Source of the DNA: Treponema sp.
Lineage (GTDB): Bacteria > Spirochaetota > Spirochaetia > Treponematales > Breznakiellaceae
Assembly (NCBI GenBank): GCA_031254315.1
Contig: JAIRUQ010000099.1
Coordinates: 1-43,850, forward strand
Direction: 5' to 3'
DNA length: 43,850 nt
Of the stretch, positions 1 through 43,850 are shown piece by piece. A program made the position numbers and the translations under genes. Below the pieces are notes generated by a model. It had not been told where the DNA came from. It saw nothing but the letters and a program-made list of their open reading frames with translations, and did not search any database. Numbering within the stretch: position 1 is the stretch's first letter; each line of letters opens with the position of its first letter.

Positions 1-877
1 CAAAACTGTGTGGGTATAGGGCGAATTGAACGTTACAACCGCCTTCCACGCCGAGGGCTTTGATTATGTCGAGCGCCGCCGTGCGTAGCATTTGGTATTC
101 CTTATCCGCAAGCGTTACCGCAGGGGCAATGACGATGCTGTCTCCCGTGTGTACGCCCACAGGATCGAAATTTTCCATAGAGCATACGGTAATTACGTTA
201 CCCGCTCGGTCGCGCATTACCTCAAACTCAATTTCCTTCCAGCCTGCAATGGATTTTTCCACAAGTATCTGGTGAATCGGCGAAAGCGCGATACCATTCG
301 CGGCAATCTCACGGAGTCGCGTTTCATTATCCGCAATGCCGCCGCCCGAGCCGCCCAGCGTAAAAGCCGGTCGCACGATAAGCGGGTAGCCTTCCGTTTT
401 TGCGAAAGCAAGCGCCGTTTCCATTTCCGTTGCAATAACCGAAGGAATAACCGGCTGACCGATCTTCAACATAGTTTCCTTGAAAAGTTGCCTATCTTCA
501 GCCTTATCGATTGTTTCTGGTGACGAGCCGAGCAGACGCACGTTCATTTTTTCAAGAAAACCGTCACGGGCTAACTGCATACACAGCGTAAGCCCCGTTT
601 GCCCGCCCAGTCCCGACAAAATGCTGTCGGGGCGTTCTTTTTCTATTATGCGTTTCACAGTGGTAAGCGTCAGCGGTTCGATATATATTTTGTCCGCGAT
701 ATTTTTATCGGTCATGATTGTCGCGGGATTTGAATTGACAAGTATGATTTCAATTCCGTCCTCACGCAACATTCTGCAAGCCTGAGTGCCGGCGTAATCA
801 AACTCCGCCGCCTGCCCAATAACAATTGGACCTGAGCCGATGACCATCGTTTTTTTAATATCTTTATTTAGAGGCAT
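1..877 (-). CDS. carB: Carbamoyl-phosphate synthase large subunit, N-terminal part (runs off the window)
   Basis: Large subunit of carbamoyl-phosphate synthase, which makes carbamoyl phosphate from bicarbonate, ATP and glutamine-derived ammonia for pyrimidine and arginine synthesis in the cytoplasm. Reading the minus strand from the ATG at 875-877 gives an open frame of 292 residues to the window edge. It begins [20 protein letters not shown] and continues with [14 protein letters not shown] and [11 protein letters not shown], the pre-ATP-grasp signature of CarB. The ATP-grasp motifs [12 protein letters not shown] and [10 protein letters not shown] follow. I checked that the frame stays open through the last codons at the edge. 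The start overlaps the end of carA by 14 bases, so the two are probably translationally coupled in one operon. About three quarters of the protein lies outside the window. Confidence 0.97.
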
Positions 878-1955
878 TTTTTTTCGCCTCCATGCTCTGT
901 ATAAATTTGTCAAAAAGGAAAGCGGTATCATGCGGACCGCCGCAGGCTTCGGGGTGAAACTGGACAGAGAACGCAGGTGCGTTTTTATACGCTATCCCTT
1001 CGCACGTTCCGTCATTCACGTTGATAAACCATTCGTCGGCGATACGCACATCAATGGTTTTTGACACTACAGCGTAGCCGTGATTTTGACTTGTGATGTA
1101 CACCTTTCCGCTCTGCGTATCTTTTACAGGCTGGTTCGCGCCCCTGTGTCCGTATTTCAGTTTGTTTGTGTTAAATCCGCTTGCCAGCGCCAGAAGCTGA
1201 TGTCCAAGGCAAATACCGAAAATCGGCACGCCCGATTTCAAAAGAGATTTTAAGTTTTTGATGATCTCCTTATTATCCGCAGGATCGCCCGGACCGTTAG
1301 ACAACATAATTCCGTCAGGAGAAATTTTGAGTATTTCCTCATGTGTACTGTTGCATGGAAACTTCCACACATCACAACCAAGCCTGTTAAGTTCTCGCCG
1401 TATATTTTCTTTACTGCCAAAGTCATAAAGCGCGACAGTGTATTTCGAGTTTTCTGATTTATAAAACTTTTTTTCACCGGCGGAAACACTTGGAACAGAA
1501 TTTTCTATTTTATATGATTTAATATCATTAGAAATTTTCCCTGTTGGTTTGACGCTTGTAATTTTTCCGTTCATCACGCCGTTTTCGCGGATGATTTTTG
1601 TAAGCGCTCTTGTGTCAATGCCGTAAATCCCTATCACGCCGCGCTCTTTCAAAAATGCGTCAAGGCTACCCTCACTTCGGAAGTTTGACGGGTTTTGACA
1701 CGGATGCTTTACGACGTAGGCGCGCGCAGAGACGGCGGCACTCTCAAAGTCCGTTGGAATAATACCGTAGTTGCCGATTAGCGGAAATGTTTGCAGGACA
1801 ATTTGACCGTAATAGCTTGGGTCGGTAAGCGTTTCCAGATAGCCGGTCATGCCGGTTGTAAAGACAATTTCCCCTGTGATTTCGCCCTGTTTTCCAAAGA
1901 ATTTACCCTCAAAGGTTATGCCGTTTTCTAAAATTAAATATGCTGTGTCTGCCAT
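864..1955 (-). CDS. carA: Carbamoyl-phosphate synthase small subunit (glutamine amidotransferase)
   Basis: Glutaminase subunit that feeds ammonia to CarB. The 363-residue product starts [20 protein letters not shown], the usual CarA N-terminus, and the early motif [20 protein letters not shown] is typical. The class I amidotransferase domain follows, with GNGPGDP (read here as [10 protein letters not shown]), the nucleophile elbow [13 protein letters not shown] with its catalytic Cys, and the catalytic His and Glu in SVQFHPEA. The frame is open 29 codons further upstream, but that stretch is unlike the family. I chose the ATG at 1953-1955, which has a GGGAG sequence just upstream. The length matches the family norm of about 350-380. 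It is the first gene of the carAB operon. Confidence 0.95.
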
Positions 1956-2103
1956 TACTCCCGTCCTGACTACCCTACAAAAAAGGCGCTTACCGACAAA
2001 CCGCTTCCAGCAATTCATCGAATAAACGCCCTTGTTTATCAAAATTTAGTCTACCATGAAACCATAGGTGTTTGTCAAGGGGCTTTTATGGTATATTGAT
2101 AAT

Positions 2104-2249
2104 ATGAGCATGATTGAACGATTTACTTTGAAAAAATACACTTCCTCCGGAAAAAGCCGCCAAGATGGCAGTCAAAGAATACCACAGTAATAAGGAACTG
2201 ACCGCTTTCCACAGAGCTTGATGGTGAAGATTTTTATGAAACAAAATGA
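2104..2249 (+). pseudogene. Decayed type II antitoxin (frameshifted)
   Basis: Read across frames, this stretch gives LPPEKAAKMAVKEYHSNKEL followed by TAFTELDGEDFYETK and a stop, which looks like the C-terminal half of a small antitoxin of the kind that precedes MazF/PemK toxins. The frame from ctt at 2141 is broken by one extra C near 2209-2211; removing it restores the rest. Another shift lies near 2138, because the upstream ATG at 2104 continues in a different frame. The restored stop TGA (2247-2249) overlaps the ATG of the toxin remnant at 2236, a normal arrangement for these operons. It cannot make a full product as it stands. The family assignment is from recalled sequence patterns, not a search. 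Confidence 0.6.
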
Positions 2250-2340
2250 AATTTGGCAAACCAGCCTTGACCCAAACGTTGGCGTGGAAATAAAAAATAT
2301 TTTGGGCTGATTATCAAGACGATATTTCTTTTTTATTAGC
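2236..2340 (+). pseudogene. MazF/PemK-like toxin fragment
   Basis: The ATG at 2236 opens MKQNEIWQTSLDPNVGVEIK, which matches the start of MazF/PemK endoribonuclease toxins (pattern GEIWLVNLDPTxGxEIxK). The frame stops at 2310 after only 24 codons, and nothing beyond about 2340 resembles the rest of the roughly 110-residue fold. It is therefore a truncated, inactive toxin relic next to the relic of its antitoxin. The region 1956-2360 holds nothing else that I can support. Confidence 0.6.
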
Positions 2341-2360
2341 GAGCAAAGATAAATTTAATT

Positions 2361-4034
2361 TCATATATTTTCCCTTTCCAAACTCTCCATCTTACGTACC
2401 CTTTCAAGATTTTCTTTAGCTAAAGTATAATTGGGATCGATTATAAGTGCTTGATTATAATCAGAAATTGCTTGGGCATAACTTCTTAAATCAGAATACG
2501 CATTACCACGGTTATTATATGCCATAGCATCATTAGGATTTAACCTTATCGCTTCTGTGTAGTCAGAAATCGCTTGTGTATGATTTCTTAATGCAGAATA
2601 TGCGGTACCACGGTTATAATATACCCCGGCATCATTAGGAACTAACCTTATCGCTTGTGTGTAATCAGAAATCGCTTGTGTATAATTTCTTAAATTAGAA
2701 TATGCAGTACCACGATTATTATATGCCATAGCATAATTAGGATTTAACCTTATCGCTTCTGTGTAGTCAGAAATCGCTTGTGTATAATTTCTTAATGCAG
2801 AATATGCACTACCACGAGCAATATATATCCCGGCATTATTAGGCTCTAACCTTATCGCTTGTGTGTAGTCAGAAATTGCCTGTGTATAATTTCTTAATTC
2901 GTAATACGCTACACCACGATTATAATATGCCTCAGTATAATTAGCATCTAACTTTATTGCTTGTGTATAGTCAGAAATTGCTTGTGCATGATTTCCTAAT
3001 GCAGAATATGCATCACCACGGAATAAATATGCCTCAGTATAATTAGGCGCTAACCTTATCGTTTCTGTGTAGTCAGAAATTGCCTGCGTATAATTTTTTA
3101 ATTCAAAATACGCTATACCACGAACATAATATGCCCTAGCATAATTAGGTTCTAAACTGATCGCTTCCGTGTAATCAGAAATCGCTTGTGTATGATTTCC
3201 TAAATCAGAATACGCAAGACCACGGTTATTATATGCCATAGCATCATTAGGAACTAACCTGATCGCTTCTGTGTAGTCAGAAATCGCTAGTGCATAATTT
3301 CTTAATTCAGAATATGCAACACCACGATTATTATATGCATAAGCATAATTAGGAGCTAACCTGATCGCTTCTGTGTAGTCAGAAATCGCTTGTGCATAAT
3401 TTCTTAATTCAGAATATGCAACACCACGGTCATAATATACCCCAGCATAATTAGGATCTAATCTTATCGCTTCTGTGTAATCAGAAATCGCTTGTGTATG
3501 ATTTCCTAAATAAGAATACGCAAGACCACGGTTATTATATGCCCTAACATTATTAGGATTTAACCTGATCGCTTCTGTGTAGTCAGAAATTGCTTGTGTA
3601 TAATTTCTTAATTCCCGATACGCGCGACCACGATCATAATATGCCTCAGCACAATTAGCATCCAACCTGATTGCTTGATCATAATCTAAAATAGCGCTTT
3701 CTATGATCTGAATCCGTTCTGTAGGCAACTGTCCTTGTCCAGAAATAAAAGCAAATCCACTGAAATTCTCATAAATACTTGTTATTCTTGACACACTGGC
3801 ATGCAAAGCTCTCCCTCTAAGAATATACGCAGTAATCATATTCGGAGCAAGTTTAATTGCTTCCGTAAAATCAGCTATTGCTATTTGGAAATCACCTTCG
3901 GTTGCAGACAAAATGCCCCGATCAAGAAAAGTTTGCGCAGTTTGCGGACTTACATCTTGGCTTACACCATTGGTACTAACACAGGAAATGAGCAATACCA
4001 TAATGATGAAACATTTTATATTCCCTCGTTTCAT
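2361..4034 (-). CDS. TPR-repeat lipoprotein (14 repeats)
   Basis: A 557-residue secreted repeat protein. The N-terminus MKRGNIKCFIIMVLLISC is a signal peptide ending in a plausible spirochaete lipobox, so the mature protein is probably a lipoprotein. The rest is tetratricopeptide repeats of 34 residues: two diverged units (AIADFTEAIKLAPN and AILDYDQAIRLDAN, separated by an insert of about 45 residues) and twelve nearly identical ones of the form AISDYTEAIRLxPNYAxAYN. TPR superhelices are protein-binding scaffolds, and the partner is unknown. The chosen ATG at 4032-4034 has GGAG six bases upstream. An in-frame ATG at 4046 sits six bases after a strong -10 and could be a leaderless start instead. 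Repeats are also very similar as DNA, so unit number may vary between strains. Confidence 0.85.
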   Translation of the reverse strand: MKRGNIKCFIIMVLLISCVSTNGVSQDVSPQTAQTFLDRGILSATEGDFQIAIADFTEAIKLAPNMITAYILRGRALHASVSRITSIYENFSGFAFISGQGQLPTERIQIIESAILDYDQAIRLDANCAEAYYDRGRAYRELRNYTQAISDYTEAIRLNPNNVRAYNNRGLAYSYLGNHTQAISDYTEAIRLDPNYAGVYYDRGVAYSELRNYAQAISDYTEAIRLAPNYAYAYNNRGVAYSELRNYALAISDYTEAIRLVPNDAMAYNNRGLAYSDLGNHTQAISDYTEAISLEPNYARAYYVRGIAYFELKNYTQAISDYTETIRLAPNYTEAYLFRGDAYSALGNHAQAISDYTQAIKLDANYTEAYYNRGVAYYELRNYTQAISDYTQAIRLEPNNAGIYIARGSAYSALRNYTQAISDYTEAIRLNPNYAMAYNNRGTAYSNLRNYTQAISDYTQAIRLVPNDAGVYYNRGTAYSALRNHTQAISDYTEAIRLNPNDAMAYNNRGNAYSDLRSYAQAISDYNQALIIDPNYTLAKENLERVRKMESLERENI

Positions 4035-4052
4035 ATATAGCTCCATAAGAAA

Positions 4053-4081
4053 ATTATACCATAATATTAATTTTATGTAAA
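4053..4081 (-). promoter_or_regulatory. Promoter of the TPR lipoprotein gene
   Basis: On the minus strand there is TTTACA (4076-4081), a 17-base spacer and a perfect TATAAT (4053-4058). Transcription would be expected to start at about 4046, which is itself an in-frame ATG. Confidence 0.7.
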
Positions 4082-4120
4082 ATAATTTAACCCCAATTTA
4101 GGTTCAAATCACCTCTTTTT

Positions 4121-4846
4121 TTATGTGCCATTTGCTTTTTTATAAAATTCTTCAGTATCAAGATACCTGCCTCTATAAACAAAATATATCAACCCCTTAT
4201 AATGTATTATAATTTCGTTATCTATAAATTCACCTCTTAAGCCCCGATTTTCCAATATATTTATATTATTTACCAACATTTCAATTTTTATATCATTATC
4301 ATTTTCATTGTTATATACTTTATAATAATAATCGATTTTATTTGTTTTTCTATAAAAAATTATTACACTATTATCTATTATGACTAGTTCCATATCTTTT
4401 GGTATGTTAATGGTGTTTATTAAATCTTCAATATTTGTAATATTATTTTCATATGAATATTCTACTATATTGCCGGCAACTTTATGTATTTCATTGTAAT
4501 GTCTCCCATGATAATATATTCCGGCAATATAAAAAATTATAATTAATAATGGAGTAAATACAAAATAATTAAATTTCTTATATATTAGTATATAAATAAT
4601 GTTATAAAAAAATATAATTATAACTATTCCTATTATAAATATATTTATAAAAAACCCAACTATTATATCTGAATTCCAGCTGGGAATTGGAAAAATGAAT
4701 GCAAGTACAGGTAATAGAATAAACATTGTTAATTTGAATATTTTATGTATTCTTTCTTCTTTAATTTTTTTATATATCCAATAAATAAATACAGAAAACG
4801 CAATAGCGAGAATAATTGGAATAATAAATACAATCTTTTCAAACAT
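4121..4846 (-). CDS. Unrecognised AT-rich membrane protein
   Basis: A 241-residue protein I do not recognise. The first half has about four hydrophobic membrane segments (near residues 4-25, 38-57, 62-86 and 95-113). The second half is a polar domain rich in Asn, Ile and Tyr, probably soluble. The start is well supported: GGAGGT lies seven bases before the ATG at 4844-4846. The gene is far richer in A and T than its neighbours, which with the decayed genes beside it suggests recent acquisition or weak selection. It lies upstream of the TPR lipoprotein gene on the same strand with a gap of about 85 bases that contains that gene's own promoter. Confidence 0.75.
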   Translation of the reverse strand: MFEKIVFIIPIILAIAFSVFIYWIYKKIKEERIHKIFKLTMFILLPVLAFIFPIPSWNSDIIVGFFINIFIIGIVIIIFFYNIIYILIYKKFNYFVFTPLLIIIFYIAGIYYHGRHYNEIHKVAGNIVEYSYENNITNIEDLINTINIPKDMELVIIDNSVIIFYRKTNKIDYYYKVYNNENDNDIKIEMLVNNINILENRGLRGEFIDNEIIIHYKGLIYFVYRGRYLDTEEFYKKANGT

Positions 4847-4919
4847 TTATTTTACCTCCTTAATGTTAATTTATTGTGATTTTTTTCTATCGTTCTAACA
4901 TATCCTTTATAAAAATTAT

Positions 4920-5160
4920 TTATTGCCGTATATATTCTACGGTATAATGAAATGATCGCCTCCATTCAATCCGTTCATAACCATCTACATCGAACCAACT
5001 ATCATATTCTGATTTGTATATGATTGTATTTATGTCACTAAAATAGCACCATATTTCTTCCAACAAATTTATAGTCCCTTTCTTCTATTCCACTGCCACA
5101 AAATAGCCTTGTAAAATTATCATCTTTAAAATTTATTCTCCCGTTATTTTTAGTATTATA
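4920..5160 (-). pseudogene. C-terminal fragment of an unknown gene with a one-base frameshift
   Basis: Two overlapping minus-strand frames join into one sensible sequence if one T is removed from the TTTT run near 5045. The joined product reads NNGRINFKDDNFTRLFCGSG, then IEERDYKFVGRNMVLF, then SDINTIIYKSEYDSWFDVDG, then YERIEWRRSFHYTVEYIRQ and a stop at 4920-4922. No start codon is present; the frame is closed just upstream of 5160. I read this as the tail of a lost gene. The function is unknown. It lies about 70 bases upstream of the AT-rich membrane protein gene on the same strand. Confidence 0.45.
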
Positions 5161-5187
5161 TATCTAAATCTAATTTCTGTCCACTTT

Positions 5188-5211
5188 AAACACTCTCTAC
5201 ATCCTAACCAC
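5188..5211. repeat. 24-bp direct repeat, copy 1 (permease 3' end)
   Basis: This 24-base stretch matches 5905-5928 with a single mismatch. The second copy covers the stop codon and last codons of the ArsP-like permease, so this copy would encode the same ending (VVR-M-stop) on the minus strand. It is probably a scrap of a duplicated permease 3' end. Confidence 0.6.
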
Positions 5212-5276
5212 CCAATGAAGAACCTCGCAACAAGACACGAAGCTCTCCGTTAGAGAGGAAATTTATTATACACTCC

Positions 5277-5290
5277 CCCGCGAAAGCGGG
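5277..5290. other. Small GC-rich hairpin with a GAAA loop
   Basis: CCCGC-GAAA-GCGGG is a perfect five-pair stem with a tetraloop in an otherwise gene-free stretch. There is no T run on either side, so it is not a classic terminator. The role is unknown. Confidence 0.45.
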
Positions 5291-5293
5291 TTC

Positions 5294-5410
5294 TTAGGAT
5301 ACCCCCGCCATCCAATCAACAATAACCTCCGTAAGCAGAGCGAAAAGGCAAAAAGTGGCAATAACAACGTATATTGTGTTAGAGAGTAACAAAACAGTGA
5401 TAACACCCTT
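5294..5410 (-). pseudogene. C-terminal fragment of an ArsP-like permease paralogue
   Basis: The minus-strand frame ending at the TAA at 5294-5296 reads IYVVIATFCLFALLTEVIVD followed by WMAGVS. It lines up with the end of the intact permease downstream (CIYIAFALVFALLTGGMIDF). The frame is closed at 5411-5413, leaving about 38 codons. It therefore looks like the tail of a second, diverged copy of that permease, lost except for its last membrane helix. Confidence 0.55.
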
Positions 5411-5426
5411 TTATGGGATTAAACAT

Positions 5427-5455
5427 TTGACATTTTTATCTTTTTTTAGTAACAT
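5427..5455 (+). promoter_or_regulatory. Promoter of the small toxin-antitoxin-like operon
   Basis: TTGACA (5427-5432), a 17-base spacer and TAACAT (5450-5455, four of six matches to the -10 consensus) lie 18 bases before the ATG at 5473. Confidence 0.5.
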
Positions 5456-5472
5456 ATTTAAAAGGGAAATCG

Positions 5473-5613
5473 ATGGCAGACAACATTAAGTTTGTCCAAT
5501 CGGCGTTTTGGCATGGGTGTACCAAAGACGACATAGAATGGGCTATTGAGACGAAAATATACGATGGTCTTCTGAAACGTGAAAAAATAGCAGCCCAAAT
5601 GGATGAGGAGTAA
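5473..5613 (+). CDS. Truncated toxin-like small protein
   Basis: A 46-residue product starting MADNIKFVQSAFWHGCTKDD and continuing IEWAIETKIYDG, with AGGGA upstream of the ATG. The N-terminal pattern (xFxxxAFxHGxxxxDIxWA, then YDG) resembles small toxins of about 85 residues that sit just before a ribbon-helix-helix-type partner. In those, the YDG region is followed by a beta-sheet half carrying the pattern LLIGFDxxGxxxEIxY. Here that half is absent and the protein jumps to a short tail (LLKREKIAAQMDEE), as if by an internal in-frame deletion. It is therefore likely inactive as a toxin. It ends two bases before the next ATG, so the two genes form an operon. Confidence 0.55.
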   Translation: MADNIKFVQSAFWHGCTKDDIEWAIETKIYDGLLKREKIAAQMDEE

Positions 5614-5615
5614 TT

Positions 5616-5855
5616 ATGCGAGATATGACTGATGAAGAATATGCCGCCCTTGATGAGCGTCTAACTAAAACTGTCCCAACACTTGGTCCTAATGGGACAG
5701 GTTTTTTTTCACGCAAAGGTTCTCAGGTTGTTTGCCTTGACGAAAAAACATCTCAAATTCTTAACGCAAAAGCTATAGCTTCCCGAAAAACCCCTTCTGA
5801 AATTGTTGCTTCCCTGCTTCGTAAAGAATTGACGGTTGCCCATGTTGAGAGCTAA
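5616..5855 (+). CDS. Antitoxin-like ribbon-helix-helix protein
   Basis: A 79-residue soluble protein. The first half is acidic, with a central LGPNGTGFFSRKGSQVV segment. The second half, LDEKTSQILNAKAIASRKTP followed by SEIVASLLRKEL, has the spacing of a ribbon-helix-helix/CopG-like DNA-binding or dimerisation domain. This matches antitoxin partners encoded after, rather than before, their toxin. It is intact although the toxin-like gene two bases upstream is short. A surviving antitoxin beside a broken toxin is a common decay state. The assignment rests on pattern and context. Confidence 0.6.
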   Translation: MRDMTDEEYAALDERLTKTVPTLGPNGTGFFSRKGSQVVCLDEKTSQILNAKAIASRKTPSEIVASLLRKELTVAHVES

Positions 5856-5904
5856 AAAATGGTTGTTACTGGGAGCAAGGTAACCGCATATCTACCTCAT
5901 TCCA

Positions 5905-5928
5905 AAACACTCTCTACACCCTAACCAC
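5905..5928. repeat. 24-bp direct repeat, copy 2 (permease 3' end)
   Basis: This copy spans the stop codon of the permease gene and matches 5188-5211 at 23 of 24 bases. Confidence 0.6.
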
Positions 5929-6822
5929 AAAGTCTATCATACCCCCCGTAAGCAAAGCGAAGACAAGAGCAAAGGCTATGTAAATACAAAAATCTTTTAT
6001 GCCTAAAACAATTTTAACTGCTCCTAAATTGGTTATCTTCATCGCTGGACCTGTGATCATGAACGCTGAGGCGGCTCCCAATGACATTCCGTTTTCTATC
6101 CATGACATGAGCAGTGGAATAGTGCCGCCGCCGCAGACATAAAGCGGAACCCCAATGCTTGCCGCCATGAGAAGACCGAAGCCGCGCTGTTTTCCGAAAA
6201 GGGCGGCAACGGCGGTTTCAGGGACATAACGTTGAAACAAAGCGGCAAGACTCAAGCCGATAAGGAAAGCAGGAGCAGTGGCTTTTACGTTACGCCAAAG
6301 ATTTTTAAAAAAACGCAGGAAAAGATTTGGGTCAGTATCTCTGCTTTCCTCTTCTGCAAAACCGGCAAAATTAAAAAACTTTTTGTCTTTGAAAAAAAAG
6401 TGAAGCAAAAGCCCGGCAGTAATGCCGCAAATAAAACAACTGACAAAGCGTATCGCAAGGACAGTTTTTCCCATTGCCGCGCTGTAAAAAAGAAGCTGAG
6501 GGTTCAGAAGTATTGAACTCATCATAAACGCCGCAAGCCAGTCATCGCGCATACCTTTTTCGGAGAATGAAGCGGCAATCGGGATTGTTCCGTACATGCA
6601 AAGCGGAGAGGCAATACCGATGAGAGAGGCAGGAATCAGTCCTAAGAGACCTAAATTTTTATCTCTCATTGCGGCAAACATGGAGTGAAGTTTTTCCTTG
6701 CCAAAGACGGCAATCACGGAACCGAGGATCATTCCCAAGACCCAATAAACGGCTATTTGACTTAACAATATCGAAAAGTAATACCAGAAGTAAATTAATT
6801 CCCTTCTGATAATTTCAATCAT
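5914..6822 (-). CDS. ArsP/DUF318-type membrane permease
   Basis: A 302-residue integral membrane protein with about eight hydrophobic segments, of the permease family PF03773 (DUF318), which includes ArsP exporters of organoarsenicals. Two inverted-repeat-like signature segments are visible: SPLCMYGTIPIAASFSEKG near residues 70-90 and GVPLYVCGGGTIPLLMSW near residues 223-242, each with a Cys followed by Gly-Thr-Ile-Pro. Conserved Cys in this position is reported in ArsP proteins, but substrates of most members are unknown, so I leave the substrate open. It follows the DUF362 lipoprotein gene on the same strand with a 21-base gap, so they probably form an operon. Scraps of a second permease copy lie at 5188-5211 and 5294-5410. 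Confidence 0.85.
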   Translation of the reverse strand: MIEIIRRELIYFWYYFSILLSQIAVYWVLGMILGSVIAVFGKEKLHSMFAAMRDKNLGLLGLIPASLIGIASPLCMYGTIPIAASFSEKGMRDDWLAAFMMSSILLNPQLLFYSAAMGKTVLAIRFVSCFICGITAGLLLHFFFKDKKFFNFAGFAEEESRDTDPNLFLRFFKNLWRNVKATAPAFLIGLSLAALFQRYVPETAVAALFGKQRGFGLLMAASIGVPLYVCGGGTIPLLMSWIENGMSLGAASAFMITGPAMKITNLGAVKIVLGIKDFCIYIAFALVFALLTGGMIDFVVRV

Positions 6823-6843
6823 CTGTTTCGTCCTTATGTCAGT

Positions 6844-7857
6844 TTACAATCTTATGAGTTCATAAGTTTTACTTCCAAGACCGATAGCCGCTCCATGATC
6901 AAGCGTGCGCCTACCGTTTCGTATTTCTATTCGCTGTATCAAACTTCTTCCGTCCGGCGCAGAATACACAAGATCAACGCACGCTTGATCGAGGGCGACA
7001 GGATCAAGCGATGAAAGTATTCCGATGTCGTGCATATCAGGCGCGGAAGGATTGCCGTTACAATCACAATCCACCGACAATCGATTCATCACATTTATAT
7101 AGAGGATATTTCCGTTCAAACTATCGACTACGGATTTTCCTGCCTCTGCCATAGAATCGAGAAACGCATCCTGCTCTCCGCCTCTCATGCTGGTTCTGCT
7201 GTTGCCTCCGGTGTGAATCCACATCTTTCCTTCGGATGACGCAATTCCAATAGAAATATTTTTAATCGCTCCGCCAAAGCCTGCCATTTGGTGTCCCTTA
7301 AAATGTGAAAGTACAACATAATAATCGTAATTTGAAAAATGAGCGCCGACGAAATTTTCCCTCAGCCTTGTGCCGCCCCGAACCGGAAGGCTAATCGATC
7401 CGTTTTCGTCCAGTATGTCCACCTCCGCAATTCCTGTGAAGCCGTGATCTCTCGCAACCTGTTTATGAAACGCCGCGCTCGCTCTCCGTCCGCCATAAGC
7501 TGTATTTGACTCAACAAAAGTTCCGTTTATAGATTGCACCAAATTTCCTATTAAAGCTGGTCTTAGATAATTGCTGTTCGGCGGCTCGCCCGTACTAATT
7601 TTTACCGCTACTCTGCCGCTCGGTTGTCGGGCAAGGGCAGTGTAAACCGCCATCAGTCCTGCCGGGCTAATATCGCTTGTAAAGTACACTTTGGGATTGC
7701 CTGTCTGCTCCGGCACGGCAGGCGTTTGGGAACCCGCCGGATTTTCAACCGTTTGCGCGGAAACCGTCTGCGACGATGTTCTTCCTGTACAACCGGTACA
7801 AAACAACAAAGCGACCAACACCAATAATACCATTGAAAAAAGTTGTTTTAATTTCAA
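6844..7857 (-). CDS. DUF362-domain lipoprotein
   Basis: A 337-residue secreted protein. The N-terminus (M)KLKQLFSMVLLVLVALLFCTGC is a lipoprotein signal peptide. A low-complexity Ser/Gln/Thr linker follows, then a DUF362 domain with the segment LSHFKGHQMAGFGGAIKNIS (around residues 205-225), the usual landmark of this family. DUF362 proteins are uncharacterised and often occur with Fe-S domains; no Cys-rich cluster motif is present here. I chose the TTG at 7855-7857 because GGAGG lies five bases upstream. An ATG 22 codons further upstream would put a long non-signal stretch in front. It probably forms an operon with the downstream permease gene. Confidence 0.8.
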   Translation of the reverse strand: MKLKQLFSMVLLVLVALLFCTGCTGRTSSQTVSAQTVENPAGSQTPAVPEQTGNPKVYFTSDISPAGLMAVYTALARQPSGRVAVKISTGEPPNSNYLRPALIGNLVQSINGTFVESNTAYGGRRASAAFHKQVARDHGFTGIAEVDILDENGSISLPVRGGTRLRENFVGAHFSNYDYYVVLSHFKGHQMAGFGGAIKNISIGIASSEGKMWIHTGGNSRTSMRGGEQDAFLDSMAEAGKSVVDSLNGNILYINVMNRLSVDCDCNGNPSAPDMHDIGILSSLDPVALDQACVDLVYSAPDGRSLIQRIEIRNGRRTLDHGAAIGLGSKTYELIRL

Positions 7858-7990
7858 TTTTTCCTCCTGTTTTAGAACGCGCCAAAACTGTGCGGTATAC
7901 AAGGTTCTTTTAAAGTATATCAAAAAAGGGGCGGGAAATATAGATGCTGATTATTGATTTATTCGAAAGTCTGGTTTAATGCCTCCCTGC

Positions 7991-8075
7991 GAACGAGCCT
8001 CCGCTTGATATAACTTAAAGTTTTAGATACCGCGTCAGACTTTCAGTCTGCGTTCTGTTCCGCAGAGGCTCATTC
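7991..8075 (-). repeat. Nested inverted repeat, possible structured RNA
   Basis: Outer arms 7991-8001 and 8065-8075 pair over 11 bases with one C/A mismatch on the plus strand. On the minus strand the same position is a G-U pair, so the minus-strand RNA folds better. Inside lies a perfect hairpin CAGACT-TTC-AGTCTG (8036-8050). The element sits between the stop of the hybrid kinase gene and the start of the DUF362 gene. It could be a 3' end, a processing signal or a small mobile repeat. Confidence 0.45.
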
Positions 8076-8112
8076 TGACCGCTAGTTTAATAATCCATGT
8101 TGCTTTGCAAAT

Positions 8113-10398
8113 TTAGTCAATAGGGGAGAGCAGACACGAAAGTTTTTCAACAATGTACAGATAATTCATCTTATTAACATTATCCCTTAGCCATGAAACT
8201 AATCCGTCATCGGCTGTGTATTCAAAAGACTCGATTTCTTTCATTATTGTTTCAACTTTCTGCATTTGTAAATTATCACAGGCGGTATAAAGATTTTTTA
8301 ACACTTCTTCATACGGTTTGTCTTTTTTTAATTTGACAATTTGCGGGGTTTCTGCGGGAAACGCGGCTTCAATGTTTTTAATAAGTTTTAAGACATCTTC
8401 AATAAGCGCGAGGTTGTTTGCCTTAACAAATGCAAGATCGCCTGCTTTTGCCGCTTTTTCCAAAGCCCCTGCTTTATTGCCTGCCTCATCGGCGCAAACG
8501 CCTAAGCAAGAACTTTTTATCCCATGTACATTGATTGCGTATTCAGCTAAATTGTTTTCGTTTACTTCTTTCATGGTTTCAAGAAGGTCTCTTGTATTTT
8601 TTGAGAAGGACTGCATTACATGCAGGAAAGTTTCTACATCGCCGCTGAAACGTTTTAGGGCGTTAGCTATATCCATTCCTTCTACTTTTTTGTTGAGTAT
8701 AATCTGGACTTGTTCTTTACCGGAATTGGAGAGCGGCTCTTCATCCACTGTGTCTTCTTCCAGCTTTTCCAGTTCTTCATTGCGCACCCATTGTCTTAAA
8801 ACTGCGTCAAGACGCGAGACATCTATGGGTTTGGGAACAAAAGCCTGAAACCCGCTTTTTAAAAACATTTCTTCGCTTCCTGCAATGGCATTAGCGGTTA
8901 ACGCTATTATCGGGACGGTCTTTGCGTATTTAGTTTCGAGCTTTTCTCTAATGAATTGCAAAGCTTCTATTCCGTCCATTTTGGGCATCATGTGATCCAT
9001 AAAAATAGCGTCATATTTGACCTTCTCTTCACGGACGGCGTCAATTGCGTCCTGTCCGCTGGTTACGCTGTCAACTCTCATCTTGTAAGGTTTCAGCATA
9101 GCTTTTGCTACATCAATGTTGGTTAACATATCGTCCACAACAAGCACATTTGCGTACCTCATGTTGATCCGGTGGAGCCGCTTTCTATCTTTGGCAGTTT
9201 TAACATTGTGTTTTAATTTTTTTAATTCATTGACGGTATCGTCTCCTACAACCTCGTTGTTGATCAATTTTTGCGGCAATTTTACCGTAAAGGTACTTCC
9301 CTTGCCGTATTCGCTCTCTACAGAGATTGAACCGCCCATCATGTCTACTATCATTTTGGCAATGGAAAGTCCAAGACCGGTTCCTCCGATTTCTCTGTTA
9401 TTACGCACATCCATTTGGGTATAGTCGGCAAACAGACTGCTGATGTCTTCTCTTTTAATACCGATGCCTGTGTCTTTGATGGACACGACTAATGTAATTA
9501 CTTTTCCTCCGTCGATGTGTAAATCTGACGGTTCGTACTTTACGTTTAATTCTACGCTCCCTTTCATTGTGAACTTAAAAGCGTTGGACAGAAAGTTATT
9601 CAAAATCTGTTTAATTCTCATGTTGTCGCCAAAAAGGGTTTTTGGAAGGTTTTTATCAATATTTAATATAAAATCAATCTGCTTCTCCCCCTTTAGTATA
9701 ACGTTTTGAGCGGCGGCATCGCTTATCATGGCTGGAACGCTGTATTCAACAGGCGTTAGTCCAAACTTGCCGGAATCAATTTTTGAAATATCCAGAATGT
9801 CATTTACCAGAGCAAGGAGTGAAGAACCTGAATTGCTGATTTTTTCTACATTTTGCCTGACTTCATCACTTAGATCGTTTTGTTCAAGGGTCATCCCGGA
9901 AAGACCGATTACCGCATTAAGCGGGGTTCGCATTTCGTGGCTCATTCTGGCAAAAAATTTGCCTCTTTCTTCAGCCGCCGCGACTTCGTGGGCGTAATTT
10001 TTTATCGCGCGAAATTGATTTACGATTTGTATTTGGTTGCGTACCCTTAATCTTACAGTCATTGCGCTGAAAGGTTTATGTATAAAATCCGCGGCATCAA
10101 GGGACAGCCCCTTTTCTTCGTCTTCCGAGGCGGAAAGACCGGTTATAAAAACAACGGGAATATTCTGCGTTTTTTCGGAATTTTTCAGCGTTTGAAGAAC
10201 CTCATAGCCGTCCATTTCCGGCATGATTATATCCAGCAAAATGAGGTCGGGGACATATTTATTTGCCATTTCTATCGCGGAGGAACCGCTTTTTGTCATA
10301 TAGATGGTATATTCGGGACTTAATATGCAGTTTAAGATTTCAAGATTTATGGTTTCATCATCTATAATGAGGATAGTGTTTTTTTCGGCACTTTCCAT
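8113..10398 (-). CDS. Hybrid histidine kinase: receiver - kinase - receiver - HPt
   Basis: A 761-residue soluble phosphorelay protein with no membrane segment. Domain order: receiver at residues 1-125 (phospho-acceptor D56 in LILLDIIMPEMDG), a short helical linker, HisKA with the phospho-His at about 154 in FARMSHEMRTPLNAVIGLS, an HATPase domain with DTGIGIKRED and GGTGLGLSIA, a second receiver with D468 in AIFMDHMMPKMDG, and a C-terminal HPt domain with His near 625 in NVHGIKSS. An N-terminal receiver before the kinase means another kinase or HPt probably controls it. The ATG has GGAG six bases upstream. It is divergent from the receiver/hydrogenase-chemoreceptor operon, and its kinase core resembles the one at 13453-16071. 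No DNA-binding output is attached. Confidence 0.93.
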   Translation of the reverse strand: MESAEKNTILIIDDETINLEILNCILSPEYTIYMTKSGSSAIEMANKYVPDLILLDIIMPEMDGYEVLQTLKNSEKTQNIPVVFITGLSASEDEEKGLSLDAADFIHKPFSAMTVRLRVRNQIQIVNQFRAIKNYAHEVAAAEERGKFFARMSHEMRTPLNAVIGLSGMTLEQNDLSDEVRQNVEKISNSGSSLLALVNDILDISKIDSGKFGLTPVEYSVPAMISDAAAQNVILKGEKQIDFILNIDKNLPKTLFGDNMRIKQILNNFLSNAFKFTMKGSVELNVKYEPSDLHIDGGKVITLVVSIKDTGIGIKREDISSLFADYTQMDVRNNREIGGTGLGLSIAKMIVDMMGGSISVESEYGKGSTFTVKLPQKLINNEVVGDDTVNELKKLKHNVKTAKDRKRLHRINMRYANVLVVDDMLTNIDVAKAMLKPYKMRVDSVTSGQDAIDAVREEKVKYDAIFMDHMMPKMDGIEALQFIREKLETKYAKTVPIIALTANAIAGSEEMFLKSGFQAFVPKPIDVSRLDAVLRQWVRNEELEKLEEDTVDEEPLSNSGKEQVQIILNKKVEGMDIANALKRFSGDVETFLHVMQSFSKNTRDLLETMKEVNENNLAEYAINVHGIKSSCLGVCADEAGNKAGALEKAAKAGDLAFVKANNLALIEDVLKLIKNIEAAFPAETPQIVKLKKDKPYEEVLKNLYTACDNLQMQKVETIMKEIESFEYTADDGLVSWLRDNVNKMNYLYIVEKLSCLLSPID

Positions 10399-10517
10399 AA
10401 TACGCTCCGCAAACTATAAAATGGACTTGTTCGGAAACCCGTGGTTCCCTCAAAGTCTTGCATTTTTTCAGGCTATAAGCCATAGGACAAAGTCCGGCAA
10501 AAATACAGTTCTATGGA

Positions 10518-10549
10518 AGTTGTTCAGAAACTAAAGTTTCGGAACAACT
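10518..10549. promoter_or_regulatory. Long hairpin between divergent signalling genes
   Basis: Two 15-base arms separated by AA pair with a single A/G mismatch (AGTTGTTC-x-GAAACT against its complement). The element lies between the start of the hybrid kinase (10398) and the promoter of the receiver gene (10565-10593), and neither gene ends here, so it is not a terminator for them. It could be an operator or an RNA structure. Confidence 0.5.
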
Positions 10550-10564
10550 CTAATCTAAAAAAAC

Positions 10565-10593
10565 TTGAACTTTTTCCTTATTTATTATATAAT
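10565..10593 (+). promoter_or_regulatory. Promoter of the receiver/hydrogenase-chemoreceptor operon
   Basis: TTGAAC (10565-10570), a 17-base spacer and a perfect TATAAT (10588-10593). Transcription would start near 10600, giving a leader of about 60 bases. Confidence 0.7.
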
Positions 10594-10658
10594 ATTAATC
10601 AGAAAATAGATATTATTCTATATTAAGAGCTTTTTTTCCAAGTAAAAGGAAGGTGTTT

Positions 10659-11042
10659 ATGGCTGAAAAGAAGGTAGTTCTGGCAATAGATGATAATTTA
10701 CAACAACTAAGCGAATTTCAAGCGATACTATCTGACGACCAATACGATCTTCGTGCGGCTAAATCAGCCTCCGAAGCCGTAAGTTTTGTTAATAAGGTAA
10801 AAGTTGATGTTGTCCTTTTGGATATTGAAATGCCGAATATTTCCGGTTTTGAATTTCTTCAGGATATATTAAGGCTTCCCAGCTATAGGTTAGTGCCGGT
10901 TATTGTTGTTAGTATTAACTCCGGGCATGAGTTTGTTACTAAAGCAAAGAATTTGGGAGCCGCCGGTGTAATATCCAAGCCGGTAAATCCTGTTATATTA
11001 CGTGAAACCATAGAAAAAGCTCTGTTAGCAAGGGCGAAATAA
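10659..11042 (+). CDS. Stand-alone receiver domain protein
   Basis: A 127-residue single-domain response regulator. The acidic pair is in LAIDDN near residues 9-13, the phospho-acceptor is D55 in VVLLDIEMPNISGFEFL, the Ser/Thr switch region is VIVVSINSG, and the conserved Lys is in GVISKPVN near 105. There is no output domain, so it works like CheY or Spo0F as a shuttle. The ATG at 10659 has GGAAGG five bases upstream; a GTG two codons earlier is a less likely start. It ends 12 bases before the hydrogenase-like chemoreceptor gene, so the pair is an operon and the receiver is a natural candidate for that receptor's signalling pathway. Confidence 0.9.
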   Translation: MAEKKVVLAIDDNLQQLSEFQAILSDDQYDLRAAKSASEAVSFVNKVKVDVVLLDIEMPNISGFEFLQDILRLPSYRLVPVIVVSINSGHEFVTKAKNLGAAGVISKPVNPVILRETIEKALLARAK

Positions 11043-11054
11043 AGGGGCTTAATA

Positions 11055-13277
11055 ATGAATAATTCAGGTGATATTGCTCCCGTAATAAGTATTGAAGAAG
11101 GGAAGTGTATAAACTGTTATGCTTGTATAACGGCATGTCCGGTAAAATTTTGCATGGACGGTTCCCATGATAGACTTGGAGTTAATCATAATATGTGTAT
11201 TGGATGCGGGAACTGTATAACTTCATGCAGTCATCATGCGCGCAAACCAATTGATGATACGCAGAAATTTTTTAGCGACCTGAAGAACGGAGAAAAGATA
11301 ACCGCTGTGGTCGCTCCTGCCGTAGCTTCGGTCTTTCCTGATATGTACCTAAAATTAAACGGCTGGCTTAAATCTTTGGGGGTTACAGCGGCGTTTGATG
11401 TAAGTTACGGCGCGGAACTTACCGTAATTTCCTACCTTAATTACATCAAAGCAAAAAGCCCCAAGATGGTAATTGCCCAGCCATGCCCGGCAATCGTCAG
11501 TTACATCGAAATTTACCACCCTGAACTAATTCCCCATCTCGCGCCGGCGGATAGCCCAATGCTCCATACCGTCAAAATGATACGGGAATATTACCCTGAA
11601 TACAGAGGGCAAAAAATCGCCATAATCTCTCCATGTATTGCCAAGAAAAGAGAATTTTCCGAAACGGGACTTGGTGATTATAATGTTACCATGCTTGCCC
11701 TTAAAGAATATATTGAAAGGGAAAAAATTAACCTTAATGAATTCCCCGCTGTTGAGTATATAGGCGCGTCTGCTGAACGTGCGGTGTTGTTCTCGTCTCC
11801 CGGAGGTTTGCTTGATACTGCAGAACGTTTTGTACCCGGTATCAGAAGAAACACCCGTAAGATCGAGGGAGTTCATACAATCTATCATTATTTAACACAG
11901 GTTTCAAAAAAACTAAACGATCCTAGCGTTGAGTTTCCATTACTTATAGACTGCCTTAACTGTGAAATGGGATGTAACGGCGGTCCTGGTACGGGAAATT
12001 CTAAACTGACCATGGATGAGCTTGAAAGCCCGGTTCGCAAACGTAGCGCGGAGCTTGAACGTAAACTTAATCCCAAGAACAACGAAAAACTTTATAAAAA
12101 ATACAACAAAGTTTTGAATAACTATTGGAAGAAAGGTTTATACGATAGAACTTACAAAGACCTTTCCGGCAATAACAATATAAAACATCCCAACGAAACA
12201 GAATTAAAAGAAATCTATAAACAGATGAGGAAATTAAGCGACGCGGATATATACGATTGTACTAGCTGTGGTTACGGAAGCTGTAAGTCAATGGCGACGG
12301 CGATTTACAATAATCTCAACAAAATTGGCAATTGCGCTCACTATAACCTTTCGCTCCTTGATGAAGAGAGAAAGACAACGGTCTATATCACAAGGGAACT
12401 CAAGGGGCACATAAACCGCGCCCTTGAAGTAATAGAGAGTATCAATAGCATGGTAGGAAAACTGAATGTTACTATCCATGAACAGTCTGACTCGGTGAAT
12501 TCATCATCCGCAGTTACGGAAGAAATGGTAAACTCACTAAAGAGCACTTCCGATTTATCACGGAAAAAAAGAGATGTCATAAAAGAGTTAATCGAAAATG
12601 CCGCCAGCGGACAGGATGCAATGAAAGAAACCATTCAGGCGGTTCAAAGTATCGCCCAATCCATAGACGGCATAGGGTCGGCAATTAAAATCATCAGTGT
12701 TATAGCGTCTAACACAAACCTTCTTTCTATGAATGCCGCTATAGAATCCGCACACGCAGGAGAGGCGGGCAAGGGGTTTGCCGTAGTAGCCGATGAAATA
12801 CGCCGTCTCTCTGAATCTACCAGAGAAAATTCGCGTAACATTTCTCAAACATTGTCGAACATCATCTCGGGTATTACCACCACTTCAAAACGTTCCACCG
12901 ACGCAGGCACTATAGTTAATAATATGTCGGAAGAAATTAACAACTTTGCCGCAACGATGTCAGAAATTATTGACACATTAGGCGAACTATCGGCAAAGAG
13001 TTCCGACATTACAGGCTCACTGGATAATTTGAAAGGACACAGCAGTGCGGTAAAAACGGACTATGAACAAATGCAGTCCATGACGGACAAATTAAGGTAT
13101 GATATTAACTTCCTCGCCGCAATGTCGGCGGATATTATCCGTGCGATAGAACAAAACGATAATACTATAATTTCAAACATGATAAACACTGAAGAAAAGA
13201 AAGAGGCAGAGGAGGCGAACGCAAGTACGAGCGTGAGCGTAGAAGCAGAGGCAAGTGAGAGCGCACCTACAAGTTAA
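11055..13277 (+). CDS. Soluble chemoreceptor with a sensory [FeFe]-hydrogenase-like input domain
   Basis: A 740-residue fusion. Two [4Fe-4S] ferredoxin motifs come first (C18, C21, C24, C28 and C48, C51, C54, C58). The H-cluster domain of [FeFe] hydrogenases follows, with its three Cys segments: [12 protein letters not shown] (C144), [10 protein letters not shown] (C194) and [13 protein letters not shown] (C300, C303, C307). Next is a further Fe-S motif, C402, C405, C410 and C427 ([18 protein letters not shown]). From about 440 to 700 comes a methyl-accepting chemotaxis signalling coiled coil with the tip [20 protein letters not shown] near 555-574. There is no membrane segment, so it is cytoplasmic. 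The catalytic motif TSCCPxW is altered, as in sensory rather than turnover enzymes. The likely role is sensing H2 or redox state and steering CheA/CheW; that is inference. GGGG precedes the ATG. Confidence 0.93.
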
Positions 13278-13416
13278 ATAAATTTTTTTCTGAAATTTTA
13301 ATTTAGCTACCGTTAAAACGCCGCCTATCTCCAATTTATAAACAACTATCGTTAAGAAAATGCAAGACTTGTGAAGAGACGCCATGTTCTCAATATGTCA
13401 ATAAAGACGATTTTTG

Positions 13417-13446
13417 TTGCACCTTTAAAAGACTTTATGATATATA
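13417..13446 (+). promoter_or_regulatory. Promoter of the 7TM hybrid kinase gene
   Basis: TTGCAC (13417-13422), an 18-base spacer and TATATA (13441-13446). The -10 ends six bases before the ATG at 13453 and there is no Shine-Dalgarno sequence, so a leaderless transcript is likely. Confidence 0.5.
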
Positions 13447-13452
13447 TAGTTA

Positions 13453-16071
13453 ATGAAGGGTAAAACAGATTTAATCAATTTCTTTTTTCCGCTTTTTTAT
13501 GCCGCCGCTTTTTTGTTTGTGGTACTTAATGCGTGGAATATACAAACCGAAGTTAGGCGAAGTAGCGGTTCGTTATACCGCAATCTTCGTGAATGTCCCG
13601 CCTATGTAAAACACGGCTTTGATCAGACAACGCTGGAAAAAATCCCCATTGAAGCGGAAGGATGGTTTCGTTTTCCGTCCTCATCATCAGCAAGACGCAT
13701 CATGAATTCCCCTTTGCCTGATCTGCCAAAGCGTACATATCTTTCACCATTTGGAAAACCGGCGCAGGAATTTACTATTGTGTTTTTGATTGAAATGAAT
13801 GATGAATCTCTGTCGCTTTTAAATGGCGATAATTCAATACTGCCGGGATTTTTCTTTGCCGGTATCGGGGAGAATTGGGAAATCTTTTTCAATGGGAAAG
13901 CGGTCTATTCTGAAATGCACTTGGATGAAAATGGTAAAATTAAAGAGCAGAGGACATGGCGGGATATTTATTTCCCGGTGGACGGTTTGCTTTTTACTCC
14001 GGGGACAAATATTTTGACATTGCGGATTATAGGAGACCCGGCTTACACAGCTACAGGAGCGTTCTATAATACGGCTCCCATTTACATGGACAATTACCGT
14101 ATTATTGAAGGACGCCAGCACAATTTTCTGCTTGTGATCCTTGGCGGCATCTGTATTTTTGCCGGGGCATATTATATTTTGCTTTTCTTTTCTATAAAAA
14201 ATAAAAGAGAAATATTTAATCTCTATTTTGGTATTTTCTCGATACTTCTCTGTATTTTTGCCATTGCAAGAAACGGCATGGTTAATTATTTAATTCCCAA
14301 TTCGCATATTTCAATTCGTTTGGAATATGCTTCTCTTATGTTGATGATACCCGTGTTTGGCATATTTATTGAAACTCTGCTGAAGGGGAGGATAACAAAA
14401 ACAAGCCTGGGCTACACGGTGTTCTGTTCTTTCCTTGCCCTGACGCAGTTTTTGTTCTGTGAGCAATACGCTCAAGAAGTTGTAGCGATATGGAATGTAA
14501 CGGCTATGATATATTTTAGTTATATTATCGTATACGAAATAATTTATTATTTTCTTTTTTGGGGCAAACGTAATAGGAAGTATGATGGGAAGGGCATACA
14601 TTTAGATATGCCTATAGGCAGTATTTTAATTGGTACGATAGCAAGCTACTTTTGCGGAGTTTATGATATTATTGACGCTCTGTTTATTCGAAGCGCTTTA
14701 ACTCTTTTTCAGTACAGTGTCTTTGTAGTTCATACCGGAATGGTCTTTGCGCTTTCTCAGCGTTTTAGCGGAATGTATAAACGGATGGAACAATCCAACG
14801 CCATTTTAGAATTAACGGTACAGGAGCGTACAAGAGAACTGGAAGAACAGACGGAAATAGCGCTTAACGCATCAAGGGCAAAAAGTGATTTTCTTGCAAC
14901 CATGAGCCATGAAATCAGAACTCCACTGAATGCGGTAATCGGTCTTTCAGAGATAGAACTGCGCGGCAGTCTGCCTGAGGCAAGCATGAATAATATAGCG
15001 CAGATACATCAATCAGGTTCTTCTCTTTTAGGAATTATAAACGACATTCTTGATATTTCTAAAATTGAAGCGGAAGCTTTTGAACTTGTTCCCGTTGAGT
15101 ACGAGACAGCGCAGTTTATCAATGACACGATTAATCTTAACAAAGTCAGGGCAGGAGGGAAACCTGTGAACTTTGTTTTAGAAATCAATGGGGACTTCCC
15201 GAAAAAGCTTGTGGGTGATGAGCTGAGAGTTAAACAAATATTGAATAATCTTATTTCAAATGCGTTTAAGTACACCAAAGAAGGAGAGGTAACGTTAAGC
15301 GTATCATCGTATTCTGTGGAAGGTGCACGGGAAAGTGAGGCGCTTTTGCGTTTTGATGTGCGGGACACCGGTATGGGCATACGCAAGGAGGACATAGGAA
15401 AACTGTTCGCCAGTTACGCCCAATTTGACGCAAAAGCAAATAGGGCAATCGAAGGGACGGGGCTAGGGCTAGAGATAACAAAAAAACTTGTAGAGATGAT
15501 GGGCGGCAGTATCGCTGTTGAAAGTAAATACGGTAAGGGATCGGTATTCACCGTAACGCTGGTGCAGGGTGTTGTTGGTTCTGCGAGTATAGGGGAAAAA
15601 ACAGCCGAAGACCTGCGAAACTTCCGCTATGTATGCGGCAGAAAAGAGCTTGACATTACTCCAGCGTGGATGCCTTACGGAAAAGTGCTTGTCGTAGATG
15701 ATGTGGAAGTGAACATAATGGTTGTTGAAGGACTGCTTGAGCCTTACGGTCTTAGGGTAGACAGCGCGTCTTCCGGCAGGCAAGCTATTGAAAAGGTCTG
15801 TGCCGAAAATCCTTTATATGATCTTGTGTTTATGGATCACATGATGCCCGAAATGGACGGTATTGAAACGGTAAAAGTAATTCGGGAATGGGAAAAACAG
15901 GCGGCAAAGCGGACAAGGATTCCTATTGTCGCTCTTACAGCAAACGCCCTTGCGGGAAATATGGAGATGTTTATGTCCTCAGGCTTTGATGGTTTTATCT
16001 CAAAACCCATCGACATTGTTCAGATTGATGAGGCTCTGAACAAATGGATACGGGACAAACAAAGCCGGTAA
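13453..16071 (+). CDS. 7TMR-DISM-type membrane hybrid histidine kinase
   Basis: An 872-residue kinase. An N-terminal helix (about 8-27) is followed by an extracytoplasmic region to about 220, with a jelly-roll-like segment ENWEIFFNGKAVYSE and WRDIYFPVDGLLFTPGTN, then seven hydrophobic helices between about 222 and 440. That layout matches 7TMR-DISM sensors, where the outer domain often binds carbohydrates; the ligand here is unknown. A coiled coil leads to HisKA with His 486 in ATMSHEIRTPLNAVIGLS, an HATPase domain with DTGMGIRKED and EGTGLGLEIT, and a receiver with D795 in FMDHMMPEMDGIE. It stops after the receiver, so it needs an HPt from elsewhere. Its core is close to that of the kinase at 8113-10398. 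No ribosome-binding site is visible. Confidence 0.9.
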   Translation: MKGKTDLINFFFPLFYAAAFLFVVLNAWNIQTEVRRSSGSLYRNLRECPAYVKHGFDQTTLEKIPIEAEGWFRFPSSSSARRIMNSPLPDLPKRTYLSPFGKPAQEFTIVFLIEMNDESLSLLNGDNSILPGFFFAGIGENWEIFFNGKAVYSEMHLDENGKIKEQRTWRDIYFPVDGLLFTPGTNILTLRIIGDPAYTATGAFYNTAPIYMDNYRIIEGRQHNFLLVILGGICIFAGAYYILLFFSIKNKREIFNLYFGIFSILLCIFAIARNGMVNYLIPNSHISIRLEYASLMLMIPVFGIFIETLLKGRITKTSLGYTVFCSFLALTQFLFCEQYAQEVVAIWNVTAMIYFSYIIVYEIIYYFLFWGKRNRKYDGKGIHLDMPIGSILIGTIASYFCGVYDIIDALFIRSALTLFQYSVFVVHTGMVFALSQRFSGMYKRMEQSNAILELTVQERTRELEEQTEIALNASRAKSDFLATMSHEIRTPLNAVIGLSEIELRGSLPEASMNNIAQIHQSGSSLLGIINDILDISKIEAEAFELVPVEYETAQFINDTINLNKVRAGGKPVNFVLEINGDFPKKLVGDELRVKQILNNLISNAFKYTKEGEVTLSVSSYSVEGARESEALLRFDVRDTGMGIRKEDIGKLFASYAQFDAKANRAIEGTGLGLEITKKLVEMMGGSIAVESKYGKGSVFTVTLVQGVVGSASIGEKTAEDLRNFRYVCGRKELDITPAWMPYGKVLVVDDVEVNIMVVEGLLEPYGLRVDSASSGRQAIEKVCAENPLYDLVFMDHMMPEMDGIETVKVIREWEKQAAKRTRIPIVALTANALAGNMEMFMSSGFDGFISKPIDIVQIDEALNKWIRDKQSR

Positions 16072-16131
16072 GTGCGGAAACTGACAATTAAGACAAGGAA
16101 TTGTTATTTCTCGTGCGGGTTCCGCATCATG

Positions 16132-18366
16132 CTATGCGGACTCCGGCAAATCGTCTTTTTCAGCCAGCTTGGACAACTCTTTTATCGCCGCTTCCAATTC
16201 TGCTTTTAGTGTGTTCATCTGCTCGTTTGGAACCATATTTAATCCGCCCTTAAGATTCTGCTCTACAACAGCGGCGGCTTTCTGAAGAGAAATCATGTCA
16301 AGTTGATCTGTATTGCTCTTTAAAGTGTGCGCAAGTTTTACATCCTTCTCATCCAGAGCTTTCTCTATCTCTTCATGTTTATTCTTGTTAATTTTGACAA
16401 ATAAAACTTGTATTTGTTTCTTAAATTCCGGATCATCCATTATATTTCCAGCGTTGTTCTGTTGCGAGTTGCCATGTTTATGAACATTATAAACACTTGT
16501 CTTCCTTTCCACCGGCTTTAAATATTTTAGCAGGCATTGCCATAGTTCCTGCGATGTAAACGGCTTACTTACGCAGTCATACATCCCGTGCGCTTTGTAT
16601 ATTTCCCTGTCATCTAACATAACGTTGGCTGTCATTGCTACAATGGGAATTCCTGTGTCAAGTTCAATAATTTTAGTAGCGGCTTCAAGCCCATCCATTA
16701 CCGGCATATGCGTATCCATGAATATCAGATCAAATTGTTTTTTATTATTGGATTTGCGCTCGCTGACTATATCCACGCCAATTTTGCCGTTTCCCGCGAT
16801 AACGGTTTTAATTCCCACTCTTTCAAGGTGTTCACAGATAACCTCTTGATTCATCTCGTTGTCTTCGCACAGCAGAATTTCCGCATCAAAAGCTGGCTTT
16901 TCAATTTGATTAAGAATAATCCCTTTTGCAAACGCCTTTCCCGCTGATATATCTATTGTATTAAATTTCAATGTAAAGCTGAATTTACTGCCTACTCCGA
17001 GAGCGCTTTCAACAGAAAGTTTGCCGCCCATCAATTCCACTAAGTTTTTTGCAATTGCAAGACCAAGCCCAGTGCCGCCGTATTTGCGTGTTGTTCCTGT
17101 TTCCGCCTGCGTAAACGGCTCGAATATTTTTTCTAAATGTTCCGGCATCATTCCAATACCGTTGTCTTTTACTTCAAAATAAATAGTCACTGTGTTTTCG
17201 TCTTTTTCGATAATTTCCGAAGAAAGTTTGACCATTCCGTTGTCGGTAAATTTTATCGCGTTGGAAAGAAGATTTACGATGATCTGGCGCAGTTTTGCGG
17301 GGTCTCCAACCGGTCTTCTGCCAATGCTTGGTTCAGCGTAAAAATGAAGAATCAGCCCCTTTTCAACTGCTTTTGGCACAACCAATGTACGACAGCTTGA
17401 AAATAATTCGTGAATATCAAATGGGATATTTTCCAAATCCATCTTACCGGATTCAATTTTGGAAATATCAAGTATGTCATTGATAATATGAAGGAGCCAT
17501 TCAGAATTTGTGTTTATTTTTTCCAGATAATTTCTGGTTTCCGGAGGAATTTCATCGTCCAAAGCTAATTCCGTAAAACCAATAATGCTGTTCATTGGAG
17601 TCCGTATCTCGTGGCTCATATTAGCGAGGAAGCGGCTTTTTGCCTGAGAAGCGCTCTTCGCTTCTTCTTCTATTGCTTTACGGTTGGTAATATTTCGTGA
17701 CAATCCCACAAGCCCTGTAACTTTCCCGTTTTGTATGAGGGGAGCTTTTATTGTTTCAACAAGCTGTAGCTCTCCGCCGGGGGATGGCACAAATTCTTCA
17801 TAAGTTATCGTTTTTCCTTCATTAAAAATTTTTTGATCCATTGCGAGATATTGTTCCGCCAAATCCGAAGGAATACCCAATGCCTCTGAGTCGCTCTTAC
17901 CGATGATGTCCTGCTTTCTCAGGTTAAAATGCATTTCCATGCTTTTATTGGATCGTGTATAGCGAGAGTTTAAGTCCTTGCAAAATATCATATCTGGGGT
18001 AGAGTCTAAGATGGCATTAAGAGTGGAAGTTTCTTCCAATTTAAATTTTTCAAGTTGTTTTTTCACGCTGTAGTTTTTGTAAAGTATGAGCAATCCCAGA
18101 GCAAACGCGACAAAAGACATGGTAACAGCGGCAAGTAGCCAGTTAAAGAGTGTTCCCGTAAAGTCGCTGTCCCATACCGATATGGGGTTATTTGCACCAT
18201 TTACTGTGGTTGATTCCTCCGAAATATACGAAAATTCTGTCAAATTCGAGTTTTTTTCGCCTTTTTCGTAAAAAACTAAAGTGTATAGGATTATACCGAG
18301 TATGTTTATACAAATTAGCACCGCGGCAACAAAATTTAATTTTTTTAAACCTGTCTTTCCCGTCAT
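16132..18366 (-). CDS. PAS-domain membrane hybrid histidine kinase with HPt
   Basis: A 744-residue kinase. Two membrane helices (about 10-31 and 72-94) enclose a short periplasmic loop of some 40 residues. A PAS domain follows at about 105-230 (AILDSTPDMIFCKDLNSRYT; then GLVGLSRNITNRKA). HisKA carries His 252 in FLANMSHEIRTPMNSIIGF; the HATPase domain has DNGIGMMPEH and GGTGLGLAIA; the receiver has its Asp near 545 in LIFMDTHMPVMDG; and a C-terminal HPt has His near 680 in LAHTLKSN. The ATG has GAGG five bases upstream. It is the last of three tandem minus-strand kinases with nearly the same core, and faces the convergent 7TM kinase gene across 60 bases. Confidence 0.92.
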   Translation of the reverse strand: MTGKTGLKKLNFVAAVLICINILGIILYTLVFYEKGEKNSNLTEFSYISEESTTVNGANNPISVWDSDFTGTLFNWLLAAVTMSFVAFALGLLILYKNYSVKKQLEKFKLEETSTLNAILDSTPDMIFCKDLNSRYTRSNKSMEMHFNLRKQDIIGKSDSEALGIPSDLAEQYLAMDQKIFNEGKTITYEEFVPSPGGELQLVETIKAPLIQNGKVTGLVGLSRNITNRKAIEEEAKSASQAKSRFLANMSHEIRTPMNSIIGFTELALDDEIPPETRNYLEKINTNSEWLLHIINDILDISKIESGKMDLENIPFDIHELFSSCRTLVVPKAVEKGLILHFYAEPSIGRRPVGDPAKLRQIIVNLLSNAIKFTDNGMVKLSSEIIEKDENTVTIYFEVKDNGIGMMPEHLEKIFEPFTQAETGTTRKYGGTGLGLAIAKNLVELMGGKLSVESALGVGSKFSFTLKFNTIDISAGKAFAKGIILNQIEKPAFDAEILLCEDNEMNQEVICEHLERVGIKTVIAGNGKIGVDIVSERKSNNKKQFDLIFMDTHMPVMDGLEAATKIIELDTGIPIVAMTANVMLDDREIYKAHGMYDCVSKPFTSQELWQCLLKYLKPVERKTSVYNVHKHGNSQQNNAGNIMDDPEFKKQIQVLFVKINKNKHEEIEKALDEKDVKLAHTLKSNTDQLDMISLQKAAAVVEQNLKGGLNMVPNEQMNTLKAELEAAIKELSKLAEKDDLPESA

Positions 18367-18477
18367 ACAAGCCTCGCAAGACCAATGTATTTTATAGTAT
18401 TAAATATAAGAAAAATTCGATGAGGCGTGGAAAAAATTATTAAAAAGCATAATTATATAAAAAAACGGGCGAAATGG

Positions 18478-21400
18478 TTATATTTTCAGTTCTTTTTTTA
18501 AATCAGCGAGTGCGGTAACAGCTTTTTCAAAATCAAAATCTTCTATTTGCTGTATGAGTTTTTCACTGCCGGGTATTGAACGAAGACCGGCGGTGAAATT
18601 TAAGGAATCGGGACTACCCATTTCAAGCAGGGGTCCCAGCTTTTCAAGTGTTTTTTTCGCGGTTTCTTCGTCATACGGCTCAGATTGAACCTCAGTTGAA
18701 CTGACTGTTTCGAGAATCTCAGACAATTCGTTTATAACCAACGCCAGCTCCATTTTTAGTATTTCTAAATGCTCGCTTGTAACAAGATTTGTCTCTCCCT
18801 TGAGGTGGTGTTCTATATCAGCGGCGGCTTTCTGCAGAGAAGACTTGCCAAACTGACCTGCGTTGCCTTTTAAGGAATGTGCAAGCCTGTGTGCAAGTTT
18901 TAAATCATTGTCTTTTAAGGCTTTGATTATTTCTTCGTGTTTATTACGGTTAGACCTGACAAATAATATTTGCATCTGTTTCTGGAACTCAGGATCGCCA
19001 ATAACATTATCTGTTGTGTCCTGCTCAGGATTAGGAGAGGCGCTTCCTGTTTTATACTCTTTTTGCTTTAAGTATTTTAACAGACACCGCCACAGTTCTT
19101 GCGATGTAAACGGCTTACCTACGCAGTCGTTCATGCCGTGCGATTTATATATCTCTTTGTCATCGGACATAATATTCGCTGTCATTGCTACAACGGGGAC
19201 TCCTATGTCAAGTTCAAGAATTTTCGCGGAGGCTTCAAGACCATCCATTACGGGCATGTGCATATCCATAAATATCAAATCAAATTGTTTTTCATTATTG
19301 CGTTTACGCTCGCTTAGTATATCCACGCCGATTTTGCCGTTCTCTGCAATAACGGTTTTAATTCCCACCCTCGAAAGATGCTCACTGATAACCTGCTGGT
19401 TCATTTCGTTGTCTTCAAACAGCAGAACTTCCGCGTCAAATTCCGGCTTTTCAATCTGTTTAAGCGTAGTTTGTTTTGCAAACGCTTCTTCTTCTGTTAT
19501 ATTTATCGTATTAAATTTCAGCTTAAAACTGAATTTACTGCCGACTCCGGGGGTGCTTTCAACAGAAATCTTGCCGCCCATCAACTCTACCATGTTTTTT
19601 GTAATCGCCAGCCCTAGTCCGGTTCCGCCGTATTTGCGTGTTGTTCCTGTCTCCGCCTGTGTAAACGGGTCGAATATCTTTGCTATCTGTTCAGACGTCA
19701 TTCCAATGCCTGAGTCTTTTACTTCAAAATTTACTGTGGCTGTGTTGTCGCGTACTTCTATTATATCTGCGAGAAGTTTGACCATCCCACTGTTTGTAAA
19801 TTTTATTGCGTTGGAAAGAAGGTTTACAATGACCTGCCTAAGTCTTGTGGGGTCCCCAACCGGTTTTTTACCAAGGCTTGGTTCCGCGTAAAAATGAAGC
19901 ATAACGCCTTTTTCAACTGCTTTTGGCATTACTAATGTACGACAGCTTACAAACAGTTCATGCATATCAAATGGAATATTTTCCAGTTCCATCTTACCGG
20001 ATTCAATTTTGGAAATATCAAGTATGTCATTGATAATCTGAAGTAGCCATCCGGCGTTCGTACGAATCTTATCCAGATAATCTTTGGTTTTTGGCGAAGT
20101 TTCACCGTCCATAGCCAATTCCGAAAAACCAATAATGCTGTTCATGGGTGTCCGTATCTCGTGGCTCATGTTTGCAAGGAAAATTGATTTTGAACTATTG
20201 GCTCTTTTGGCAATTTCAAGCGCGTCTTCCAGTTCATGCTGAGATTTGTTAAGTTCATTAGTACGCTTGTTTACTAAATCTTCAAGACGTTTGCCTTCAT
20301 TTCTGCTCCGTAGAAACATGATCAGTATCAGGCTAAGTACAGCCAAAAGCAAAACAGCCGCGCCAATGAACCAAGGAAGCTGGGCTTCTATTACTTTCAC
20401 ACGATAATCGTAAGTTTTTTGTAGCCACCGTCCTGATACTCCCTTTGTGTCTATCAACTGTAATGCTTTATCGACAATGGCGCAAAGAATAATTTCGTCT
20501 TTATTAAATCCAAAAGTAGAACCAAAAGATTCGTCAAATATAATATTTGTCTTATAACCTACACGCTCACGGTAATTAAGAAGGTCAAGAAGCCTACTCT
20601 GTAACGTCATTACCATATCTACTTTGCCGTCAGCTAGAGCGTTAAACGCCATTGTTTCATTTTCGTATTCTATTGTATTTGAATGAGTCGGGAACCATGT
20701 TCTAAATACTGCGGCGTAAGCGGTATCTTTCATCAAGCCTACTTTTACATAGAGGATTTCATTTATATTGATATTCCGGTGCTCTGTCTTGGATAAAAGC
20801 GCGTAATTACTTGAAAAAAGAGATGTTGCTGGCCAGAGAAATTTACCTTCTCTTTCATGAGTGCGGATTAAGTGAGTTATCATTGAAACTTTTCCGTCTT
20901 CCAGCATCTTCAGCAGGTCAGGGAAATCTTTCGCTTGATCGTTTACGCGCTTGAATGTTATTCCGGTAAGGCTCTCTATCTCTTTAAGCATATCAGCCGC
21001 AACGCCTTGCCATTGTTTTTCACGTTCGTTGTAAAAAGAAACAGGATAATTATCATGTTCAGCCGCATATTCTACTACCGGTTTTTTATGGATATACGCC
21101 AATTCTTCTTCGTTCAGCCATGCAAACAATTTGTGCTTTTTATAATCGTAGTAACCCTGATTGTACAATTCTGTCAGATACTGGATTCCGCCGTTGCGAA
21201 GCATCTTCTGCACAACGGAGATAATTGGCTCAAGATCAGGATTATGTGTTGACAGGGCGACCGGTTCAAAAACCAATGGAAAAAAATCACTTGTAACTAC
21301 ATCTCCGTAAATGTCAAAGCTCGCTTCTCCGGGTCCTTCATTTATAAAAGTATCAGCCCTTCCGTTTTTAAGAAGTTCGTAAGCGCGCTGGTTATTATCA

Positions 21401-21996
21401 ATATAAATTATTTCTGCGCTGGGATGAAGCGTAGGCATTACGGCATCAACAGTGGTAGTGTCTTCCAGAAAAATATAGCGTACCGGACGCGACATGGCAA
21501 TTTCAGAAAGGGGCGGACTTCCTGCAATACGAAAATGTTTTATTTGGCGTTCCGCTATGGCATCGGTCATAAACCATGTTTTTCTGCGCTCTTCGGTTGG
21601 AGTCAGCTCTCCGGTAAAATCAATCTCGTGAGCTTGAAGTCCTGTAATCAAATTGCCCCAAGTGAGAATTTTAGGTACAAACCGAATCCCGAATAATTCT
21701 GAAAGCCAGTCACAAAGAAGAACCGTGAACCCTCCAATATTGCCGTTCTCGTCAGAAAATGCCTCGGTGTTTGAAGTTGTCCCGTATACAAAAGAAGGTT
21801 TCTTTGCGCTCAGCGCAGAGATAGCCGTGATTTCTTCCGGCGTAACGCCGGGAATCTCATGGATCGATTTAAATTGAGAATTTTTCTCATTTTGAGGCGG
21901 TTCATGTTTACAGCTTAAAACTATACCGCATAAAATTATGCATACCAGTACAGCAAAAGCAGATAATTTAGCACAACCAGTTTTTTTGTTCGGCAT
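18478..21996 (-). CDS. Hybrid histidine kinase with twin periplasmic solute-binding domains
   Basis: A 1172-residue kinase. The start segment MPNKKTGCAKLSAFAVLVCI ending in GIVLSC looks like a lipoprotein signal. Two amino-acid-binding-protein-like domains (SBP family 3) follow at about 55-285 and 300-530; the motifs GFTVLLCDWLSELFGIRF and GVAADMLKEIESLTGITF are equivalent positions in the two. One membrane helix lies at about 541-562, then a coiled coil, HisKA (His about 612), HATPase (DSGIGMTSEQ, GGTGLGLAIT), a receiver (Asp about 910 in FMDMHMPVMDG) and HPt (His about 1036 in LAHSLKGN). A further helical tail of about 70 residues follows. This resembles BvgS/EvgS-type Venus-flytrap kinases. 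The ATG at 21994-21996 has GAGGTG seven bases upstream; an ATG five codons earlier would overlap that site. Confidence 0.92.
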   Translation of the reverse strand: MPNKKTGCAKLSAFAVLVCIILCGIVLSCKHEPPQNEKNSQFKSIHEIPGVTPEEITAISALSAKKPSFVYGTTSNTEAFSDENGNIGGFTVLLCDWLSELFGIRFVPKILTWGNLITGLQAHEIDFTGELTPTEERRKTWFMTDAIAERQIKHFRIAGSPPLSEIAMSRPVRYIFLEDTTTVDAVMPTLHPSAEIIYIDNNQRAYELLKNGRADTFINEGPGEASFDIYGDVVTSDFFPLVFEPVALSTHNPDLEPIISVVQKMLRNGGIQYLTELYNQGYYDYKKHKLFAWLNEEELAYIHKKPVVEYAAEHDNYPVSFYNEREKQWQGVAADMLKEIESLTGITFKRVNDQAKDFPDLLKMLEDGKVSMITHLIRTHEREGKFLWPATSLFSSNYALLSKTEHRNININEILYVKVGLMKDTAYAAVFRTWFPTHSNTIEYENETMAFNALADGKVDMVMTLQSRLLDLLNYRERVGYKTNIIFDESFGSTFGFNKDEIILCAIVDKALQLIDTKGVSGRWLQKTYDYRVKVIEAQLPWFIGAAVLLLAVLSLILIMFLRSRNEGKRLEDLVNKRTNELNKSQHELEDALEIAKRANSSKSIFLANMSHEIRTPMNSIIGFSELAMDGETSPKTKDYLDKIRTNAGWLLQIINDILDISKIESGKMELENIPFDMHELFVSCRTLVMPKAVEKGVMLHFYAEPSLGKKPVGDPTRLRQVIVNLLSNAIKFTNSGMVKLLADIIEVRDNTATVNFEVKDSGIGMTSEQIAKIFDPFTQAETGTTRKYGGTGLGLAITKNMVELMGGKISVESTPGVGSKFSFKLKFNTINITEEEAFAKQTTLKQIEKPEFDAEVLLFEDNEMNQQVISEHLSRVGIKTVIAENGKIGVDILSERKRNNEKQFDLIFMDMHMPVMDGLEASAKILELDIGVPVVAMTANIMSDDKEIYKSHGMNDCVGKPFTSQELWRCLLKYLKQKEYKTGSASPNPEQDTTDNVIGDPEFQKQMQILFVRSNRNKHEEIIKALKDNDLKLAHRLAHSLKGNAGQFGKSSLQKAAADIEHHLKGETNLVTSEHLEILKMELALVINELSEILETVSSTEVQSEPYDEETAKKTLEKLGPLLEMGSPDSLNFTAGLRSIPGSEKLIQQIEDFDFEKAVTALADLKKELKI

Positions 21997-22029
21997 TATT
22001 CGACACCTCAATTATAAAGGAACTTCTAA

Positions 22030-22049
22030 AAACTTCAGTTTTTAAAGGC
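22030..22049. other. Small inverted repeat upstream of the twin-SBP kinase gene
   Basis: TAAAAAC-TTCA-GTTTTTA is a perfect seven-pair stem with a four-base loop, in the gap between two tandem kinase genes. There is no T run next to it on the minus strand, so it may be a weak attenuator or chance. Confidence 0.3.
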
Positions 22050-22103
22050 TCCCTTAATATTATCACTTTTTTCATTAATTAAGCAAGTGCGGATGTTCCG
22101 GTT

Positions 22104-25100
22104 TTACGACAAGTTGGCTTCGTTAAGCAGGGGAGCGAATTCAGCCAGAACGGCATTCAGCTCAGCCTTTAAAGTTTTTAACTGTTCTTCTGTTACAAGA
22201 TTTTTGCCGTCTTTAAGCTGGCGTTCGGCATCTGCGGCGGCTTTCTGAAGGACTGTTTTTCCAAGCTGAGCGGCATTGCCCTTTATATTGTGCGTTATCC
22301 TGTGCGCGAGTTCAATGTCTCCCGTCTCAAGGGCTTTCATTAATTCTTCAAATTTATTTTGATAGTTTTTCACAAAGAAAACCCTAAACGTTTTTTGAAA
22401 CTCTAAATCGGCAGTAAGCAAAATGTCCGTTTCTGTAGTTTTACTCTCTTCGCGGCTGACAGGCTTTAGATATTTCAACAGGCAACGCCACAACTCCTGA
22501 GATGTAAATGGTTTACCCACACAGTCATGCAAACCTCTCTGTTTATATATTTCTTTCTCGCTTGCCATGACATTTGCCGTTATGGCTATTATAGGTACAT
22601 TTATATTAAACTCAATTATTTTAGCTGATGCGGCAAAACCGTCCATTACCGGCATATATATATCCATGAGAATAAGATCAAATTGCTTTTCGTTTTTTTG
22701 AATACGTTCATGAACCTTGTCCACGCCAATTTTGCCGTTCTCCGCAATGACGGTTTTTAGACCTAGTCTTGTGAGGTGTTCGCTAAGAACCTGCTGGTTT
22801 ATAGGGTTATCTTCGCATACCAGAACTTCACCCTCAAATGTTGGCCTTTTAATTTCATCAAGTGCAGTTGTTTTCTCTGATTTTTCATCACTGAATGCGT
22901 CTATCGTATCAAATGTCAGCTCGAAACTGAACTTGCTTCCGGCTCCGGGAGCGCTTTCAACAGAAAGTTTTCCGCCCATCAATTCTACAATATTTTTGGC
23001 TATGGGAAGACCAAGCCCCGTGCCTCCGTATTTTCGGGTTGTACTGGATTCAGCTTGAGTAAACAGATCGAATACTTTATTTATCTGTTCGCTTGTCATG
23101 CCAATGCCGGTGTCTGTTATTTCAAAATATATAACGATAGATTTTTCATTGGCTTCTTTTATTTTTGCGCGTATTTCGACAGTTCCTGTATCTGTAAATT
23201 TTATGGCATTGGACAGGAGATTAATTAAAACTTGACGCAGTCTTGTGGGATCGCCTAATGTTTTGCCTTTAATCTGCTCAACATAAAAGTTAAGCGTTAA
23301 ACCTTTTTCAAAGGCTTTTTGCATTAGTATCGTTTTGCAGTTAGCGAACAATTCATTAATATCAAACGGAATTTTTTCCAGTTCTATTCTTCCTGATTCA
23401 ATTTTTGAAATATCAAGTATGTCATTTATAATTTGCAACAGCCCCTGCGTGCTTTCAATAATTTTATGAAGATAATCTTTAGTTTGCAGGGGAATATCAT
23501 CATCTATCGCCAATTCAGAAAATCCAAGAATACTGTTCATTGGTGTTCTTATCTCATGGCTCATATTTGCAAGAAAAATACTTTTTGCTTCACTCGCCGC
23601 CCGCGCTTCTTTTAAGGCTTCTTCCAAATTTTTATGCAGGGAGACAATTTCGGTAAGATTGTTGTGACGTAAAAGCGCACTTGCAATCATCAGACAGCCG
23701 GAGCGCAGAATGGCTTCTTCATTTCCCGAAAATTGAGTTCCCCGGTGGCAGTTATCAAAACCGACAAATCCCCAAAACTGATCCTGCAAAAAAACCGGAG
23801 CAATAAAAATTGACAATATTCCAGAAGAAGCCTTCTTCCAGAAATCCGGTATATTATGCGCAAGACTATTTATACATTGTCCTTTTGACAGTATATCTCT
23901 CCACAGTGGTATTTTTTCCTGATATGATACATTTTCTGTAAATTCGACAGCCTGCTGTTGACCGGAGCGCTCCGACCATTCGTATATTTTAGTTGCACAT
24001 AACTCGCCTTGATAATAATTATTTTTCCAAAGATGAACACAGTCAGCATCAACAGCCGCCGCCATCATGCCCATACAGCGATAAAGACTTCTTTCAAATT
24101 GAGAAATATCCGAATCAAGCAAAATAGCCGCTATAGTGTTTATTGCTTGTAGCATGTGGTCACGGTGATTGTTCTCATCCATTGCTTTCAGCACACTTGT
24201 ATTGTATTCAATAAGACGGTTCCATGTTTTTTGCGTTGCCCGAGCAAGATCGCCAATTTCGTCATCATGGTCAGTGCCGTATATATTGTTATTTTCACCG
24301 CCTACGTTAGATATGCTGTGAATAAGACGGTTCAGCGGAAAAATAAACAACCGGCGGATTAATGTTGAGTTGACCAGCGAATAAAGTATAAACGCCGAAA
24401 GAACAACAAATAAAAGCGGCAGAAGACTTGTAATTTTAAAGAGGGAATCAGCGTTATAAAATGTGACTACTATCCAATTTGTGGCAGGAATAGGAGCGAC
24501 AGACAAATATTTATAACTACTGCCTGAAATTTTCATGACCTTTGGATCAATGCGCATGGAGCTGTAATTAACGCCGGAATTTCTTAAATGTGCGTTTATA
24601 ACCGAAATAAAATCAGGATCGAAATTGACATCCGTTATACTGCGGCGCTCTTCAACATCATCAATGGTAATACCTTCGTAAAGAAGATGCGGCTCAGATA
24701 CGGAACTGTCCATCAAAATAATTCCGTCATGGTCAACTATATATCCTATTACAGTCCGGTTGTCGTACTGCCTAAAAAGCGCGTAAAACAACTCGTCTAA
24801 CTGCAAGAAGGAACAGAATACGCCGCGAACAATTCCGTCTTCCATTACCTTTTGATTGATCCACAAACAGCGTGTATTTGTTACTTTATCTAAATCTATG
24901 TTAAGGGTATAATCATTTTTTGAATTAATGCAGTTAAAGAACCATTGATCATAAAGATTCGCCTGATTTAATTTATTAAATGGAATAAATTTATCAAACC
25001 CTTCATCACTCTTAATTGAATACTCGTTAAGCGACTCCAGAACGGCAAAATAAAGACTTCTGGTTTGAAGCAAATTGGCGTAGTTCATCATTTCCTGATA

Positions 25101-25379
25101 CGCCGAAGTTTTCTTTTCCTGATTATTTTCATCGGCAAACCAGTCAATCATTTCTTTTGATTGAGCGGCATATTGTACAAATGTAATTTCTTTACTTAAA
25201 TAAGAGCTTAATATTTCAACTGTTTCCATGGAATAAAAACGGGCGTGAGTTCTGGATGCGTCGGATATTATACTCAAAAGCATAACGATGCTAACTAAAG
25301 TCATAAATATCAAAAAAAAAGCAAGAAAAAGAGTATTGATATTTCTGAAACGAACAGCGATTTTACTTTTATATTGCAT
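22104..25379 (-). CDS. Cache-HAMP-GAF hybrid histidine kinase with HPt
   Basis: A kinase of about 1091 residues. A first membrane helix at about 15-37 and a second near 328-350 flank a periplasmic Cache-type sensor of about 290 residues, with VIGYIVDHDGIILMDSS and the membrane-proximal NWIVVTFYNADSLF typical of dCache. HAMP follows (FPLNRLIHSISNV), then a GAF domain at about 425-580 (VDADCVHLWKNNYYQGEL; FWGFVGFDNC). The core has HisKA (His about 607 in FLANMSHEIRTPMNSILGF), HATPase (DTGIGMTSEQ, GGTGLGLPIA), receiver (Asp about 903 in LILMDIYMPVMDG) and HPt (His about 1029 in AHRITHNIKGN). A GTG two codons upstream (25385) is an alternative start. It is the first of three tandem kinases with shared cores. 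Confidence 0.92.
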   Translation of the reverse strand: MQYKSKIAVRFRNINTLFLAFFLIFMTLVSIVMLLSIISDASRTHARFYSMETVEILSSYLSKEITFVQYAAQSKEMIDWFADENNQEKKTSAYQEMMNYANLLQTRSLYFAVLESLNEYSIKSDEGFDKFIPFNKLNQANLYDQWFFNCINSKNDYTLNIDLDKVTNTRCLWINQKVMEDGIVRGVFCSFLQLDELFYALFRQYDNRTVIGYIVDHDGIILMDSSVSEPHLLYEGITIDDVEERRSITDVNFDPDFISVINAHLRNSGVNYSSMRIDPKVMKISGSSYKYLSVAPIPATNWIVVTFYNADSLFKITSLLPLLFVVLSAFILYSLVNSTLIRRLFIFPLNRLIHSISNVGGENNNIYGTDHDDEIGDLARATQKTWNRLIEYNTSVLKAMDENNHRDHMLQAINTIAAILLDSDISQFERSLYRCMGMMAAAVDADCVHLWKNNYYQGELCATKIYEWSERSGQQQAVEFTENVSYQEKIPLWRDILSKGQCINSLAHNIPDFWKKASSGILSIFIAPVFLQDQFWGFVGFDNCHRGTQFSGNEEAILRSGCLMIASALLRHNNLTEIVSLHKNLEEALKEARAASEAKSIFLANMSHEIRTPMNSILGFSELAIDDDIPLQTKDYLHKIIESTQGLLQIINDILDISKIESGRIELEKIPFDINELFANCKTILMQKAFEKGLTLNFYVEQIKGKTLGDPTRLRQVLINLLSNAIKFTDTGTVEIRAKIKEANEKSIVIYFEITDTGIGMTSEQINKVFDLFTQAESSTTRKYGGTGLGLPIAKNIVELMGGKLSVESAPGAGSKFSFELTFDTIDAFSDEKSEKTTALDEIKRPTFEGEVLVCEDNPINQQVLSEHLTRLGLKTVIAENGKIGVDKVHERIQKNEKQFDLILMDIYMPVMDGFAASAKIIEFNINVPIIAITANVMASEKEIYKQRGLHDCVGKPFTSQELWRCLLKYLKPVSREESKTTETDILLTADLEFQKTFRVFFVKNYQNKFEELMKALETGDIELAHRITHNIKGNAAQLGKTVLQKAAADAERQLKDGKNLVTEEQLKTLKAELNAVLAEFAPLLNEANLS

Positions 25380-25393
25380 CTTCACAAAATTAT

Positions 25394-25421
25394 ATTATAT
25401 TAGAGTATAGGGTGTATGCAA
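25394..25421 (-). promoter_or_regulatory. Possible promoter of the Cache-GAF kinase gene
   Basis: On the minus strand there is TTGCAT (25416-25421), a 16-base spacer and TATAAT (25394-25399). A second overlapping TATAAT lies at 25389-25394. No Shine-Dalgarno sequence precedes the start. Confidence 0.45.
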
Positions 25422-25499
25422 GTAAGACAATTTCGATATTCGGCATACTTTAGCCTAGTAATTGACGATATAACAAAATTATTTTTCTGAGGGTTTTTT

Positions 25500-27353
25500 A
25501 TGATTAATAAAAAGTACGTTTTTTTAAGCTTTGTTCTTACTACAGGCGCTGTGATGCTTTTGGCGGACTTCTTGTTATTGATCTTTTTTGGCAATACCCA
25601 TACTGATCTTTTTTCTAATTTTGCTGTTCCGGCACTGGTTTTCCTTGCTATTTACTGCGTAGTATTGGGTCTAAGCGCAAGGTTTTTTGACAAAAAATTC
25701 TTTAAAGACGCGGACAAAAACGCATTATTAGACAAATTAAAAAAAATCGGCAGTGTTCCCATCAGAATGATAGTTATAAATGTGGTTCTCCATGCCGCCT
25801 TTCTTGCCGTTATTTTTGCCCACGGTAGTCTTGCCCTCGATCCTGCCATAAAAAGCCCGTTATTTCTCACGACACTGTCTTTTGGAATGTTCATCGGGAC
25901 TTTTCTTTATGTAGCGTGTGATGGTTTAGTTTTTAAAACCTTGCTCTCCCATAACCTTACCAAATACCCCCGCGGACTTCGTGAAAGACGGCAGGAACTC
26001 AAGGCGATGATCATACCGACAGCCGCTGTTTTGATGGCTCTGCTTTTTTCCTGTTCCGTTACGATTCTTGGTATTCGTATGGCAGGAGACTCTGTAGACC
26101 ACCTGCCTGCCGTCGCATGGTTAACCTTTTTTATTCCAATCACTATTCTTTTTATCTGCATTGCTTTCTTAGCTTTTAATTTAAAGAAAAATACTTTTTT
26201 GCAGTACAATTCGATAATTGAACAGATTGAAAACATTTCATCAGGAAATAAAGATTTAAGACGGCGAATTAATGTATGCTCTGTGGATGAGCTTGGAACC
26301 ATTGCCGGAATGGTGAATAGTTTTTGCGAAGACCTTGGCACGGGGCTAAGAGACATCAAGGGCGAACAGAAAGAACTTTCCGGCGTTGGAAGCCAGCTCG
26401 AAGAACACGCTTCTAACATGGCGGCTTCTATCTCGCAAATGACAAATACGGCGGAGAGTGTTCTTGCTAAAACTAACGGACAGATTAAAACTATCAAAGA
26501 ATCTTCCAAGGTGATATATCGTATCTCTGACCATATTAAAACTCTTGATGAATCTATCGGTTTGCAGACATCAAGCATGAGCCAAGCGTCCTCTGCGGTA
26601 GAAGAAATGGTGGGAAATATTTCTTCCATTGGCTCTGTAGCTGAAAAAATGGCAGTCCAGTTTGAAACTGTCAGTGACGCGGCAAAAAAAGGAATTCGCA
26701 TTCAGGGTGAAAGTAAGGAACGCATCAACAATATTGTTACGCAGTCCGAATCATTACAGAAAGCGAATAAAATAATATCGACTATCGCCGCGCAAACGAA
26801 CCTTCTTGCGATGAATGCCGCGATTGAAGCGGCTCACGCAGGTGAAGCAGGCAGGGGATTCTCAGTTGTTGCCGATGAAGTTAGAAAGCTGGCTATTAGC
26901 TCTTCTGAGGAATCTCAGGGGATCAGAAACCAGCTAAGGGAAATAGTAAGAGCTATCGCTCTTGTTGTCAAAGATTCTGAAGCGTCGGGACATGCGTTTT
27001 ACGAAGTTTCCCGCAGAATTGACGAAACAGGAAAACTTATTAGCGAAGTTACCAATGCTGTCCGCGAGCAGAAGACAGGGGCGACGCAAGTGATAGATTC
27101 TCTGCACGAGATGAATAACATCACCGTAAAAGTAAGAGATGGCTCACAGAAAATGAACGCCGGTAGCGTTGAAATGTTAAATGAAATCAACGCTCTTAAA
27201 AACAGCGCGGGAGAAATCAAAACCAGTATGGAAGAAATATCGAGTGGAATTAAAGTTATAAATTCGGGAGCACAGGAAGTTTCATCTCTTGCCGATACAA
27301 CATATTCTTCCATCGATAAGATTTCTTCTATTGCCAACGGCTTTGAAGTTTAG
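25500..27353 (+). CDS. Methyl-accepting chemotaxis protein with a six-helix membrane domain
   Basis: A 617-residue chemoreceptor. Instead of one periplasmic sensor between two helices it has about six hydrophobic segments in the first 230 residues (near 8-29, 42-62, 88-110, 122-143, 175-196 and 205-228) with only short loops. HAMP-like sequence follows (LRRRINVCSVDELGTIAGMV at about 255-275), then the long signalling coiled coil with the tip [20 protein letters not shown] near 434-454. With no sizeable outside domain, the signal is probably membrane-borne (membrane state, lipid, electron flow or a small permeant compound); that is inference. GAGGG lies upstream of the ATG. It is probably in one operon with the next receptor (40-base gap). 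Confidence 0.9.
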   Translation: MINKKYVFLSFVLTTGAVMLLADFLLLIFFGNTHTDLFSNFAVPALVFLAIYCVVLGLSARFFDKKFFKDADKNALLDKLKKIGSVPIRMIVINVVLHAAFLAVIFAHGSLALDPAIKSPLFLTTLSFGMFIGTFLYVACDGLVFKTLLSHNLTKYPRGLRERRQELKAMIIPTAAVLMALLFSCSVTILGIRMAGDSVDHLPAVAWLTFFIPITILFICIAFLAFNLKKNTFLQYNSIIEQIENISSGNKDLRRRINVCSVDELGTIAGMVNSFCEDLGTGLRDIKGEQKELSGVGSQLEEHASNMAASISQMTNTAESVLAKTNGQIKTIKESSKVIYRISDHIKTLDESIGLQTSSMSQASSAVEEMVGNISSIGSVAEKMAVQFETVSDAAKKGIRIQGESKERINNIVTQSESLQKANKIISTIAAQTNLLAMNAAIEAAHAGEAGRGFSVVADEVRKLAISSSEESQGIRNQLREIVRAIALVVKDSEASGHAFYEVSRRIDETGKLISEVTNAVREQKTGATQVIDSLHEMNNITVKVRDGSQKMNAGSVEMLNEINALKNSAGEIKTSMEEISSGIKVINSGAQEVSSLADTTYSSIDKISSIANGFEV

Positions 27354-27393
27354 GGGAAAATAGTTTTAAAAATATTACTTAAAGGATTGTTAC

Positions 27394-29217
27394 ATGAAAT
27401 TTTATTATTCACTTAGGTTTCAATTTATTGCTCTTTTTTCTGTTTTTGTTATTGTCCTCTGCGGGACAATGTCCTTTCTTGCCATAAGCAAGATGTCAAG
27501 CGCGGTTACAAAAACATTCTCGGAGCAGGGCGTATTTATTGTGAAAAAAGCATTATCTGCCATTGACGGCGATTCATTTGAGGCGCTTGTCAAATCCATG
27601 GACAAAAACGATCCCTATTATGAAGAGACCAGAGTCAAGCTTTTAGAAATTAAAGAATCTTACCATTGTATGTATCTGTATACCATGGCTCCGGTGACAG
27701 ACAGTATATGGCATTTTATCATTGACGGCAGTGCAGAGACGTGGGATGAAGAAAACTTCTCTGCTCTTGGACTTGAGGAAGATGTAAGCGAATACGACAA
27801 TGCGTTTAAAAAAGTATTGACATCCGGTAAAATAGAATTTTCCGGTCTGATGAATCAGGTAGGATGGGGCTGGGTTATTTCGGTTTATGCAGGCATCAGA
27901 AATTCTGCCGGGGAAATGGTAGGAATAGCCGCCTGTGATTTTGACGGGACATTCTTACATGAAACAATTCTTAGTAACGGGATACGGCAGGCGGTTGTTG
28001 CGGGAGTTTTCCTGCTCATTGGGATTATGCTGGCAATGTTTTTTATACGGAGGATTTTTTTACCGCTTAACAGAATTAATGTTATTTTAAAGGAAGTCTC
28101 AGAAGGCGAAGGGGATTTAACCCGTACTATTTCAGTTAATACAAAAAATGAAATGGGCAGTCTTGCCCATTATTTCAATCTGACTCTTGAAAAGATAAAA
28201 AAATTAGTTATGCTAATAAAACAGGAAGCGTCTTCGTTATCCGAAATTGGCAATGATCTCGCAAGCAACATGAAAGAGACTGCCTCCGCTGTCCATGAGA
28301 TCACCGAAAATATCCAAAAAATTAAAAACCGTGTGTTTAATCAAAGCGCCAGTGTCAGTGAAACTAACGCTACTATGGAACATGTTGTCGCGAATATTAA
28401 AAAACTCAACGGTAATATCGGTAATCAGAATATGCATATTTCTCAGGTTTCGACCGCCATTGAAGAAATGGTAGCCAGTATTAACTCTGTTACAGTCACG
28501 CTCATAAAAAATGAAAATAATGTTCAAACGCTCATGGGAGCTTCCGGTATTGGAAGTGCAGGATTGCATGAAGTAGCACAGAACATTCAGGAGATCGCCC
28601 GCGAGTCAGAAGGGCTTTCAGAGATTAACTCTGTGATGGAAAACATTTCCAGTCAGACAAACCTTCTTTCGATGAATGCCGCGATAGAAGCCGCCCACGC
28701 CGGGGAAGCAGGCAAGGGTTTCGCGGTAGTAGCAGATGAAATTCGCAAACTAGCTGAAGGTTCAAACCAGCAGTCCAAGACCATAGGGGCTGTGCTAAAA
28801 AAAATCAAAAACTCTATAGACAAAATCACCCTTTCCACTGAAAATGTACTAAACAAGTTCGAGGCTATTGATTTAAGTGTAAAAACTGTAGCCGAACAGG
28901 AGGAGATCATAAGGCGTGCAATGGAAGAACAGGGTGCGGGCAGTAAGCAGGTGCTTGAAGGTGTTGGCGGTGTGAATGAGATTACCCGTGATGTAACAGG
29001 CAGTTCCGGTGAAATGCTTGAGGGCGCAAATGAAGTAATACAGGAAAGCAGTAATTTAGAGAGCCTAACGCAGGAAATAACTACAGGCATGAACGAAATG
29101 GCTTCGGGAGCTAGCCAGATTAACTTAGCGATTAGTCATGTCAGTGATATAAGCAACAGAAACCGTGAAGCTATTAACCTGTTAATGAAAGAAGTTGCGC
29201 GTTTTAAAGTAGAATGA
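27394..29217 (+). CDS. Methyl-accepting chemotaxis protein with a Cache-type sensor
   Basis: A 607-residue chemoreceptor of the usual layout: membrane helix about 8-30; periplasmic sensor about 35-200, with [20 protein letters not shown] and the late segment [20 protein letters not shown] pointing to a Cache/PAS-like fold; second helix about 205-227; HAMP ([20 protein letters not shown]); and a signalling coiled coil with the tip [20 protein letters not shown] near 422-442. AAAGGA lies seven bases before the ATG. It follows the six-helix receptor gene by 40 bases and precedes an orphan binding-protein gene by 40, so the binding protein might present its ligand to this receptor. No C-terminal CheR-tethering pentapeptide is seen. 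Confidence 0.92.
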
Positions 29218-29257
29218 GCCTGTACAGAACGACAGACTCGTTATATTAGTATAAAAT

Positions 29258-30070
29258 ATGTTAATAAAAAGGATTATTTTAACAGTTTTTGTTTTACTCA
29301 TTGTGTTAAACGCCATATTAACCGGCTGTACAAAGCAAAAACAGACAGGTTTGACCATTGCAGACGGACTCCTCTCTATTGGCGTAGAAGTGGGTTACCC
29401 ACCAATGGAGTACTATGATACCGACGGCATAACCCTTCTTGGCTTTGATATTGAACTGGCGAAAGCCCTTGCTGAAAAATTGGGCATGGAAGCAGTTTTT
29501 ATCGACACTTCATGGGAGGGCATTTTCGCCGGGCTTGAAGCCGGAAGATACGATATTGCCGTTAATATAACTATCCTGCCTGAGCGGCAGAAAAAATTTA
29601 ATTTTACAAGACCTTATATTGACAGTTCCATGACTATTGTAACGTTAAAAGATTCTCCTTTTAAAATTGAAACTCCCAAAGACATTGCGGGCTTTCGCGT
29701 CTCTTATCAAGGATACACTACCGCCCAATATTTTACAGAAAGATTGAGAGAGCAGGGCGTGTTATTTCCCTCTTTTTCTTACGATAAAATAACCAATTGT
29801 TTTGACGATCTAAAACTTAGGCGGCTGGACATAATCGTAGTTGATAATATCGTGGCTTTTAATTATGCGGGAGAAGACACCCCCTTTGAAGTTGTCTGGC
29901 AAGGACCGTCAGGAGAGTATATCGGCATTTGCTTAAAAAAAGGAAACGACGCTCTTACAGCCGCGCTTGACAACGCATTGGAAGAATTATTTGAAGACGG
30001 CACATTGTTGGCAATCTCTCAGCGTATTTTTAACCGCGATCTTGTAACGCCTGTCAGAAAAATAAATTGA
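29258..30070 (+). CDS. Amino-acid-type solute-binding lipoprotein (SBP family 3)
   Basis: A 270-residue periplasmic binding protein. The signal peptide ends in the lipobox ILTGC (Cys 24). The mature part has the family signature GFDIELAKALAEKLGMEAVF near 60-80, the substrate-loop segment ILPERQKKFNFTRPYIDS, and the late Asp of the hinge region in LDIIVVDN. Such proteins bind amino acids or related small ligands for ABC importers. No permease or ATPase gene lies next to it, so it is either shared with a transporter elsewhere or serves as a sensory binding protein for the adjacent chemoreceptor. No clear Shine-Dalgarno sequence is seen before the ATG. Confidence 0.88.
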   Translation: MLIKRIILTVFVLLIVLNAILTGCTKQKQTGLTIADGLLSIGVEVGYPPMEYYDTDGITLLGFDIELAKALAEKLGMEAVFIDTSWEGIFAGLEAGRYDIAVNITILPERQKKFNFTRPYIDSSMTIVTLKDSPFKIETPKDIAGFRVSYQGYTTAQYFTERLREQGVLFPSFSYDKITNCFDDLKLRRLDIIVVDNIVAFNYAGEDTPFEVVWQGPSGEYIGICLKKGNDALTAALDNALEELFEDGTLLAISQRIFNRDLVTPVRKIN

Positions 30071-30095
30071 AAAATATAACTTCTTATGATATAAT
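30067..30095 (+). promoter_or_regulatory. Promoter of the sirtuin gene, likely leaderless
   Basis: TTGAAA (30067-30072), a 17-base spacer and a perfect TATAAT (30090-30095), with only six bases before the ATG at 30102. The -35 overlaps the stop codon of the binding-protein gene. No Shine-Dalgarno sequence is present. Confidence 0.7.
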
Positions 30096-30101
30096 TCAAC
30101 A

Positions 30102-30854
30102 ATGACCGAAGATGTAAAAAAACTATTCTCTCTTATACAGTCAGCGAAACACCTTGTTGCCCTCACAGGCGCGGGGGTAAGCACGCTTTCCGGTATTCGT
30201 GATTTTCGCGGCAAGAACGGCTTGTACAACGATATGGACGCGGAAAAAATCTTTGACATCGGATATTTTGAAAAAGACCCGTCTCTTTATTACAATGCCG
30301 CCGGTTCGTTCATTTACAACCTTGACGAAAAAGAAGCGTCAATTGTTCACACTACTCTTGGCGAACTTGAACAGCGCGGCTATTTAAAAGCGCTAATTAC
30401 GCAGAACATCGATCTGTTACACCAAAAGGGCGGAAGCAAAAACGTGATTGAAATTCACGGATCGCCGGTGATGCACTACTGCCTTAGGTGTGCCGGAGTT
30501 AGAATCAGTTATGAAGAAGCCGCCGCTGTTGTCCGCGAGGGAGAAATGCCCAAGTGCCCAAAATGCGGCAGGGTACTGAAACCGGCAATCACGTTTTTTG
30601 GCGAGGCTCTTCCGGCAGATGCGCTCAGGCAGGCGGTAACCGAGTCACAAAAAGCGGACTTAATGCTCGTCCTTGGAACAAGTTTAACCGTCCACCCTGC
30701 CGCTTCCATGCCCGAATACACTTTGCGTTCAGGCGGCGAGCTAGTCATTGTAAACAATATGCCCACCCCATTAGACGGCAGAGCGATACTCCATTATGAT
30801 GATCTAGGCTCAGTCTTTGAAGAATTGAATAAATGTCTGCATGAAGAAAGTTAG
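30102..30854 (+). CDS. Sir2-family NAD-dependent protein deacylase
   Basis: A 250-residue sirtuin that removes acyl groups from lysines using NAD+. The NAD site is seen in [17 protein letters not shown] (21-37) and [12 protein letters not shown] (100-111); the catalytic His is H119 in IEIHGS. Four zinc-binding Cys are C127 and C130 (CLRC) and C152 and C155 (CPKC). GTSLTVHPA (192-200) completes the Rossmann part. Length is normal for bacterial CobB-type enzymes, but residues that decide deacetylase versus desuccinylase activity (the Tyr/Arg pair of class III) were not found in the expected place, so ordinary deacetylation is the safer guess. It has its own promoter. Confidence 0.93.
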
Positions 30855-30923
30855 GCTGTAGAATTTAAAAACCCTCTACTAATTATTTTAATCCTGCTAT
30901 ATGATTTATACAGAGGCGGATAA

Positions 30924-31301
30924 ATGAATTATCTTTTAGTTGTCGTTGGCGGCGGAGTTGGGGCATTATTACGGTATATCTCAACTCAAGCTATAAATGG
31001 CATTTTTAACAGCAAATTTACTTTAGGGACATTTTTTGTAAATTGCATTGGATCATTGTTGATAGGGTTCTTGATAAGTTTTTTTGACGCGTTTTCAATA
31101 GAAAATAAATGGAAATTGTTAATTGTTACGGGATTTTTAGGAGGTTATACAACATATTCGGCATATTCTTATGAAACAATAAATTATATAATAAACGGTA
31201 ACATAAAATATGCTATTATAAATATAATAATTCATAATATTTTATGTTTATTATTGGTAGTTGCCGGAATTTGGTTAAACAAAATAATATTTGTTAAATA
31301 G
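30924..31301 (+). CDS. crcB: Fluoride ion channel CrcB/Fluc
   Basis: A 125-residue four-helix membrane protein of the CrcB/Fluc family, which exports fluoride as a dual-topology dimer. Visible signatures are GGGVGALLRYISTQ (8-21), the Asn-containing GTFFVNCIGSLLIGF (37-51), and GFLGGYTTYSAYSYE (about 72-86) with the conserved Phe/Thr/Ser track residues. GAGG precedes the ATG by seven bases. The gene is single here rather than paired, so a homodimer is expected. I saw no fluoride-riboswitch consensus in the 70 bases upstream. It is 11 bases before rmuC and probably cotranscribed. Confidence 0.92.
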   Translation: MNYLLVVVGGGVGALLRYISTQAINGIFNSKFTLGTFFVNCIGSLLIGFLISFFDAFSIENKWKLLIVTGFLGGYTTYSAYSYETINYIINGNIKYAIINIIIHNILCLLLVVAGIWLNKIIFVK

Positions 31302-31312
31302 TTGGAGGGAAA

Positions 31313-32410
31313 ATGGACATTCTTACTTTGGGCGCTTTTGCGGTATTGTTTTTACTGGTAATTCTTATATTGATAAAACTGTATTCGGGCAAGGCGGCGG
31401 ATATTGCGCCGCAGATGCTCGACCTTAAAAACGAGCTGAACGAACTTAAAACAAAGCAAATGGAAAGTCAGCAGGCTTCTCTTACCAGCCAGACAAAACT
31501 TCTGCTCGATACCCAAAACAATCTTAACACTCAGCTTCAGCAGATGATGAATCTTATGAATCAGAGTCTGAGTAACGCTCAGAATAATATTACAAAACAG
31601 CTTTCCGGTTCAAATCAGATAATAGGCGATATACATAACAAACTTGGTGCGCTGGAAACAACGGCAAAAAATATTCAGGACATAGGGAAAAATATTTCTT
31701 CACTGCAGGATATATTGCAGGCTCCAAAACTTCGCGGTAATCTTGGCGAATATCTTCTGGAGGAACTCCTCAAGCAGATTTTCCCCGCCGCAAATTATGA
31801 GATAAAATACAGTTTTAAGAACGGGACTCAGGTGGACGCAATTATCAAATTGGGAGGGTATATAGTCCCTGTGGATTCAAAATTCCCTTTGGAAAGTTAT
31901 CAAAGGTTTATCAACACTAACGACGATGAAGAAAAAAAGGCATTTAAGAAAGAATTTGTTTCCACTGTAAAAAAGCGCATTGATGAAACGGCAAAATACA
32001 TAAACCCGGCGGAAGGAACTTTTGACTTTGCCATGATGTATATCCCGGCGGAAAATATTTTTTATGAGACGATAATTAACGATTCTTTTACCAACAAAGA
32101 ATATGAACTATTAAATTACGCTATGTCCAAACATATAATTCCCGTCTCGCCTAACAGTTTTTATGCATATCTTTTAGCGCTTGTCTTTGGGTTAAAAGGG
32201 CTAAGAATAGAGCAGGAAGCAAAAACAATTCTTGGAGAGATTTCCCAAATTCAGGACAAATTCGGCAAATTCTTTACTGAATACAGCCTCGTAGGAAAGC
32301 ACATCACCAGTGCGCTTAACAAGTACAACGATTCTACAAAAGGCGCGGAAAAACTCAATGAACAGGTAGGAAGGCTCACAGGGCAAAAAACCGAGCTTAT
32401 CGAAGGATAG
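31313..32410 (+). CDS. rmuC: RmuC-family DNA recombination protein
   Basis: A 365-residue protein of the RmuC family (PF02646), thought to be a nuclease that limits DNA inversions between short inverted repeats. It has an N-terminal membrane helix (about 5-24), a Gln-rich coiled coil (about 38-130), and the RmuC domain with PKLRGNLGEYLLEELLKQIF, VDAIIKLGGYIVPVDSKFPL (restriction-endonuclease-like core) and FAMMYIPAENIFYE. GGAGGG lies just before the ATG. It is somewhat shorter than the Escherichia coli protein, mainly at the ends. A 26-bp inverted repeat lies immediately downstream. Confidence 0.9.
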   Translation: MDILTLGAFAVLFLLVILILIKLYSGKAADIAPQMLDLKNELNELKTKQMESQQASLTSQTKLLLDTQNNLNTQLQQMMNLMNQSLSNAQNNITKQLSGSNQIIGDIHNKLGALETTAKNIQDIGKNISSLQDILQAPKLRGNLGEYLLEELLKQIFPAANYEIKYSFKNGTQVDAIIKLGGYIVPVDSKFPLESYQRFINTNDDEEKKAFKKEFVSTVKKRIDETAKYINPAEGTFDFAMMYIPAENIFYETIINDSFTNKEYELLNYAMSKHIIPVSPNSFYAYLLALVFGLKGLRIEQEAKTILGEISQIQDKFGKFFTEYSLVGKHITSALNKYNDSTKGAEKLNEQVGRLTGQKTELIEG

Positions 32411-32441
32411 CATTTTTCGCAGAAATATTCGCAGAAGACCT

Positions 32442-32609
32442 CACACAAAGGCACTAAGGCACAAAGGGGAAGAAGGGGATATAATAGCTGGTCAGTATGC
32501 TGAGCGTATCCTTCATTCTTTTCTCATCATTGAAGTTAAGAAAAAGCATGGTAGGAACGCGCTGTTGGCAAATAACGTGCCATCCTTTGTGCCTTAGTGC
32601 CTTTGTGTG
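32442..32609. repeat. Perfect 26-bp inverted repeat around a 116-bp spacer
   Basis: Arm 32442-32467 and arm 32584-32609 are exact reverse complements. The arms consist of overlapping CACAAAGG/CACTAAGG-type units, a low-complexity sequence that recurs in many bacterial genomes. It fills the gap between the convergent rmuC and TraB-family genes. The spacer has no convincing gene. Candidates are a miniature inverted-repeat element or a transcription barrier for both genes. Confidence 0.7.
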
Positions 32610-32634
32610 GAACCTTTTGCGAAAGAGTCCCTTC

Positions 32635-33831
32635 TCACCCGGCAAGCAATTTTGCAATTACAGGTACAGAAACAAAAGTGCCGATTGCACTGCCAAGGGT
32701 AGAAAAGAAAAATACTAAAAGCGCCCTTGTTATCCTGTTACGGTAAATGCCTTTTAAACTGGTAGTATCTTCGGTAATATCCTGAACATCAGAGACGCGC
32801 GGTTTACTGAACGTTATCTGAACAAGACCTGATATAATTCCCACTCCCAAAAACGGAGTCAGAGTGGTAACAGGCGCGCCAAGAAATGAAACAAGTATGG
32901 CAAGCGGATGTGCAAGCGCGATGATAGCCCCGATGGCGGCAAGAGAGCCGTTCCACAACACCCACTGCACTATCATGGATAAGCCCATCTCTGTTCCGGC
33001 GCGGATAAAGCCAACGGCGATAAGAGCGATAATTGCCGTAGGAATAATAAAGCGTGCCGACTTTGCCAGAAAGCCGGGCGGAGGGATTTGATCCAGTTCT
33101 GTTACATCAACGCTCTCCTCGCCGGAGGCAAGTTTTTCAAGATGATTTACCATTCCATGCATGTGTCCCGCGCCGACTACAGCGGCAATTTTTTTAGGAG
33201 TTTCTTCATCAGGAGGGGTTGATGTCCAAATCTTTGCGGCAAGATAACGATCCCTTTCATCAATTAAAACCGCTTTTACGCCGGGCAGATAATTTGCAAG
33301 TTCGCTCATCATTCCGTCAAGTTCATTTTTATTTTTTAAGTTCTCTATTTCCTTTTCGTCAAGTTTTTCGGTTGTAAAAGCGGACGCTAGAAGAGACGCT
33401 AACAGTTTGGCTTTGCTCCACAAGCCGCACCTTGCCCATGCCCGGCGCAATGTTGTATGCACCTCACGGTCGCAAAGACTGTGAGGAATATTCATCTCTT
33501 TTGCGGCTTCTACCGCTGTTTTCATTTCTTCGCCGGGTTTTACTCCCAACTCGTTACCAAGTCTGCGTTGAAAACTCGCAAGAACCAGATTGGCTATTAG
33601 CAGAAAACCTTTGCCTTCTCTAAAAACTTTTGACAAATCGAGTTTTGCCCAATTATCGTTCTGCGTGATGGAATTGTACCGCCCCTGATCAAGCTCAACG
33701 CAGACCATATCCGGTTTTTCTTCGCAAATGATTTTTCGCACTTCATCAATGCTTTCACGTGAGACATGCGCGGTTCCTATCAGTTTGAACTCTCTGCCGT
33801 TTAACGTTATTGTTGTAGTATTTTCGCTCAT
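32635..33831 (-). CDS. TraB/PrgY-family membrane protein
   Basis: A 398-residue protein. The N-terminal TraB domain (PF01963, related to TIKI-type metalloproteases) has GTAHVSRESIDEVRKII near 18-34, CVELDQGRYNSI near 44-55 and GAGHMHGMVNHL near 221-232, which supply the conserved GxxH and Glu/Arg positions. The C-terminal third (about 260-398) has four hydrophobic segments. PrgY of enterococcal pheromone plasmids is the best-known relative; the bacterial role in general is unclear. The start codon ATG at 33829-33831 overlaps the stop of the upstream TPR gene as ATGA, so the pair is translationally coupled. Confidence 0.88.
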   Translation of the reverse strand: MSENTTTITLNGREFKLIGTAHVSRESIDEVRKIICEEKPDMVCVELDQGRYNSITQNDNWAKLDLSKVFREGKGFLLIANLVLASFQRRLGNELGVKPGEEMKTAVEAAKEMNIPHSLCDREVHTTLRRAWARCGLWSKAKLLASLLASAFTTEKLDEKEIENLKNKNELDGMMSELANYLPGVKAVLIDERDRYLAAKIWTSTPPDEETPKKIAAVVGAGHMHGMVNHLEKLASGEESVDVTELDQIPPPGFLAKSARFIIPTAIIALIAVGFIRAGTEMGLSMIVQWVLWNGSLAAIGAIIALAHPLAILVSFLGAPVTTLTPFLGVGIISGLVQITFSKPRVSDVQDITEDTTSLKGIYRNRITRALLVFFFSTLGSAIGTFVSVPVIAKLLAG

Positions 33832-35216
33832 CTTTCCGCTCTTATTCCAAGACCGCGTTCTGCCAGTATCATTTCAGTTAATTTCCATTCTACAGTGCCG
33901 GGAGCGTCAATATCCTGAATCATTAAATAATATCTATCCGCCAATGTTCTGTTTCCTCTTATATCGTGATATGAAGCAAGATAATAAAGCATCTGTGATT
34001 TTTTGTAAATGTTGCTTTCACTTTCTACTCTTGCGGTAACAGAGGAATCTCCGGAAAGATCATGAAAGAGCCTTAGCATTGGATATTCAATTGCGTCTCT
34101 TGGAACGGTACGAATCACCTGCGCCAAAAACTGTCTAGGATCGGTTTGTCTTCCCGCTCGCATCCAATTTACAGCGGCTAACAAAGCATAGGTAAACTCT
34201 CTGGGCGCTTGTCTGTAAGCCTCAAGAAAAGCGTCCCTCGCCAGCGCCCACTGCCCGTTTCTCATTCGCAAAACGCCAAGCGCTTCAAAAGCAAAATAAT
34301 AGTCCGGTTTTAGCCTTGCCAAAATTGTATAATCATTTTCAGCTCCGGCATAATCGCCGGCTTCATCCTTTAATACTGCGCTGTATACATACGCCATAAA
34401 AACATCAGGCTCTAATTCAATTGCGCGGTTAAAATCCGCAAGAGCTTCCTGTTTACGATTTATGTCCATCAGAATTGTTCCGCGATCGACAAGCACCCAA
34501 TAATTGGTTGGTTCAAGGGCAAGAGCAGAAGTTAAATCTTCAATCGCGTCATTGTAAAAACCCGCGCCTTTATACAGTCTTGCCCTTTCGTGAAGGGGTC
34601 TTGCCCAATTAGGATATAACTCCGTAGCCCGGTTTAAAAGACGTTCAGCGTTTCTCGGCTCTCTTGTATAACGATACACAGATGCGCGACCTACCAAGGC
34701 TTCTCCGTTGTCCGGTTCCGCCGCCAAAGCTCTGTCAAAGTAACCTGCGGCAACACGCAGATTTTGATTTTTTAAACTGATATTTGCCAGATCATTAAGC
34801 GCCCTTGCATGGTTCGGATTAATTCTGATTACTCTTTCCAGAAAATTCCTTCTATCGCGCTCCTTATTCTCCAGCACCGCCGCGTCCGCAAGTACCATTA
34901 GGGCTTCTGTATTGTTACTTTCCGAGGCGATAATGGCGTTTGCTATCCGCTGTGCGTCCGCAGGTCTGCCTGCGGCGTTATAAATTGAGGCTTGCATGAG
35001 CCGTATTGCTGTACTTTCTCTGTGTTCAGGCGGCAATCTATTAAATAACTCCAAAGCGGAGGAATAATCCCTACGAGCGAGCAGTTGGGAAACTTCTGTC
35101 AAAATCGTCTCAAGGTCATTTTCTTGACCCCAAATCACCGGAGAAAGCGTCAAAATAAGGAACACAGACATAAATGCCCGTGGAAAAAGACCTCGTCTAT
35201 TGAACTTCATATTCAT
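33828..35216 (-). CDS. Secreted TPR-repeat protein
   Basis: A 462-residue protein. The N-terminus MNMKFNRRGLFPRAFMSVFL continuing to VIWGQ is a signal peptide. About ten TPR units follow, with landmarks such as ALNDLANISLKNQNLRVAAG, AIEDLTSALALEPTNYWVLV and ALADFNRAIELEPDVFMAYV. The frame is open 63 codons further upstream, but that part lacks a coherent signal and overlaps the divergent gene, so I start at 35214-35216; ATG 35208-35210 is also possible. TATAAT lies at 35220-35225 on this strand. The product is probably periplasmic. Its coupling with the TraB-family gene suggests joint function. Confidence 0.82.
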   Translation of the reverse strand: MNMKFNRRGLFPRAFMSVFLILTLSPVIWGQENDLETILTEVSQLLARRDYSSALELFNRLPPEHRESTAIRLMQASIYNAAGRPADAQRIANAIIASESNNTEALMVLADAAVLENKERDRRNFLERVIRINPNHARALNDLANISLKNQNLRVAAGYFDRALAAEPDNGEALVGRASVYRYTREPRNAERLLNRATELYPNWARPLHERARLYKGAGFYNDAIEDLTSALALEPTNYWVLVDRGTILMDINRKQEALADFNRAIELEPDVFMAYVYSAVLKDEAGDYAGAENDYTILARLKPDYYFAFEALGVLRMRNGQWALARDAFLEAYRQAPREFTYALLAAVNWMRAGRQTDPRQFLAQVIRTVPRDAIEYPMLRLFHDLSGDSSVTARVESESNIYKKSQMLYYLASYHDIRGNRTLADRYYLMIQDIDAPGTVEWKLTEMILAERGLGIRAER

Positions 35217-35316
35217 GATATTATATAGTATATAATAATTAAGAAACCAGCAAGTTACATTGCAGGCGGTTCCGGCGGCGCAATGGTCATGTTTGTTTAA
35301 GGGGTTGATATATTTC

Positions 35317-37071
35317 ATGAGAAAACCTTTTTTATCGCGTATTCTGGGTCTTATTGTCCTGTATTTCGTGATATTCTGCGTTCTGGTAGTCCTGCAATTT
35401 TCCAATAAGGGGAATTTTTCCCTTTCAGCCGGAGCGATGACTATAAGAGGGCACTACCTGAAACAATTGACTGAGCAGGAAGATTTACAATCAGCGGAGA
35501 AAATTACCGGTGGGGTAAAAGTCTACTACGGCGGGCTTGAATTCGACCTTGGGGAAAATCGCGGAAAAGGTTTAATGCTGGCGGTCAACGGCGAGAATAC
35601 TCCGGTAAACCCTGAATCAATGATCCTTACCGAAACTACGGCGCGTTTTTTCCTGCCCGGTGGGACTGTATTGACGTTCAATTCATTTGATTCCGCAGGC
35701 GGACGGGAACTTCAGATCAACGCGGAATTTGCCGGCAATGCATCGGAAGTTACGATACCGATCAAACCGCGCCGTTCTTCTTTGGTCAGAGATTCGGGAC
35801 AGCTTGGCATTATGTACAGCGGCTCCCGTTATGTATTCAGCAGTCTGGGACAGGAACTTGAAAATGGATGCCTCATTCTTTCCGTAGATAATACGTTTGT
35901 CTCGTATCGTTCCAGAGGCAAACAAAGAGCGTTCGATCCCGCAGATTATATGTTAACGCGAGCGCAAAACTACGAAAGCATCATTAGAAACTGGCAGGAT
36001 TCGAGCTATGTCCAATGGAGCCAAAATGCCTCTTCTTTGCAAAACGATGATGATGTAGCCGCATACCTCGCGCAAGCCCTTCAACGCGGCAATTATATGG
36101 CGGCAGTCGGGGCAATCCCGCCTGGTTTTATAAACAGTTCCAGACAGACCTATAAATCATCGGCGTTTGCCGGGGGAATGACTTCTGCGTACACTACCTT
36201 TTCCGTCGCAGAGAATGAAAAAATGTATCGTGTTACAAATTTAATCAGAGAAAGATCGCTTAACATTTTAAGAGAAGAACATATTTTAGATTTCCTGTTT
36301 ACGCGAAGCAATGTTGCCCTTGCCAACGAAGTTATCGCTATAATAAATAACGCAAGTCCTGAAATGCTGGTTTCCGATTACTGTCCGGGTCTATTAGAAG
36401 TTTTTTATGATATAAGACGCTGGCGTCCCGACGCGAGCAATCCTATTGAACATCTAACAGACCAAATGCTTGTACTCATATCTGAAAGTTTGAACTTGGA
36501 CGCGGAAGATGAAGCGGTGTATGCATCTTCTTCCGATGGTGTAAGTTTTGAATACACTCTTAGGCTTGGAAAGGCTCTTGTTTACTGGGCAGATACGGTT
36601 GGAAATACCGAATGGTCGCAGATAGGCAGATCGCTTGTGTTATCCGCCATTGAAAACGGTCCCGCCGGAAGACTCCATAATATTTTGAATCCCACAAATA
36701 ATTATCCAAGGGCGTTATGGATAACGGACAGCGGGCAGTGGGCGTGGACTGTTTCGCAGTCGATAAGAGCTTCGTATGTAGGTGAAAATTTGAATTTTGC
36801 GATAACCTTCCCGCTGAATATGACGCATTATATAATATTTAACGGAATACGCCCCTTCCTCAGAATTCAAATTCACGGACTGGATTGGAGATCGGACAGT
36901 CAATTTGAACGCTATGATTCATCCGGCTGGGTATATTATCCTGAGGAACAAATTCTGGTGCTAAAATTAAGACAGCGTTCAACAACGGAGAACATCAGGA
37001 TAATCTACAGGGAAGAGCCGCCGCCGGTTATTGAGGACTCTGAAGCGGACACCGGAGCGTCTGTTGAATAG
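35317..37071 (+). CDS. Unrecognised anchored periplasmic protein
   Basis: A 584-residue protein I do not recognise as a known family. A membrane helix at about 7-29 follows MRKPFLSRILG, and the rest should be outside the inner membrane. The first part (40-200) looks beta-rich (LSLSAGAMTIRG-like strands), the middle is helical, and the last 100 residues are again beta-rich with many Trp and Tyr (NYPRALWITDSGQWAWTVSQ). The ATG at 35317 was chosen because the hydrophobic segment begins there; a GGGG lies somewhat far upstream. It is divergent from the TPR/TraB operon across 100 bases and overlaps the next TPR gene by eight bases, so it belongs with that gene. Confidence 0.75.
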   Translation: MRKPFLSRILGLIVLYFVIFCVLVVLQFSNKGNFSLSAGAMTIRGHYLKQLTEQEDLQSAEKITGGVKVYYGGLEFDLGENRGKGLMLAVNGENTPVNPESMILTETTARFFLPGGTVLTFNSFDSAGGRELQINAEFAGNASEVTIPIKPRRSSLVRDSGQLGIMYSGSRYVFSSLGQELENGCLILSVDNTFVSYRSRGKQRAFDPADYMLTRAQNYESIIRNWQDSSYVQWSQNASSLQNDDDVAAYLAQALQRGNYMAAVGAIPPGFINSSRQTYKSSAFAGGMTSAYTTFSVAENEKMYRVTNLIRERSLNILREEHILDFLFTRSNVALANEVIAIINNASPEMLVSDYCPGLLEVFYDIRRWRPDASNPIEHLTDQMLVLISESLNLDAEDEAVYASSSDGVSFEYTLRLGKALVYWADTVGNTEWSQIGRSLVLSAIENGPAGRLHNILNPTNNYPRALWITDSGQWAWTVSQSIRASYVGENLNFAITFPLNMTHYIIFNGIRPFLRIQIHGLDWRSDSQFERYDSSGWVYYPEEQILVLKLRQRSTTENIRIIYREEPPPVIEDSEADTGASVE

Positions 37072-38113
37072 ACGGGAGTTTTTCCTTTTAGTCGCTATTT
37101 CTTTGGCAGTGTTGTTTATAGCGGGACTTTGCGGAATTATTTTTACATGCAGTAAAGGAAAAAAGTCAGTTGAACAAATAGAAGAGCCCGTTGTTATTGA
37201 AGAGGATGAAGATGAAGAACCTCTGTCCGAAGAAACGGAAGAAAATAATCAGGTAAATTTATCGTATCAAACTCAACGACCGTTATCTTCATTGTCAGGT
37301 TTAAGCAGGCTTAGGGGGATGGGAGTTTTTGTTTCGGAAATCGACCCAGTCAATTATCAAAACCCAGATATTAATGTTTTAAGGCAGATGGGAGTTGACC
37401 AGTATTTAATTTCGTATTTTACAGGCGAGCAGTATTACCGTAACGCGGATTATGACAGGGCAATCGCCGAATACACAGCATCGATAAACAGGAGCGTGGA
37501 TTTTTTAGAAGCGTTTATTTCACGCGGAAACGCATGGTTAAGAAAGCGCGAATACAGCAGAGCCATCGAAGATTATACGCGGGCAATCAGAATAAACAGT
37601 ACAAAAGCGGAAGTGTACAATTACCGGGGCTTTGCAAGAGCTGAACGCGGAGAGATGACACTCGCCATCGAAGATTATTCGCGGGCAATTTCGTTAAACA
37701 GAAATTATGTTGACGCTTTAATCAACCGCTCCCATTCATTATACCAAACCGGAAATTACCGAAGGGTAATAGAAGACTGCAATCTTATCATCTCTTTGGA
37801 ACCGTCAAACGCAGTAATTTGGAGCAGGCGCGGCAGTGCGTGGTACAGATTGGAAGATGATGACAAGGCGATAAGTGATTTTACCGAAGCGATAAGATTA
37901 AGAGGCGACTACGCTGTCGCGTGGTACAGCAGAGGAAACGCATGGTACAACAAACGTGAATACGACAGGGCTCTTGCGGACTTAAACAGATGTCTTGCGA
38001 TAAATCCGTCATTCGCCGCCGCTTACACAAGCAGGGGAAACATTTTTCGCATACTTGGAAACAACGCAAGCGCTGATGCTGATTTTGCCACCGCTCAGCG
38101 GCTTCAACGGTAA
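37064..38113 (+). CDS. Membrane-anchored TPR protein
   Basis: A 349-residue protein. (M)NRREFFLLVAISLAVLFIAG starts a membrane anchor that ends in IIFTCSKGK, which could also be a lipobox. A Glu/Asp-rich linker (about 38-65) follows, and then six or seven TPR units from about 110 to the end (AIEDYTRAIRINSTKAEVYN, AISDFTEAIRLRGDYAVAWY). I chose the TTG at 37064: GGAG lies six bases upstream, and it overlaps the previous gene's end by eight bases, which suggests coupling. Another TTG 11 codons upstream has no such support. It probably acts with the anchored unknown protein encoded just before it. Confidence 0.8.
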   Translation: MNRREFFLLVAISLAVLFIAGLCGIIFTCSKGKKSVEQIEEPVVIEEDEDEEPLSEETEENNQVNLSYQTQRPLSSLSGLSRLRGMGVFVSEIDPVNYQNPDINVLRQMGVDQYLISYFTGEQYYRNADYDRAIAEYTASINRSVDFLEAFISRGNAWLRKREYSRAIEDYTRAIRINSTKAEVYNYRGFARAERGEMTLAIEDYSRAISLNRNYVDALINRSHSLYQTGNYRRVIEDCNLIISLEPSNAVIWSRRGSAWYRLEDDDKAISDFTEAIRLRGDYAVAWYSRGNAWYNKREYDRALADLNRCLAINPSFAAAYTSRGNIFRILGNNASADADFATAQRLQR

Positions 38114-38123
38114 GATTAAAATA

Positions 38124-38158
38124 TTTTATGTTAATAATAGTTTAATTTTAACATAAAA
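38124..38158. terminator. AT-rich hairpin between convergent genes
   Basis: Arms TTTTATGTTAA (38124-38134) and TTAACATAAAA (38148-38158) pair perfectly around a 13-base loop. The element lies between the stops of the convergent TPR and DUF3592-like genes, as a bidirectional terminator would. The stem is weak because it is AT-rich. Confidence 0.4.
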
Positions 38159-38189
38159 AGTTATAATTAAAAGAATTTTATATAATTAT

Positions 38190-39191
38190 TTAGTATAAAA
38201 ATATTTCTTTAACCATTATTTTTTTAGGATTTTTATTATCAACTAATATTTTTACATTTTCTCCTTGTTTTTTAAATAAATCAAAATATTCTCTTGTATT
38301 TTTATTTTTTGCAATTGAATATCCTTTTGTATAATTTTTACCATTTATAGTATAAGAGAATATTACCCTGATTGCTGTTTCAGTTCCTTCTATACCCCTA
38401 GAATATTTTCCATAATAACATAAATATTTTTCAATTTTTGCGTTAATTTCCAGACAATTTTTTAAAAATTGCTTTGTACTATAAACACGCAATAATAATA
38501 ACACTAAGGAAATAAATGATATTATAGGCATAAAAATAATGTCATAAAGCTTTCCCAAAAAATAGTTTATGTTAAAAAATCCATTTGCAATAAATGTTGC
38601 CGTAGTAGTAAGAAATATACAAAGCGCCATGAGTATAATAAACATTAAAAATAATAAATAGGTAACATATTCGTTTTCTATGTGTTTTTTGAAAGAATAT
38701 TCTATTTTTTGATAATTTCTTGACACACAATTATTATTTTTATTATTTTTATTATTTTGTATAAAAAACCCCCGAATAAAAAAATTTATCGTTCCAATTA
38801 GTGTAATAGCTATAATGAGAATACCAAAAAATAACATCAACTTATAATCTCTTTGATATGTCACTATAAAGTTTTCAATTATATATTTTTTATTTTCTCT
38901 ATCAAAAATAACAGTGATTTCTTTTCCAACACTTATAATATTTCTATATTCCGCAAAATTAGCCCTTCCTTTATAAATAGTATCTTCCCCTTTTATTTGA
39001 AAATTTATATATAGATTTTTTCCTCTTCTTTCACTAACTTCAACTATTGTTGCTAAATATTTATTTTCAGAATTTGTCAATTCCTTCACCATATTTGACT
39101 GATTTATACCATAAAGGAAAGAAAATAAACCTAACCCAAAGGTAACTAAAACGAGTAATAATGGGACTAAAAACTTCTTTCCATAAGGCAT
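38190..39191 (-). CDS. DUF3592-like membrane protein, AT-rich
   Basis: A 333-residue protein with about five membrane segments (near 7-26, 117-140, 175-199, 203-220 and 222-240). Two extracellular or cytoplasmic beta-type modules look like DUF3592: KYLATIVEVSERRGKNLYIN with VGKEITVIFDRENKKYII near 44-105, and AIRVIFSYTINGKNYTKGYS with GENVKILVDNKNPKKIMV near the C-terminus. The function of DUF3592 is unknown. Base composition is much more AT-rich than the neighbours, as for the gene at 4121-4846. TATAAT at 39199-39204 lies seven bases before the ATG, with no Shine-Dalgarno sequence. Confidence 0.75.
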   Translation of the reverse strand: MPYGKKFLVPLLLVLVTFGLGLFSFLYGINQSNMVKELTNSENKYLATIVEVSERRGKNLYINFQIKGEDTIYKGRANFAEYRNIISVGKEITVIFDRENKKYIIENFIVTYQRDYKLMLFFGILIIAITLIGTINFFIRGFFIQNNKNNKNNNCVSRNYQKIEYSFKKHIENEYVTYLLFLMFIILMALCIFLTTTATFIANGFFNINYFLGKLYDIIFMPIISFISLVLLLLRVYSTKQFLKNCLEINAKIEKYLCYYGKYSRGIEGTETAIRVIFSYTINGKNYTKGYSIAKNKNTREYFDLFKKQGENVKILVDNKNPKKIMVKEIFLY

Positions 39192-39198
39192 TAAATCT

Positions 39199-39204
39199 AT
39201 TATA
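39199..39204 (-). promoter_or_regulatory. -10 box of the DUF3592-like gene
   Basis: A perfect TATAAT on the minus strand, seven bases before the ATG at 39189-39191, in the short gap after the PQQ/HEAT gene. No convincing -35 was found, so this is a weaker call than the other promoters. Confidence 0.4.
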
Positions 39205-39209
39205 TAATC

Positions 39210-40997
39210 CTACTCAATCATTTGATCCAGACCTTCCCTAAAAAGTCCTTCAATTTCGTTTCGTATTTGCGCCTTTACATTGTTGGGAACTGACGGAAGG
39301 TTTGTAAAATAGCGAAGTACTCTTATTCCTTCGGGCGCAAGAGGCGGACCGGAGAAACGGCAGAGCATCGCTATTGATGAAGATGCGGCTAACACAAGCT
39401 GGGGATCAATATTGGGATTGTTTGGAGTAAGCAGATAATGATAGGAATAAAATGATCTTCCCGTGGGATCAACGCCGATAACGCCAATCGCGTCCGCGCA
39501 AGCTCTGCGGACAGCCGGTTCCGGGTCTCTGTCAAAAATATTCCAAAGGAACGGGATTGTTTCCCTTGAGCCTACCAGCGCGAGAAGGTTAATAAGCCTG
39601 ATACGCTGGGGTGGATTTACAAGAGGACGCACCGCAGAAGTTTGAGGATAGCCGATAAAGAAGCCAATCATTTCCATCATGTATGCGACATAAACAGGCT
39701 CATTATTTCCAATTTGCCCGCTACGAATTACGGCGGACATCTCTTCGTATACTCTGTCCTGACTTACATCATGGTAACGGCTGTTGTCCCCTACCCACGG
39801 AGAAGGAGGAGGAGAACCCATTCCATAAGAGCCTTCCGGTTCAGGACCATAAAATCTGTTTCGTGGAACTGTCCGCTCTCTTACATCGATCTTGTAAACT
39901 CTTAAAATGTTGTCTCTTCCGCAGGCATACAAAAGCCCTTCGTCGCTTAATGCGGGAACGCCGGAACATTCAGTGCTTAATCTGTGAACAAAGCGGCGTC
40001 TGCCTTCGGGAGCGTATGCGCTAACACCTTTTGTTGTAATTATATATATGCCGCGCTCATCAAACATCATTGCCGCCTTTTCTATTGTAAGATTGGCGGA
40101 GCCCCTTTCTTCGGCGGCTTCGTGGCTGTTCTTTGTCCATTGAGTACTGCCGCCCGCATCAAGACAAAGCACTCTTCCGTCTCTTAGTGTTACGACAAAC
40201 ACCGATGCCCTGCTTGCGGCGGCTACAGGCGTTGCGGGCAGAGACCTAAGATTTGATTTGGAAAGTTTGCTTCCTTCTCTCGCGCCGTTATTAAAAACGA
40301 TTTTTTCCATCTCGCCGGATTGATATAATAGCACATAACTTTTAAGTTCTCCTTCGTCAAGGGGAACAATCAAAGAGGGAAGTCTGCTCAACCTGATCCT
40401 TTCTACAACGCCAAATTGATTAACTTTGACAAAGTCCATATTTTGGAGAACCGTCGCTACGCTTCCTGTTGTGTCAAGAACAGGAGAGAACGCGATTGGA
40501 CTGCCTAAATCAATTGTCCAAAGCGAATGTCCCGAAGCGGTTCTGCATGTCATCGTGGCATTGACAGAGATAAAAACTCTTCCGTCCCACCCGACAACCG
40601 GCGAATATGTAATCGGTCTTTCAAGCCTTAACCGCCACAGTTCTCTGCCTACGCGGTTAATCGCCATAAAAACGCCTTCTGTACTGCAAACATAAGTAGC
40701 CGCTTCGTAGGAACGGGCAATGTACGGAACAGCTCTTCCCCTTGCGTCAAAATTCCAAAGAGGAGTACTGCTCATAAAAAATGATCTAACGCTTCCGTTT
40801 TCGCCGACAAGTACGGCAGAACTTGCCTGCAGGTGAGGTTTCCCTCTTATTGTATCTCCAATGCTTGTCTGCCACATAGGAGCGGCTCCTACTGGCGTTG
40901 CGGCAACATCAACTTTTTCCTGTTGTTGAGCTACAATGCTTCCTGAAGCTAAAAGAAAAAATATTGTTAACAAAATAAATAATCTATAATCTTTCAT
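39210..40997 (-). CDS. Secreted PQQ-type beta-propeller protein with C-terminal HEAT-like repeats
   Basis: A 595-residue protein. The signal peptide is MKDYRLFILLTIFFLLASGS followed by IVAQ. Residues about 40-400 form repeated beta-propeller blades of the PQQ_2 type (LWTIDLGSPIAFSPVLDTTG, ELWRLRLERPITYSPVVGWD, VFVVTLRDGRVLCLDAGG). Residues about 480-595 look like HEAT repeats (FLWNIFDRDPEPAVRRACAD and similar). Such propellers usually serve as scaffolds, as in BamB, rather than binding PQQ. The frame is open 31 codons further upstream, but the signal peptide fixes the start at 40997. It follows the CsgG-like gene by 14 bases on the same strand, so they are probably an operon. Confidence 0.83.
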   Translation of the reverse strand: MKDYRLFILLTIFFLLASGSIVAQQQEKVDVAATPVGAAPMWQTSIGDTIRGKPHLQASSAVLVGENGSVRSFFMSSTPLWNFDARGRAVPYIARSYEAATYVCSTEGVFMAINRVGRELWRLRLERPITYSPVVGWDGRVFISVNATMTCRTASGHSLWTIDLGSPIAFSPVLDTTGSVATVLQNMDFVKVNQFGVVERIRLSRLPSLIVPLDEGELKSYVLLYQSGEMEKIVFNNGAREGSKLSKSNLRSLPATPVAAASRASVFVVTLRDGRVLCLDAGGSTQWTKNSHEAAEERGSANLTIEKAAMMFDERGIYIITTKGVSAYAPEGRRRFVHRLSTECSGVPALSDEGLLYACGRDNILRVYKIDVRERTVPRNRFYGPEPEGSYGMGSPPPSPWVGDNSRYHDVSQDRVYEEMSAVIRSGQIGNNEPVYVAYMMEMIGFFIGYPQTSAVRPLVNPPQRIRLINLLALVGSRETIPFLWNIFDRDPEPAVRRACADAIGVIGVDPTGRSFYSYHYLLTPNNPNIDPQLVLAASSSIAMLCRFSGPPLAPEGIRVLRYFTNLPSVPNNVKAQIRNEIEGLFREGLDQMIE

Positions 40998-41011
40998 ATC
41001 TTTGCCTGCCC

Positions 41012-41839
41012 TTAACGAATCTTTGTAAATCGTGAAAACCCTATGACTGCGGAAGGATAAACCGAAGCCCCATCGTAATTTCTTCCGCACAGCAGAGAGC
41101 CGTTTACAATTTCAAAAGAAGTTTTATCTGCATTAAACACCAAATTAAGTCCGCTTACGTTCACATTAGCCTGCTCAGGCAGAGTTTCTTCAAGTGTTAA
41201 ATTAACGCTGGCTACCGCGTCTATACGTATTTGCTGTTGATTTACAGTAATAATTCTTTGCGCATAACCTGCATAAGAATAAGTGCCTTCTCCGTACCCC
41301 TCATACCTAAGAGCGTTGTTTTCTTTATGCTCCCATGTATCGAATCTTTCTACCATCACGCTCCTGTTGGTTCTAAATTCGATAATGCACACAACAGGAC
41401 CATCCGGCATATTGATTGTAGACTGCCATGTCCCGGCGAGATAGTTCGGAAGCGGAACTCTTACGGTTGCTTTTGAGCAAAACGAAAATACAGAAATATC
41501 ATTTACTGTCCGCGCTTGTTCGCTGTATTCATTTAATACCTGTCCGGTGCTTGCGTTTACTGTTGTGGCAGTCAAAACAAAATTGTTGTTTGCTCTGGAA
41601 AGACTTCCCCGGACAATATATTCTGCTCCTGCAGAACCTTGCACAACATTGAGCGTCCCCCACGAGCGGAATTCCGCGATAACCCGGCTGGTAATATTAG
41701 CCGCGTCTGAGGCGGTAACCGATGAACCGGCATCAAATGCTGTTACCCCTACAGCCGGAATTCTTTGGGCATAAATAGCGCAGAAAGAAGATACGAGGAG
41801 TAGGAACACAAGGCATTTTCTTTTGAAGAATTGATCCAT
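41012..41839 (-). CDS. Secreted CsgG/FlgO-like protein
   Basis: A 275-residue protein with the signal peptide MDQFFKRKCLVFLLLVSSFC ending in AIYAQ. The following 110 residues (IPAVGVTAFDAGSSVTASDA; VIAEFRSWGTLNVVQGSAGA; EYIVRGSLSRANNNFVLTAT) have the pattern of the CsgG/FlgO/TolB-N-like fold seen in many treponemal envelope proteins. The C-terminal half is beta-rich and reads like a lipocalin-type sheet (GTWQSTINMPDGPVVCIIEF). The partner and role are unknown. The start is set by the signal peptide; a longer open frame upstream would overlap the DUF1015 gene. No Shine-Dalgarno sequence is present. Confidence 0.72.
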   Translation of the reverse strand: MDQFFKRKCLVFLLLVSSFCAIYAQRIPAVGVTAFDAGSSVTASDAANITSRVIAEFRSWGTLNVVQGSAGAEYIVRGSLSRANNNFVLTATTVNASTGQVLNEYSEQARTVNDISVFSFCSKATVRVPLPNYLAGTWQSTINMPDGPVVCIIEFRTNRSVMVERFDTWEHKENNALRYEGYGEGTYSYAGYAQRIITVNQQQIRIDAVASVNLTLEETLPEQANVNVSGLNLVFNADKTSFEIVNGSLLCGRNYDGASVYPSAVIGFSRFTKIR

Positions 41840-41845
41840 ACCGGA

Positions 41846-41874
41846 ATTATATCGAAATTTCTTAAAAAAAACAA
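41846..41874 (-). promoter_or_regulatory. Promoter of the CsgG-like gene, likely leaderless
   Basis: On the minus strand there is TTGTTT (41869-41874), a 17-base spacer and a perfect TATAAT (41846-41851), six bases before the ATG at 41837-41839. No Shine-Dalgarno sequence is present. Confidence 0.6.
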
Positions 41875-41891
41875 CTTTTATCTTTGATGTA

Positions 41892-43226
41892 TTAACAAAA
41901 TAATTCCCTGGATTCAAGATAAAAGCGTTTTTCGCAGGAATGACCCATAGAAAAGCTCTTTCTAGGCAGGGGACCAAGCCGCCCGACAGTCTGAAAAAGC
42001 CCCGATTTTTGGACAGGAGGCAGTAAAATGCCTACCGCCTTGCGTCCTGCGCCCTCAGCCAGACGAAAAACCTCTTCTTCGTCATGGATGTAGTCGATTA
42101 ATTGAGGAGAGTCTCCTGCGTACCCGTCCAACAGCGGCTGAAGGCAGGCAGTGGCAATTCCGGTAGCGGATGTCTGCACTAACGCATAATGCCCCTGAGA
42201 GACGACGCCAAAACGGTTTTCGCCATCTTGGCAGGAGCCGACAGCTTCCGCCAAATCCCGCAGATTATCGACAGGGCGGCAAAAAAAGTCCGGCAATGGC
42301 GAAAGCAGGGAAATAGTCTCATCAAAACCAATATCGAAAACAAGGCGGTGAATTGGCTCGAACTGAATTGCCGGGTCGTAGATGTTTTCTATTTCTACCA
42401 GAGCGTAGCGGCAGGGCGGGGCAGAAAGAGCGTCCCCGGTATGGGCGGCTTTGTACTCCTCCCAAATGCCTTTTGCCGCCGCGAGCGAATGGTTACCATC
42501 GCCAACGGCAAAGAGAAACGGCAGTCCGTTTTCGCCGGGGGCGCAATAGCGTCCGGTGGAGCGGCGGTAAAGTTCATCGAGTTTTTCAGAAATAAACGCC
42601 ATGTCATTTTCCGCATCCAGAAACCATCCGGTTACACTGCCTGAGTCCGGCAGTAACGGCGTACTGTAAGTGGGAGCGGTATTTATTACTTTTTCGCCAA
42701 GAGCAGAAAGAAGACTGTTCGCATCGTCATCAATGAGCAAAAGAACGTGAGGAAGTTCCAGCGGCGCGCCACGGCGAATATCCATACGGGGCGGCAAACG
42801 TTCCGCCACAGTGCCTTCGGTACAGCGGATTAGCGGACGTGCGTCAGGAAGCCAATCGTACTGTTCAAGGTCAACAGCGGCAACAAGCCCTCGTCGTTTT
42901 TTTTGGTAGGGCGTGTCCCTTTCAATATAAATAAATCCCTGTAACGGCTCCGCAAAGATGCCTTCTTTTAAATAGCGTTTCATTGTTGAATGAATATCCG
43001 TTATCCTCTTGGCGGACCCTTTGTCTGACAAAAACGCTTCGGGAAAAATCAGGTTCAAAGTTGAGGGCGCGCCGTCCACGGCGGCTTTTACTTTTTCCCA
43101 GTAGTCACGATCCTGCGTAAATTGATCGCAAGCGATTACCGCCCACTTTTGCAGATGCTCTGTTTTTGGCAGAAGTACGGAAGGAACTTCAAGTCCCAGC
43201 GAATTAAGTTTTTGGTTAGTGTTCAT
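41892..43226 (-). CDS. DUF1015-family protein
   Basis: A 444-residue cytoplasmic protein of the DUF1015 family (PF06245). Landmarks are KWAVIACDQFTQDRDYWEKV near 27-46, GFIYIERDTPYQKKRRGLVA near 97-116, LFAVGDGNHSLAAAKGIWEE near 238-257, IDYIHDEEE near 372-380 and the terminal PLPRKSFSMGHSCEKRFYLE. The DGNHS segment suggests an active or metal site, but the function of the family is not established. Length is normal. It lies upstream of the CsgG-like gene with a gap of 52 bases and has its own promoter. No Shine-Dalgarno sequence is seen. Confidence 0.9.
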   Translation of the reverse strand: MNTNQKLNSLGLEVPSVLLPKTEHLQKWAVIACDQFTQDRDYWEKVKAAVDGAPSTLNLIFPEAFLSDKGSAKRITDIHSTMKRYLKEGIFAEPLQGFIYIERDTPYQKKRRGLVAAVDLEQYDWLPDARPLIRCTEGTVAERLPPRMDIRRGAPLELPHVLLLIDDDANSLLSALGEKVINTAPTYSTPLLPDSGSVTGWFLDAENDMAFISEKLDELYRRSTGRYCAPGENGLPFLFAVGDGNHSLAAAKGIWEEYKAAHTGDALSAPPCRYALVEIENIYDPAIQFEPIHRLVFDIGFDETISLLSPLPDFFCRPVDNLRDLAEAVGSCQDGENRFGVVSQGHYALVQTSATGIATACLQPLLDGYAGDSPQLIDYIHDEEEVFRLAEGAGRKAVGILLPPVQKSGLFQTVGRLGPLPRKSFSMGHSCEKRFYLESRELFC

Positions 43227-43234
43227 TGAGGTTT

Positions 43235-43263
43235 ATTGTAACGTAAAAATGCGGTTGTGTCAG
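43235..43263 (-). promoter_or_regulatory. Promoter of the DUF1015 gene
   Basis: On the minus strand there is CTGACA (43258-43263), a 17-base spacer and TACAAT (43235-43240), eight bases before the ATG at 43224-43226. A very short leader is implied. Confidence 0.6.
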
Positions 43264-43301
43264 TTGGTTTTTGGGTGGTTGGGAAATAATATGCCGAAGG
43301 T

Positions 43302-43319
43302 TACGCTATATATAGCGTA
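43302..43319. promoter_or_regulatory. Perfect 18-bp palindrome
   Basis: TACGCTATATATAGCGTA reads the same on both strands. It lies between the divergent DUF1015 and toxin-antitoxin promoters but does not overlap either, so it is a candidate operator of unknown regulator. Confidence 0.4.
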
Positions 43320-43409
43320 TATCCGTAAGCAGAGGACGCTAGGCAATTTATGTATCTGCTACTGTTGCGTGTCCTTTTCTGTTTGCCTTAGACTTGACAT
43401 TTAGGCGAG

Positions 43410-43438
43410 TTGCAAAACGACAAAAAAACAACTATAAT
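43410..43438 (+). promoter_or_regulatory. Promoter of the toxin-antitoxin operon
   Basis: TTGCAA (43410-43415), a 17-base spacer and TATAAT (43433-43438), followed by GGAGG at 43451-43455 six bases before the ATG at 43462. A TTGACA further upstream (43394-43399) is too far from the -10 to be its partner. Confidence 0.6.
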
Positions 43439-43461
43439 AAGTTTAATTACGGAGGATAACC

Positions 43462-43644
43462 ATGATAGCGGAAAAAACTGAATTACGCGGGGTGTTTCAG
43501 GAAGGAATTGACAATAAGGAAAAAAAGATGGATTCAGTGAATGAATTATACAGGTTGCTTCAGGAAGGAATTGACGATGTAGAGAACGGAAGAACAAAAT
43601 CAATGAAAGATTCTATAGAATATATAAGAGAAAAAATAAACTAA
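43462..43644 (+). CDS. RelB-like antitoxin
   Basis: A 60-residue, highly charged, helical protein ending YRLLQEGIDDVENGRTKSMK then DSIEYIREKIN. The second half resembles the C-termini of RelB/ParD-like antitoxins (pattern LQEGxDDxExGRxxxxxE). An internal echo is seen between FQEGIDN at 12-18 and LQEGIDD further on, which suggests a short duplication. GGAGG precedes the ATG by six bases. It ends two bases before the toxin ATG, the usual order for this type of operon. Antitoxins of this kind bind their own promoter, so autoregulation is likely. Confidence 0.7.
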   Translation: MIAEKTELRGVFQEGIDNKEKKMDSVNELYRLLQEGIDDVENGRTKSMKDSIEYIREKIN

Positions 43645-43646
43645 CC

Positions 43647-43850
43647 ATGTATTTTGTTAAAATTACAGATACAGCCGAAGAAGACATTTTATCTTCTGTA
43701 AAATATATTGCCGATATCTTAAAGGCACCGACGGCGGCAAATAATTTGTTGGACGAAATAAAAAGACATGAGGAAATTCTGGAAAACACCCCCGGAATAT
43801 TTCCACGTGTCCCCAATGAATATCTGGCTTCAATGGGCTTCCGGTTTACA
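43647..43850 (+). CDS. RelE/ParE-family toxin, N-terminal part (runs off the window)
   Basis: The open frame of 68 codons to the window edge reads MYFVKITDTAEEDILSSVKY followed by IADILKAPTAANNLLDEIKR and PGIFPRVPNEYLASMGFRFT. The opening strand, the A-x-x-D-I-x-x-x-x-x-Y-I helix, the A-A-x-x-L-x-x-I-x-x segment and the FPRVP...LASMGFR region fit ParE/RelE-type toxins of about 95-105 residues. Its C-terminal active-site strands are outside the window. It was found from the sequence directly because the frame has no stop before the edge. It is two bases after the antitoxin gene. Confidence 0.8.
   Translation, partial: MYFVKITDTAEEDILSSVKYIADILKAPTAANNLLDEIKRHEEILENTPGIFPRVPNEYLASMGFRFT

Follow-up and report, generated by a model that had tools for sequence, protein, structure and literature searches.

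A predicted soluble chemoreceptor with a sensory-type [FeFe] hydrogenase as input domain in a Treponema genome

We analyzed a stretch of 43,850 nt from a Treponema genome (hereafter the window) and found a gene that encodes a 740-aa fusion of an [FeFe] hydrogenase head and a methyl-accepting chemotaxis protein (Hyd-MCP). We read this protein as a cytoplasmic chemoreceptor that has a sensory-type [FeFe] hydrogenase as its input domain and acts through CheA on the flagella, with a probability of about 0.68. Hydrogen or the redox state of the cell would probably steer swimming through this fusion.

The gene forms a single uninterrupted frame in the ORF list and its translation (Table 1). Searches with Pfam profiles placed Fer4/Fer4_10 at residues 11-61 and Fe_hyd_lg_C at residues 81-311 (106.6 bits, E 2e-30), both above the curated cut-offs, FeS (PF04060) at residues 400-428 with 23.4 bits against a cut-off of 23, and MCPsignal at residues 513-676 (101.1 bits, E 8e-29, above the curated cut-off). 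HAMP and PAS had no Pfam match in the fusion, and no transmembrane segment was detected in it, the top 19-residue Kyte-Doolittle mean being 1.42. Pfam, alignment and hydropathy thereby bear out the sequence-only reading, which had described two ferredoxin motifs, the H-cluster cysteines, a fourth Fe-S motif and an MCP tip in one membrane-free protein. We collected 87 Hyd-MCP fusions; with the layout shared by these homologues and the fold of the predicted head matched by solved [FeFe] hydrogenases (Z 29-34), the arrangement lies far beyond chance.

Table 1. Features of the fusion gene and of the receiver gene upstream (window positions)
Feature	Positions	Strand	Basis
Stand-alone response-regulator receiver	10659..11042	+	Response_reg 84 bits
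Hydrogenase-chemoreceptor fusion, predicted soluble	11055..13277	+	ORF, Pfam, homologue alignment, AlphaFold2, hydropathy
First [4Fe-4S] ferredoxin motif C18-C21-C24-C28	11106..11138	+	Pfam Fer4
Second [4Fe-4S] ferredoxin motif C48-C51-C54-C58	11196..11228	+	Pfam Fer4
H domain Fe_hyd_lg_C, residues 81-311	11295..11987	+	Pfam and structure match
L1 segment A141-Q-P-C144-P145 (CpI T297-S-C299-C300-P301)	11475..11489	+	Alignment (87 fusions, catalytic enzymes)
L2 segment S192-P-C194-x2-K197-x2-E200 (CpI M353, C355, K358, E361)	11628..11654	+	Alignment
L3 segment D299-C-L301-N-C303-x3-C307-N-G-G310 (CpI E495, M497, C499, C503)	11949..11984	+	Alignment
C-terminal [4Fe-4S] motif C402-x2-C405-x4-C410-x16-C427	12258..12335	+	Pfam FeS; invariant spacing
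Receptor coiled coil, residues 428-699	12336..13151	+	AlphaFold2 helix; alignment with membrane receptors of this genome
Candidate adaptation (methylation) pair E489-E490	12519..12524	+	Alignment with the genome's other receptors
Signalling tip, residues 545-589	12687..12821	+	MCPsignal; alignment with the genome's other receptors

The H-cluster cysteines of the fusion are C144 (L1), C194 (L2), and C303 and C307 (L3), and its cluster-near lysine is K197. In the alignment, all four cysteines were kept in 87/87 MCP fusions and the lysine in 85/87. The cysteines of the first F-cluster were present in 86/87 (the remaining row is a gap), those of the second F-cluster and the ligands of the C-terminal cluster in 87/87, and the Cx2Cx4Cx16C motif after the H domain had identical spacing in every one of them. 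Relative to CpI, C299 (proton relay) is replaced by Pro (P143) in 84/87 fusions, M353 by Ser (S192) in 81/87 and M497 by Leu (L301) in 86/87, and the L3 Glu, presumed to be Glu289 of TamHydS (alternative proton path Glu252/Glu289), is Asp (D299) in all 87. Comparable changes at C299, M353 and M497 have been reported for the sensory groups C and D, and the C-terminal Cx2Cx4Cx16C cluster motif belongs to sensory [FeFe] hydrogenases such as TamHydS and TmHydS (PMC8163306). Comparison of the predicted head with solved [FeFe] hydrogenases using VIA-align gave Z of about 26-34, including 33.6 for CbA5H (8zqd; 344 residues at rmsd 2.6), 31.3 for TmHydABC (7p8n) and about 29-31 for the CpI and D. desulfuricans enzymes. 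The genome also encodes the maturases HydF, HydG and HydE (548, 619 and 563 bits respectively, all above curated cut-offs). The head thus has the appearance of an intact, sensory-type [FeFe] hydrogenase.

In an AlphaFold2 model built on 27 homologues, the block means of pLDDT in the head (residues 11-440) were mostly 83-96 with dips to 68-78. A helix begins at residue 428, immediately past the last cluster cysteine (C427), and the region 428-699 was modelled as one unbroken helix, with block pLDDT of about 56-75 past residue 440. The model gives a single helix with neither tip turn nor dimer, and the putative tip hairpin is taken from homology to receptors; the tip is near-identical to those of the genome's other receptors, and the alignment is gapless there. 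Each arm of the coiled coil falls short of those in the membrane receptors by about four heptads (28 residues in the N arm), which makes a shared array with them uncertain, and the fusion may pack outside the membrane-receptor array. The pair E489-E490 lines up with an E-E/E-Q pair in the other receptors of this genome, and EE or EQ stands at this N-arm pair in 27 fusions of the class with about 137 residues from C427 to the tip glutamate. On the C arm, the alignment shows one Glu in place of an adaptation pair. We also considered a fixed heptad register, given that C427 and the tip glutamate lie 81, 95, 123, 137, 165 or 172 residues apart in 52/79 fusions, all 4 mod 7. We do not claim one, as the genome's own paralogue has 136, 27/79 fusions deviate, and in-register gain or loss of heptads within an old fusion would yield the same pattern.

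On the output side, a profile search found twelve strong MCP genes and three proteins with a CheW domain in the genome, namely one CheA (counted by its CheW-like domain), one CheW-CheR-like protein and one CheW. A cheX gene adjoins cheA, and FliG is present. The cluster cheA - cheW-cheR-like - cheX (L179:2060-6260 (+), contig C112) has no cheY behind it, and two near-identical CheY-like proteins of 145 aa are encoded on contigs C17 and C90. Statements on the whole gene set carry the caveat that the assembly consists of 127 contigs with 5.85% estimated contamination. One CheA with a CheW-CheR-like protein, CheW and CheX is the arrangement named F2 in Spirochaetia, and its CheW-CheR-like protein is known for motility (PMC7666581). 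Since the single CheA is of this spirochaetal type, the flagellar pathway is the simplest output of the fusion. The direct link from the state of the H domain to chemotaxis, proposed in the sequence-only reading, remains the best interpretation in view of the H-domain ligands, HydE, HydF and HydG, and the shared receptor tip. Elsewhere in the window (25500-30070, + strand), two MCP genes lie in tandem, encoding proteins of 617 aa and 607 aa (the latter has HAMP), and are followed by a gene for an SBP_bac_3 solute-binding protein.

The receiver ORF upstream of the fusion spans 10653-11042, and its ATG at 10659 is preceded by AAGGAAGG. Its stop lies 12 nt before the ATG of the fusion on the same strand, and the two genes are probably co-transcribed. 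A receiver-only gene was found at the same place and on the same strand in 8/8 near relatives with flanking sequence (L055, L085, L086, L087, L089, L090, L091 and L159). No receiver gene lies beside the second Hyd-MCP of the genome (contig C1), so the receiver is not essential to the Hyd-MCP type. Neither a DNA-binding nor an enzymatic domain was matched by Pfam in the upstream receiver, which has no aromatic residue at the position of CheY Tyr106. It is unlikely to be the CheY of the cell, for which the 145-aa proteins on C17 and C90 are better candidates. Within the window, structured RNAs had no Rfam match and promoter-like sites were not more frequent than in shuffled sequences. Hybrid histidine kinases are dense around the fusion (window 8113-25385, with genes at 8113-10398, 13453-16071, 16132-18366, 18478-22011 and 22104-25385), and the genome holds about 70 receiver domains.

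The second soluble Hyd-MCP (L007:9515-11611 (-), contig C1; 698 aa, 64% identical) adjoins the gene for DNA polymerase I, and other Treponema MAGs again contain members of both paralogous lineages. Contig C3 encodes a Hyd-FeS-PAS-histidine kinase-receiver sensor of 1453 aa (L006:3636-9085 (-)), preceded by a receiver-HD protein. The catalytic hydrogenase of the genome is a HydABC-type cluster on contig C35. On contig C76, a HydA-like subunit of 449 aa (L002:805-2154 (+)) lies behind a NuoF/HydB-like gene, has no H-cluster cysteines and appears to be a degenerate, NuoG-like relative of hydrogenases. Acetyl-CoA synthase had no match in the genome, so H2 is expected to be a product rather than food, and it is probably a fermentation product of this organism. 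Acetogenic use of H2 was rejected on the same ground, notwithstanding the presence of FTHFS, and swimming toward H2 as an acetogenic fuel is unlikely. Attraction to H2 and a response away from it or toward H2 sinks are equally plausible.

Among 393 sampled Spirochaetota genomes, at least 72 (at least 18%) carry the fusion with matches spanning both halves; the survey used a two-row profile and the 72 were counted from the matches listed, a lower bound because receptors of the shorter classes stop earlier and scoring was limited to two candidates per genome. In a contig scan, the nearest relatives, with identities of up to 73%, came from MAGs that carry the label Treponema sp., in keeping with the earlier description of the host as a gut spirochaete; the sample codes of this MAG series presumably denote termite hosts. 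Other carriers are labelled Phycisphaerae, Verrucomicrobia, Saccharicrinis, Cloacimonadota and Lachnospiraceae, representing five other phyla. A receiver and Hyd-MCP pair of about 70% identity (L159:4620-7350 (+), the same as L056/L088) was found in a genome assigned to another family of the class (G441), which points to either a binning error or horizontal gene transfer between gut bacteria.

Among the near relatives found, in a search that was seeded with Hyd-MCP, the most frequent output is MCP, and the expectation that sensory hydrogenases usually have PAS or phosphatase outputs fails for these relatives. The further outputs are histidine kinase with receiver and Hpt, CheA-like ATPase, PAS alone and GGDEF-EAL. 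In a quick tree of the hydrogenase part, which came with long-branch warnings, the output labels need at least 9 changes, one of them being the catalytic outgroup. A single origin of all Hyd-MCP fusions was rejected in the same tree under the same warnings (p-AU 2e-72). The sensor head seems to have swapped outputs repeatedly, between MCP, histidine kinase, CheA-like ATPase and GGDEF-EAL. The GGDEF-EAL fusions (L139:268-2838 (+) and L144:3907-6549 (+)) suggest an H2 or redox input to cyclic-di-GMP. Two other loci (L133:3087-5876 (-) and L134:927-3596 (-)) combine a hydrogenase sensor with a CheA-like ATPase domain and have no HisKA match; the L2 segment of L134 reads SPCYSYRRE, without the cluster-near lysine.

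The mechanism that we infer, with an occupied H-cluster, H2 as ligand, mechanical signalling, a part for the receiver and swimming as output, would run as follows. HydE, HydF and HydG would assemble the H-cluster in the head of the fusion, and H2, equilibrating with protons and with electrons via the two ferredoxin-type clusters, would alter the state of the H-cluster and F-clusters. The H domain would then shift relative to the C-terminal [4Fe-4S] domain, which, seated on the end of the receptor helix, would carry this movement mechanically along the coiled coil as far as the tip, where the activity of the single CheA, and hence the flagella, would be altered. In TamHydS, H2 induces a structural change and the C-terminal cluster is not reduced (PMC13104023). 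We favour mechanical transmission since that cluster stays unreduced by H2 and the cluster domain of Hyd-MCP joins the receptor helix directly. More tentatively, Hyd-MCP could be a true H2 chemoreceptor, with the C-terminal [4Fe-4S] domain serving as a structural joint and not as a redox relay, and could form with its dedicated receiver the first pathway for H2 taxis whose receptor is defined; we hold this possible, with the odds against it.

Other readings start from the same head. The protein could be an energy or redox receptor in which the F-clusters come to equilibrium with the ferredoxin pool and the H-cluster serves only to store electrons, the signal being the level of reduced ferredoxin and not external H2. 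Such a role would suit the retention of both F-clusters in essentially all fusions, the slow turnover of sensory enzymes and their lack of the group A proton path (PMC8163306, PMC10407848), and the structural change that photoreduction causes in TamHydS, as H2 does (PMC13104023). We nevertheless find it doubtful, because the surroundings of the di-iron site (K197, the four H-cluster cysteines, the maturases) would be dispensable if electrons alone mattered and yet are near-invariant, and because the H2 affinity of TamHydS is raised (PMC8163306). It is highly improbable that the head is a relic that no longer binds an H-cluster, in a degenerate receptor: C299, M353 and M497, important in catalytic enzymes, are indeed substituted, but the H-cluster ligands are invariant over 87 fusions from several phyla and the active TamHydS bears similar substitutions (PMC8163306).

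As for the output, the receptor, CheA and the co-encoded receiver might control genes, for instance those for hydrogenase expression, and not swimming. The dedicated receiver gene 12 nt upstream, its counterpart in 8/8 near relatives, the missing aromatic at the Tyr106 position, and the kinases and c-di-GMP enzymes driven by related sensors all point that way. Against this, the sole CheA is of the spirochaetal type with a CheW-CheR-like protein known for motility (PMC7666581), and DNA-binding and enzymatic domains are absent from the receiver, which leads us to judge gene control unlikely.

A 2026 study of TamHydS named finding the interaction partner as a next step (PMC13104023). In Hyd-MCP the partner is covalently attached, and a standard in-vitro assay exists for CheA kinase activity as the output, which opens signal transfer by sensory [FeFe] hydrogenases to direct testing. 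The fusion would also provide a molecular basis for swimming in gut H2 gradients if H2 is its ligand.

A 2012 paper by Ballor, Paulsen and Leadbetter on termite-gut treponemes reportedly described, in the words of its title, "[FeFe] hydrogenases and hydrogen sensors", with an abstract that is said to mention methylation pathways and possibly chemotaxis; these H2 sensors come from the same kind of organism as the host of the fusion. HydDB (2016), in the passage cited, labels [FeFe] group C2 "chemotactic (putative)" and describes it as a putative H2-sensing [FeFe] hydrogenase that acts via a methyl-accepting chemotaxis protein, with neither experiment nor anatomy given there (PMC5037454); a survey of acetogenic Clostridium uses the same label (PMC9431212). 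The fusion carries MCPsignal in the same polypeptide and is likened to C2 by this description. With a HydDB class since 2016, treponeme sensors since 2012 and a presence in at least 72/393 Spirochaetota by profile search, the earlier characterization of the system as little-described is too strong for the existence of Hyd-MCPs and fair for their function; in the open-licence papers searched we found no experiments on any Hyd-MCP. New here are the near-invariant ligand cysteines together with sensory-type substitutions, the presence of HydE, HydF and HydG, and the single CheA, as well as the direct helix junction without PAS or HAMP, the conserved upstream receiver and the apparent repeated exchange of outputs.

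Among characterized proteins, TamHydS (group D, Thermoanaerobacter mathranii) shares with the fusion the two F-clusters, the H domain and the Cx2Cx4Cx16C motif (PMC8163306, PMC10407848, PMC13104023), as well as Ser at M353, Leu at M497 and the loss of C299. It differs in having no downstream domain where the fusion has a receptor, in Ala rather than Pro at C299, and probably in an L3 Glu that is Asp in the fusion. TmHydS (group C, Thermotoga maritima) has the same module order through the C-terminal cluster, but continues with PAS and has Gly/Ser at M353/M497 (PMC8163306), whereas in the fusion the PAS typical of group C (M2f) had no Pfam match and the receptor helix starts directly after the cluster, at residue 428. 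The F2 system of T. denticola resembles that of this genome, with its cheA - cheW-cheR-like - cheX cluster and a separate CheW, and takes its inputs from membrane receptors and from SAM via the CheW-CheR-like protein (PMC7666581, PMC10653840). To a system of this F2 type, Hyd-MCP would add a cytoplasmic gas or redox input.
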